Made by a program: the position numbers and the translations under genes
NCBI GenBank assembly: GCA_037951105.1
Contig: JBAMJV010004304.1
Span: 1-64,000 of the forward strand
Direction of reading: 5' to 3'
Origin: Echinarachnius parma
Lineage: Eukaryota; Echinodermata; Echinoidea; Clypeasteroida; Echinarachniidae
DNA length: 64,000 nucleotides
Notes under the pieces: generated by a model
What the model was told of the DNA's origin: nothing
The model's database searches: none
Seen by the model: only the letters and a program-made list of their open reading frames with translations
Shown here: piece by piece, positions 1-64,000 of the stretch
How positions within the stretch are numbered: the stretch's first letter is position 1
Layout: every line of letters starts with the position of its first letter

Positions 1-2640
1 GCAAGACACATTTTTTCGTGAATGTTAGATAAGACGTTGCCATGGTAACCAAAATTTTGCACCAAAAATATGAAAATCTTGTGGAGCGAACTTCTTTTAC
101 AGTTTTGAGCAATTTTGATGAAATTTGGTGCACTTAAATGTTCTTGGGTAAGGGTGTTGCAAGACACATTTTTCGTGAATGTTAGATAAGGCGTTGCCAT
201 GGTAACCAATTTTTTAAACCAAAAATATGAAAATCTTGTGGAGCGAACTACTATCACAGTTTTTTGAGCCATTTTAGATGAAATTTGGTGCACTTAATGT
301 TCTTGGGGTAAGGGGTGTGCAAGACACATTTTTCGTGAATGTTAGATAAGACGTTGCCATGGTAACCAAAATTTTGCACCAAAATATGAAAATCTTGTGG
401 AGCGAACTTCTTTTACAGTTTTTGAGCAATTTTGATGAAATTTGGTGCACTTAAATGTTCTTGGGGTAAGGGTGTGCAAGACACATTTTTCGTGAATGTT
501 AGATAAGGCGTTGCCATGGTAACCAATTTTTTAAACCAAAAATATGAAAATCTTGTCGAGCGAACTACTTTCACAGTTTTGAGCCATTTTGATGAAATTT
601 GGTGCACTTAATGTTCTTGGGGTAAGGGTGTGCAAGACACATTTTTCGTGAATGTTAGATAAGACGTTGCCATGGTAACCAAAATTTTGCACCAAAAAAT
701 ATGAAAATCTTGTGGAGCGCACTTCTTTTACAGTTTTTGAGCAATTTTGATGAAATTTGGTGCACTTAAATGTTCTTGGGGTAAGGGTGTGCAAGACACC
801 TTTTTCGTGAATGTAGATAAGGCGTTGCCATGGTAACCAATTTTTTAAACCAAAAATATGAAAATCTTGTGGAGCGAACTACTTTCAGTTTTTGAGCCAT
901 TTTGATGAAATTTGGTGCACTTAATGTTCTTGGGGTAAGGGTGTGCAAGACACATTTTTCGTGAATGTTAGATACAGACGTTGCCATGGTAACCAAAATT
1001 TTGCACCAAAAATATGAAATCTTGTGGAGCGAACTTCTTTTACAGTTTTTGAGCAATTTTGATGAAATTTGGTGCACTTAAATGTTCTTGGGGTAAGGGT
1101 GTGCAAGACACATTTTTCGTGAATGTTAGATAAGGCGTTGCCATGGTAACCAATTTTTTAAACCAAAAATATAAAAATCTTGTCGAGCGAACTACTTTCA
1201 CAGTTTTTGAGCAATTTTGATGAAACTTGACACACCGAATATTCCAGAGGTAAAGGTGTGCAAGACACATTCCATAAATGTTAGATAAGGCGTTGCCATG
1301 GTAACCAAAATTTTGCACTAAAAATATGAAAATCTTGTCGAGCGAACTACTTTCACAGTTTTTGAGCAATTTTGATAAAACTTTACACACTGAATGTTCC
1401 AGAGGTAAGGGTGTGCAAGACACATTCCATGAATGTAATGTTAGATAAGGCGTTGCCATGGTAACCAAAATTTTGTACCAAAAATATGAAAATCTTGACG
1501 AGCGAACTACTTTCATAGTTTTTGAGCAATTTTGATGAAATTTGGTGCACTTAATGTTCTTGGGGTAAGGGTGTGCAAGACACATTTTTCGTGAATGTTA
1601 GATAAGACGTTGCCATGGTAACCAAAATTTTGCACCAAAAATATGAAAATCTTGTGGAGCGAACTTCTTTTACAGTTTTTGAGCAATTTTGATGAAATTT
1701 GGTGCACTTAAATGTTCTTGGGGTAAGGGTGTGCAAGACACATTTTTCGTGAATGTTAGATAAGGCGTTGCCATGGTAACCAATTTTTTAAACCAAAAAT
1801 ATGAAAATCTTGTGGAGCGAACTACTTTCACAGTTTTTGAGCCATTTTGATGAAATTTGGTGCACTTAATGTTCTTGGGGTAAGGGTGTGCAAGACACAT
1901 TTTTCGTGAATGTTAGATAAGACGTTGCCATGGTAACCAAAATTTTGCACCAAAAATATGAAAATCTTGTGGAGCGAACTTCTTTTACAGTTTTTGAGCA
2001 ATTTTGATGAAATTTGGTGCACTTAAATGTTCTTGGGGTAAGGGTGTGCAAGACACACTTTTCGTGAATGTTAGATAAGGCGTTGCCATGGTAACCAATT
2101 TTTTAAACCAAAAATATGAAAATCTTGTCGAGCGAACTACTTTCACAGTTTTTGAGCAATTTTGATAAAACTTTACACACTGAATGTTCCAGAGGTAAGG
2201 GTGTGCAAGACACATTCCATGAATGTAATGTTAGATAAGGCGTTGCCATGGTAACCAAAATTTTGTACCAAAAATATGAAAATCTTGACGAGCGAACTAC
2301 TTTCATAGTTTTTGAGCAATTTTGATGAAACTTGACACACTTTATGTTGTTGGGGTAAGGGTGTGCAAGGCACATTCCATGAATGTTAGATAAGCTGTTG
2401 CCATGGTAACCAACATTTTGTACCAAAAATATGAAAATCTTGACGAGCGAACTACTTTCATAGTTTTTGAGCAATTTTGATGAAATTTGGCACATTTGAT
2501 GTTCTTGAGGTAAGGGTGTTGAAGACATCTTTTTTGTGAATGTTAGATAAGGCGTTGCCATGGTAACCAACATTTTGCATCAAAAATATGATTTTGTGGA
2601 GTGAACTACCTTCACAGTTTTCAAATATTTGTATGTTGTT
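1..2640. repeat. Tandem satellite, about 157-bp unit, 17 copies
   Basis: About 17 head-to-tail units of roughly 157 bp fill the window from its first base. Each carries the near-palindrome GTTGCCATGGTAACC. Two unit types alternate over most of the array: type A has AAAATTTTGCACC followed by ACTTCTTTTACAG, and type B has AATTTTTTAAACC followed by ACTACTTTCACAG. This gives a dimer of about 315 bp. Around 1200-1500 and 2100-2600 a third, diverged type occurs (ATTCCAGAGGTAAGG, CATTCCATGAATG). Because 315 is divisible by 3, long reading frames run through the dimers by arithmetic; I do not regard them as genes. The array probably lies in an upstream separase intron or just 5' of the visible exons. 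Confidence 0.95.
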
Positions 2641-2940
2641 TATGGACAAAAATATTCCCATTGCATGCAGGTAACAGTTAAACCTTTGTTAACATCTCTT
2701 TCAGCCATATGTTGCAGACTTATCTTTTATTTTACAGGGTATTAGTGTCACCAGTGCACCATACAACATTGAGTCTTCACTCAATCTTTGTTTTATCCTC
2801 ACAAACCTGGACTGCGGGGGTATTAATCACATTCAGTGATATTTCTAGTTTATTTTAATCGCTGTTGAACTGGTTTATTAGCTAGAAAAATAGCTAAACA
2901 TACTCCTTATCAAGTTTTTTTGGTCATGAACACACTTGGC
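2641..2940. other. Non-coding stretch between satellite and separase exons
   Basis: AT-rich sequence with no open frame that I can tie to separase. A pyrimidine tract with AG at 2738 could be a splice acceptor, but the sequence after it does not resemble the separase segment that should precede the LPWES motif. Confidence 0.5.
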
Positions 2941-3135
2941 CAGCCCTGGCCAGTGTGCAATCAATATGCATTAAATTTCAATGGGCAATCATTGAACATT
3001 CAATAATAAAAACTTATCCTTTCAATCCACACAGACTATCCAGCAGCTACCGTGGGAGAGCATGCCCATACTACAGCAGTGGACAGTGTGTAATCAATAT
3101 GCATTCAGTGAGCAATCATTGAACATTCAATCATC
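2941..3135 (+). pseudogene. Truncated tandem copy of the 5' end of a separase exon
   Basis: The intron end, acceptor CACACAG and first 50 or so coding bases of the separase exon at 3634 are repeated almost without change at about 3015-3085. The copy then breaks off into non-coding sequence. The flanking sequence (GTGTGCAATCAATATGC and CAATCATTGAACATTCAAT) is itself present twice, at 2956-3006 and 3087-3133, so this is a small local tandem duplication of about 130 bp. The copy has a usable-looking acceptor but no donor and no continuing separase sequence. Confidence 0.8.
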
Positions 3136-3633
3136 CAAGCATTCAAGTACCATTTGAAGGAACTACAGCTTCTAGATGGCCTAATTTTCACAATTCGGCT
3201 CTCTATATGTAATTTTTCCCGAAGAAAAAGAATTTGGCAGTCATTTCTCATGAAATCAATCAATTTTGGGGTAATTAGTAAATATCTAATTGTCCTGGGA
3301 ACGCCCCTTTTAAATCGCCAAAATGTGACGTCATCTAAAGAACGGACTAATGAACTAAATTCTGTAGATGACGCGTCATGACGTAAGCCAATGAATTGTC
3401 AATCACATGTCGATCACGGATTCTGGACCCTAAATGTGGGTGGGGGCGTAAACTGGCTGCTAAGTGAGATTTGGCATCAGAAAACTAGTCTTACATCACT
3501 ACTGTGTTTATTTTCATGGATTTTTTTTCGGCATACCTATGTTTCAAGTCATCAACTATGGAATAAGTGTCAAAGTACGTTGTATTCTTTAGGTCCTTTA
3601 ATAATAAAATATATATCCTTTCAATCCACACAG

Positions 3634-6600
3634 ACTATCCAGCAGCTACCGTGGGAGAGCATGCCCATACTACAGCAGTGGCCAGTGTGTCGTCTGCCAA
3701 GTCTCCATTTCCTCCTGTCTCACCTGACCACGAGTGACCAGGCACAGAGCGTCCTGAGCAGAGGAGTGGACAGTCGCAAGACATACTTTGTGCTCAACCC
3801 GACGGGCGACCTGCTCAACACGCAGAAGACCTTTCAGGAATGGTTCCAGGAGTAAGTAAACCAGGGCTCGAACTACTAGCACTTGCCCACTTCCCCGGGG
3901 CATGTAAAACATTGATGTTGGGCAAGTAAAATTTCATAAATGGTTTTGTTTGGCTGCCCAATCTGGCAAACAAATTTGGGGTTTTCTAGAGGAGAAAAAA
4001 ATGTAATTCCTTACATGTAAATCTCATCGACAACTAAAGCGGGCAAGTCAGTTTTCTGTTCGGGCAAGTCATATCTGAAAATGTATGATTTTTACTTGCC
4101 CGAATGGGTCAGTAAAAAAAAAAAGTTAGTGTTGAGACTTGAGTAAACTGTCAAAATAATCATAAATGAAGGTACAAAACCCAAATTATATTTATATTTA
4201 ACACTAATACTTGAGCGGGTTTACTTGGGTGTCGAGATATGCATATACAGTAGTTTGCGGATTTACCCCTTGTGACATTACTTATTTTATATGGCCAGCT
4301 CTTTGGGGATGATCCTTGCAGGGTTTTGTTTTATTGCAGGTTTAAACTGCTTTAAGAGATAGTTGAGTTTTGGTCAAACTTAATTTTAATAACCAAAACC
4401 TGCACCATTACATAACAAACTAATAGTTATAACTCCACCATGCTCGAAAGGTATACACAATTACAAACGAGCCTGTTATCATTCAAAAAGAGTCGTTTAA
4501 AACTCAAGAGGGCGCTCTCTAAAAACTCATTTGTTTCAACCATTTTTCATGTGATGTTTTGTTAAAATAATGATTGAATAGAGATATCATCAACAACTAT
4601 TTAAAAAGCTCTTGAAATTTATTGAAAGAAGTTTATAAGCATTTTATGTATTTTCTTAAGAGTCAATATATCGCCTGGCTAGACGATATATAAATAAAAT
4701 ATTTTGAAATCAAATTTTACAACTATGAAAGCATTTGAAAGGGAATGATTCTCATTTTACATGTTTTATACAATGAACTTTCAAATGGAATTAAAATTAC
4801 TATCCCTCTCAAATTATTGAGCAACTTCTCTTGTGTCATGTCTCTCTTACCATCTAAAATTACTTTTCTCATTTACTGAAATACATTTCCTGAAATAACA
4901 AGCTCCTCTTATTTATTCTCATTTACCCATTTGTTTACAGAGAGAATAGGTGGAGAGGAGTTGTAGGCAGAGCACCAACCAAGCCAGAATACCAGTCGGC
5001 ACTGACGGATCACGATCTCTTTGTGTAAGTTCCTTGTATTCTCAATAACATTCTTTTTGTTTATTGCAGAGTTTTGTATTAATTCTTTGTCTAGGGTAAC
5101 CTGGTAGGCCCTTTATAAACTCTATGGGGATTGCAAAATCTAGTAGGGAAGAGGTTAACTGACCTAAAACTGGTTGATCATATATACCGTATATATAAAG
5201 TTGATAGTGTTTATGCTGAATAAAGTTTGAACATTTTATGGCAAACAAACTAGTCTGTATAAAAAATGCATTACAAATATTGTCTGACTTAAATACCAAA
5301 ATTTGAAAGAAAGTTTGAATAATCATACCTTTTATCTTTTGGTTGTTATGCTGGTAGATGCAATTTGACCTTAAATTGGATTAAAGTGTGTAAAATATTT
5401 AATTTTCATTGATTTTCTGTCTCCAATGAATAATGCTCGACTTTGAAAAACTAATGTCAAACACACTGTTTGGTCTATGAATATTCAAACACAACATTGT
5501 AAAGTCATAAAATCACTCCAGAGGTTAATTCCTACATTTATTTTCATGTTCTGTCTTTCCCCCAGTTTCTGTGGCCATGGCACAGGCAGAGAGTTCTTGA
5601 CTGGTGATGACATCCAGAGATTGACATGCAGGGCAGCTACTCTCCTTATTGGATGTAGCAGTGGCAAACTGCAGGTCAATGGCTGCCTCGATGCCTCCGG
5701 AATGGCCCTCAACTATCTACTTGCAGAATGGTCAGTAAATTTTGAAATTGAAATTAAATTAAATGCATTTTATTGGCAATAATAATCAATCATTCATTCA
5801 ATTCAATATTCAATATTATTTACAATTTATTTATATTCACAGTTCAGATTGATAACATTCACATTAAAACAAAATGAAATAATACATTGGATCGATTGAC
5901 AATTGCTTATTAAAACATTTTTCATACAAAAAAACAGTTAAGTGGAAAAAGGGTGCTTCATATTTTGTTTTTGTGCATGGAATATTTTACAAAAAATTGT
6001 TAATTGATAGCAATGATTACCATCTGATATTCTAAAATGGCGAATATTTTTTGAAAATGGAATAAGTAAGAAACGAGTCACAATATTCTGAGATTTGAAA
6101 TGATTTGTTACTTTTGTGGTTAAAATTCTTTATACCGATTTTTCCCCATTATATTTCTTGTTCCTTTTTTAAAAATTAGAGAATTGAGACACATTTCAAG
6201 TTATGTAATGTAGTTCATCTTTGTGATGATGAAATCCTTGTTCTTATCTGCCCATTAAAGGGGCTTGATCCTATTGTTTTAGTACAAAGTCAATAAAAAC
6301 CCATTACATTACATAAAGCGTACTTGCGTCTGTTTACTGCAGATAATTACAGCAGCAGTATTTGTTAATAAACACATTTTTTTCAAGGTGTGTAACAGAT
6401 ATTGTTCAATACAGTGTGTTTTGTAATGTTTCTGTCAACTGAAACTTCAAAGCAAATTTTCCATGGGTCATTTTAATTTCCCATTCATATTTTTAAACCT
6501 AAACTCATGTCTAATTTCCAATAAGTGAACGACTTTGAAAAGTCATTGATTTTATTATAATATTGTTTTGTTTTTTAGATGGATGCCACTTTATGTTGTG

Positions 6601-7034
6601 CATTATGAAGGATCACAATTTATATAGTTTGATGGTTAGGGGATGATATGGTCTGATAGTTTAAGATTTAATTTGTGTTAAAACTAAGGACCCCAGAATA
6701 AAGTTGTGACACTGATGAGAATTCAGGCCACTATGTTTAGAGTAATTTATATGCCTTTCATTAATCAAATAATGTATTTCTTGGTCTTCATTCACACAGT
6801 CCCTGCGTTGTTGCCAATTTGTGGGACGTCACCGACCGAGACATCGACCGTTTCTTAGAATACCTGCTCAAGGCATGGCTGGCAACTCGCACAAAGACCA
6901 CGCCCCATTCCTCAACCAACAGCCAATCACTGGCCAGCTTACTGTGCGATGCCCGTCAGGCGTGCAAGCTCAAGCATCTGATTGGTTTCGCGCCGGTCGT
7001 CTACGGCCTCCCTGTCACCATGAAAGAAGGATGA
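3634..7034 (+). CDS. ESPL1: Separase (separin), C-terminal protease domain, last four exons
   Basis: Separase is the clan CD cysteine protease that cleaves the cohesin kleisin subunit at anaphase, held in check by securin. Coding exons are 3634-3851, 4941-5024, 5566-5730 and 6800-7034; phases agree (0, 2, 2, 2) and give 233 residues to a TGA stop. All borders are AG..GT. Diagnostic blocks are QQLPWESMPIL and YFVLNPTGDLLNTQ in the first exon, WRGVVGRAPTKPEYQ in the second, FCGHGTG with the catalytic His and LLIGCSSGKL with the catalytic Cys in the third, and NLWDVTDRDIDRF then LIGFAPVVYGLPV in the last. This matches the C-terminal end of the family, which is usually about 2,000 residues long, so the N-terminal exons must lie left of the window. 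Nothing in the visible part is broken. A truncated copy of the first exon's start lies at 3035. Confidence 0.95.
3857..4146. repeat. Dispersed repeat, 'GGGCAAGT' family, copy 1
   Basis: Lies in the separase intron. It begins GGGCTCGAACTACTAGCACTTGCCC and ends near AAAAAGTTAGTGTTGAGACTT. The same order of blocks (GATGTTGGGCAAGT, ATTTCATAAA, ATTTTACTTGCCCGAATG) is found at 20880-21700, where two further elements have inserted into it. It is useful as an unoccupied reference copy for those insertions. Confidence 0.75.
5025..5565. other. Separase intron, nothing further seen
   Basis: AT-rich intron between the second and third visible separase exons. No element with recognisable ends. Confidence 0.5.
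5731..6799. other. Separase intron, nothing further seen
   Basis: AT-rich intron before the last separase exon, with a short CATTCATTCAATTCAATATT-like simple stretch near its start. No coding or mobile element is supported. Confidence 0.5.
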
Positions 7035-8240
7035 AGCGGTTGGCATGACAACGTTGAAAGTGACCCCGCCTCCTGGTGTGTTTGAAGCCAATCGTAGTAA
7101 GACTGATGGAAGTCAGACCTTTTTTTAATTGGCTCAATTACAGTACTGATGGTTTAAAATCAGACCACCCCACACATGCAGTGTTCATACAGAGCTGGCA
7201 TTTAAGGAGTTAAAAGGGTATTTGGTCGGACCATAACACACTCACAATGTTTATACGGAGCTGGCATGTAAAGAGTTAGTGTAAAAGGGTATAAGGCTTT
7301 GAGAGAGCCTGAGCCAACATTTGATGCCCAATGGAAGAGGAACAAGAGCCTGAATTGAGACCATGAAAGTCATGGCTCTTTATTTGTTTGGGTTATGTTG
7401 TCATAGAAACAACTCTGATAAAGACCGACCATTTCCATACTTTCCATACTTTTTGTGTCATGATTAGTATGACAACAATCATACTATACTCCATTAGTAT
7501 AAAAAGGGTTCCCGAAAATACTTTTGCTGAGGTCTGCTGTGAATGCATGTTATAGCGAAGTCAGTCTTGAGCAGGTCAATTTGCACATGCCATGGTTATT
7601 AGATGATGAGTCAATGGTGAATATTGGGGCGTGTTGTCATTGTAACAATTATAATGAAGACTTCACCTATTTTGGTGACAAATCAGTCAATTATGAGTTT
7701 GTTTGAATGTTGAAACAAGTCAGCCCTGAAGCAAAGAAGCTGATACAATGAAAACTCTTCAACCTGCATATGCGAGCAACTCATTTAATTTCTGTTGAAT
7801 TTGGTGATCCATCTGTCATTCACTATTTTGTATTTGTTTTTACGCCAGTGTAGGATTGCAAGCAAATTTTGATTATGTTTCTTCTTTACATAGTGTGCTA
7901 CACATATATCATTTCCAGTACTGTAATACATGTATATGTGTGATATGAGCAAAAGAGATGCCAGAATTCCTCTATTTCTTGAAATCGTCAACCTCATTGT
8001 TGGCTTTGAATAATACATTTATTGTGGGAAATTCAGGCAAGATATTATTCAAATTATTTAATTTTCTTATTAAGTCTACCTCCTTTCATATATTTGGTAG
8101 AAATAACTAACATTAAGTGCTTGGTACTTTAATGCTTAAAACTTGATGTGTAAACAATTACTTGAAATTTTTCAAGCAGAAGAAAATTAGCAACTCTGCC
8201 ATATATTATTCACTAAGGGAGCACAAACATTCACCTTGTA
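7035..8240 (+). other. Probable separase 3' UTR and downstream sequence
   Basis: Follows the separase stop codon directly. Two imperfect copies of a block of about 85 bp (GAGCTGGCATTTAAGGAGTT at 7193 and GAGCTGGCATGTAAAGAGTT at 7259) lie in tandem. I find no canonical AATAAA close behind the stop, so the transcript end is not placed. Confidence 0.4.
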
Positions 8241-8945
8241 TCCAATACTCGATGCTAGAAATTAACATTTTCGCATTGTGGCCCAGTCGGGCAAGTAAAA
8301 ACAACTTATAGTGGCCCAAAACCTATATCTGGTGGCCCCAAACAAAGAAAAACATAACAAACTCTGTGACATTTGCTTGCCCGATCGGGCCAGTAGAATT
8401 TAGGATCAATGAAATTTGGTGGTCCGAAGCTAATTTTTAGTGGCCCCGGGCCAGTGGGCCTATGCTAATTTTGAGCACTGCTGAATACTTGTAATGAGCA
8501 CTGGCCCTGCTAGCCTGGGGCCACCAAAAATGAGCTTTGGGCACCAACATTTAATTCCTCCCAAAGTTTACTTGCTTTTTTATGTAACCAAATATATTTG
8601 ATTAAAAGAGGGCAAAGAAAATGGGATTCCAACGGGGACGAGCACCGTACTAGGGTTTTCTATAGCTCAGTCGGAAGAGCACCGGTCTGGCAATCGGGAG
8701 GTCTCGGGTTCGAATCCCGTTGGAATCCCATTTTCTTTGCCCTCTTTTAATCACAATATATTTCTGGTCAGTTTCTCTATATGTTTGAATCAAATATATT
8801 TGCTAATATTTGTCTTTGTTTTAGGGTCTTTTGGGCCACCTAAGTCAGGTTTGGGAGCACTAACACTTGCAAAGTCTTGATTTTAGTTGCCCGTCGGGGC
8901 CACCATAAAAAAGTTAATATCTAGCACTAGTGTACTGTTCCATAT
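8240..8945. repeat. Dispersed 'gggcaagta / ggccca' repeats, partly duplicated
   Basis: Blocks such as CTAGAAATTAACATTTT, GGGCAAGTAAAA, GGCCACCA and TTGAGCAC recur in both orientations at 8243-8540 and 8825-8945. Related fragments occur at 22681-22800 and 62505-62560. The stretch is interrupted by the tRNA-like element at 8601-8790. Confidence 0.6.
8601..8790 (+). mobile_element. tRNA-like element with perfect 36-bp inverted repeats
   Basis: A tRNA-like core runs from about 8657 to 8730. It has a D-arm GCTC..GAGC inside an A-box-like block (TAGCTCAGTCGG) and a T-arm B box (GGTTCGAATCC), and it ends in CCA. The acceptor side and the following sequence (8716-8751) are a perfect reverse complement of 8601-8636, so the tRNA-like part sits in the loop of a long hairpin. 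The 12-bp word CAAATATATTTG borders the unit on both sides (8589-8600 and 8791-8802), which looks like a target-site duplication. The anticodon arm folds poorly, so this is probably not a working tRNA gene. Decayed relatives appear at about 35884-35915 and 48595-48745. Confidence 0.75.
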
Positions 8946-9075
8946 ATAAAAGTGGTCTTTATATTATAGCAGGTGGTCTCTGTAGACAGGTTCATTTACA
9001 CACATGCAACCTCCTTCCAAGGAAGTCAAGATCATTGGTTGTAATAGACTGGTGGTCATATTTAGGTAACATTGT
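8930..9075. repeat. Small dispersed repeat of the 'AGGTGGTC..CAGG' type
   Basis: GTGGTCTTTATATTATAGCAG, GGTGGTC and GACAGGTTC-type blocks resemble those at 22395-22540, 50850-50930 and 63805-63945. This family often ends in CAGTnnAACCTG; here the ends are worn. Confidence 0.4.
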
Positions 9076-9215
9076 GATTCGGGTTTGTTATTATTTCTAA
9101 GAGCCTTACATGTATGTGCATGGTGTTACTTTTTTTTTTTTTTTTTTTACTTGGGAATTGAAGCTGTATTGAAGAGAATTCAAAAATATGTCTGTTTCAT
9201 CCAGATTATAATTTT

Positions 9216-10005
9216 TTTAGCTCATCCGGCCCGAAGGGCCCGATGAGCTTATGCCATGCCGTTGCGTCCGTCGTCCGTCCGTCCTTCCGTCCGTCCGTCC
9301 GTCCGTCCTTCCGTCCGTCCGTCCGTCCACAGTTTTCAAAATGCTTCTTCTTCGTTATTTTTCAACCGATTTTGATTCTGATTGGTTCATAAGATAGGGC
9401 TAGGAGGGGGATTTAAAACTTCTACACAGAATCGTGAAATTCATTATCTATGGTAATTTATGCAAATTTATTCGAAATCACAAAAAATGCTTCTTCTCCT
9501 TCATTTCTCGACCGATTTTGATTTGGTTTGCTTTATCTGGTAGAGCTAACTTTGGTACACTAAACTTCTACACAGAATTTTGAAATTTTTCTCCGTTCAT
9601 TAATTATGGTAATTTTACATTTTTTTATTTTTTTATTTTTTAATTTTTTTAATTTTTTTTTTTTTATTTTTATTTTTTTTTGTTTTTTTTTTTTGTTTTT
9701 TTTTTAATTGTTTTTTTTAATTTTGTTTATTTATTTATTTATTTATTATTATTATTATTATTTAATTTTTTTTAATTTTAATTAATTAATTAATTATTAT
9801 TATTATTATTATTATTATTATTTATTTTTTTTCCCATGTCAAATTTATATTTTTTTCACTCTAATTTTTTTAAATTTTATTTTTATGTCCCTTCCAGGGC
9901 ATCAAATTTTTATTTTTTGACCAGTTGAAAAGTGTACCACATGAAATTTGCGATATTTGATGTTGCGAGATGGCGGATGAGCGCTACGTCATTGACGTTC
10001 TGGTT
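9216..10005 (+). mobile_element. Non-autonomous element with GCTCATC hairpin and CGTCC array, short copy
   Basis: Starts with a hairpin (AGCTCATCCGGCCC GAA GGGCCCGATGAGCT), followed by a CCGTCCGTCC microsatellite and one internal unit containing AATGCTTCTTCTCC and GACCGATTTTGAT. An AT-rich simple stretch comes next. It ends at CGGATGAGCGC and the conserved word TACGTCATTGACGTTCTGGTT. The first bases (GCTCATCCG) and the block near the end (CGGATGAGC) form a short inverted repeat. A second copy with the same start and end lies at 44007-45208. No reading frame for a transposase is present. Confidence 0.8.
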
Positions 10006-11514
10006 TAACTTGGCAGTGTGCATGTTTGTTGGTATGTTTGTGACTTTGTGTGCACATGTACGTTCATGTGCGTATTGCACTTTGTGAGTTTGTGTTATGT
10101 CAGGTCAGTAGTGTAACATGGATTTTGCACTGATGAAGTTGGCCGGGGGGGGGGGGCACTTCATGTATTTCTTTATATTTACCCCATATTGTTTTTCATT
10201 GTTTTTGACAAATAATGGGGGAGGGTGCCACTGTATTGTGTGTACTGCCTATATTGAGTTTGTATGCATTAATGTTAAATTGGTATCTAAAGGTACATGC
10301 GCTAACCGTTTGTAGATCTAGGCTGATATGTAGATAATGTAGCTTATGCAACTTTTTTTACATGGACTTTGTCCTCACATGTGTTAACTAGTGCTACCTT
10401 CTTAGTTATAACACAAAAGTAAGTCTAATTCTTGTGTATGTTCAATTATGCAACCTTACATAATTCTATATGGACCTTGCCATTTGTTTAAGTTTTGATA
10501 AGATGATATCCCCTCTTTTACCCTCAAACACACCCCCTCGCTCCCTTTCGTAAAAATATTGCATAAAACATACCGTTTCCTCTGCTTTCTTTGGGAATGC
10601 GGTGCTTTCTTCATTGTTACAACACTCAAACTGCTTATACAAAAATGAAATGCAGGGGTTATAAATAGTATTTTAATGCATATTAATTTTTGTTAGACCT
10701 GTGTTGAAAATTTGTTACCACTAATTAAGCAGAAACTAAACATTTATGATGCTTTAGTTTAGTTGACAATATCAGCATATTGTGAGATAAGTTTATGCAT
10801 TAACAAAAATCACTGCCTTTTTAACAACTGATCATACATAAGACCAAAGCTTTAGAAATGTTTTTATATTCAGGTCATCATTTTGTCATACATAAGTCCA
10901 AAGCTTCACAAATTATTTTATATTCAGGTCATCATTATTTGTTTTCATCCATTTATAAATAATAAATAAAATCTCAGCAATTTTGGGGACCTGATTAAGG
11001 ATTAAAGACCATCATCTCTTGCAAATGATTTAGATAATTCCCATATAATGGCCAATTTGACTGCGTAATTGCCTCTGCTTGTTTACAGAAGCAAATATGC
11101 TAATCACTTCAGCTATCTTTATAAACGCACAAAGTCCATCTAGTGGTTATGTGATTGGGTGATGAAATAATACTTTTGTTAAAAACTTGTTTTAAGGATA
11201 AATTTGCTGATACATCATTTTGCTCAATATCATATACATGTATATATTTGATTTGTATCTTGTTAGTTTCCTTCATTTGTAATTTTGAAATGATATATTG
11301 TAAAACTTGTCACATGATTCAGGGTGCTGGATTAATTAAGTCAGATTATTATTCTGAGGATGGAAATACATATAATTTTTAATCAATATGCATTGTGTGT
11401 TGAACTTTTGTAAGGAAAGACAGTATTATAAATTTTCAAATTACATTAATTTCTTTAATTTTCGTTTCAACAAGTTGAACTAATTGTATACATGCGTATT
11501 GAGTACTAAAGTGT
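10006..11514. other. Intergenic DNA with one small tandem duplication
   Basis: AT-rich. Two copies of a block of about 60 bp (CATACATAAGACCAAAGCTT at 10836 and CATACATAAGTCCAAAGCTT at 10888, each followed by TATTCAGGTCATCA) lie in tandem. A G tract is at 10146. No gene seen. Confidence 0.5.
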
Positions 11515-11700
11515 GACGCCACAGCTATTCATTGCCATGGTAATGGTTCAAAACAATGTCAGGCAAGCCACAACTGTCTGACCTAGCAGATACTAAGAAG
11601 GCATTTGTCCATCTCCAACCCACTACCAAAAGCAAGAAATAAAGGACGATTTGTTTTAATAGGACCATTACTATGTTATAACAAAATAATGTGAAATTGT
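11515..11700. repeat. Dispersed repeat, copy 1 of a pair
   Basis: Blocks CCATGGTAATGGTT, AACAATGTCAGGCAAGCCA, CTAAGAAG and CCAACCCACTA match, in the same order, a stretch at 28918-29100. Ends are not defined. Confidence 0.6.
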
Positions 11701-11757
11701 TTGTTTGTTTAGCGAAGTATTTGTATATGGATAAGGTTTCATGGCGTACCATTCACA

Positions 11758-11920
11758 CAGAAAAAAGTAAAATGTATCTTTTGGGGGCTACTTTTCAAGC
11801 TTGCATGCATGAAAATAACACTCTAGAATTTGTTTTTCACTGGAATCTATGCAAATTTATGGGGGCTCTTTTATAATTTTTGAGGGTGAATTTGCCTTGA
11901 GCCCCCTTGTATCATTTTCA
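11758..11920. repeat. Dispersed 'GGGGGCT' repeat, copy 1
   Basis: GGGGGCTACTTTTCAAGCTTGC, AACACTCTAGAA, ATGCAAATTTA and GGGGGCTC recur as the reverse complement at 17665-17830 (AGCCCCC, GAGCTTGAAAAGTAGCCCCC). No coding content. Confidence 0.6.
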
Positions 11921-13154
11921 CTGGTACCATTGTGGACTTGAGTGATCTGGGATGCGGCTGCTGAGTAGTAGTCTAATAAACTAGCTAAATCAGTATTATC
12001 AGTTGGGAGAATTTAGAGCTATGCATAAAAAGTAATGTTTTTAATTTAATTTCTTTCCTATTTTGTCTTGTTTGTATTTGATGTAGCCCTATGCATTAAA
12101 ATATTTCCATACTTAAATGATGCTGCAAAGCTTTAATTGCCAGAAAGTGTCTGCTTAGGAAATGTTTGATAGAATTTTCACACGATCCTAGTCAAGAAAT
12201 ATATATTAAGGAGATATATGGTTTTAACATCTGCCCAAGCTTTGCCCAGCAACTAAATATATACATTCTCTTATAAAGACTAGACCTATTTATGCAATAC
12301 TCTATACAAACTCCAACTAATCAATTATCTTCTGTCTAATGCCTAACTATTTTAAAGTAAACATACCTTTATTTTGTCAATGCTAACAGCACAAGAAATA
12401 TGTATGGTTTGAAATTTGTATTTATGTATTAGAAATAGTTGATGACGGATATTCATAATCTACTTTAATAGAGAGTTATCAATATTCTAGTATGTCATTG
12501 TGTTGTACAGATTATTTTGAATGTGCTAGTTTGAATACATTGTACAGATAATTAAGAGAAAGCTAACATGTGAATACATTTTATAAATTTTGTGAAATAC
12601 TAGTAGTAGATTGTAAACAAATAATTTGTAATTGTATTCAGTCATTACCTCAGATGTATTGTGTAAATTTTCAAAATAAATTATCACTTTGGGAAAAAAG
12701 ATACAAAAATGGTTATGAAATATTTTATTCATGTATTTATAATTGTTTGTTTTTAAAGTGCTCATGCATCCAAAAAAGGTTTAAAATTATATAAATGTTC
12801 TATGTTTATTTTGTTTTCTTATGGTTTATGAACGGTATTATATTTCAATTAAGTTATCTACATTTTTGGGGGAAACATTGTCAATTGAAGTATGAAACAA
12901 TATTTTTCTGACATCATGGTTTAAAATGATCAAAAGGGATTTTTAAATGTGCGCTTGATGCATTGAATGACTGTACAGTGTATGCGTGAACCTATGGTAA
13001 TAAGTCTCTCCGAAGCATAATTATGTTATTATAGTGGTCTATTGGGTTATAGATGGCGCTCATATTAATTGAGTAGGGCACTTCCTATAAATGTAATATA
13101 ATATTTATTTTCTTAATCAGGTACACTTCTTAATTGAGTCAAAATATTCTCACC
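11921..13154. other. AT-rich intergenic DNA, nothing recognised
   Basis: No gene, RNA or element with defined ends seen. Short frames here have no family resemblance. Confidence 0.5.
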
Positions 13155-13600
13155 AACCATTATGCAAATGTGTCATTTTCTTCATCAACAACAATATCAT
13201 CTTCACTATCATCATCAGCACCAGCAGCAGCATCATCTTCATCATAATCATCATAATCATCATCATTGTCATTGCCATTGCCATTGCCATCGCCATTGCC
13301 ATCGTCATCATCGTCATTGCCATTGTCATCGCCATTGCCATCGTCATCATCGTCATCATCATCATCACCACCACCTCCACCACCAACACCACCATTACCA
13401 TTACCATTAGCATCACCATCATCATCATCATCATCATCACCACCACCACCACCTCCACCACCACCAACACCACCACCATTACCATTAGCTTCACCATCAT
13501 TACCATTAGCATCACCATCATTACGATTATCATCATCATTTTATTTTCATCTTCTACTTATTCATCTTCATCATGATAATTTTTCCTCTTGTCATTATCA
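13155..13600. repeat. Trinucleotide microsatellite (CAT/CAC/CCA)
   Basis: About 430 bp of ATC, ACC and GCC triplet runs. Reading frames with His-, Pro/Ser- or Met/Val-rich products exist in three frames only because of the triplet period. Confidence 0.95.
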
Positions 13601-13925
13601 TTGAAGTTTAACCGATGAGAAAATGCAAATCAGAGTTGAATCCAACCATGACTGTTGATCTTTAAATCCTATGGATTACCTTACCAAATATATATAATTT
13701 GTGTGTTTTCTCCACCGTAGAGCCCATTTGCCTTACATTTTGCATTGTATACATTGGTTTTGCAAGGTAACCAGAGCTAGTGCTCCTATCCTTATCTCTG
13801 TAACCAAACACAAGCTTGGTGGGAGGATCATTGTTTTTTAGGAGTATATGTAGTGATAAAACCAGATTTCATAATCTCATTGCATTGTGGGTAATCAGAT
13901 CTACCCAGCACTACATTAAGTCTAA

Positions 13926-13945
13926 GGGGTGTAAATTTACACCCC
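13926..13945. promoter_or_regulatory. Perfect 20-bp palindrome upstream of the lectin receptor
   Basis: GGGGTGTAAATTTACACCCC is its own reverse complement and lies about 415 bp upstream of the proposed receptor start codon. It could be a two-fold symmetric protein-binding site. The role is inferred from symmetry and position alone. Confidence 0.3.
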
Positions 13946-14361
13946 ATCTCCACCCCCAACCTATCCCATTTTTCACAAAAACACCTTCCCGGTACCAATC
14001 TAGAAACATTCCAGATTGATTGCTTAGAGGTGGTGGACGAACGATACATGGTTGCCGAGTTCTCGATTAAAAGAGTAGCGGTGCACCATACATCTATTCA
14101 TAGTATTGTCATGGATTTTTTTGGTTAACAATATGATTTAAGTGCAATACACTTGGATGATTATTTGTTTAGTTCCCCGACTTGAGAACTAGAGAAACAT
14201 TTGTCACTCTAGAGAGGAAAACTGATAATCTACTTTATATGTTGTGAGAACAAAAATCCTGCCTTTATCCTATGTTTTGACTCTAACCTGTGTTTGTTTT
14301 GAACTTTTTTGAAATAACAACATTTTAACCTTCCACAAGGGAGGTTAAATTAAGCTGAACT
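13946..14361 (+). other. Probable promoter and 5' UTR region of the lectin receptor
   Basis: Sequence immediately upstream of the signal-peptide exon. An in-frame TGA lies two codons before the proposed ATG. I see no convincing TATA box, so the transcription start is not placed. Confidence 0.35.
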
Positions 14362-14407
14362 ATGTACAGAATTCTTGCTCTGATTCTTCTGGTGCAGCCT
14401 GCAATTG
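14362..14407 (+). CDS. Receptor exon 1: signal peptide
   Basis: ATG opens [16 protein letters not shown], a short n-region with one Arg followed by a hydrophobic core, then donor GTAAGT in phase 1. This phase fits the first lectin exon at 17377. Base -3 is A, and an in-frame TGA lies just upstream. The link to exon 2 across a 3-kb intron is inferred from phase and from the lack of another signal-like exon. Confidence 0.65.
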
Positions 14408-17400
14408 GTAAGTGGAAACTCTTTTTATGTTCCCTTATTATGTTCCCTTATTATGTTCCCTTCTCTTTTTATGTTCAATCATAATCCATCTAAAAACAAA
14501 ATTGATGTGTTGGGTAAAATAAAAAAAATTTAAAAAGAATGTTAAAGGTTTTATTTTCCATACATAGCATATTTTAATGCATCTGATTCAATTCATTGTG
14601 TTAGGTTAATTTTTTTTTAAAGGTTCCACTTTCCCTAATCTGCTTATTATAGTATATCAGGGTAAGAGAACAAAAGAATATAAAGAACTTGGACCAGCAA
14701 AATCACTCTGCAAAAATAGTGGTTTATATATACATCTGCATATATATCTGACTCTTTCTACTGCAGTCAACAGTAGTTGAAATACATGTAGACTTGTTTG
14801 TATGCATATTATATTAACAAATTTTGTTTATTTAATATGTTTGACTATTTCTTTCAAATATATGTAACTTTATTAAAAGAAGGTGTAATTCTTGTGAAGT
14901 ATGTGCAATTTGTAAATCATGATTGGAAAATTAATTTTCTATTTTCAATTTCACTAGATTTTTTTGTTAATATGTTGTGATTTTGGTTGTTTTTTCAATC
15001 ATGTTACTGTATTAAGTTGTATGAAAATTATGTATTGTTGATTAATCAATACATTCAAGCATTGATTTTGTCCATACCATACACATTTTGGTTAGAAGTT
15101 GAGCTCAATGTTGAAAGTAATATTTATAAAAAAAAGTATATAAAGAAGTTTCTTTTGAATCAAAGAAGAGGGAGAACAATTGAGTTTCTGTTTGAAGTCA
15201 TGCTTCAATGAAGTATATATCTAGTACTAGTATAATTGCCCATGTGTAAATTTGTCCCAAAATGCCTAGAACATGTTGACCATGATTCTCTTTCGGAAGT
15301 GAATATGTGCATTGCGATCGAAAGTTTAAAACGTTAATTCTTATGAAATACCAGTACTGATGAACTTTCATGCTGACATACCATGATTCTATTTAGTTGA
15401 ATACTTGAAATAAGAAAAATGTTGAAACCTTCTGCAAGCTTCTGAAATACAAGTAGTTCAGTCAGAGTTACTTTTGACCAACCATTGATGCATATTCATG
15501 GTGATGATACAAAGAGTCTCATGGAATAGTTCAGCATCATGATAAAACTATGGGCATGTAATACAAATATAAAGTAATAAAACAATGGTTAAACCAATTC
15601 ACTATAATAGTAAATATGTTCAGATTTATGCACATTCTTTGCCTGATGGCCAGGAGAAAAGTTTTTATATTCAATTATCCCATTCCTATCAAATATAATT
15701 CAAGAAATGGATTCCACCATGTATACGTTATTTGTTGCTATATCAGGCATATCTCAGGCAAACTACCTAGGTCCATATTTATAAAAACCTGTATGCTAGC
15801 TTAGTTCCATGCTAAGAGTAATTCAAATGATTACTGTATGTAGTCATTAGCTGACTATAAAGTATAAGCCTGAGGTAACTCATTCAGTTAACCCTAGTTA
15901 GCAACTAAAAGAGCAAGAGTTTAATTCTTATCTACTCCATACAAAGTGGACTTAATATCATGCAACTAATCTAGCGGGCTGTTATGAATATGGGAGCAAG
16001 AACATCCTTTGTTAAAAGGATGTATACATGAAATGTGTATATTAGTGAACCAATCATTGTTTGTACCTAGGTTGACCCACACGCAAAACAAAAAAATGAG
16101 CTATTACATGCGACTTGCAGTTTTTGTTTCTTTCATAATGATGCTAACAAACCATAAAACTCATCCAGGTATCTTGAAAAGGGCGCAATCATTTATGATC
16201 GATTATAGAGTAGTTAAATTCACCAGTAAACAAATCAAGGACATTTTACAAGCATACTGATGGGTCACAACCTTCATGTACACGTACATGTACACTTGTT
16301 TATTTTTCCTTCTTTGTAAAATGGCAAATAGTGGAATCAGTGTTTGCAAATAAGACATTATAGGGTAGTCAAGTTTCAATCTAGATTCTTATCTACCAGT
16401 TACGGTTATCTGTCTGTAAGTCGTTATCTTTAAAATCCCAGTTAGGGTCCAGGAATATTGTAGGCAAGTTCGGTGCTGTGATCGATGCCCTGTTATCTAA
16501 TGTTTATTTGTCTACTTCTCTCTAATAAGCTTCTTTGCCAATGAAACGCCCCCTCGTTAATCGCCCAATCAGATTTGATGTTTGCTTCCGTGACAGGCGG
16601 GACTTTGCACAGATTTTAGTCAATTTTCTTGGATTATTTAGTTATGTAGAACCTTGATTGGTATAGAACATAGAGCTTTCAGAGTATAACACTAACATAA
16701 TTTTTTGTTTATATAATAATAATAATGATAATAATAATGTTGTATTAATAACGCACATGTCACATATTTCTCTATGCGCTGTTAGTGTAAAATAACACTT
16801 TTGTTTGAGCTAGGTAGTTTTTCCCAGGCTCCAGGAAATGTGATAATTTTTAAGCAAATGGATGCATATGTACATTATGAAACATTACATACATGTACAT
16901 GAACTTGATAATATCATATTGACAATAACCACACAAGCTGAATTATAAATATTTAATTCCAGTGATTATTTATATAGTTTTGATTCAAAATTAATCAGTT
17001 ATTATGCATATAACCCTTCATTCATAAACACACTTTTGCTGTTAATTGGATGCCATTCAAAGCAAAAAACTAGCTTGAAGTTTCTGTTTTATAAAAATGT
17101 TGTAAATGTCTAATGATTGTAACTTCTATGACAACAGCCAATCAATTAATAATAAATTATGTTGTATACACTTTTATTTCCCCAGTACTGTGCCAGGTGT
17201 GTGCTACCGGATGGACGGCGTACGAGGACAACTGTTACCTATACTGAACTCGGACAGTAAGAATTGGCACGAGGCCCAGATCTTGTGCAAGTTCTTACTG
17301 CCTTTTTTTCTTCTTTAGCTAACCATCGAGAGGGTTAAATAATATATTCTGTTCTATACCCTTTTATTTTTCCCAGTGTTGTGCCAGGTGTGTGCTACCG

Positions 17401-20400
17401 GATGGACGGCGTACGAGGACAACTGTTACCTACTGAACTCGGACAGTAAGAATTGGCACGAGGCCCAGATCTCGTGCGAGAACGATGGAGGAAATCTTGC
17501 CATGCCACGATCACAAGAGGTCACTGTAAGTGTTGATATTAAAAAATGGAGACACAATATTTTTCTGCTTTGACAATAATTGCTCTGAGGGTTTTATCAA
17601 CACATTATTGTTCAGTGAAAGTAAGGGTTGATGTTTTGTTAGGATTAAGATAATCAGTGAAAAATATGTGGGGGGCTCTGGCTATTTAGCCCCCGAAGTG
17701 CCATGAAGAGCCCCCAAAAAATTGTTAAAGTGCCCCCTTAAATTTGCATACAGTTCAATGCAAAACAATTTTTAGAGTGCCGTTTTCATGCAGGCGAGCT
17801 TGAAAAGTAGCCCCCGAAAAATACATTTAAATTTTTCCTCTGAAAATAATGATTAGGGTATAAGTTTCAGGGTTTTTGTTTGGCTAAGAAATCTATATTC
17901 TTTGGGTATATGAAAAATTAATAGCAGAGTCACTTTTCCCCTTAGCTTATGTCATGGAACCCTTTACTGTATGTAATAATTATTCTGTGTCATAAAACTT
18001 CATGTAATCTTTGTGGTTGCTTACATTGTAGTATGTGTTTTCATTGTTTTTTTTTTATTTGTTTTTTTTAACTTTAACCCCAGGATGTGTTGGTTCAGAT
18101 GATCAATGCTGCTTCGGGTGGGAGTCATTGGATAGGAGTACACGACATCAGCAACGAGGGAACTTTTGTCTTTGTCGACAACTCTGCCATCACAACTCCG
18201 TAAGTTTAAGACATCCCTTTTAGTTTTTTTGACAGTTCCTAGTTGAAGAAATTTACTATTACTGAGTCTCTCTCCTATATCCCTTTCAGAAGCTCTTTTC
18301 AGATTCAAGAAATTATCCAAAGGAAATGCTTGCTCCTTTATATCAGTCTAACATGCGTCTCAATAGTATTTTTTTAGAACTCTAAACAAATATATCCCTT
18401 TTATTTTCCCCTTTTTTTTACTTTGCTCTACTCTGGAACTATTCAACTGAAAGTATATACCTTTACTAATTTAAAAATCCACTTCTCTATTAACTCTCAT
18501 AATATTCCTAGAATATTTTCTAGAATGACCCTTAGTCATATCAGCTAACAGTTTGAGCTGTGATTCTGTATTATATTTCAGGAGCTTAACCATTCCTTAT
18601 TTAAAACTGCATTGTGATATTTAAAAAAAAAGTTTGAGTGTTTTTCTCTTTGTGTGAAGTTAATTTTGTTTGTCAATAAAGGAAGGACCCCCTGAGAACA
18701 ACTGATATCTTGGTAATTATTGATGAAATCATGTTGCCATGGTATTGACAAAATGTTTAGTATTTGTCAGAGTTGATGAGATTTTACTCTTGAAAAGTAT
18801 GTCATATGTTTACACCGTATTAAAAGATTGAATGCTTGCACTCTTATATTATTGCATTTGCATTTATCATTATTTATATGAATTTTACTGTATCAACTAT
18901 ATATATATATACTGCTAATAAAATAACAAATATTGATATTATTATTAGATTCATTGTTAGTATATTATCATATATTATCACCATGATTATTATTCAAGTT
19001 ATCAATATATATCAATATTAGTGCCAACTTTCTTAGCTTTATAAACTCCTATACATAATACCTACAGGACAGGCTGTAGCCTATATATTAACGCCTCGGG
19101 TACTTTGCTCAAGATCTGTGGAAACCTGTGTGGGTGTTTTTGCTGGAGTTCTTTCGGTGCGGTGTCTTCGATTGCCAGTAGTAATAGACGAAGTAGTAGC
19201 AGTAGTACTTGTAGTCGTAGTAGTAGTAGTAATAGTAGTTGTAGTAGTTGTTAGAGGTAGTAGTACTAGTAGTAGTAGTAGTAGAAGTAGTAGTCAAACA
19301 TATCGGTACCTTTGTTTACTACAGGTATTGGAATGCTGGAGAACCAAACGACTATGGTGCCGGCGAAGATTGCACGGAGATCGTCAACACAGGTCTCTGG
19401 AACGACCAAGATTGCTATTCTATCAGGCCATACATCTGTCAAAGAGACAATGGTATTTATCAAACTATAATATGGGGGGTCATTTTTGGTATCTTGGGAA
19501 TTGGTTTACTTTCAGGTATTGGAATGCGGGAGAACCGAATAACGATTACGTTGGAGAAGACTGCGCAGAGATTGTCTACACAGGCCTGTGGAACGACCAA
19601 GACTGTTATGCTATCAGGCCGTACATCTGTCAAAGAGACAATGGTAATGACACTGTCACCAGTTGATTAGGCCTAATACACAATACAAGCATAATTTAGA
19701 TCAAATTACAAACAAACAAATTGTCAAGAAGTTTTCAAAGATGCTTGTAATAAACTACATAGTTCACATTTTTTTCTATTGGTAAATGTACGATCATCAT
19801 TGCGTTACGATCATTACAAATAACGATTGATTGCCTTTTCAAAGATTATCAGTGTTAAAGTGTGATGAAGACAACGGCTGGCTGTTAGCCGCAGGTCGCT
19901 GCTATAAATTTTACGACCTCATGGATCTAATTGTAATTTTTCTCCTCTAAAAATTTACAAAAATGCTTTTAGTACATCAATAAGCACCGTCTGTTAGGTA
20001 CTAATGCACTGATTGTTACTGTTATTATTATAAATTAACTTTGATTGCATAATTAATTCCCAAGACTATATAGTTAAGTGTGACGAGGGCAATGGCTGGG
20101 TGTCGGCAGCGGGTCGCTGCTACAAATTCTACGGCGACACCAAAACATGGCAGGATGCAGATAACTATTGCAAGGCCGTCGACGGAAATCTCATCTCCGT
20201 CAACTCAGAGGAGGAACAGGCTGCCGTCACGACGCAGGCAAACTTTGGTGGCACGACGATTTGGATCGGTCTCTCTGACAGCGTGAGTAGTTTAAACAAT
20301 TAATTTTTTCGTAAAAATTGATCTAGTATTTGTGATCCTCAAACGGTCAAAGAGATAGTGTGGTATTTTTTTCATTGTTGTTAATGGAGCAAACTATCGG

Positions 20401-23400
20401 AATGTGGGAGCTGTAATATTCAAAACCGATAAAATCATGCTTGAAATTATGTCAACAAAATGTTTCTAAAAACGATGAAGTTATTTTCAGAAAATGCAAT
20501 TTAAAGAGATCTAGTTACATTGTCCAAATCCACAAATTTACTTATAACTCTGATTGTTCTCTCATACCTAGTTGTATTCATATTACCAATAGGGGCATGG
20601 AACAGGGTAATGGTTTTTATAATTGTTCCCTTTCTGTAGAAATATATTTACGACTGAAGTGCTTGGATATTAAACTAACATTTTAGCCAATTATGAGCTC
20701 TTATATTCTTTTCTGCATTGAATATGTACAGTATCTTGGCATAATCTATATTCTGTGTCATTTTTTGTTTGCAGTCTGGTAATTACAAGTGGAGCAGTGG
20801 TGAGGATATTACATACACAAACTGGGCTCCCAACCAGCCAGATAGCAGGTGAGATCATCTGTATACAAAATATGATAGTCGGGGCTCGCACTAGCACTTC
20901 CCTTGTAAAAAAGTACTGCAGTACAACGGCAGTAAATTTACCGCAGTAGTACCGCAGTACTTTTACTGCGGTACCCGCAGTACATTTACTCCAGTAAATT
21001 GGACGGAAAATACTGCGATAGTACTGCGATAGTTCTGCGGTACAAGTACTGCGGTACTACTGTGGTACTACTGCGGTGCTACTGTAGTACTAGTACTAGT
21101 ACTGCGGTATTACTGCGGTAATTGTACTGCAGTGATACTGCTGTACTTCGGTACTACCACATTACTACCGCAGAACTACTACAGTACGATTACCGCGAAT
21201 TGTGCGATAGGACTGCCAGTACTGCATTTGTACTGCGTTAGTACTGCAGTAATACCGCAGTAGTACCGCGGTAGTCTGCAGTAATACCACATGTACTACG
21301 ACTAATGCAGTAGTACCGCAGTACTACTGCGGTACTACTGCAGTTTTTCCGCAGTACTTTTTTACAAGGGTTGCCTAGGGGGGCGTTGCATAAAACTCAA
21401 AACGCAAAGTTGTGTTTCTTCTAGTTTTATGCAACACCCCCACAGGGCAAGTAGCAATTGATGTTGGGCAAGTTAGATTTCATAAAGGGTCTATTTTGGT
21501 TACCCGATCGGACAACTAACTCTTCTCCACAACTATGAGAGTAGAATGTAATTTGTTACGTGCATATCTCATTTAGAAGTAAGCGGGCAAGTACATTTTC
21601 TGTCTGGGCAAATACAATTTCAACATTTATGATTTTACTTGCCCGAATGAGCCAGTAGGAAGAAGAAAAAAACAGTTAGTGTGAACGCTTGTGATAGTGA
21701 TAATATGAATAATGATTCATATTTAAGTATGGTTAAGATATTCCATCAAAAAGGATTGGTAATTGTGATATTATATTTTGTTTCACTATGTTACTTCCAA
21801 CGTTGATTGCAATATCACAAGATTTTGGCATTTAGTACTTCAATAGTGCCATCTAGAGCCTTGGATTCAAACAACATTATTATCACTTACAACTATTAAT
21901 TTGTACCTTTTATGTAGTATTCTTTTTTTACATTTTATTTATTTATTTTTATTTTGACAAAAATACCCAATATTCATGAATACCCCAAAAGAAAGATCTT
22001 GCATGTATCAATCAAGCAGTTCCATTGATACTATTTTCTACCCCTGTAGTGAGGTCAGAAGCTGTTGACCTTTGATATAAGAACAGATTTTAACTTCATT
22101 TTACTTCATTTTACATTAGATTTTCAAGCAGTGGAGGTAACTGCGTGGAGGTTTTGGACACATCAAACAATGGAGAGTGGTCGACCATGACATGCACAGC
22201 CACGCAGAACTTCATGTGTGAAAGAGCAGAAGGTGAGGACAAAAAACAAAACAAATGTGTTTTTGTAAATTTTCAATTATTTTCAAGTTCTTTTTCAATT
22301 AAATTCAATTTGAAGAAAATATAATAATATATTACTGTTAAATAAATCCGTCTTCCAACATGTTTCCATTGGATCTTCAATAAACCTTATGTATAGTGAC
22401 CATCTGTAAATGGAAAAATTAAAATGACCACTGTGGACAGGTTCCATAAGATTGTTTTCTCTGCAAGGGAATCAATTTTGGTGGCCACTATAGGTAGGTT
22501 GGCTATAGACAAGTTGCCACTAACACAGGTTTGACTGTATTTCCATTTTTGGAAGTTCACCCAGCAGCGCACAGAAAAAAAGGCTTAAGATGAATATTTT
22601 TTGTTTGCATCAGATTTGCAATAAAAATAAATAACAGACCATTACATGTCTCTCCCTGAGTAGAAGGATAGTATTATGACAGGGCTTGAAATTAGCACTG
22701 GTAGTCTGGTCCCAGCCACTAAAAATTAGCTTCACACAGCCACAATTTCATTAATCAAATTATCCAAATGTTGCTTACCCAGATAGGCAACCGTATAGAA
22801 ATGAATTGTTAATATACTTCTGTATGTTCTCTAATAATTAATCCAGTTTGAGAACATATTTGAAAAGATATACAATATATTTATGTTTTTCTCTAACTAT
22901 CTAGCTTGTATTTTCCTTTTCCATCGGAAGAAGTTTACCCGATTGCACAAAATAACAACTTATTTGGAGGAAATGTATTTTAATAGCTAGTTGCAACATG
23001 AAAAAACAGCCGACTTACGGGTCTCTCCCTTGTTATTAAGCTATAGGCTTAGGGAGCATACCTTGTTACCAGTTTCTCTGGTGTAGAAACTTCTACCAAA
23101 AAAAGATGAAGCTCATAATTTGTATACATTTTCTAACCAGGTACGTGCCCCCAGGGTTGGCGAATGTTCCGTGGCTACTGCTTCCAGTTTAACACCAACA
23201 CTAAGGCTACGTGGGTTGACGCCAAGCACACTTGCGAGGCCCAAGGAGCGTACCTTGCCACAGTTCTCTCGGACGTTGAGAACAAATACATCCAAGACTA
23301 TTATCTGGATCTGGAGAGTCTGGGTATCATGTCATCATGGCTCGGCCTTTCAGGTTAGTTCATATTCTGTAATAACTGGTTCTCCTTTTGAGTACATTTT

Positions 23401-26400
23401 TAATTTATAAATATCTTGTATTAAGTTATTTTGATTAGTAGTATTTTGGAAGGGTCTACAAATAAAGTTTGTCCTTTCCTTAGCTATTTTATTAAGTATC
23501 TATGTATTTTCATGATATATAATTCATAGTAAGGAATGCGTTTTTCCACGATGTTACCATTAATTCACATTCACAAAAGATGCATTTTCTTTCCAACTTT
23601 CTCACCAGATACGGAAAACGACGGTCTGTTTGCGTGGGTAGAGGGGAGCTCGTTGGGCTATACCAACTGGGACAATGGACAACCAACCGATAACACTGGT
23701 ACCGATGACTGTGGCTCCATGACTACAGGTTAGTCCCACATATTATAATATGTGTTTGAATATATATGCTATCATAAATCCCTATATATTTGGCTGGTAT
23801 ATTGCACATATAATGTCTTGTTTGTGAAAGCAACCTAAATCCATTATACGTGAGACTTGTGTGTTTGACGATTGTGCAATATGGGTAGATGCATGGGAGC
23901 TTGGTGGGCTGTACCAATTTGAATGATGGTAATTGCAATAATATTGGAGGATCTGTGGAATGATTGTTAAGGGACAGCTTTTTTATCATAAAGAACCATT
24001 TAGTCTTCTGTAAACCAATAATAAATCAACGTAGCGGTGCAGTCTTCTCTTATACAGTCTGTCTACTTTTGGCTGGTCATAACTACAATTGTAATATGAT
24101 GTAATAGCAAATGATTGATTTCATTTTTTCGTACAGCTGGTGGAGATGGTAGTTGGTCAACCAAGAACTGCTTCGTACTGGAGGCATACACCTGTAAAGT
24201 CAGAGCAGGTAATTAAGCAATATTGCTTTTACAACCAGTTTGTATTTAAGTTAGTTGGATAACTTGTTTGTTTGTTAGTTAGTTAGCTAGTTAGTTAGTC
24301 TGTTTGTTTGTTTTTTAACTAGCTAATTAGTGAGTTGTAGTTTAGAAAGTTATTGAGTACATTTTAATGATCTGTATTTGTAAATGAAATTATTAAGACC
24401 ATTAGTCTGTAATTTTATATTGATTATTATTAATTATAGTAAATATTTTCTTGCTTTCTAATTCAGTGGATATTTAATGAAGACAATTAAGAAGCTTCAA
24501 CATTCAGATAATCTCTTCTTATTCATGCGGTGATGTATATTTTGATTCCTCCAGGAAAGAGTTCATAGAAACGAAAATAAATCATGGTTAATTTCTAAAT
24601 TTAATTCATGGTTAATTTCATTCCCTTACAGGCCAGCCCGTCTTTCCCTTAAACCCAAATGTTGGTAAGTTGATATTGATAATCCTTAATTATATGTTTT
24701 GTCTCACTCTCTCTTAAATATTTACCAGCATAGTTGATTTGTATATACTATACTGATGGTTTGTGTAATTCCTTGCATTTTTTCTCAGTTTGACTCAACA
24801 AGCTAAGTGTTTTACAGTTTCAAACTCATTACAAGGGCATGTTTGGACCAAAGAATATGATTTAGATCTTTATGATTTAGCTATTTAGACTCTTGGCTTG
24901 AACTAGACAAACACATCCAAATATTGATTGAGATGTTGGCTCTTGTTTGAACTAATTTCCAGATTATGGTGACTCAAATTCAACTTTTCTATAATCGATA
25001 GCCATTAGATTTCACGGTCGAAGCTCTTTGGCTGTTCAACTGTGAACACTGTTACTTACTTGTCAATAGTGCATCTCTATTCAGCAATTATCATTTGTTC
25101 TTTTGTATCTCTTCTACATCATACATAACCCTCCACATCCCTGGATCTCATTAATAAAATCATTATTATTACTTTAACAATAATCTTTATTTTTGTACCA
25201 TTATTATAGCCATTGGATCGTGTGAGGCCGGCTGGACACTCAACCGTGACAATTGCTACAAGCTGGTGAACAGCGCGGCTTACTTCAGCGAAGCAGAGTC
25301 CAACTGCATCTCCATGGGAGGTCATGTGACCAGCGTCAACGACCAGGAGGAGCAGTCCTTCCTCTCAAGTGAGTCTTGGACCAGGATTCTTAAAGGGATC
25401 TAGTACCTTTGTGGACATTTGTGCAAAAACTGAAGATAAGGCTTGTTAAAATGTATATTTCTGTAAATCTGATATGTCCACTGAGTGATGTGAGAAATTT
25501 CATGGTAAATGAATGCCATATGGCCGAGTAATGAGCGAAAAATGCAAAGTGATATTTGCAAACTCATTGCCATGACTTTGTACACAGTTTAAATTCTCCA
25601 GTGGATACAAATATGAATGCAATTACTGTAGAAGGAAAACTGACTGGATAAAGATTGAAGAAATTGAAAATGAGCAAATGAAATGGACTCTGTTTTTTGC
25701 TTATGTTACACTTTTTAAAAATTTCGCACAATTTGCTCACATTTGTTCCATCTTTCTCCTTTTTGCTCCATTTCTGTAATTGTTGTATGATTGCAGTGCG
25801 CACAGCCTTAGCGGCAAGGAACGTCTTTATTGGCTTCACTGATAACTCCAACGAGGATAACTTTGAATGGAGTGATGGCTCACCGGTAAGTACCTTTGAA
25901 GAAGATGAATGCATGATAATGATCCCCTCAAAATGTAATGCCTTTATAGTCAACTGTCTACATGTTATTCTCATCATTAAGCCTCTGAAGAAGATTCTGC
26001 TAGGATCGAAAGCTCGGGTCCTTTTCCGACTATCTGTTTAATTTACAAGGGTTTTTTTCTCAGTAGGCAAGCAGTTTTAAGCAGTCTTTTCCTTCATTCT
26101 CATTTGATTACACATTCATTGTTTGGTAGATATATAAGCAGTTATCAGCAGTCTGTTGCAATTCATTCACATTTGATTAGGTGACATTCACCAACTGGGC
26201 TCCATACCAGCCAGATGACTGGAGCGATGCCGGACAGGACTGCTCCTACATGAAGTGGGAGGAGGACAAGGAGGGGATGTGGGACGATATCAACTGTGAC
26301 AACACTCGCTACGCTTACATGTGCAAGAAACCTAAGAGTAAGTGTTGTATAATTTGTTTGTTTGGGATATTGGTTGAAATTTGAAATTGAGATTTCACTG

Positions 26401-28199
26401 ACAGTACAATTTCAAAGAAAAGAACATTTGATGAAATTTAGGGGAGATTTAAATGCTATGACACGAGTGCTGCTTGTACAAAAAGTGAGTGGACAAGGAG
26501 GGGATGTGGGACAATATCAACTGTGACAACACTTGCTACGCTTATATGTGCAAGAAACCTTAGGTAATTATTGTTATTATTATTATTATTATTATTAAAA
26601 TCATTATTATTAGTATTATTATTATTTTTATCATTATTATGTTTTTATTATTATTATTGTTATTATGATTATTATCATTAAATTAAATGATATTGTATTT
26701 CAATACAAAACTAATTTGTATTCTTTTCTTGTTTTAAACTGCAGTACCTGGTGGCACACAAGTTGCTCCTGCTCTGCCCACTCGTGAGTATCTAACCTAT
26801 CAAACTTGGATTATTAGCCTACCAATATTGTTAAGTATTTAAATACTTTATTAAGTCACCATATAAGACAAAATTATACAAAAATTCCAACTCCATGAAT
26901 TGGTATGATAAACTAACTTTTTGTTGTCGGTAAACCTGATCATGATCTACTTCAGCCTGTTGATAATTCAAAAAGTTGGATAAATCATTTAACCCATTCA
27001 CTACGAGATTCTCATATCCCCATAGACTTTGTACATAGCCCACCTGGTTCCCGTAAGCAACCTGTTAAGTGCCATGTTTTGCCCCCTAAACATCATACTA
27101 ACACAGATGAACTTGTTTGTTTCTATGTAGCATCCTTTGACCCGCGTTGTGGAAATGGCTGGGAATATGACACGTTATCCGGCAGATGCTACCTGTTCAG
27201 GCCGACCGACTTCAAGAACTGGGATGACGCGAGGATGGAATGTAAACTTGGAGGGGGAGAACTTCTAAGCATCGCCGACAACACAGAACAAGCTTATATC
27301 AATGGTGAGTGGCCTAGTGTTTTGTACAAAAGTGTTGTTGCGTGGGATACAGGTTCAAATCCTACTACAAGAAATGGGATGTTGTGGGGATGGAATGCAA
27401 GCTTTGAAGCAAGAGTTATTTATCATTGTTGACAACACAGCATAAACTTATTTCAATGATGATTGGCCTAGTGGTTTTTACAAAGGTACTTTGATAAGTG
27501 GATTATGGGTTCAAATCTCATTACAAGAACTGGGATGACGCAAGAATGGAATGTAAACTGGGAGGCGGAGAGCTTCTCAACATTGCTGACAACACAGAAC
27601 AAGCTCACATCAATGGTGAGTCCTAGTGGTTTGTACAGCGGTACTTTGATATGAAGGTTAACAGTTCAAGGCTGACTTCAAAATCTAGGATGATGTGGGG
27701 ATAGAATGTAAGCTGGGAGGCAGAAAGCTTCTAAGTACTGCTGACAAGTGGTTATAGTGGTTGTAGACAGAAAGTTAGATATGAAGTTTATATCAGTTCA
27801 AATCTCACTGCAAGAACTTGGATGACACTTTTAACCTGGAAGGCAGAGAGTTGTTTAATTTTGCCAACAGCACAGAGATGAACAGGAACAAATGAACATT
27901 TATGTTTTAGACCTATATGTATCAATGATATTTTATTTAACCCTCTACAGCTCGTCTGGCGTACCTTACTGAATCTGACACTTTAAAACAAATTAACTGG
28001 AAGGCAGAGACGAAACAGAAAAAGAACGAAAAAAATATATATTTGTATTCTATTAACGATATTTTATTTAACCCCCTCAGCTCGCCTGGTGTACCTGACA
28101 GAGTCTGGCATGTGGATTGGAGGAAACGACCTGTCGCTGGAAGGCGGCTGGGAGTGGAGTGATGGCAGTGGCTTTGCATACCTCAACTGGGGACCAGGT

Positions 28200-28281
<82 letters not shown>

Positions 28282-28304
28282 CGATTGATTGAGCTATTGA
28301 TTGA

Positions 28305-28349
<45 letters not shown>

Positions 28350-31300
28350 ATTTTGAATGATTAATTGTTCAGTTAGTCAATTAATTTATTATAGTTCACC
28401 AATGTTGATTTCTTTGTTCATTCATTCATACAATTTTTAAATCATTAATGAGTTAATACAATTTATTTTTATATTGATTTTTGTTGGTCAATCATTCAGT
28501 AGTTGATTCGTTCATTGGTTGTTGATAAATGTTTTTGTTTGAAGCTTGTTATTCATTAATTATTTCTTGTCCTTTACAGATGAGCCCAATGACTATGACC
28601 CAGGTGAACACTGCGTGGAAATCAACCGTAACACAGGGAAGTGGAACGATTACTTCTGTGACCGTGGACTCGGGTACATCTGCAAAAAATCAGGTGAGAG
28701 GCTTCAAAGTTCATACATGAAAATATGAATAATGTTACATTATATGACAAATACCTGGCGAACCTACTGTTATTGCAGTTGTAAATTATTTAATTTTTCC
28801 ATGTGTATCGGAAGATATCAAAGGAAATCTTGTCATCTGCTGCAATATGGTTTAAAAAAACAGTGCTGCTTAGTGCCAATAATTTAATCAATTAAGTAAT
28901 CAATAAAGTAGAAAGTATGCCACAGCTTCATTACCATGGATAATTGTTCTAAACAATTTGTCAGGCAAGCCAAAAGTTTGTAATCTAGTGGTTGCTAAGA
29001 AGACAGTCCACCAGTTCCAACCCACTATCTTAAATTCAATCAAACAAACAAGTTGGTTAATGCCAGTACTACATTAGATAGCAAAAGACTGTGATATAAT
29101 CACTTTGGTACTGTATATAGTTGACGTCTTTCTTCAAACTTTCACGTCACAGGATATCTGGTCACCCACTACAACGTTGTCCCCAACAACTACTTGGACG
29201 GTGCGGACACAGCGATCCTACAGAACATTTACCCCGAGGATTGCGCCCAGGCCTGCTACAACGCCAATGATTTCACCTGCCGCTCCTTCGACTACCGACG
29301 CGCAACCATGGAGTGTGCCCTCAGTGATAGCACGAGGGACATGGGATCGTCGCTAGTTGGCAGTAGTACCAGCGACTACTATGAGAGATGTAAGCTGCAA
29401 GAGAAAATAAAGCTTTCATGCTTGTTCTTCTAAATCCTAATTAGACAAGATAAACATGTGTTTACCTAATTGTGAATCAGTTGTTGAGATCTCTAGACTT
29501 GGACCAAATAAAGCATACATGCTACATGAAACCTACGATGAACAATGAGATAGACCATACAGCCCTAACTTTTGGAGCATTATTCTACATGAAGCCAAAG
29601 CAATTTTACTGACTTTTTTACAGTTCATGTTATGTATGATGGAAACAAATAGACAAAAGAAAATTTATATGCATTAGTTACACATATTTTATTAATTCAA
29701 TGTACATGTAATTAATCTAGTGGAGATGGTGCACACAATGTGTGCGAACTGTCATTGTATCCTTGGACCGGGGTAATGATAGTGTTAGGCGCTTAGAGAT
29801 GATATTGCATCATATTGGGCGCAAAATAAATCGAACCAATTATTGTTACCTAGACATTTTCCATATTTCAGCAAGTTAGAGTTATATACTGATACGTTTT
29901 CTTGCAGTGATGTCGGTCGTCGACCCACCACCCACCACCATCCCTCCCGGCTTCCGATGCCGCAACGGATGGAGTCCATATGGAAGCAACTGCTACTATG
30001 TCCAGACCTCGGTTGGGACCTATTATGAGGCCCGCAGCCAATGCCAGGCCCTGGGAGGGGACCTAGCGTCAGTCCATGATGTCAACGAGAACAGCTTTTT
30101 GCAGGCCCTCTACTCACAAGGTCAGTCGATCAGCTTTTCAAGTTCTTTCAATTTGAGAAAAGATTTTAACTTCAAACTATCTTTGATGTTCTGGGAGTTC
30201 TTGTTCTCCATTTCCAATTTTTATTCCAAATGATCTTTTAATGACACAGTGTCACCAGATGTTGTTTGAATGGACCGATGGAACTGTGGTTGACAACAAT
30301 TTCTAGAATAATGGGGAGCCAAAAACTGGCATAGAATTTACTATTACCACACTTTCCTAAAAGCAATCAATTAATGAGTGTAAAGATCTGTAATTGAGAT
30401 TGCCAACATCTTAATTAACAAAATCTTTTTGTTGTTGAATATTTCAGCGGGAGTCAATAGTGCTGTCTGGCTTGGTTTGACTGATCTGCGAGTCCAGATG
30501 TTGTTTGAATGGACCAATGGAGTTGTGTGGTTGACAACAATTTATTGAGTACTGGGGAGCCAAAAGCTAGCATAGAATGAACTATTACCACACTTTGCCA
30601 AAATTAATCAATGAGTGTATAAGGATCTGTAATTGAGATCTTCAACATCTTGATTAATTTTTTGTTGTTTTTGTTGAATCTTTCAGCGGGAGTCAACAGT
30701 GCTGTCTGGCTTGGTTTGACTGATCTGCGAGTCCAGATGTTGTTTGAATGGAGCGACTTAACTCCAGTGGACTACACTTTCTGGAACACTTTGGAGCCAA
30801 ACAACTACGGCGACAACAATGAAGACTGCGTGGAGATGAACACTAATGTAAGTCATATTTCAAACAATGCCAACCAGTTGATAACGCATTATTTGCTCCA
30901 GGAACAATTGCTAACTTTGTTTCTTATCATTTTAGTCGCCATTGGGTTTGGATTAGGGTTAGTGTTTGGGTTAAGTTAGGATTAGAAATCAATTAAAAAA
31001 CAACCAGACATTGCTGTAACAATTGTTTCCATCTTTGTACTATAGTATGACCTACATGATTGTATTATAAGTATATGCATACTTCTATTTATCTCCCATT
31101 GGTCATATATTTTATTTGTCTTACACTTTATCGCAGAAGTTGGGAAGCACTCCGAGCATTATTACCTTTGCTTTAGTTGAGCAACCGAGCATGGTGGCAT
31201 AGCGGTTAAAGTGTCCGCTTCATGCACGGGGGCGTCACAGGTTTCAAACCCAGACCGGGTCATACCAAAGACTTTAAAAATGGTGCCTTCTGCCTGCTAG

Positions 31301-34300
31301 CCAGGCGCTCGGCATTTATAGAATGGAGAAGGGACACACACAGAGTTACCAGAGGACTGGCCACCTTCTGTAGTTTCTGCTATATATAGTAGATGTGTAG
31401 CCTAGGGCTAATGAATCTAGAGATAGGCGCCGCCTTATGTGCCAAATTGGCACAGGAAGAACTTTAACTTTTTAGTGGAACTGCCATAATGGGGCACTCA
31501 AGTATTCCAAAGAAGAAATTCCTGCCAATACCCACTGACTACACTTGGGTTGAGAGCAGCAAATACAGATAAAGTGGCAAGCTAAAGGACACAATTGTCG
31601 TGGTAGGGAATCAAACCCATGATCTTCATGTTGAAAGACAAAAGCAAGAAACAATATACTCCTCACTTCAAAATCCACATTTGTTAAAGATGGTATTTGT
31701 AGATTTGTGAGATGTGTATTACAATTTTGTGATTGTGTTCATTTGTTTATTGCAGGGTGCCTGGAATGACATTTCGTGCAGCGTTACCATCCCATCAATC
31801 TGAAACAGGTGTGAAGGTTAAATGGATTTAGAAAGATCTTCCGAATTCACAAATGTAAAAAATAGTATTAATAGATTCTTGAGATGACAAGAGATTTCAA
31901 TATGTTTCTTTGCTTAATGCAGGGTGCTTGGAATGACATTTCTTGCAGCGTTACCATACCATCAATCTGTAAGCTGCCCAAGGAGGACCTACCCCCAACA
32001 GACCAACCCATCACGCCCTCCGGATGTGCCCTGGTAAGTCCTGAATGCTCCCTTGGGAGTGTATTATAGGTACATGGATGACTCTTTCCAGTCATGCATG
32101 TATGTCCGAAATTAGGCTGTTGTGATCTAGAAATTCGAGTTAATTTATATCATGAGATATCATGACTCGACTTCCAGGCTCTGGGCTTGTAGCTTACTGG
32201 CATGCATTGCTGTTAGTAGTACAGTTGTCTTATTATTATCATTATCATTTGATATCCACAGGTTACTCAAGGAGAAAAGTTGTTCTTTGGGTGCTGTGAT
32301 TAAAATATGTTGACCCAGTAACAAAAACAAAATTGTATTAAACGACTCTAGTAGATTAAGTAACACGATTGGTAAAATCCAGTCACGTGAGCATTCATTA
32401 ACCAACGAAAGAGCGGTATGAGCGCATCCACTGTGCTGCTAGTGACGTCACTCATTCTAGCGCTCATTTGTTCTGTTCCTCCGTTCACAGGGTGAGACGG
32501 CATACAGTTCATGCTACGGAGCAGTATGTGGATCTTATTCTTTTTGTAAGCTGTATGAAATTCTAACACTCATCATTTGTTTGTTCCTCCTTTCACAGGG
32601 TGAGACTGGATACGGTAGTTCTTGCTACAGAGCCGTGACCACGACCAAGACATGGGAAGAGGCTGTGGGCGATTGTGCCAACAATGGAGGAAACCTTGTA
32701 TCTGTTGCTGACAGGTAAGACATCAAAGTTATGAATTCAGTTGTACAGCTTTTACTTCTTGGGTTACTACACTTATAAATAGTCCTGTCAAGTACTGCAC
32801 ACAGGCTCTGGCACGGCAGATCAAGGCTTTAATGTCATCTTGATTTACATTTTGTATTGGTTCCCTTTTTCATATAGTATCATTGTAAAGCGCTTAGAGG
32901 TAATGATCAATAATATCAGGCACTACATATATCGAGTATATTATTATTATTATTTCTAACCCAGGTATGAACAGTCGGTGGTATCCAGCATGCTGGGTCT
33001 CCAGGACGGAACCCTCTTCTGGATTGGTCTCAGTGACAAGGATATGGCAGGATCATATGTCTGGAGCGATAACACCGCCGTCACCTACACAAACTGGGAT
33101 TACGGACAGCCTGGTAAGAAGTCCTTATAATGATGATGATTGATGACAATGATGATGACGTTGATGGTGATAATGGTGATGATAGTGATGATGATGATGA
33201 CAAAATGATGATGATGATGATGATCATCATCATCATAGATGTGAATAAACAATTCTTATTTACTGTTTTCAAACAGCTGATTCTGCTGGTTTCTGCATCG
33301 GCGCTTCATCTGGCTCAATGGCCGGTCTGTGGAAGAACGTCCCCTGCGACTCCACCTTAAAGTATCTGTGCGAGAGAACCCGCGCTGGGTACACCCCGCC
33401 CCCCACTCTGGCTCCCCCAGGACCCCCCACCGTGCCCAATGATGATGGCTGTTACTATGAGTGGGTGGGCTACGGTGGAAACTGCTTTAAGGTATTATTT
33501 ACAACGTTTTATAGACTATAGTTTCATTATAAAAATCGTTTACATTCTTTATCAGCCCTGTATCTCAATTCTGTTGGATTTATCTTGTTTTACTGTGATA
33601 CAAATTGCCTCCTTTTATGCCAATAGAATAGTAAATTCTTTAATGAAATTAGCATTATTTTTGTAATCGATCACCTGTATTCTGAAGTCACATCGAATTC
33701 TTGTTTAACTAAACTCCTGTTTAAGACCTGACTATTGAGGTTGTGACTAGATTTGGGGTATTCTGACATCTTGACTAAGTCCTTTTATAAGATCGAAGAA
33801 ACACAAACAAAAATTACATATTATATTGCACTCTAGATTGAGACCGGTATTGACCCTAACGTTGATGAAGAAGATATCACCAAGTTTAAGAGGACGTGGT
33901 CAAGTGCCCAGCAGATTTGCGCGGCCATCGGGGCCAACCTGGCTAGCTTCCACGACGCTGATGAAGAGGCATTTATCAAATCTCAAATTACCATGCCGTA
34001 AGTTGCACGTAATATCTCGTAAATCTGTATTATAATGTGATATAAAAAGATGATTTAATTGATTATTCAAGGTAGCGTGTCTCTTTGGTAGACCTTAAAA
34101 TCACAAAGACATGTCACAAAGACACCAACGTTCAAAGAAATGTCTACGACCTTTATTCTGCGTGATGAGTTTGAAACCCAACCCTCTACACTGATACATA
34201 TGTAGTTTGAATCTACATGTATATTAGAAAAATAACAGTATTTGGGCAAAAATACAGTTAAAGAATATCAGATTCTAAAACAGCATCATTTACAGGCCAA

Positions 34301-37300
34301 TATAAGTTCTTGTTTCAAATACTTGTACATAGTCTGAAAGCCACAATCACACTGACTTTAATAGTAGTCCCTGCCAAATGACCTACGATATATGCTAATA
34401 ATAATTAGTAGCTTATTGTACAAGTACATGTGTGTGTATACCCCTATGTGCCACACACACACAGTTCTACCCCTGGTCTGATCAGGGTTAATTTATAATA
34501 ATATTATAAATAGAATGATCTATAATGCAGTACACCATGTTTTGATTCTTGCTTCACAGAAATGATGGCTACTGGATTGGTCTGCACGATAGATCAGTGG
34601 AAACTGGTAAGTTTTGACAAGATTTGAACTACTATTACTACTTTTTGGACATATTCAGGAAGAGGGGATAGGGGAAAAAATAGAACAGGAATTCACATAA
34701 GTGTGGATTGCATAGACATTTTAGGCTGTTGGTGGTGCATTGTTCATCTTATAAGTAACCGAGTTGTGATTGACAGATGATGTCACAAGAAGAATTTTAC
34801 TCTGGAGAGTTTTTTTAAGAGGTGGGGCTTAGCAAAATGAACAAAATAATTGCTAAAATTGTTACCCTAATACAGATAAACAGAAGTCTACATGTATACT
34901 GGAATGCTCCCCAGGGAGTGGAAAATGTGCACTTTGTGTGCAGTATGTATCCTATGACCGGGGTAATAAAAGTGATGCGCCGCAAGCGTCGAAAGACGGA
35001 ACGTGCGCTTTATAAGTAGCCATCATTAATTTGTATTATTTTGACTCTTTGATTGAACCAATAAAACACGATACTAGAGTGATTTCTGAAAATTCCTTTC
35101 AGGGTTTGAATGGAGCGATCAGACAGCAGTCGACTTCACAGCATGGTTTGAAGGAGAACCAAACAACGATGGAACCGTCGGCGAGGACTGCGTAGAAATG
35201 TTTGGCTCACACCGTGGATGGAATGATAAGGAGTGCACCGTTTTCAGGAACTGGATCTGTAAGATGGAAAAGGGTAGGTTACCGAGTTGATAAATTGGTT
35301 AATTAGTAAGTTTGTTAGTAAGTAAGTTGGACACTTTAGTCTAGTCAGTAAGATACTTGATAAGTTTAGTTAGGTAGTATAAAGTGAGTTAAACAGTTAA
35401 TTTAGCTTGCCAGTTAGTTAACTAGTTAGTAAATTGGTTAGTTCATTAGTTGGCTAGGTAGTTAGTTAGATTAGTTTGTTTGTTTGTTTTTGTGTTTGTT
35501 TAGTTTGTTTATTAGTTGGCTAGTTAGTTAGTTAGTTAGTTAGTTAGGTAGGTAGGTAGTTAGATATGAAGTTAGTAAGTTAGTATTTTCTTTAGTTAGT
35601 TCAATTGAAATGGCTGCATTGTGTACAAAAAAATTATCATAATATGCTGATGATCAAGATGTTGAATATATTATTGTATTTATCTTCTTCTTTTTTTTGC
35701 AGGAGTTATGCCAAAGTCTACACTGCCACCGTCAACAGTTTCCCCATGTAAGTAAAGCTTCTTATTGACAACCTTGATTTTGTATTATTTTCAGTAAATA
35801 TCAAATTCCAATACAAATATATTCATTGACTTTTACATTTCAACTTGTACAATTAGCCTTAAACTTTTATAAAACATTTTTTGAAAAAGAGCAAAGAAAA
35901 TGGGATTCTCCGGGATTTTGTAAACACACTTTGTTGCTTTTCCTCTCCAGGGCCCCAATGTCCAATAGACCCCGACTGGGTCCTGTTCCAGAACAACTGC
36001 TACTTCTTCAGCGGTGGTCTGAGCGGACCCGATCGCACTTTGGGTCATTCTGACGCCAACGCCTACTGCATGCAGAAAGGAGGCTACCTCGCCTCCATTC
36101 ACTCTACCTATGAGAATGACTTCATCAAGGGCATGGTGAGAAAATTGCAGTTTAATTCAGTTCAGTTCGGTTCCATCCAATCGAATATGTTAATTTCCGT
36201 TCAATTCAGTTCAGTTTGATACAATTCAGTACAGTTTAGGTCAGTTCAATTAAATTCAGTACAATTGAGTTCAGTTGAATTCAGTTCAACTCAAATCAGC
36301 TTGTTTCCATTTATTCTACTGTTCAGTTCAGTTCAGTCAATGCAATTTTGGTCAGTTCAGTTCAGTTCAATTCAGTTCAGTTTGATATAATTCAGTACTA
36401 TTAAGTACGTTCAATTCAGTACAATTTAGTTCAATTCAGTACAATTTAGTTCAATTCAGTCTAATTCAGCTCATTTCAATTCTGTTCAGTTCCATTTTCC
36501 ATAGGGAAAATAGTATAATTACATCATGCAAAATACATAGTGAATCTATTTTTGATCACGTGAGGTTCTCTCAACCAATCAGTGAACAAACTTTTTTTAG
36601 ATGAGGGATATAAAATGGATTATAACAATCTAAGCTCATCTACCTAACCGTAAAATTAATCTAAACTACCGTATAACAAATGAATATGAAGGAACACCGT
36701 CTGTATCAGTGTTATAGGTCCCAGAAGCATGATTTATCTGTATGTTGAATCACAAGATTATTCACCTTGTTTTGTTGATCATTGTTGTTGCTAGGTGACA
36801 AGGTACAGAGACACCAATGAGTGGATTGGACTGAGGACCTACAGTGGAACAGGATACTATCAGTAAGTCATGTTACATATTGTATATACATGTAGTCATG
36901 GGCGTCGATACTTACGTAATACCTATTCATCAGGGGGGGATGGATGAATAGATCATCCCCCCCTGATGAATGGGTATCAATGACAGATCGACGCCCATGC
37001 ATGTAGTTCTGGTATTCCTTAGTTCTAAGAAAATGTATGCATGATTACAGGATTCGCTTTTTCTCTTTATACAAAGCCTAATCAATTCCATTTTGGTATA
37101 ACATGCAATTCTCCTTAGACCCCAGCCTGCATATTTTACAGAACAATATGTATGAAAGATATACATGTGTACATACTGTTTTTTCGACTTGAACATGATT
37201 ATTATGATTGGTAAAATTTCAGTCTTACAATAGACTTTCTGTCTATTCCTTGATGGGTATGTGTTTGTTCACTTGATTGTGATATTAAAAAGACATATTT

Positions 37301-40300
37301 TAACAGTGGGCACATCATTAAAAAAAATATATATATTTTCATAGGACTTTGATAAACCTAAGATTCCCTTTCTATGGTTCATCTTATTAGGTGGACCGAT
37401 GGATCTCCACTTGACTTCCAGTCCTGGAACGACAACGAACCCAATGATGCTAACGGGGAAGAGGAATGTGCTGAGTATTATGAGAGTAAGAGATGCCAAT
37501 AATAATGATCATAGCTCATTTTTATAGACCAAAAAATCTGTCTCTATTCTGCCCGTTGTTTCACTTACCGCTCCATTTAAAATGAGGTGATAGTACAAAG
37601 TCATATTTATGAATGAAAACCCCATGTTTTTTCTGACTAATTTCCGACTAATTTTTTAATAGCACTTTAGTACAGGTATATTTTAACAAATTTTTAAATG
37701 TCTATAAATTGCGTTGATAATATTAAGACACACATTACCATAATACGCAATAAATGTCCAAGATGCACAACTCTTACTCGTATTGTTCCAAACGCAGAGG
37801 CATGACATATTTGACTTATATTTCAATATATTTATGTATGTCAAATAGCAAATATATTAAATAATAAACCATTTAAGAAACCCCGTCATTTAGAATTTGA
37901 AAATGCAGTTTCCAATTTCTGCTCTTACCATTTTATCACATGATAAACGATAGATAAAAAGATATGGACAAAGAAGAAATATTTAGTTAAGCAAAATCAT
38001 TAAATTTCTTATATTTTTTGTCAGGTGGTAGATGGAACGACATAAACTGCGGTGACAAGATGACATTCATCTGTAAGAAGTCTGTATCGGCCATCACCCC
38101 GGTTACCAACGCTCCCACCCCCACGCCCCCTGGCAACTGCCCATCGGGAACGCTGCGTTTTGACAACATGTGCTACGTTATGATTGGGCAGAACTCGGCC
38201 GACCGCAACACGTGGTACAACGCGAGGGACATCTGTCGCAACACCTACAATGGGGATCTGGCAACAATCCACAGCCAGGCATTGCAATGTAATTATTAAA
38301 GGATTTATTGTTTTTCATTGTTTGAATTAAAAATTAATACGAATTTAGAAAAGAATCGATTACTAAATATACAATGGACTTGATGACTCCCTAAATGATC
38401 AAAACTTAAAAATCATTGTTTTGTATGCATATTTGATGCAAACAAGAATTCCTCAAAATTTGTTTCTGTAATGATCCCTAGATTTTGTTCCCTTTCTCAT
38501 GAAACTTCATGATTTTGATACTGAAAAAAATTATCATCTTTCTTACCAGCCTTCTTCATCACCAAAATGAAGGGAATCGACTACCAGATGTACATCGGAC
38601 TCAGCGACTCCCTCAACAATGGAATGTTCCGGTGGACCGATGGATCGTCGGTTGATTACACCAACTGGAATGCTGACGAGCCTAACGACCACAATGGAGA
38701 TGTAAGTTGTTAAAGTCTCTTTGTCCTGTCTCTTGGCCTTTGATAAAAAAAGGATAGAAAGCTTTGGCCCTCAACTGACTCTTTGGATTAAATCTGTTGT
38801 CAAATTTTGAAATGCGCTCAGGGTATCACCCTGATTTTCTTCAGAACCAGATGGAATCATACATGAGCGCAACAGTCCATGTCTAAAAGTTACAGATCCT
38901 TCTGTGTGCATGCTTAATAACATGATGATTCGCTGTGAGCACTTTGAAATGCACCGTCTGGTGGTTCGTGTCTTTAAATAATTGTTGAATTATCTATGCA
39001 TTTACAAGGATACAATTATTTGCATTGGAATACATTACACCCTTACACCCTTTCAGTTACCCTTACAAATATTTGGAATGGTTTTTATGTCTTTGTTTTG
39101 ATTATCAGGAGGATTGTGTTGAGATGGTGGACACGCCCGAGAGAGCAGGGAAATGGAACGATATGACATGCGAAGATTACAATGCCTTCATCTGTCAAAC
39201 ATCTCTGGGTAAGCATATGCAAACAATCAATCAATCAATCAATCAATGAGTCAGTAAGTTAATCAGTCAATTAATGGACCAAACAATCAATCTATCAATC
39301 AGGTCAATCAAACAACCGATACAATAAATCAGTAACCTTTAGAAAACGGGATGATGTGATGTGAATAGATGTCTCCATCTTTCTGGGAGAGTTAAAATTG
39401 AAACAAATCCTATTGAGGATTTCTTGATGCACAGTATATGTTGTATAACACCCCATTCATACTTACGTCTAGCACTGGCCTGGCACTGGCCTGGCACTGG
39501 CCTAGCACTGGCCTGGGATAAGATGTCTACCCATTCATACTAGGCATCAACACTGGACAAATAGTACAGTGAACTCTATTGTGTTGTGACGTCACAATGA
39601 CTTTGCAAAAAAGATTGTAATGCGCATGCGCGATCCAGGCCACTGTTAAGCCACTGTTCATTCACACTTGTATGAATGGGATGTTAGTGTCTTATTTTCT
39701 TTTTAATGACATTCAGATGAAAATGCCTCCACACCTCCGGCTGAGCCCTCATCCTGTCGCTCGGGCTTCATGCAGTACGGCGACAGCTGCTTCAAGGTCG
39801 TTCCACGCGCCATGTCGTTTTCTGACGCCATCCAGGCTTGCCGCAACGAGGGCGCCGACACGAACCTTGCGAGCATCGTCGACAACTACGAGCAGGCATT
39901 CGCTGAGACCGTGGTGCACATGAACGGAGATTCAATGCTCTGGATCGGTCTGATCGATGACAAGGTATTAAACAGGGAGGGAGAAATAAAGTAGCTGTTT
40001 GTTGTTTGTTGTTTTTTTTGGGGGGGGGGAGGCCGTATTTTTGTCTTTCTAAAACTGCCTTTATATAGCACTCTGAAATTTGCTATACATTGTTTTCTAT
40101 TAGACCGCGGGCTGTCGGTCGAAATTCGTTCGTTTCGTGACCCACCTCCGAGATCTATCTTATTTTTACATATGTTGTATATAAATATAATGTGATCACA
40201 TTCCAAAATGTCGTCAAGCACAAAAGATGCACATTTTTTTTTAAAGTGGAAAAAACTTGACAAAAATTACAACACTCTCTGGAAATGTATCCAATCCCAG

Positions 40301-43300
40301 TGCATCTTTCATTGGAACGTAACGCGATCCCGTAAGCAAGAGCCAATCAGATTGCTTGTTTTATTGTTGAACTAAATGATATGATTTACCGTATTTCTCG
40401 GTGTATTACCCGCACCTTTTTTCTGGCGGGAGAAGCTCCAAAATGGGGGGAGCGGTTAATACACGGAGATAGGAAAATTGTACACGCAAATTGCCTAGCC
40501 AGCGCCGGGCCTTAAAGGTAGTTCAGATTCGTCAAATGAGATGCGCGGCGCCATCTTGCATACGCGTTGCGCACGGTGCGTAATGCACGTTAGCTCAGTG
40601 TCATGCGGTGCGCGCAAACTAACCCAGTTCAAAATGGCGACCCGCTATGTAGCATCCCCACGCTTGATGCCCTTTAATACGATGCGGTTAATACACGGAG
40701 ATAAGATTCACAAGTGACCAAAGTCCACCTCAGCAAGGCATTCATACTCATACGATGCACGGAAAATACAAGCATATTCCCCCCAAAACAAGTCATGCAG
40801 TGTCTTTTATGTTTCTCTTTTACCTCTTCCTAAATATTGCTCGTTGTTGCTGCGAAAGCGGCTTGGAAGATTCACGATCATTGCTTCGATCTTAGTACGA
40901 ATCCTAACATGCACTCGCGTGACTGGCCGAGCAGGCGGGGATTCTCTTTCCCGACGCGACCCCCGGCCGCCGATGCTCCGATACAGCTCGCCATATCACT
41001 CGTATACTTTGCGTGCAGGTTATCGGGTCTATTTTGTTACGCGAGATCCATCCGCCGGGGACTTCCCCAATTCCCGGCGGATGGATCTCGCGTAACAAAA
41101 TAGACCCATAACCTTCACGCAAAGTATACGAGTGATATGGCGGGCTGTATCGGAGCATTAGTTTAGTACCGATAGAGGGCGGACTGGATGTCAACGTTTG
41201 AGAATCGTTTCATTCATGTGCAGTATTACGTACATGTGTAGTATGCATGATACACGTACAGGTGACATGGTACGGCGCAGCTCTGACTGATGACTGTGCG
41301 GGGCGCGCCGGGGTAGCTACGACGATCGTATGCCGTATTACTCGCTATTATTACTTACTATTTCTGAAACAGTTTTCAAGAGTAGATTCAACATAATTTG
41401 AACTAGAAAGAAGGAATAACATTAAGGTACAGTTTTTTTTAAATCTCCGTTCTGATTGTTTTATTGGTGAAATCTTTGTTTTATGTAGTCCCATGTGTAG
41501 TGATCCGTGTGGCAAATTCAACAGAAGTTATAGATTCTTCTGCTGTGAAGAAGGCCTGATAATTTTCTTTATTTACTTCGGAGACTTCAGTAAATAAAAC
41601 AAAATTCATAGGCAAAAATTCTCTGATAGATAAGCTATTTTGGTACCTTTCCTAAGAAAATGCTGACCATCTAAAGACTAAAAATCAAGAATTATACTAT
41701 CAATTTTTTTTTTTTTCATGGAAAAACGGCCAAAGTTGGGGGTGCGGTTAATACATCGGAGCGGGTAATACACCGACAAATACGGTATGTAACATCAACA
41801 TGCTCCTCCAGCCAGGCCTCCGGGGCACTAGTCAGCTACGAAAGGAGGCTAAATCCCTCTGAGCCCTGCTAATTCAGTTTTACTGCAAGTTGATATGATC
41901 TTCAAGTTTGTTGACGTATAGTTTTAGTGATTTTATTTTCCTACATTCAATTTTATTTGCTGCAACCTTGGATATATACTGCTGGTCAGTACAAGCAAGT
42001 ACTAGTATAATAAAAGCGGGTTTCTTTCCTCTCATATCAATAATTTGGGAAGTAAACTAGTTAAAAATACTAATACAGGGGGGTGTTGCTTAAAGAGTTC
42101 CGTTTAATCGCAAGTTTAAAAATGCGCCTTAATGCGCAATTCTGATCTTGTGATCAATTGCAACACCCCCCCCCCCCCCCCCCGATCTCTCGATATATTC
42201 TGGTCTAATTTCTATTTCCTTTTCAGACAAGTAGTACAAGTGCTTAAACTGCCACATGTATTTGTGGTACACAAATGACCAGCCGGGTATTTAGCCAATT
42301 GAGCAAGGAGCTAGTAGAGGTCTGTTCTTTATTGATATGAAAATTCATTTAATTATCCCCATTTTCATTTCTTCTCTGATTCCCAGATGATTGGCCAGTA
42401 CAAGTGGGTAGACATGCAGTCACCCTGTATGGTACACAAACTGGGGCCAGGGTGAGCCAAGCAAGCAGGTTGGAGATGGCTGCACCGCTATGGAACTTGC
42501 TGGCTAGGATGACTTTTTAATTGTTGTTTTTATTGTTGATATGTGTGAATAATTAATATTTTATGTTAAATCATCATATTGATATTTTCAGACGACTGGC
42601 CAGTACAAGTGGGTAGACAGCCACCCTGTTTGGTACACAAACTGGGGCCAGGGTGAGCCTAGCAAACAGGGAGGTGAAGGATGCACCTCTATGGGGCTAG
42701 CTGGCTGGGACGACCACTCCTGCACCGACAGTTTGGGTGCAATGTGCAAGTACAGTCTGGGTGAGTCTTAAATATCCTTGACATTTGCTCCAAACAGCGC
42801 TTTCTTTGCTACAACATATTTATAACCCCCCCCCAACAACAAAAAAGAAGAAAAAAAAGTGATTTAATATAACAGAAAATTTTACTTATTGTGGTTAAAG
42901 TCATACCTGTAAAGTGTCCAAATCCACGAAAATTACTTGGAGCTTCCTCGTTTCTCTTCTACCGTGTTGTTTAGCTTATGGTAAGAGAAGAATAAAATAG
43001 GGTTTGATTTTTTCAAATGTCCCTTAAGTATGAAGATAATTATCATTGAAAATCATTATTTGAAAAGCGTTGATCAACGCAATTGAAATAAAGTACAATT
43101 GTTGTAGCTAAATACGTCCCAGCCAGCACGCGTGGGAAACATTCCAGACGCTACTGAACTTTGATCCAACGTGCGCAAATTCCATGAATTCTGTACAGTC
43201 TAAAACATACACGAGTGCGGATATCGTCAACGGCTGATTATTACTGCTACAATTCCATGACAAGCCATCAGTATTCGGTGATAAAATATGAACTCAATAT

Positions 43301-46300
43301 TCGTTTTTTCACTAGGTAAACAGTGTTCGTTTTCTTTCAAACTTTCACAAATCTGTCAATTGTATTTTACAATGATATTGATGTAGGATTGAAGTCTCAA
43401 ATGTCATTTTGTGCAATATCTGACACTTTACAGGCATCACTTTAAGTATCTTAATATGACTAATAATCCATAGACTCATAATTTAGAGAATCTTGAAGAG
43501 TACTCAGTAGGGCCATTCTTGGTCACGTGTGTGACCCAAAACATGAAAAATGTTGAAATAGGATGCTTATATTTTAGTAAGTATAAGAGGTATAATGATT
43601 TTTACTTTGTATGTGACTTGAATATGTTGAAGTCTTTCAAACTTAACACAAAAGATTTTATAAGGATTACGTTATTCAATGTCAGAGGTCAAATGGCATG
43701 GGTCACGTGTGTGACTTCGCATGGAGCGATTTTTTCATAACTCAATTTCATTTGGGAAAACCTTTGAAATATGAAAAGCTACAATGTTCATCTTATTACC
43801 AGACAAGTATTATAGATCTGTAAGTACAAAAATAGCAATGAATAAGAATTATATCAAACCGTTGTTTTTTATTGCATTTAATTACGTGGTAACGTCTGGT
43901 CACTGTGTGACATTTTGGGGTGGTCACGTGTGTGACATGTACAATATGAATGGAAAAATGGGAATTTTATAATATCAGGTTTAGAAAGGAATGAAAGGTT
44001 CAATTTTTAGCTCATCCGGCCCGAAGGGCCCGATGAGCTTATGCCATGCCGTGGCGTCCGTCGTCCGTCCGTCCTTCCGTCCGTCCTTCCGTCCGTCCGT
44101 CCGTCCGTCCGTCCGTCCGTCCGTCCGTCCGTCCACAGTTTTCAAAATGCTTCTTCTTCGTTATTTTTCAACCGATTTTGATTCTGATTGGTTCATAAGA
44201 TAGGGCTAGGAGGGGGATTTAAAACTTCTACACAGAATTGTGAAATTCATTATATATGCTAATTTATGCAAATTTATTCGAAATCACAAAAAATGCTTCT
44301 TCTCCTTCATTTCTTGACCGATTTTGATTTGGTTTGCTTTATCTGGTAGAGCTAACTGTGGTACACTAAACTTCTACACAGAATTTTGAAATTTTTCTCC
44401 ATTAATTAATTATGGTAATTTATGCAAATTTATTCCAAAAATCACAAAAAATGCTTCTTGTCCTTCATTTCTTGACCGATTTTGATTTGGTTTGCTTTAT
44501 CTGGTAGAGCTAACTTTGGTACACTAAACTTCTACACAGAATTTTGAAATTTTTCTCCATTAATTAATTATGGTAATTTATGCAAATTTATTCCAAAAAT
44601 CACAAAAAATGCTTCTTCTCCTTCATTTCTCGACCGATTTTGATTTGGTTTGCTTTATCCGGTAGAGCTAGCTTTGGTACACTAAACTTCTACACAGAAT
44701 TTTGAAATTTTTCTCCATTAATTAATTATGGTAATTTATGCAAATTTATTCCAAAAATCACAAAAAATGCTTCTTCTCCTTCATTTCTCGACCGATTTTG
44801 ATTTGGTTTGCTTTATCTGGTAGAGCTAACTTTGGTACACTAAACTTCTACACAGAATTTTGAAATTTTTCTCCATGAATTAACTATGGTATTTTTTAAT
44901 TTATTTATTTATATATTTATTTATTTATTTTTTTTTTATTATTATTATTATTATTTTTTTATTTATTATTTTTTAAATTTATTTAAAAAATTTTTTTTTA
45001 TTTATTTTTATTTTTTTTTTTCCCATGTCCCTTCTGGGGCGTCAAATTTATATTTTTTTCACTCTATTTTTTTTAAATTAATTTTTATGTCCCTTCCAGG
45101 GCATCACATTTTAATTTTTTGACCAGTTGAAAAGTGTACCACATGAAATTTGCGATATTTGATGTTGCGAGATGCCGGATGAGCGCTACGTCATTGACGT
45201 TCTGGTTACAAAGTTGGTATCAACATGTACAGGAAAGTGAGAAGAATAAGCTTGCTAACTATCCTTTCGATATCTTGATTATTTTCTGGGTTATGATTTT
45301 AGAAAAATATTGAAATATGTAAATTTATGCAAATGAGTATGAAAGTGTCTTTATTTAATGTAAATAATATATTTCATGAAACTTTACACATGGATCATTC
45401 CAAAAATGGAAGAAAACAACAGAAAAATAAAACTGCTGGCCTTTATTAAGTTGAATGGGAAGCTAGGTACTGCATGGGCATCTCCACCATTGGACAATTA
45501 ACCTATTAAACACCCGGCGCAGCACGCATTGACAAATTTGGGAGCTTTATACAGCCAATCGTGAGACAACATTCTTACTTAATGAATCATTAAAGTAATG
45601 AATAAACGTGCCCAAGCTGGTTCCCACCCGTTGCTATCCCCACTGACCACCCCAACAGGCCAGGCCCCTGCCCAGACTCCGAGGTCATGTACGGCGGCAA
45701 CTGCTACCTGTTCCGAGTCTCCGATGCTTGAACAGATCATGTCACATGTTCCTTATCAATTGTCTGTTCTTAATGTAGGTATAGTTAATGAATCAATAAA
45801 TTAATTTATAAATGTTCCTCTTGTTCTCTCCCCACAGTCGCCATCCCGACTGACCACCCCGACACGCCAGGAACCTGCCCAGACTCCAGGGTTGCGTACG
45901 GCGGCAACTGCTACCTGTTCCCTGATGCTCCAACAGATCATGTCTCATGTTCCAAATCAATTGTCCATTCTTAGTTTACTTAGTGAAAAGGTAGTTAATG
46001 AATCAATAGATTAAATAATAAATGTGCCCATTGTTCTCACCCCACAGTCGCTATCCCGACTGACCACCCCGACACGCCAGGAACCTGCCCAGACTCCTGG
46101 GTTGCGTACGGCAGCAACTGCTACCTATTCTCTGAGACGGAAGCGGATCGCGTCTCGTGGCCAACGGCCGAGTACACGTGCAAGCAGGCTGGGGGTCATC
46201 TAGCTAGCATCCACAGCAAGCAGGAGAATGAATGGATTAGGAACAGACTGCCTCAGGACTTTACTGACGCATGGTTTGGCTTCGAGGCTACACCTTCAAG

Positions 46301-47338
46301 TAAGTGCAGACACTCTTGAATTATTGTAGTCAAAAAGTGTGTAGAAATATAGACATTTTATAGAACATGTGCCAAATATAACAGAATAAGAAGGCTGGTG
46401 GTAACCTAGCTAGCATCCACAGCAAGCAGGAGAATGAATGGATTAGGAACAGACTACCTCAGGATTTTTCTGACGCCTGGGTTGGCTTTGAGGCTACACC
46501 TTTAAGTAAATCTTCATGAAGAGTGCTGTCGTGGTCAGATAGTTTTCGCTAAGAGCGCTGACATGGCCGTCACAAGAGCACAACAAACAACCACTACCCT
46601 CATCCTTGAATGTCTCCATGGCGATACATAACATGAAGAGAAAGTTTATGGCACACCACATGATTTTGTTTTTTTGGAAGACTACTAGTCCTTACATAGA
46701 ATATACAAATTGTAACTCTTCAACCAGGTTTGGAAGCTCAGCGATATGAGCATCTGCCTCATGTATGGGAGGCCCTGGTCCTTTGCTGGGTCATACCAAA
46801 GACTTTTAAAATGTTATAAATGTATACTGCTGTCTAGCCAGGTGTTTGGCATTCATAGAATGGAGAAGGAGAGTTTAATTAGCCACCCTTCTGTATCTTT
46901 CTCAGGATCTGTTGCCTAGGGCTATAAAGTGTAATGGCAAGATACAGATTTTTTTCTAACTCTTCTCTCTTTCTATCGATGTTATACATTAGCTTCCTTT
47001 GAATGGACGGATGATACGCCTGTGGACTACACCAACTGGAACCCCGGAGAACCCAACTCAAACTTCTTGGGAGATGAAGACTGCGCCGAGATGTACCGAG
47101 AGACCGGCAAATGGAACGATCTCGACTGCCTAACACTGCAGGGATACGTCTGCAAGACTCCTAAAGGTTGGTGATTGGTGGGCTGGTTCATTCATTCCCT
47201 CATTCAATCATTCTTGCATGGATCAGTAAGAAGAACGATCCATTCATTCAGTCATGGAAACTTGTTTGATTGATAGATTGATTGATTGAGTGAGTGAGTG
47301 AGTGAGTGAGTGAGTGAGTGAGTGAGTGAGTGAGTGAG

Positions 47339-47427
<89 letters not shown>

Positions 47428-48996
47428 TGTGTATTTAAATAACATTTTGTAACCGTAGTCAGTGAGTTTTGTTTTATTGTTCACCCATCTCTTAGTATCG
47501 GCATCAGGCGGGCCAACACAACCTCCTCCTCGGACGCAACCCCAGGGAATGACATCCAAAAACCAAGGTGAGCAATATTGAGTTAAAATTATATAAATGT
47601 GTTATATTAATTTCGCATCTTGTTTGTCACAACTAAGGCATGGTCATTTAGAAAAAGATTTATATTATTTTGATCATATCTTAGCAATAAGTCATAAAAT
47701 AAAAATAGTAATTATTGCAACATTTACATTATGTCAGGAAATTGCTTTGCTTTTGTGCATTAAAGCTAAGCCTACTGTATGATGATTTAGAAATGATTGA
47801 TATTATTTTGAACAAACATTAGAAATAAGTCATTAAAAAAAGAAATAGTAATTACTGCAACATTTCCAATCTCTTATGTCAAGATATATACTGTAAGGCA
47901 GTAAAACGAATTCAAAATTTAATAATATTCGTTGTTTTAATTTTGTTTCAGGTGGTTCAAAGCAGCCAGCAACTGCAGCTCCCGTCACAGGTTCATGTAA
48001 GTCAACATACTACTCTATGAAACAATTTGTTCCCTTTTGGCTAATTATCCCAGTTAGGAGTCGCCACATCAGCTAGTGGATTGAACTCCTAAATATTCCC
48101 CTGTCCAGTGCATCCTTCTCTGTTACACCACAGTCCTCCCTCACCATGCCCTTACCAAACCTCCTCTTTGATTATCATTATCCTCGTTTCATTATACTTA
48201 GCAACTCCATCTCCTCTTGTTTTGATATTGATAATCAAAACCTCTCAATTTTAGCCTGTTCATTGCATCACCTTCTGTTACACCAACCAATAATGTGTCC
48301 GCTCTCACCACATCCATATACATTGTACCTCCGCTTTGATCATCCTCATTTCTTTCTCCATGACACCTCCATCTCCAGCATCCTTTTCCCATATACCATG
48401 TCTCCCTCTGAACAGGTCTTAGGCTTCTCTATTAAATAATCGTCATAATAATCGCCCAGAGATCAGTTACTTTTCAGAGTAGTTTTTCCTAATTCAATTT
48501 TTTTTTTTTTTTAAGGAAATGGGGTTAACATAGTTAGATTCCTGGGGAAGCTCAATTTTAATCTGATTTCTCTCCTCTTTTTACCAGAACCAGAAAAAGA
48601 ACAAAGAAAGTGTGTTTTGAAGCACAGTAGTTAGACAAATTTGGGGGTCTTACAACATTCCATTCTCATTGAATCCCAATTTCCTTGGACAGTACAGTAT
48701 ATTATTTCTGGTCAGGTTCCCCTATATATGAATTTTATTTGATTTATCTCCGTTCTCTTTATTTTCACCTCTCTCCCACAGCCATGTCGACAGGGGCCAT
48801 CATCGGAATCATCTTCGGCGTCGTGGTTTTATTGTGTCTCACCCTCCTCCTCGTATTCTTCATGTATTCAGCAAACCGCAAGAACGCTTCGCTCAAGGCG
48901 CCGGCCCCATCGCCAAACAGCTCAGGCTTCGATAACGTGGTTTATAACGAGAAGGATGGGGCCAATTTCTCGGCCGCATTTGACTCGAGTGCCTAA
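14362..48996 (+). CDS. Multi-CTLD transmembrane lectin receptor, 12 CTLDs plus PAN domain
   Basis: Predicted type I cell-surface receptor of 1,928 residues, mannose-receptor-like in plan. Coding exons: 14362-14407, 17377-17525, 18084-18199, 19325-19452 or 19516-19643, 20074-20282, 20775-20848, 22120-22232, 23141-23353, 23609-23728, 24137-24208, 24632-24664, 25210-25368, 25797-25885, 26181-26337, 26745-26783, 27131-27304, 28081-28197, 28580-28693, 29153-29389, 29908-30120, 30687-30847, 31923-32033, 32599-32714, 32965-33113, 33277-33491, 33837-33997, 34560-34606, 35103-35273, 35703-35747, 35951-36135, 36795-36862, 37391-37485, 38025-38288, 38550-38701, 39109-39208, 39717-39964, 42592-42760, 46048-46299, 46993-47166, 47496-47567, 47952-47996, 48782-48996. 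All phases join without a stop. Seven CTLDs keep EPN and WND (mannose-type). Several intact or decayed extra exon copies lie beside the used ones. It could be two transcription units, but unbroken phase and a single signal peptide and membrane helix argue for one. Confidence 0.88.
14408..17185. other. Receptor intron 1
   Basis: AT-rich intron. Three copies of a 14-bp word (TTATGTTCCCTTAT type) at 14426-14470 form a tiny minisatellite. A stretch at 15770-15915 (GTTAACCCTAGTTAGCAACT) resembles 56505-56665 and is probably a worn dispersed repeat. No further exon recognised. Confidence 0.5.
17186..17290 (+). pseudogene. Broken tandem copy of receptor exon 2
   Basis: Repeats the acceptor and the first 100 or so bases of the exon at 17377 almost exactly. 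Two extra bases after GTTACCTA shift the frame into an immediate TGA, and the copy diverges before any donor. It lies about 190 bp upstream of the used exon. Confidence 0.9.
17377..19643 (+). CDS. Receptor CTLD1 with alternative 3' exons 4a and 4b
   Basis: Exons 17377-17525, 18084-18199 and then either 19325-19452 (4a) or 19516-19643 (4b); residues about 17-146. It starts [16 protein letters not shown], has WHEAQISC and WIGVHD, and ends in the Ca2+/sugar half. Exon 4a reads [13 protein letters not shown] and 4b reads [13 protein letters not shown]; both then carry LWNDQDC and YICQRDN. Both are 128 bp, enter in phase 2, leave in phase 1, and are separated by only 63 bp. Using both would shift the frame, which points to mutually exclusive use. 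EPN and WND indicate a mannose/GlcNAc/fucose-type Ca2+ site by family rules. Confidence 0.9.
17665..17830. repeat. Dispersed 'AGCCCCC' repeat, copy 2 (inverted)
   Basis: Reverse-complement relative of 11758-11920, lying in the intron after exon 2. Confidence 0.6.
19186..19297. repeat. GTA trinucleotide microsatellite
   Basis: About 110 bp of AGT/GTA triplets directly before exon 4a. Frames through it are artefacts of the period. Confidence 0.9.
19862..19925 (+). pseudogene. Decayed copy of the start of receptor exon 5
   Basis: Around 60 bp resemble the beginning of the exon at 20074: the translated block [19 protein letters not shown] is close to [19 protein letters not shown]. The copy then runs into unrelated sequence and a stop. 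Confidence 0.8.
20074..22232 (+). CDS. Receptor CTLD2 (QPD type)
   Basis: Exons 20074-20282, 20775-20848 and 22120-22232; residues about 147-278. Long-form CTLD with KCDEGNGW and GRCYKFY at the start, [15 protein letters not shown], then NWAPNQPD and a final MTC..FMC cysteine set. QPD is the galactose-type motif in the family. The usual WND is replaced by WST, so Ca2+ binding at the principal site is doubtful. Confidence 0.88.
20900..21370. mobile_element. Fold-back element built of GTACTGCAGTA-like words
   Basis: Bounded by exact inverted repeats of 20 bp (CCCTTGTAAAAAAGTACTGC and its reverse complement). The interior is almost only variants of TACTGCGGTAC and CAGTAGTACCGCAG in both orientations. 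TT flanks both ends, and the related unoccupied sequence at 3878 reads AGCACTTGCC, which supports a TT target duplication. No coding content. Confidence 0.8.
21378..21441. mobile_element. Mini element with GGGGGyGTTGC inverted ends
   Basis: Starts GGGGGGCGTTGCATAAAACT and ends AGTTTTATGCAACACCCCC, a nearly perfect hairpin of about 64 bp. A related unit with GGGGGGTGTTGC and GCAACACCCCCC ends lies at 42077-42183. Confidence 0.6.
22395..22540. repeat. Worn dispersed repeat in intron
   Basis: GGACAGGTTCCATAAG, GGTGGCCACTATAGG and CACAGGTTTGACTGTA resemble 63805-63945 and similar stretches; the right end (TTTGACTGTA) looks like a terminal repeat of TA-inserting small elements. Confidence 0.4.
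23141..24208 (+). CDS. Receptor CTLD3 (non-canonical site)
   Basis: Exons 23141-23353, 23609-23728 and 24137-24208; residues about 279-413. It begins [16 protein letters not shown], keeps WVDAKHTC and WLGLS, and has [15 protein letters not shown] replaces QPD or EPN, and the last block is GSWSTKNC with no WND, so sugar binding by the standard Ca2+ mechanism is unlikely. The cysteines of the fold are present, ending YTCKVRA. Confidence 0.88.
24632..24664 (+). CDS. Receptor linker microexon (33 bp)
   Basis: Encodes [11 protein letters not shown], phase 1 to phase 1, with donor GTAAGT. It separates CTLD3 from CTLD4. Because it is a multiple of three, it could be skipped without a frame change. 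Confidence 0.65.
25210..26337 (+). CDS. Receptor CTLD4 (QPD type)
   Basis: Exons 25210-25368, 25797-25885 and 26181-26337; residues about 425-559. Blocks [61 protein letters not shown] and MWDDINC, ending YAYMCKK. QPD points to galactose-type preference by family rules; WDD keeps acidic ligands at the WND position. Confidence 0.9.
26486..26564 (+). pseudogene. Decayed 3' fragment of the CTLD4 last exon
   Basis: About 78 bp repeat the end of the exon at 26181-26337 (block [23 protein letters not shown]), but TAG follows directly and there is no acceptor. Lies about 150 bp downstream of the original. Confidence 0.9.
26565..26690. repeat. ATT trinucleotide microsatellite
   Basis: Imperfect TAT/ATT run in the intron, with some TTA/ATC variants. 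Confidence 0.9.
26745..26783 (+). CDS. Receptor linker microexon (39 bp)
   Basis: Encodes a Pro/Ala-rich spacer ([13 protein letters not shown] type) between CTLD4 and CTLD5, with acceptor TGCAG and donor GTGAGT. It is a multiple of three, so it can be skipped in frame. Confidence 0.65.
27131..28693 (+). CDS. Receptor CTLD5 (EPN type)
   Basis: Exons 27131-27304, 28081-28197 and 28580-28693; residues about 573-707. Blocks [62 protein letters not shown] and KWNDYFC, ending [10 protein letters not shown] plus WND: mannose-type Ca2+ site by family rules. Both introns contain decayed copies of its exons. Confidence 0.9.
27305..27890 (+). pseudogene. Tandem cassette: tRNA-like box plus exon-16 fragment, four copies
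   Basis: A unit of about 150 bp repeats four times with growing decay. Each starts with TGGCCTAGTGGTTT (A-box-like), then a B-box-like word (GGTTCAAATCC at 27352, GGTTCAAATCTC near 27508, AGTTCAAATCTC near 27796). It continues into the 3' part of the exon at 27131 (AACTGGGATGACGC..GGCGGAGAGCTTCT..GACAACACAGAACAAGC). The copy at 27525-27615 is closest and even ends CAATGGTGAGT like the real exon. None has an acceptor with an open frame. Confidence 0.75.
27950..28012 (+). pseudogene. Truncated copy of receptor exon 17
   Basis: The acceptor context TTATTTAACCC..AG and the first 30 or so bases of the exon at 28081 recur (CTCGTCTGGCGTACCTTACTGA), followed by a stop and then a detached CTGGAAGGC word. 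Non-functional. Confidence 0.8.
28198..28352. repeat. (ATTG)n microsatellite at a splice donor
   Basis: About 150 bp of GATT repeats begins directly behind the donor of the exon ending at 28197. Confidence 0.95.
28918..29100. repeat. Dispersed repeat, copy 2 of a pair
   Basis: Relative of 11515-11700 (TTTGTCAGGCAAGCCA, GCTAAGAAG, CCAACCCACTA). Confidence 0.6.
29153..29389 (+). CDS. Receptor PAN/apple domain exon
   Basis: One phase 1-1 exon of 237 bp, residues about 708-786. It has the PAN/apple pattern: [20 protein letters not shown], then [14 protein letters not shown] and a closing YYER. PAN modules mediate protein or carbohydrate contacts in plasminogen/HGF-type proteins and in many invertebrate lectins. 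As a symmetric 1-1 exon it could be skipped or shuffled. It divides the ectodomain into CTLD1-5 and CTLD6-12. Confidence 0.82.
29720..29835. repeat. Worn SINE-like tail, copy 1
   Basis: GTGCACACAATGTGTGC, GACCGGGGTAATGATAGTG and GGCGCTTAGAGATGATAT resemble 34880-35035 and 32870-32950; the last blocks look like SINE 3' bodies (AAGCGCTTAGAGG). Confidence 0.45.
29908..32033 (+). CDS. Receptor CTLD6 (EPN type) with N-terminal Pro linker
   Basis: Exons 29908-30120, 30687-30847 and 31923-32033; residues about 787-948. The first exon begins with a spacer ([12 protein letters not shown]), then [16 protein letters not shown] and YYEARSQC. The second has [34 protein letters not shown]. The third has AWNDISC and IPSICKLPK, then a spacer that ends at PSGCAL, the start of CTLD7. 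EPN plus WND: mannose-type. Decayed exon copies precede the second and third exons. Confidence 0.9.
30245..30590 (+). pseudogene. Two decayed tandem copies of receptor exon 21
   Basis: Copy at about 30252-30345 has only the middle (ATGTTGTTTGAATGGACCGATGG). Copy at 30448-30590 keeps the acceptor and about 70 bases nearly identical to the exon at 30687, then runs into TGA at ACAATTTATTGAG. Spacing of about 200-240 bp suggests serial tandem duplication. Confidence 0.9.
31186..31455 (+). mobile_element. tRNA-derived SINE, copy 1
   Basis: GGTGGCATAGCGGTTAAAG (A box) and CAGGTTTCAAACCC (B box) form a tRNA-like head, followed by GGTCATACCAAAGACTT, TAGCCAGGCGCTCGGCATT and AGAATGGAGAAGG. The tail ends near AAGAACTTTAACTT. 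A second, more worn copy with the same block order is at 46735-46945. Confidence 0.75.
31756..31808 (+). pseudogene. Copy of exon 22 whose final Cys codon is a stop
   Basis: With acceptor TTGCAG, it reads [15 protein letters not shown] in frame with the preceding exon, then TGA where the used exon at 31923 has TGT (Cys). GTGTGA follows at 31809. It may be dead, or it may act as an alternative ending that gives a soluble receptor of CTLD1-6. Confidence 0.8.
32488..32550 (+). pseudogene. Truncated copy of receptor exon 23
   Basis: CGTTCACAG plus GGTGAGACGGCATACAG..TCATGCTACGGAGC copies the start of the exon at 32599, then diverges. Lies about 110 bp upstream of it. Confidence 0.85.
32599..33277 (+). 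CDS. Receptor CTLD7 (non-canonical site)
   Basis: Starts at the end of exon 31923-32033 (PSGCAL) and continues through 32599-32714, 32965-33113 and the first part of 33277-33491; residues about 943-1065. Blocks [51 protein letters not shown] and LWKNVPC, ending YLCERT. QPA and WKN replace the usual Ca2+ ligands, so canonical sugar binding is unlikely. Confidence 0.87.
32870..32950. repeat. SINE-like 3' tail with ATT run
   Basis: TTGTAAAGCGCTTAGAGG followed by GGCACTACATATATCGAGTAT and TATTATTATT; this layout is typical of SINE/retroposon ends. The head is not clear. Confidence 0.5.
33128..33240. repeat. GAT trinucleotide microsatellite
   Basis: Imperfect ATG/ATC repeats just before exon 33277. 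Confidence 0.9.
33277..35273 (+). CDS. Receptor CTLD8 (EPN type)
   Basis: Exon 33277-33491 ends CTLD7, then has a Pro-rich spacer ([15 protein letters not shown]) and starts CTLD8 ([17 protein letters not shown]). Continues in 33837-33997, 34560-34606 and 35103-35273; residues about 1093-1234. Blocks [42 protein letters not shown] and GWNDKEC, ending WICKMEK. A long acidic stretch (DPNVDEEDI) between the first strands is unusual. EPN plus WND: mannose-type. Confidence 0.9.
34880..35035. repeat. Worn SINE-like tail, copy 2
   Basis: TGGAATGCTCCCCAGGGAGTGG, GTGCACTTTGTGTGC, GACCGGGGTAATAAAAGTG and GCGCTTTATAAG. Shares blocks with 29720-29835. Confidence 0.45.
35280..35565. repeat. GTTAGTTA-type degenerate tetranucleotide repeat
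   Basis: Irregular TTAG/TAGT words over about 280 bp of intron. A similar shorter run is at 24255-24345. Confidence 0.85.
35703..35747 (+). CDS. Receptor linker microexon (45 bp)
   Basis: Encodes a Pro/Thr/Ser spacer ([15 protein letters not shown]) between CTLD8 and CTLD9, phase 1-1, suited to O-glycosylation. Skippable in frame. Confidence 0.7.
35951..38090 (+). CDS. Receptor CTLD9 (EPN type)
   Basis: Exons 35951-36135, 36795-36862, 37391-37485 and the first part of 38025-38288; residues about 1250-1380. Blocks [59 protein letters not shown] and RWNDINC, ending FICKKS. EPN plus WND: mannose-type. This domain uses an extra intron in the middle compared with its neighbours. Confidence 0.9.
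36150..36485. repeat. TTCAGTTCAA minisatellite
   Basis: About 330 bp of CAGTTCAGTTCAATTCAGTA-like words directly after the donor of exon 35951-36135. Confidence 0.9.
38025..39208 (+). CDS. Receptor CTLD10 (EPN type)
   Basis: Exon 38025-38288 closes CTLD9, has a spacer ([13 protein letters not shown]), and opens CTLD10 ([16 protein letters not shown]). Continues in 38550-38701 and 39109-39208; residues about 1397-1537. Blocks [41 protein letters not shown] and KWNDMTC, ending FICQTS. The donor of the first exon reads CAAT|GTAATT, the least standard in the gene. EPN plus WND: mannose-type. Confidence 0.88.
39465..39520. repeat. 12-bp tandem repeat (CTGGCACTGGCC type)
   Basis: Four copies of a 12-bp unit (CACTGGCCTGG) in the intron before exon 39717. 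Confidence 0.85.
39717..42760 (+). CDS. Receptor CTLD11 (EPS type)
   Basis: Exons 39717-39964 and 42592-42760; residues about 1538-1676. Spacer [11 protein letters not shown], then [50 protein letters not shown] and GWDDHSC, ending AMCKYS. EPS and WDD are near-canonical but not the mannose triplet. The two exons are separated by 2.6 kb that holds a TIR element and a decayed exon copy. Confidence 0.88.
40387..41787. mobile_element. TA-flanked element with 27-bp terminal inverted repeats
   Basis: The start TACCGTATTTCTCGGTGTAT and the end matching its reverse complement (GGGTAATACACCGACAAATA then CGGTA) are inverted repeats of about 27 bp with one mismatch. TA at both ends suggests a TA target duplication, as in Tc1/mariner-type insertions. 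Subterminal words GCGGTTAATACACGGAGATA recur at 40453 and 40684, with a related word (GCGGTTAATACATCGGAG) near 41744. No transposase frame. A separate long palindrome lies inside (40973-41158). Confidence 0.8.
40973..41158. repeat. Long palindrome, 87-bp arms, 13-bp loop
   Basis: Arms 40973-41059 and 41073-41158 are almost exact reverse complements (ATGCTCCGATACAGC..CATCCGCCGGG). GC content is higher than in the surroundings. Probably a younger insertion nested in the TA-flanked element. Frames crossing it on both strands are mirror images and not genes. Confidence 0.9.
42077..42183. mobile_element. Mini element with GGGGGGTGTTGC ends and C tract
   Basis: Starts CAGGGGGGTGTTGC and ends GCAACACCCCCC followed by a long C run. 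Relative of 21378-21441. Confidence 0.5.
42391..42515 (+). pseudogene. Frameshifted copy of receptor exon 37
   Basis: Follows acceptor TTCCCAG. Reads [10 protein letters not shown] like the used exon at 42592 ([10 protein letters not shown]), but inserted bases shift the frame and a TAG is present at GGCTAGGATGAC. About 200 bp upstream of the original. Confidence 0.9.
43515..43940. repeat. Cluster of GGTCACGTGTGTGAC words
   Basis: Imperfect palindrome GGTCACGTGTGTGAC occurs at 43521, 43701 and 43922, with GGTCACTGTGTGAC at 43898. The core TCACGTG is a bHLH-type E-box. Short reading frames between them show no family resemblance. Confidence 0.6.
44007..45208 (+). mobile_element. GCTCATC hairpin / CGTCC element, long copy
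   Basis: Same start hairpin, CGTCCGTCC run and end word (TACGTCATTGACGTTCTGGTT) as 9216-10005. The internal unit of about 157 bp (ATGCAAATTTATTCC..AATGCTTCTTCTCC..GACCGATTTTGAT) is repeated four times, with starts near 44267, 44424, 44582 and 44740, against one in the short copy. The first and last blocks (GCTCATCCGGC, GCCGGATGAGC) are an exact 11-bp inverted repeat. Confidence 0.85.
45612..45975 (+). pseudogene. Two decayed tandem copies of receptor exon 38 start
   Basis: Around 45650-45735 and 45838-45930 the start of the exon at 46048 recurs. The second has acceptor CCCCACAG and reads [17 protein letters not shown], then loses the frame after the CYLF block. Both end in GATCATGTC-like remnants. 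Confidence 0.9.
46048..47166 (+). CDS. Receptor CTLD12 (EPN type)
   Basis: Exons 46048-46299 and 46993-47166; residues about 1677-1818. Blocks [58 protein letters not shown] and KWNDLDC, ending YVCKTPK. EPN plus WND: mannose-type. This is the membrane-proximal domain. Confidence 0.9.
46394..46509 (+). pseudogene. 3' fragment copy of receptor exon 38
   Basis: GCTGGTGGTAACCTAGCTAGC..GAGGCTACACCTTTAAGTAAA repeats the last half of the exon at 46048, including a donor-like GTAAAT, but has no acceptor. About 95 bp downstream of the original. Confidence 0.88.
46735..46945 (+). mobile_element. tRNA-derived SINE, worn copy 2
   Basis: CATCTGCCTCATGTATGGGAGG, GGTCATACCAAAGACTTTT, TAGCCAGGTGTTTGGCATTC and AGAATGGAGAAGGAG match 31186-31455 in order. 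Confidence 0.7.
47270..47430. repeat. Compound GATT / GAGT tetranucleotide repeat
   Basis: GATTGATT, then about 60 bp of GAGT, then about 85 bp of GATT, in the intron after exon 46993-47166. Confidence 0.95.
47496..47996 (+). CDS. Receptor stalk: two Pro/Thr-rich linker exons
   Basis: Exons 47496-47567 and 47952-47996, phase 1-1 each, encode Gly/Pro/Gln/Thr-rich sequence ([15 protein letters not shown] and [11 protein letters not shown]) between CTLD12 and the membrane helix. Likely an O-glycosylated stalk; either exon can be skipped in frame. Confidence 0.75.
48595..48745. mobile_element. Decayed relative of the 8601-8790 tRNA-like element
   Basis: AAAGAACAAAGAAAGTG, GAATCCCAATTTCC and TATTTCTGGTCAGGTT match the left arm, right arm and tail of 8601-8790. 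The tRNA-like core is no longer recognisable. Confidence 0.5.
48782..48996 (+). CDS. Receptor membrane helix, cytoplasmic tail and stop
   Basis: Encodes a hydrophobic helix ([20 protein letters not shown]) flanked by YSANRK, then a tail of about 40 residues to TAA. The tail has FDNVVY, which fits the FxNxxY endocytosis signal seen in LDL-receptor and mannose-receptor tails. No ITAM, ITIM or kinase motif is visible. This points to internalisation more than direct signalling. Confidence 0.9.
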
Positions 48997-49307
48997 AATA
49001 TTATGCCCCTTTGTAATATTTATCTTATTGGGGAGGGATTACTGGATATCACTAGTAAAAAATTATTATTCCACGACAGATCGTAAAAGATAACAAAGTT
49101 TTATGAAACGGGGCTTCAATAGCATGGTTTTACAATAAAAAAAGAGGGGTCCAATTTTACTTTTGCATTTGACTCAAGTGTCATATATATGATGCAACTT
49201 TGTAATATTTATCATTTGGATTTGGGATATCAACAGATTAGTTTAGAAAGGCAGATAGAGAGTATATGACATTTTTTTTGTTGTAAATTTCTCTTGTAAA
49301 ATTGGAT

Positions 49308-49313
49308 AATAAA
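49308..49313 (+). terminator. Polyadenylation signal AATAAA for the receptor
   Basis: AATAAA about 310 bp after the stop codon; another AATAAA lies at 49134. Either could define the transcript end. Confidence 0.5.
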
Positions 49314-49957
49314 GTCAGCTTCAACTTTTTCCCGATTTTGGGGATTTAAAAGTAATACAAAAAACTGTTTATTGAGAAAACAAATAACAATTACAAATAA
49401 TTATATATTTATGTATACATGTTTTGTAAATGTAAATGTTAAGTTGAAGCCTGAAAATAAATTTGACTTTGTTTAATTTAATCACTATGTTTGTATACTT
49501 CGAGTTTATTGAATTTCTGCAAATCAATGCAATTTGATGTTTTGAATAAAATCTTAGATGTGCTATGTAAATACATGTAGTTGGTTTTGTGTTATTTTTT
49601 GTAGTTGTTGGTTGTCTAGTCAGTAGTCCATAATATATGTGACTGGCTATAGCAAAACCTGGCACTTGTCAGTAATTCATGTTTTGAAGAAATGGGCATT
49701 TTAAGTTCACACAATATGTGTAAAAGACCTATGATTGTAAAATTGAAACAATCATATATTCGCCAATTATTGACCAATTAGTTAGAACAAAGCATCAAAT
49801 GAATGCTTGTGATAAGGCCTGGTATGACAAATCTATATTTTGATTTTTACCAACAAGAGCTGGGTTTTGCTATAGCCGGTCACATATTATAAGTTAAAAA
49901 ATACTAATTTAAAGGGATCTAATAATATTGTTAACAATCGCACAACTTCCCCAGTAC
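49314..49957. other. Intergenic DNA, nothing recognised
   Basis: AT-rich sequence between the receptor end and the first TTAA fold-back element. Confidence 0.5.
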
Positions 49958-50513
49958 TTAAAGGGAAAGTTTCCCCATCATCTATTTACCTTTGATTCAT
50001 TTCTCTACACATTAAAACATAATTTCATGCAAATAATTGTCCAATGTTTGCCCTCTGAACAAAGGAGGGGCATCATTCAAAGTCAATCGCTGTATGGGCT
50101 ATTCCCATTCATCGCGTATAGCATGAAGACTGCCATTATATTGTTTGAAACCCGGATTTTGAATTGTTCGTGCCGAAATGCTACGTCAAACCCGAACAAA
50201 CAAGCTCCGCCTCTTTTTGTTAGCTCTCGCAGCTCGCGGGGTTTGTGCACAAACACAATGCAAAACGTGAGCCAACAAAAAGAGTAGTTCGGGTTTGACG
50301 TCACATTTTAGAGCGATCCGAGTTCCATAAACATCAATGGCAGCCCCCTTGGTGTTCGCGATGAATGGGATTATCCCATACAGCGAGTGACTTTGAATGA
50401 TGCTCATCCCTTGCTCAAAAGGCCAATGTTGGTCGTATTTGCATGAAATTGTGTTTTAATGTTTAGAGAACATAATCAAAGGTGATTATATGTTGGGGAA
50501 AATGTCCCTTTAA
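49958..50513. mobile_element. TTAA-flanked fold-back element A
   Basis: Arms starting AAGGGAAAGTTTCCCC on the left and GGGGAAAATGTCCCTT on the right are reverse complements, and much of the 556 bp folds back (CAAAGTCAATCGCTGTATGG with CCATACAGCGAGTGACTTTG). TTAA borders both ends, as for piggyBac-type insertion. No transposase frame. Confidence 0.75.
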
Positions 50514-51543
50514 GCAATTAACACAAACATTGTTGTATTTGTATTAATACCAATAGAAGCATGGAACATGTTTTGGTTTTTATGAATTTCTCTTTTTGTT
50601 GTTGAAATATTTATAGCTTTTCAACTGTGCATTTCTTGGTCATATGACATTCATTTATTATCATTTAATTTTCACACATCACTCAGTGGGCATATCAGAA
50701 TACAAACATTTGCATGTTATCAACCCTTGGTCAGTTTGTGCACAGGTCAACAACAAAATATCAGATCCTTTTAAAAAGACAGAAAGATTCAATGAGAAAG
50801 TAGAGAATGAACCGTGTGTGATCTTAAAATAAGGATTCAATGTTAGGTAACCTTTCCATAGTGGTAACCTGTACAGTGGCAAATTTTATTTGTTCCCTCA
50901 GGTGGTCACTATAGTCTATACACAGGTTGGACCCACTAGTTCTAGTTCAGACCCACTGAGATGCACATTAATTACCACTCTTTTGACCAAATTTACAGTA
51001 GCAAACTTACACAGTAAAAATACACAATAATCACAGGTTGTGCAGAGCACAATGAATGTTTATTCTTGATTTTTACCAAATACATGTATGTAATTGAGAA
51101 TCAGCATTGAAAACAAAATGTGGAATTCTCCTTTTCATGGACTATACAAAAAATCTTTATAACGTCACATATTCATTATGGTTCTTTTCTTGAACACAAC
51201 ATTTTAAATTTTTAATTGTAAACAGAAAACAAAATGACAAAGCCAGGTTTCACTTTCCAACTGTGTAGCCTAATTACACTATATTATAACAAGATCAAAC
51301 ACATTATTTATTCAAAAGTATTCATGCTAATAATTATGTTAACATTAATTATATAATTTCAACTAAAATGTGTGCAATTCAGATCTTGTACACACAAAAC
51401 AATTAAAATCAAACTGGAATACAAATTTAAAACAATACATTGATGATCTATGTAAACATGCATTCACACATGTGGCTGTTATACAAGGAAAGTGCTGCAG
51501 GGTGCATACATAACATAAAAAGCTTATAAAAATATCATACATG
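50514..51543. other. AT-rich intergenic DNA
   Basis: Contains one worn repeat at 50850-50930 (GTGGTAACCTGTACAGTGG) of the TA-inserting small family. No gene seen. Confidence 0.45.
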
Positions 51544-51919
51544 CATACTTGCCAACTGTCCCATTTTTATCGGAATTGTCCCGTTTTTTGAATTTTTTAG
51601 AAGTGTAAAATCGGGACGTCCCGATTTTTAAGTAAAATTTTTATTTTTTATTTTATTTTTTATTTTAATTTTTTACTTTACTTTACTTTATTAAATGTAT
51701 AGAGACAACATTTAAACGTAAATCTGACCAAATCTTAACTAGTAATTTTGGAAGAATTATGAAAAATGGGTCGAGAATGCATTTAAGGCCTGGACCCCTG
51801 TCGCAATGGACTTTGTGCTTGCAATGTGCACTTCCCGCACACTTATGCAATTATGCTGCGACTTTGGACCCCCGGCCAATTTTGTCCCTCTTTCCAAAAT
51901 TCAAATGTTGGCAAGTATG
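51544..51919. mobile_element. Element with CATACTTGCCAAC inverted ends
   Basis: Begins CATACTTGCCAACTGTCCC and ends GTTGGCAAGTATG. Contains TCGGGACGTCCCGA near the left end and an AT-rich centre. No coding content. Confidence 0.65.
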
Positions 51920-54125
51920 TACATGTAGTACTTAGAACAAACATGCAATTGTATTAGATAAAAACGTATGTATTGTAAGCAGCAAACTTTAACATTTTAT
52001 AGACTTTTTGAAATGGTAACAGTATTTAGATTAGATTATATTTCACACATTTTGAGTTTAAATTAAATACTAAATTCCAGTGACAAGTTATGACAAGCAT
52101 TTATTCATCATAACCATACAATGGCACATAGTTGTATTTCATTATGTATACATGTCAATGGTTATTCAAATACCTCAATTTAACAAAATGTCGTCATATA
52201 AATTTAAAATTGCATGAATCACATTACAAAACCGATATTTCCATGTAATAATATTAACAAAACAATGAAATATTACAACAGATATCAAGCATGACTGATG
52301 AAATATGCAAATTCAAGCATTTTTACAGAAGAATATTGATATGGTACTATAGTAATACACTTTTACATGATCAAGAAAAACTGGCCGACACTAAAAATAT
52401 GCATTCCCTATTTGTAGGCTACATTCATGCCTTTAAAAAATACTTTTCTAACAATAAATCATCTTAATTGAGATATTGTGTACATGAAAAGTAAAATTAT
52501 GAATCATACATGTGTTTTTGTTAAATGTAATCTTGTATAAATATATAGATACATATATGCTGTCAATCCATTTATGTTCATAAAGCAATGATTTAGATGA
52601 TAATGCTGAAGTCAATGTCCTAAAAATCAATTTTAAAAAAAAGAGCAATCCTCTGTGATGACTAAAATTGCTCCCAAAATATCAACACAAATGCACTACA
52701 ATAAATTTGTATCAAACAATCTTCAAGTCTCAACGCGTTTTCAAGATTTGACCATCAATTATAAAAAGAGGCTTCCAGTCTTTGCTCTCAGCGTAATTCT
52801 TTCTTATCCTCTGGGTATACAGCCAGTAGAATAAAAAAGACGAATACAAAAACATGATAAAAAATATATGCGATTGTTGATAATTCCCATCAAAAGTATA
52901 CAATCAGTAGATTTGTTTTAATGAATAGAAAACATGATGAAATATTACATTGTTGATTCCAATCAAAATTAATTCTCTAATGAAATGATTAAAAAAAAAC
53001 ACGAAAAATGATCACATAGAGTCTCATTTACATGTAGCTTCAATTTCATCTGATATACATCAGCGTAGTAGTCGAGGGGAGCTCCTGGGCTTGAGCCCCC
53101 CCCCCCCCCCCCCCCCTCTTCCTCAAAATCCAAATGGCACACACTCCTGGAGATCCCACCCTTGCAAAATTCCTAGCTACGCCATGGCTGTTATATACAT
53201 TGTATATACGACTCGCCCATCCACCTAATGTTCTTGCACGTCAGAACAAGTTACCAAGTAGCTTTATTAAAAAAAATTAAAATGTAAAAGCACGAATGGG
53301 ACCAGAAAGGATGACTTTGTGGATTGAAAAACATGTATGCCCTGCCCTGTTCAGCTGTTCATTTTAGAATAGCACTTCAAATTGTAGGAATTGTATTATA
53401 TGTCAATATGAAAATACAGAAATGGCAGAAATTAGCTATTGAACATAAACAGCAAATATTGAAAGAACAAAAGGGAATGTTTTTTTGTTTTTTTATAAAA
53501 TGGACTGATCCCTAGGGAATTCCTAAATTACAAATTTCAGAAGAAAACAAAAAACAGACACCAATGATATTTTTTCTAAAGATAAAATATAAAATGACAT
53601 CTAAATATTTAAAAATATATAAAAATCACTGTCTTGAATATTTTGTTCAATTAAAACTTAAGCACCCAAGAGGAATAACACTTTGTAACTCGTGGAATTA
53701 CACAAATTTCAAACTCTTTGAAAACATTCCAAGCTGAGAAGCATTTTTAGTCCACACATAGATATTGTTCTGAATTTCATGCCACTGTATCGATGTTGAC
53801 AGATGATGAGAGGAGGGTCACTCTGTGTGCAACGAATCTGGCGACACGTGCCATGACGCTTGTAAAGCGGATCCCTTGCAATTATAAACAAATTTTTAAA
53901 AAACGCTTTGGGAGGATGATGGGTCGGAGTAATACCCCTTGACCGGCTACTTTAATTTCCAACCAACTACCGAAAATCATCTTCATTACCCCTTGCTGCC
54001 TGAATGCAAGATCCACTTTGCCTGAATATTGTATCTCATAATACAGATAGCACCGATTTTCACAAAGGTGGGGAAAAACAGCCCTCCTTTACCCCCCATG
54101 TACCTCACTTCATGGGGAGGGGCTA
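51920..54125. other. AT-rich intergenic DNA with a C-tract repeat
   Basis: Around 53065-53190 lies a dispersed repeat in reverse orientation (AGCCCCCC.., AAAATTCCTAGCTACGCCATGG) containing a C run at 53097-53116; forward relatives are at 55893-56150 and near 57037. No gene seen. Confidence 0.5.
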
Positions 54126-54139
54126 GCAGGGCTTTAGAT

Positions 54140-54500
54140 GGGGGGGGGGGGGGGGGGGTGAGAGAGAAAGAGCTATATAGGATGGAGGTAAAAGCAATTA
54201 AGGGGCAAAAGGAACAATCATTGACCACAGAGAAGGAGGAAAAGGCAAGGGGCCAAAATAGATACATAGACGAGCTATTGATGTATGAATGTAACATACC
54301 ATACATAAGTGGGTTATATATAACATGAGAAAGATGAGAATGGAAGGAGGGAGAGGAAATGAAAGGGAAGAGAGAGAGAGAGGGGAGAAACTGAAGAGAG
54401 AGGGGAGAGGTAGAGAAGGGAAGAGACAGGGGAGAAGGGAATAACTTAGGAGAAGGGCAAGACTGAAGAGAGGGGGAGATAAAGGGAAGATAATCATAAG
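54140..54500. repeat. Poly-G run and polypurine tract
   Basis: About 18 G residues at 54141-54158, then a nearly pure purine strand of about 170 bp (GAGAGG/GGAGAA words) at 54326-54495. Reading frames here are compositional artefacts. Confidence 0.85.
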
Positions 54501-54650
54501 GGGAGAGATGGGTGAAGAATGGGGAGTAAAAGAACCCTCGCAGAGTCAATGTGCCAAGATCATTCACATTCCATTTCCAAATACAAGAGCCTTCTTCACA
54601 CAAACACACACACTCACCACACCCTTCTCATCAAGGCTTCAGACACGTAG

Positions 54651-54815
54651 ACAAGGGTCCTGTTACAGAAAGAGATGCAATCGATTGCAAAGTTGCAATT
54701 AATTGCAGGTCAGAAAATTTGCGCAATCAGATGTGCGCATTTGTCACATGATCAGACTTACAATTAATTGCAACTTTAAAATCGATTGCATCTCTTTCTG
54801 CAATGGGGCCCTTGT
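54651..54815. mobile_element. Palindromic mini element, GCAGAAAGAGAT family, copy 1
   Basis: ACAGAAAGAGATGCAATCGA at the left and TCGATTGCATCTCTTTCTGC at the right are inverted. Copy 2 at 58041-58192 shares the ends and spacing (GTAAGTCAGAAAATTTACG against GCAGGTCAGAAAATTTGCG). Confidence 0.8.
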
Positions 54816-57454
54816 CAGCCCAAACACAGAGCTGAGGGTAGATGGGGGCCTAGTCAAAAACAACCAACTCTACATGTGAATTACTTTCATATCGGACTAT
54901 ATACTCTACCCCATTCCACCGATCGTCTAGCAGAATATAGAGACAGATTTTTCAGTCTACTAGAGGCCTAGATATCTAATAGGCCTGGGGGTGGGGGTGG
55001 GGGGATGGGGTGTAGGTTGGTAGCACAAGCCAAAACAAATACCAGGATTATTTTTTTCCCTCAAAATGATGGGCAATTGATGAGGAGAAATTAATTCCCA
55101 GAGGGAGGTTATTTGACATCCTTTAGCTTCCTTGAATTCCCCTCCAACACTTCTTCAGTTACCCTTTGCATTTATCCCCAAAGCGGATGAGCTATGTGGC
55201 ATGAATTCCCGGGGGGTGGGGGAAGGGGAGTAACTGCCCTCCTTTCCCCTCAGATCCTGGCGACACCCCCCTCGTCTCCCATAATTTGTTATAACAAAAT
55301 AAATACATAGAATGTACGCTTCTCTGCATCAATCAAACCATGCTTTGTTATATACTGGCCATCTTTAAACTGCCCCTAGCTAGCTGCCTTTCTGTGCATG
55401 TATGAATCGAGTTTCACTGTTTTATGAATCATGATGTAGAGTTATTTCAGGACCATTCCTTGCTTTAAAGGAGCCGGGAAATTACATTTGCAGCCTCTGC
55501 CAAGGGTCTTATTTCAAATGTGGTAGAGGGGGGAGGGAGCCCAATTGCCTACTTTGCCCCCCTTTAACAAATCAAGGTTGCTTAATTTGCTTAAGGATGC
55601 TTGTCTCTCCTATGAGCTCACAAGCTGTAATTTCTTGTCAACCTTACCTCCAAACTAAACAAAAATAACAGTCAACCTCACCCTACTCAAACTGACATTA
55701 GTTGCACATTGAGTGTATTATATGTATTCTGGTTTCCTTTTCTTTGTTTTGCTTTTTAAGCTTCCATCAAAGCCTTTTCTGCACTCGAGCAAAGTTGACG
55801 GTAAAACCAACTCTCCATGTGACAATCTCATTATCGCACGCACCTCTCGTCCGTGACCGTCTAAAATACACCCAATGATGAATGATCCTTAGTGGGGTAG
55901 CCAGGAATTCTCCAAAGGGGGGGGGGGGGATCCAGCCTTCAAGCGCAAGCCGTTTCAGGTGGGGCTCATGGGACAGAGCCCCCCAAAGCTTTTATATTTT
56001 AGCTATTCAAAGCCTAAAAATCAAAACTATTGGCTAGCAAGCAAGCAATATCTAGAAAATACGGGTCTGAGGGGGGAGGGGGGGAGAGGCGGGGGGGGGG
56101 GGGGGGCTTGGGCCCAGGAGCCCCCCTTCCCCCTTTACTACGCCACTGATGATCCATCTCCCTCTAAACCATCCCTTCTTGTTATGTAAACAAGGATTGC
56201 CTGGCCAAGCCCCCTAGATGCAATTCATTAGCCAATTAGGGAAAGGCAAAGGCTCACACACCTCCAGAATCCCAGGGTAAGTGCTGCAGCAGATGACTCG
56301 AGAGACCACATGGTGAGCGCTTATAACGCCAAGTCATAAGTTGAAAGCCAGAAAGCGATTAGGACTTGTCAGGCTGGTATACTTCTTACATCTTGAAAGA
56401 CTCACTGTTCTTCGGACCATGTATGGTTTGCACTACACGTAGGCTTACCCCTTCCAGTAACGCCAAGAAGTAGGTGTTATTGATATCTATTATTGTCCTG
56501 GGACAGTATTCATAAAGCCACACTAAGTTCATTTCATCCTAAATCTATTTTGGATGATGGGGATAAGTAAGCAACGCAAAGTTATCCTAGTCACTATGGT
56601 TACCTGGGTAAGCAATTATTACCTACGTACTAAGTTAACCCTAGTTGGCAACTCAAATGATCACTTGTTGCATACTTAGCCATATCATCTAAAATAAGAC
56701 TTAAGACTGGAAAGTGACTTAGAAAGCTTGTTTGGGTTTGTTTGAGCGAGTAAAACAGTTTACGCAAAAAGGTCTTTACAAACTTGTTGTGTGTCATGCG
56801 CACGATACAGAGCTACGGTCATTAATAATAGGACCTTTCCAATCTGGACCGAGGAACTGGTCTTGAACTAGAGCCAAGTCCACGGTCAACTTCGGTCTTC
56901 GGTCATGGTCAATCAATTCAAAGAATCTAGTATCAAGGGCAAATTGTTCTAGGTCACACCTCAACTTACAGAAACATAGATAATTATCTTCATCAGTTCT
57001 TGGGTTTCAACTTGCAACAATTATTAATTGCTACCAGTGGCATAACCAGACCGAAAGGTAGATAGTAAGGGGCACTGGAGAGGAGAGGATAAGAGGAGAA
57101 GGGAGCAAGGATATTGGGGGGCATTGAGGGGGTAACTTCTCCCATCCTCCCCATCCATACATAGCCTGCCTCTTCTCTGGCATTTACATGAGAGGTCATT
57201 GAAAACTAGTGCCAAGGTCTAGCCTGGTCTAGGTCTATCTGATCATACCTTTCATCCATATATAAGCTCTTTCAAAGGCTGTCGCGTTATTACATAGCTT
57301 CTATCAATCACATGCCAATGATTTACTTTACACACTTAGCTATTCATTCATCTATGACCTCCTTCATTACCAATCTATTACGAGGACATCAAGTTCTTAC
57401 ACAAATAATTTGCCTATGGTGATGTGAGGGGTAATGAGTTTGGCAGCTCACGCT
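54816..57454. other. Intergenic DNA with G-rich dispersed repeats
   Basis: 55893-56150 is a repeat with GGGTAGCCAGGAATTCTCC, G runs at 55918 and 56088, and ACTACGCCACTGATG at the end. 56505-56665 resembles 15770-15915. No gene recognised. Confidence 0.5.
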
Positions 57455-57997
57455 CAGGGTGGCCCCCCCAAAAAAGGAACGAGGCACTTCCCAAAATATA
57501 GCAACATAATGATTATGTCCATCGAAAAGGGCGTCTTTTCCAATGAAAAACGATACCAAGATCAGTCATTTTGGTTGTGTAGTTTTTGTTTTAGGGCGCT
57601 CTGAATGACACCATATTATAAGGTTCCCAGTTTTGTCAATTTTTACCAAGTCAGTGCCTGATAAACCGCACTTACTGCCTGTCATAGCATTCGAACAACG
57701 AGCAATACGCGCGCTATTGTTAGTGTGCATTCAGCTGTGTGCCGAGAGAATAGGCATGGTTGCTCGACGCTATGACGAGCATGAAGTGCGATTTAACAGG
57801 CACTGACTTGGTAAAAATTGACAAAAATGGGAACCTGACATGGTATTACTCAGAGCGCCATAAAACAAAAACTACAAAACCAAAAATACTGATCTTGGTA
57901 TAGTTTTTCATTGGAGAGGAACCCAATCCGATTAACATAATACTTGTGTTACTTTATTTTTGGAAGTGCCCCGTTCCGTTTTTGGGGGGCCACCCTG
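57455..57997. mobile_element. Fold-back element with CAGGGTGGCCCCCC ends
   Basis: Left end CAGGGTGGCCCCCC and right end GGGGGGCCACCCTG are exact inverted repeats. The arms continue inward (AGGAACGAGGCACTTCC with GGAAGTGCCCCGTTCC; AGTCAGTGCCTG with CAGGCACTGACT) so most of the 543 bp can pair. No coding content. Confidence 0.85.
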
Positions 57998-58040
57998 TAT
58001 AGAGAAACAGAGCAGAACTATACTTGTTTTGTATCTTACC

Positions 58041-58192
58041 ATGGCCCCGTTGCAGACAGAGATACAATCGATTGTAAGTTACAATTGATCGTAAGTCAGA
58101 AAATTTACGTGTTTCAACCAATCAGAATTACGCATTTAGAACACACGAATTGACTTACAATCAATTGTATCTCTTTCTGCAACGGGGCCCAT
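58041..58192. mobile_element. Palindromic mini element, GCAGAAAGAGAT family, copy 2
   Basis: Starts ATGGCCCCGTTGCAGACAGA and ends CTTTCTGCAACGGGGCCCAT; inverted ends of about 30 bp. See copy 1 at 54651. Confidence 0.8.
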
Positions 58193-58431
58193 ATAAAAAA
58201 TTAATGTAATTGTTTCTACAGTTTATTTATAATTCTTTATCGAAAACAGATAATCATCTTGATTGTGAAGGAAAAGGGAAGAATTTAATTTTTCTTATTT
58301 CCAATTTTCTTTAATTTGTTTGCGTCTGCATCAATATCCCCTAAAAGATTTACAGGTATTTCCATTTTACTTCAAGAGTTCAAACTTATTGGCAGAGGCA
58401 AGAATATTTCATGAATAGAGTACAGAAGCCA

Positions 58432-58803
58432 TGACGTCATACAAATCGTTTTTTGGAATTTTCAAATTTGAACTTCATTTTCCGAAAGAGCATAAAAAAT
58501 AATTTTTAAATACCAAAAATCGATTGAATATGTTCAGTATTGACTGAGATATGCCCATCCGAATTAATTTTTTGTCAATAGGCAATCAGTGTTATAGTGG
58601 TCTGGTTCATAACTTTATGAACCAGAGCACTATAACACTGATTGCCCATTGAAGTAAAATTCTTTCGGATGGGCATATCTCAGCCAATACATGTACATAA
58701 CATATTCTATTGATTTTTGGTATTTGGACATTATTTTTGATGCTCTTTCGGAAAATGAAATTCAAATTTGAAAATTCGAAAAATTGATTTTTGATGACAT
58801 CAC
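58432..58803. mobile_element. Long inverted repeat, arms about 175 bp
   Basis: Sequence from ATGACGTCAT to the centre at about 58612 (GGTTCATAACTTTATGAACC) is mirrored to GATGACATCA on the right. Blocks TTTTCCGAAAGAGCAT and ATGCTCTTTCGGAAAA, GATATGCCCATCCGAA and TTCGGATGGGCATATC pair. Ends are worn. Confidence 0.85.
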
Positions 58804-60625
58804 ACTTCACCATCACAACTGCAAGTTGATCTGTCACCTAGGTGACAATTTTAATTGTAACTGAACTTTTACACCCCATAACCATTGGCAATGTTATGCA
58901 GGAAATTCTCCTTATGGGGGGTGAGAAAATAAGGACATTCCCTCCCAAACATAATTTGAATATCAATTCATGATCAGTTAGAAAACATATTGGTTCCAAT
59001 TTGATCTTCCCCCTCCCCATCCCAGTATCACCAGATAACATTTGACACCTCAACATCTGTAAATGTTGATGTGCGCTGCTCAAATATGGTCAAATGGGGC
59101 AACATACCAAACTATTCATGGGAGTATTAAACAATTTTGATCATCAGTTAGACGTCTACAATGCATTAGTTGAAGTTCCTATCTCCCCTCCCCTCCAAAG
59201 TAAAACAAAAAAACAAATATATCACAAAGTAACATTTGACCCATTATACACATAGAAAATGGGGGCTACCGGTTCAATGTATAAATGGGCGAGGAGGGAA
59301 GGGGGGGCTCGAAGGGGTAACAATAAATCAATGAGCTTACCAAAACTTCTTTTCCCCTTACCATTCATTACCCCTATTACAAAGATAACATTTGACACAA
59401 AGTCAGGCACAATGTTTGATCTGGATTTGATGAATCATTTGAAGGTGATGGTGGAACGAGGCAGTAAATTCCCCCTTCTTTTATTGTTACAGCTCTTTAT
59501 CAATCATCATGCATTGGAATTTAAAAATAATACAAATCAAAATACATTATGATATTATTTCCTTTGACATGTCTTTAAAAACATGCTAATTCTCCTGCCT
59601 TTGTGGTTATAGCTTCCCAATAAATCACGGGTCGGAATTAAAGATAAATTAATAAAATCAAACTACATAATAAAATATCCTTCCCTATGCAATGCATTAA
59701 ACAACATGCAAAATTGCAAATTCTCCTGCATTCCTCATGTTACAGCTTTCATTAATGATCATGAGGTTGGAATTAAAAGACCAAATTAAACAATTAAAAT
59801 AAAAAATACATTTAAAATGCCCTATCTTTGCCATGCATGAAGCATATGAATATGTATAAGAATTGATTAGGAAATGTGTTCACAAAAAGATTTTTAAAAA
59901 AATTGCTTCCAGACAAATTACAAGTTTGTTTTAACAAATACAATAAATGTTCATGATCTATCTTTACAAAGAACATATTTTGCTTACTTATCTTTAAAAG
60001 CATGAGCATAAGTTATATGCATATGACAAAAACATATACCATGATAAGATCTAGATGTTTCTCCATCAAGTCTACTGTTTACAAAATTTACAACATAGCA
60101 TACAACAAAAATATAGTACTAAGTAAGGAACAAAGTAAGAAAACAAAGTAAAGTGATCAAATGCTCTTGTATATGTCGCTAACACAGTAATGCTGTAGTG
60201 ATAATTTTTTGGCATTTCTTCTGTTGCTTTATCTTTACAAACCAGCATTCTTATATCATTGATGCTCATGTATTTACAGCTAGAATCCAAGTATCTGACA
60301 AACGCTGGAATATGCTTGCAAACAAATATATTTACACATATTTTACAATTTGAGGTCTGTTCAACATAATTACAAGGTTCAGGCTATTTCTATTTAACTA
60401 TAACTCCTTAACTATAACTCGTAACATAATGGATAACATTTCTAGTGCGCAGTCTATCATGGTGCAATATTCAATGGTGCATAAAAACCTTTGGTCATTT
60501 GGTATCTTGTGGACCAACCCACATAATAATTTTGTGCACCATCTCAACTCCCTGAGGAGCATAGTAGCCTGAGTTGTTATGCAAGAGCACTACAGGTTAA
60601 CTGATACTTACATGCAGAAATTTAC
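58804..60625. other. AT-rich intergenic DNA, nothing recognised
   Basis: Three loosely similar stretches near 59520, 59640 and 59770 (ATTCTCCTGC, GGAATTAAA, AATACAT words) suggest an old tandem repeat. No gene seen. It may be part of a long ADAR 3' region. Confidence 0.4.
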
Positions 60626-61085
60626 TTAAAGGGGCAGGAAATCCTAGCATTTTGACTTACTGGGTGTGAGCATAACTCGGCGTCATTGCTTAGTCACTTA
60701 ATTCATCTTGAATAATATATTTCCGATTACAAAAATAATCAACATTTTATAAACCACTGTCGTCTGCTTTCAATGCCCACAGGAGGCGTCCATTTTCTTT
60801 AACTTCTCGCGGTGAATGATGTGGCAGGCGGAGAACACAATAGCATATCCGGAGCGTTATCGTAACCCGCTATTGTGTTCTACAGCCTGCCCGTCATTTC
60901 ACCGCGAGAAGTTAAAGAAATGGCCGCCTCCAGTGGGAATTGAAAGCAGACGACAGTGGTCCATGAAATATTGTTTATTTTTGTAATCAGGAATATTCAA
61001 GAGGAAATAAGTGACTTGCAATGACGGGAGTTTTGCTCTCATCACATCCAGTAAGTCAAAAGGCTAGGGTTTCCTGCCCCTTTAA
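60626..61085. mobile_element. TTAA-flanked fold-back element B
   Basis: TTAA then AGGGGCAGGAAATCCTAGC at the left; GCTAGGGTTTCCTGCCCCT then TTAA at the right. Inner blocks pair too (AACTTCTCGCGGTGAA with TTCACCGCGAGAAGTT; GTCGTCTGCTTTCAAT with ATTGAAAGCAGACGAC). 460 bp, no transposase frame. Confidence 0.85.
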
Positions 61086-61402
61086 GGATTACTAAACAGG
61101 TTACACAGACATGAAGGGATTACAGTGGTACATTATATTACAATTTACTAACATGCTGAACTTCCTTCATTACAGCAACTTGATTAGTAGTAAAAACAAG
61201 ATGTAAAATGCTGTTCTGACCTATAGATACATATTTCATGACATTGATCAGAAAAGTTACAGAGCTCCAAGATTATAAACTGTGTAGATTGTCAACGGGT
61301 TGGTGAGTAATCTAACATAATATTTACATTACTGACATAAGGGCCCTACATGTATCTACTTCTCAAATTCAAGGGACAGAAGTTATACCTATTACTCAGT
61401 GA

Positions 61403-61554
61403 TACAGTGGAACCTCGTTATAAAAGAGCTCTGATAGTACAAAACCCTCTAATAACAAGTTGAACTACTTGTTTTTTGTTTTTTGGTAAACAACAAGATA
61501 CCTAAAATTACTAAGTAATTTTCTAGCTCCTCGTCATAACAAGGTTCCACTGTA
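61403..61554. mobile_element. TA-flanked mini element, CAGTGGAACCTCG ends
   Basis: TA CAGTGGAACCTCGTTATAA at the left and its near reverse complement (CATAACAAGGTTCCACTG TA) at the right. This is the layout of pogo/Tc1-type non-autonomous elements. A worn relative is at 63805-63945. Confidence 0.75.
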
Positions 61555-61564
61555 ACTTTACCAA

Positions 61565-61865
61565 GGGCTTGTCTATCCAGCTACATAAACCCACCTTCTT
61601 AAAGGCCTTAATCATCTGTCTCGTAAATGTCTTCTGCACCACAAGAAAGTGGACTTGACCTACACAACATTAAAAATTTCAATGTAAGAACAGTACTCAT
61701 TACTCAAACATATCTTGTTCTAGAGGTTTCTCTATCTAGGCACCCAAGCCAGTCTTCTCAAATGCCTTCATCAACCCCTACTGTACCAGGCAAAAGTCCA
61801 GTGCATCACAAAAGATTTGACTTGACCTACACAACATTAACAATTTTAATAATGATTACAGCAAG
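61565..61865 (-). pseudogene. Two decayed tandem copies of the ADAR last-exon end
   Basis: In the presumed 3' UTR. 61679-61775 repeats the end of the coding exon (TTACTCAAACATATCTTGTTC, GGCACCCAAGCC, TCTTCTCAAATGCCTTCATCA), and 61565-61625 holds a weaker copy. Each is joined to TTGACCTACACAACATTAA-type sequence (61654 and 61821), so the unit is about 170 bp and was duplicated serially. Confidence 0.88.
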
Positions 61866-61888
61866 TGTCAATGTTGAAACGGTCCTTG

Positions 61889-62423
61889 TTACTCAAACAT
61901 GTCTTGTTCCAGAGGCTTCTCGATCCAGGCACCCAAGCCCGTCTTCTCAAAGGCCTTCATCATTACCTTCTTCACCTTGTGGAACTCGTCGGCGCCCTGC
62001 TTTGCGTCCTCGTAGGAGAACGGGGGCTGCTGGGCCAGACTCGGAGCGGGGTAGGACGGCAGCCTCCCGTAGACCTCCTTGAAGTGGGCGTAGAGGGCAG
62101 ACTTGCAGAGTCGCGAGGGCTGGCCGACCTCCGTCTTCCCCGTGGTGGTGTTGACGACCTCGAGGCACGGATCGCCCAGCATCCAGTTGGCGCTGTGGTT
62201 GGGGGCTTTGCCTGGTTGCCGCGACTCGGCGTTGCTGATACCGCTCAGCAGCGGCTTGTTGACGCGGTAACCCGATGGCAGCTCCTCCATGTTGGCGAGG
62301 CGGGTGAAAATGGCTCGGGAGAGATGGTCGGCGTGGTACAGAGAGCCCAGGATGATGCTGCTCAGGTAGATGGGCTCGATGAAGTGGGTCAGCAGCGATC
62401 CCTGGATGCCAACAACATTCCAC
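61889..62423 (-). CDS. ADARB1: ADAR2-type adenosine deaminase acting on RNA, last coding exon
   Basis: C-terminal part of the adenosine deaminase domain that converts A to I in double-stranded RNA. The exon starts behind acceptor CTTGCAG (minus strand) and ends at TAA; 535 bp, about 177 residues. Visible blocks: WNVVGIQGSLLTHFIEPIY, SSIILGSLYHADHLSRA, NKPLLSGISNAESRQPGKAP and GLGAWIEKPLEQDMF. The last block matches the ADAR2 end, where W, K and D contact inositol hexakisphosphate. YHADHLSRA and the NKPLLSGISNAE block favour ADAR2 (ADARB1) over ADAR1. The catalytic HAE and PC motifs and dsRNA-binding domains would be in exons right of the window. Frame intact. Confidence 0.93.
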
Positions 62424-64000
62424 CTGCAAGAGGAGATCAAGTTGATTTGATGATGACTTTATTTTGAACTAAAACATCATTAAGAAGGTGTGTCGAGAAT
62501 ACAAATGAAATGCCCGACCGGGCCACCAGCAAAAAAAAGTTAATTTTGAGCATTGCCTAATCCTTCTCTATAATCATAATCCTAAGCCCCTACATTTTGA
62601 TCTTGCTAGTAGACCAAATGGGAGTAAACCAAATGGGAGTAGGCCAAATGTGTGTAGACCAATCAGCAAGTTACTGCGCCACAACAGTCAACACTACCAT
62701 AAATTAGGATGTGATATGTGTAAATTTGACAAAGAAGAGGACAACTCGACATCCTGAGAGCATGATTCATGTCCTCCAGGTGTTGTGAGGAGAGTTTTAA
62801 AAAGATGAGTACATGATGTACTGCCAAGAATGTGTCCAAACAATTTTTGGATGCCTCAAAATCACTTGAGAGCCAAGAATTCCATAAATAATTTACTATC
62901 TAGAGCAGACCACATATCAAATAACATTTAATTGATGCTATCAAACCAATTAAGACTTTTTAAATTTTGTTTCCCTATAAACATGCATTCTCCATCTAGA
63001 CACAAACACACACAGTTATGTTGAATGTGCATTCCTAAGTTCCTATCAGCTCCACTAAGGAACTAATTATCAAACAAAATGACCAAACAACAAAAACAAA
63101 ACAAAACAAAATAAAATCATTCACATGTTCTAAACACAAAGAGTGCATAGAATTCAGTTCATTTCAATCTATGCTTCCCGCGTTTACAATATTTATTTGT
63201 TTGCAATCTACCTCCCCACTGCTCCCTTGGGCATGCCCATCCCCTCAACATGGTTACAAACTTGAAAGCATTTTAAAATTTAATGTGAATTATTTCTAAG
63301 AGAAAAATAGTGGCATGAATTTACGCTCCAAGGGATTGATTTGAATACTACCACCTTCCCTCCCCACCATCCCTGAAAGCAATTTTCTTTAGGGAAAATT
63401 AAGAACATTTATTTAGGAGAAAAACAGACATACATTGTACATGTGATTTATATTTCTGATATATTATATGTGATATGTATTTGAGATCTGATTATATATT
63501 TCATCAACTTTTTATCAATATATTTTATAACAGATCAATGGAATTAATAACATGATCTATCAGCATTATTTTGGAACCTTAAATTAAACCCTTAAATTAC
63601 CAGACAGTAAAGACTGAACTACAATTAGTTCAATATCATTATCATAGGACAATCAGAAAATGTGGTTTCTTGCTCTTCCCACTTTTTAGATTTTGTACGT
63701 TGAATTTGATGTTGATATTTTTGTGTACGTTAAAGTGATCCATCAACTTTTTCAAATATAAATTTGATAAATCATAAATATATGTATGTCACGGGGCTAT
63801 GAGAAACAGTAAAACCTGTCTTAGCAGACACCTGTCTAGAGCAGCCAACCTGACTATAGTGGCGAACGAAAGTAATTCCTGAAACCTATTTAGGGAGTCG
63901 CCTGTATACAGTGGCTACTTTACATAGGTTCGACTGTAGTGTTATGAACTTGTATGAACTAATGTAACCACTAAGGATAGGCATGGGGGGTGTTAAATGA
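62424..64000 (-). other. ADAR intron with worn repeats
   Basis: No second ADAR exon recognised before the window ends. Holds a fragment of the 'ggccca' repeat (62505-62560) and a worn TA-type mini element at 63805-63945 (ACAGTAAAACCTGTCTTAGC to ATAGGTTCGACTGTA). Confidence 0.6.

What the first reader, a model, noticed from the sequence alone, without database searches (positions are those of the whole stretch)
19325..19643. Mutually exclusive exons that swap the sugar-binding loop of CTLD1
Two intact exons of exactly 128 bp, same entry phase (2) and exit phase (1), 63 bp apart, both with AG..GT borders, encode the EPN..WND half of the first lectin domain. They differ mostly right after EPN (NDYGAG against NNDYVG) and at one further loop residue (N to Y), that is, around the ligand site, while the scaffold is conserved. 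128 is not a multiple of 3, so including both breaks the frame; inclusion of exactly one is required. The intron between them is very short, which would hinder their joint splicing. This is a plausible mechanism for changing ligand specificity at the outermost, membrane-distal CTLD.
Basis: partly seen in the sequence, partly recalled or inferred. Interest (0 to 1): 0.85.

Follow-up and report, generated by a model that had tools for sequence, protein, structure and literature searches.

The report
Swappable sugar-binding exons in lectin receptor
An animal cell-surface lectin gene carries two intact, interchangeable copies of the exon that encodes half of its first sugar-binding domain, both apparently kept by selection, so splicing could choose which sugar-binding surface is displayed; no RNA has yet been seen to show it.

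Summary
Two 128-bp exons (A 19325-19452, B 19516-19643), same phases, AG..GT borders, 63 nt apart, encode the EPN..WND half of CTLD1 in a large receptor gene. Skipping both gives a stop at the junction; joining both shifts the frame. They are not alleles: the second haplotype contig C773 carries both, same order and spacing. A against B: dS 0.8, dN 0.08; simulations with one copy neutral give so few replacements in 0.1-0.5% of runs. Between haplotypes A has 0/128 and B 2/128 changes, both synonymous. Thirteen other tandem exon copies found in the gene are all partial and change faster, 6 of 13 with gaps. Gaps between other listed exons are 255 nt or more, so the 63-nt intron suggests a steric block. 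Differences cluster in the loop after EPN. Mutually exclusive splicing is strongly predicted but unobserved, as no RNA data are held; altered ligand specificity is inference. It would be a new member of the known class of mutually exclusive tandem exons; six lectin-directed literature searches listed no precedent in a CTLD.

The parts
14362..14407 (+). Exon 1, signal-peptide-like start ([15 protein letters not shown])
   Evidence: open in frame with the following 21 listed exons; donor gtaagt; no match in the fetched stretch of the other haplotype
17377..17525 (+). Exon 2, CTLD1 first part
   Evidence: 1 synonymous change between haplotypes
18084..18199 (+). Exon 3, CTLD1 middle part, ends in phase 2; shared upstream partner of A and B
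   Evidence: 2 synonymous changes
19325..19452 (+). Exon 4[14 protein letters not shown] half of CTLD1
   Evidence: (0/128 differences between haplotypes)
19453..19515 (+). 63-nt intron between A and B; no AG except the acceptor
   Evidence: 2/63 differences between haplotypes
19516..19643 (+). Exon 4[14 protein letters not shown] half of CTLD1
   Evidence: (2/128 differences, both synonymous)
20074..20282 (+). Exon 5, first exon of CTLD2; shared downstream partner of A and B
17189..17291 (+). Broken partial copy of exon 2 (2-bp insertion and stop; 16 bases fewer in the other haplotype)
19858..19915 (+). Truncated copy of the start of exon 5
29153..29389 (+). PAN domain exon
   Evidence: Pfam PAN_1
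48716..48996 (+). Last exon region: hydrophobic, transmembrane-like stretch and short tail
   Evidence: read from the translation; 5' border uncertain, no predictor run

Best explanation
A and B are a functional pair of mutually exclusive, tandem-duplicated exons in a mannose-receptor-like membrane lectin. Exon 3 is joined either to A or to B, and the chosen exon to exon 5. Joint inclusion is hindered because the 63-nt intron forces the branch point of B to lie within about 50 nt of A's donor, and any transcript with both or neither has a premature stop and is probably removed by NMD. The two proteins keep the calcium/mannose-type core (EPN, E, WND) and the cysteines, and differ in the loop beside the sugar site, so the likeliest effect is a shift in affinity or fine ligand specificity of the outermost CTLD. 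Shown: sequence anatomy, frame logic, presence on both haplotypes. Supported by indirect tests: purifying selection on both copies. Inferred: mutually exclusive use, steric block, NMD, ligand effect.
For: Identical length, phases and borders; 22 listed exons including A join into 2921 nt without a stop, and with exons 1-7 either A or B is open. Skip gives a stop at the junction, A+B a frameshift. NG86 dS 0.815, dN 0.084. With one copy neutral, 41 of 12,702 simulated pairs over six settings (2 to 12 of 2002-2209 per setting) had as few replacements. Contig C773 has both exons, at 100% and 83% identity to the A query, as in the window; A 0/128, B 2/128 synonymous. In 29 exons compared between haplotypes: 105/4206 mismatches, 91 synonymous, 12 replacement, no gaps; in 13 partial copies 70/1074 and gaps in 6. 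Of 30 exon entries only A/B has a complete copy. Gap 63 nt against 255 or more between other listed exons. Both forms score as Lectin_C, 77 and 76 bits. Mannose-binding protein A chains are the best PDB match of the A half, ungapped. PMC5740500 (passages seen) lists donor-branch point distance under 50 bp and lengths not divisible by three as features of human mutually exclusive exons.
Against: No transcript evidence. A's donor (ATG|gtattt) scores below 29 of 30 other listed donors of the gene and B's (ATG|gtaatg) below 28 of 30 (some listed donors are uncertain), which fits regulated exons but also failing ones. The selection test averages over the time since duplication, so recent death of one copy is not excluded. 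The haplotype test is weak for single exons: three other exons of 29 also have no difference. No competing RNA pairing that would enforce choice is evident in 18200-20073 (two inverted repeats of 14 nt). No orthologue could be examined: the genome has no relatives in the collection. Human data show joining reads in 83 (22%) of the 377 clusters with lengths not divisible by three, so exclusivity need not be strict.
Confidence: 0.77

Rival explanations
1. Only one exon is used; the other is a duplicate that lost its splicing only recently and still looks intact.
For: The gene holds 13 partial copies of 8 other exons, so duplication and decay are routine. Donor of A has only one of 30 other listed donors below it.
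Against: Low replacement count over a dS of 0.8; no replacement or indel in either exon between two haplotypes, while the partial copies differ at 70/1074 sites with gaps in 6 of 13.
Confidence: 0.15
2. A and B are independent cassette exons, or one is an occasional poison exon: joint inclusion or skipping is used to switch the receptor off by NMD.
For: Both outcomes break the frame.
Against: A poison exon needs no conserved protein, yet both copies keep one; joint splicing needs a 63-nt intron whose branch point would lie under 50 nt from the donor (and inference).
Confidence: 0.06
3. Assembly artefact: A and B are alleles placed in tandem.
For: The individual is highly polymorphic and the assembly holds two haplotypes of this locus.
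Against: Contig C773 carries both copies in the same order and spacing; A and B differ at 22 of 128 sites, listed exons of the two haplotypes at 105 of 4206.
Confidence: 0.01

Closest known systems
Mutually exclusive tandem-duplicated exons (Pillmann et al. 2011, PMC3228551, passages seen; PMC5740500, passages seen; PMC9741552, abstract and passages seen)
   Same: Adjacent homologous internal exons of equal length, compatible splice sites and frames; frame-breaking joint inclusion; short donor-branch point distance
   Different: Lies in a C-type lectin domain; the terms lectin, immune and Dscam have no occurrence in the main text of PMC9741552 (its supplements not seen). Splicing itself unobserved here
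Arthropod Dscam1 (recalled; review PMC12074976 seen in a listing only)
   Same: Alternative exons that change part of a ligand-facing domain of a cell-surface receptor
   Different: Ig domains and many alternatives there (recalled); a CTLD and two alternatives here; no docking/selector-like pairing evident
Vertebrate mannose receptor family
   Same: Serial CTLDs in a membrane protein; the full CTLD1 is best matched in the PDB by members of this family (family membership recalled)
   Different: No cysteine-rich/ricin-type or fibronectin II match in the first 973 residues; PAN domain present; about 12 CTLDs by my reading instead of eight (architecture of MR from PMC12321717, passage seen)
Mannose-binding protein A CRD
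   Same: Best PDB match for the A half, ungapped
   Different: B has a different loop after EPN; part of a multi-CTLD receptor

Membership tests
Mutually exclusive exons | Neighbouring internal exons of similar length that are homologous | tested here: met
   128 and 128 bp, 106 of 128 bases identical
Mutually exclusive exons | Compatible splice sites and reading frames | tested here: met
   AG..GT, entry phase 2, exit phase 1 in both; each open in frame with exons 1-7
Mutually exclusive exons | Two places in one chromosome, not alleles | tested here: met
   Both on C4302 and both on C773
Mutually exclusive exons | Both copies functional | tested here: inconclusive
   Selection and polymorphism tests favour it but are indirect and cannot exclude recent loss of one
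Mutually exclusive exons | Exactly one of the two in each mature mRNA | not testable with these tools
   No RNA data held
Mannose receptor family | Cysteine-rich and fibronectin II domains before eight CTLDs | tested here: not met
   Pfam on the first 973 aa: six Lectin_C stretches and PAN_1; besides these only A33R, UL45 and Xlink models, which I take for cross-matches of the lectin fold; no FNII or ricin-type model at E 0.01
Mannose-type C-type CRD | EPN and WND motifs with the acidic residue between them | tested here: met
   EPN....GED..WND in both exons; residue roles are recalled
Mannose-type C-type CRD | Ca2+-dependent sugar binding | not testable with these tools
   Needs protein

The most novel reading that the evidence does not exclude
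An innate-type lectin receptor uses mutually exclusive splicing of the loop that frames its sugar site, so that cells can switch ligand specificity of the outermost CTLD without changing the rest of the receptor: a small, lectin-based counterpart of Dscam-type diversification, seeded by the frequent small tandem duplications in this gene.
Probability: 0.4. Interest if true: 0.75.

Novelty: new member of a known kind. Interest (0 to 1): 0.55.

Why it matters
If both forms are made, ligand choice by a C-type lectin receptor would be set by splicing rather than by gene number, and two proteins that differ at seven residues in the sugar-binding half of one domain would be a natural experiment in glycan specificity. 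The gene also shows the raw material: tandem exon copies in several stages of decay beside one pair that appears to have been kept.

Tried and rejected
Alleles placed in tandem by assembly: rejected, C773 holds both. Duplicate under no selection: disfavoured. Docking/selector RNA structure: none evident in 18200-20073. Rfam on 14000-24000: no match. That intact duplicated exons are typical of this gene: rejected, the 13 other copies found are partial, 7 of them with stops in frame. Further tandem pairs in paralogues: 16 loci (L005-L020) were examined; four of them (L010, L011, L019, L020) are other CTLDs of this same gene on the two haplotypes, and for the six minus-strand loci (L007, L008, L010, L012, L014, L019) my peptide translation was of the wrong strand, so only the DNA comparison counts there. 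Tandem rows overlapped the matched exon in L006, L008, L012 and L013, each in part only. A genome-wide Lectin_C scan for other such pairs could not be run: 13 identical requests did not complete. The organism was not identified: the COX1 query was unanswered. Literature: seven searches of the open library, six with lectin terms and one on the class in general; judged from listings, which were cut (15 of 23; 20 of 131; 15 of 257). No listed title or abstract start reports mutually exclusive exons within a CTLD. PMC9021376 (passages) counts one mutually exclusive event without naming the gene in the passages seen; PMC12737323 (passages) is general. Most subscription journals are not held. Structure prediction was not attempted.

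Full report
What is there. The window is part of contig C4302 of an unnamed 1.2-Gb assembly. On the + strand, 14362 to 48996, lies what I read as one large receptor gene: a signal-peptide-like exon, serial C-type lectin domains (about 12 by my reading of the exons; six Lectin_C stretches in the first 973 residues), a PAN domain, and a last exon with a hydrophobic, transmembrane-like stretch. Twenty-two listed exons, with A in place, join into 2921 nt without a stop. The model is supported by a second haplotype contig, C773: of 30 listed exons (both A and B counted) 29 found a match there, exon 1 none, with 105 mismatches in 4206 bp, 91 synonymous, 12 replacement, 2 in codons not scored, and no gap. 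The listed exons at 33277, 38025, 39717 and 48716 were not in that comparison.

The pair. Exon A (19325-19452) and exon B (19516-19643) are both 128 bp, follow exon 3 in phase 2 and leave in phase 1 for exon 5. They differ at 22 nucleotides (6, 2 and 14 at codon positions 1, 2, 3) and seven residues; four of the seven are consecutive, directly after EPN (a run of four has a probability of about 0.01 if the seven were placed at random). An alignment with one codon gained and one lost in that loop needs fewer changes, so the loop may have changed by codon indels. EPN, the following glutamate and WND are unchanged. Both forms score alike as Lectin_C (77 and 76 bits). The A half matches mannose-binding protein A best among PDB chains and without gaps. 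In the alignments of that call two such chains differ from the others at places that correspond to altered residues here: 1kx0 at the Y/D place of the loop, 1kmb at the S/A place. That these are engineered forms made to study ligand binding is recalled.

Frame logic. Skipping both exons puts a stop at the junction; including both shifts the frame and ends in exon 7; retaining the 63-nt intron between both does the same. So only a single choice gives the full receptor.

Are both real? Three tests. First, substitutions between A and B: dS 0.815, dN 0.084. If one copy had been free of selection since the duplication, so few replacements at 22 differences would be rare: 0 of 400 in each of three settings with kappa 2 and 2 to 5 of 400 with kappa 4; in larger runs 2 to 12 of 2002-2209 per setting, 41 of 12,702 in all. 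Second, the two haplotypes: A 0/128, B 2/128, both synonymous, against 31/1096 plus 52 gap columns in intron 3, 2/63 in the A-B intron and 16/429 plus 22 gap columns in intron 4; for single exons this is weak, since three other exons also have none. Third, a built-in control: 30 exon entries were searched for copies within 900 bp (blastn, E up to 1e-4). Besides B, 13 copies of 8 other exons were found, every one partial by local alignment and 7 with stops in frame. Between haplotypes these differ at 70 of 1074 sites, with gaps in 6 of 13. A/B is the only complete pair. Searches show further short partial copies at exons 16 and 22 that did not reach the cut-off.

Not alleles. The search with A's peptide hit C773 at 169451-169576 (100%) and 169260-169385 (83%) and the window at the two known places with the same scores. 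Order, spacing and the length of the 63-nt intron are the same.

Mechanism. The A-B intron has 63 nt and no AG before its acceptor. Gaps between other listed exons are 255 nt or more (unlisted exons in the less well read second half could hide shorter introns). A branch point at least 15 nt from the acceptor must lie within 48 nt of A's donor; under 50 bp is the criterion for potential steric interference used for human pairs (PMC5740500, passages). In that study 57 clusters (9%) met it and 377 (60%) had lengths not divisible by three, so both traits are known in the class. How small introns of this species can be is not known to me, so the block is an inference. Both donors are weak within this gene (A below 29, B below 28 of 30 others), with a strong acceptor for A (above 23 of 29) and a middling one for B (above 11 of 29); this fits regulated use and, for A, also decline.

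How common are such duplications? Clusters of short-distance tandem copies: 15 in 35 kb of this gene, 8 in 25 kb of eight of the 16 loci L005-L020, 5 in 24 kb of three stretches chosen without regard to content, and 4 in the 29 kb of the window outside the gene. The genome in general has them; an excess in CTLD genes is suggested but not established by these numbers.

Standing. The anatomy meets the published criteria for predicted mutually exclusive exons (PMC3228551, passages). What is missing is the defining one, one exon per mRNA. Six lectin-directed literature searches listed no such pair in a CTLD (two of the listings were cut); this says little about journals not held. The gene is not a mannose receptor in the strict sense (no cysteine-rich or FNII match in the part scanned). 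I put mutually exclusive use at 0.77 and a ligand-specificity switch at about 0.4.

Noticed in passing
17148-17480, 19810-20133, 26240-26574, 27206-27876, 30255-30806, 31666-31972, 32464-32636, 42384-42714, 45576-46509: Recurrent tandem copies of exon parts, mostly about 110-240 bp apart, in several stages of decay; partial copies also beside CTLD exons elsewhere in the genome (L006, L013).
   Followed up: partly
46048-46299 and 46388-46505: The exon reads WFGF in the window but WVGF on the other haplotype, and the partial downstream copy in the window also reads WVGF; F may be the derived allele.
   Followed up: partly
19431-19455 against 19622-19646: The last 22 nt of A and B and the first three donor bases are identical, including synonymous sites; possible splicing element or local conversion.
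   Followed up: no
19150-19294: (TAG)n-like microsatellite rich in AG ends about 30 nt before A's acceptor and differs between haplotypes (printout).
   Followed up: no
48850-48996: The C-terminal tail contains FDNVVY, resembling the FENTLY uptake motif of the mannose receptor (motif recalled).
   Followed up: no
61889-62458 (-): Adenosine-deaminase (editase) domain stretch, ADAR-like; Pfam A_deamin 1.5e-49.
   Followed up: no
1-2621: Long tandem array, period about 158 bp.
   Followed up: no
20912-21361: Array of TACTGCGGTA-like units in the intron after exon 6.
   Followed up: no
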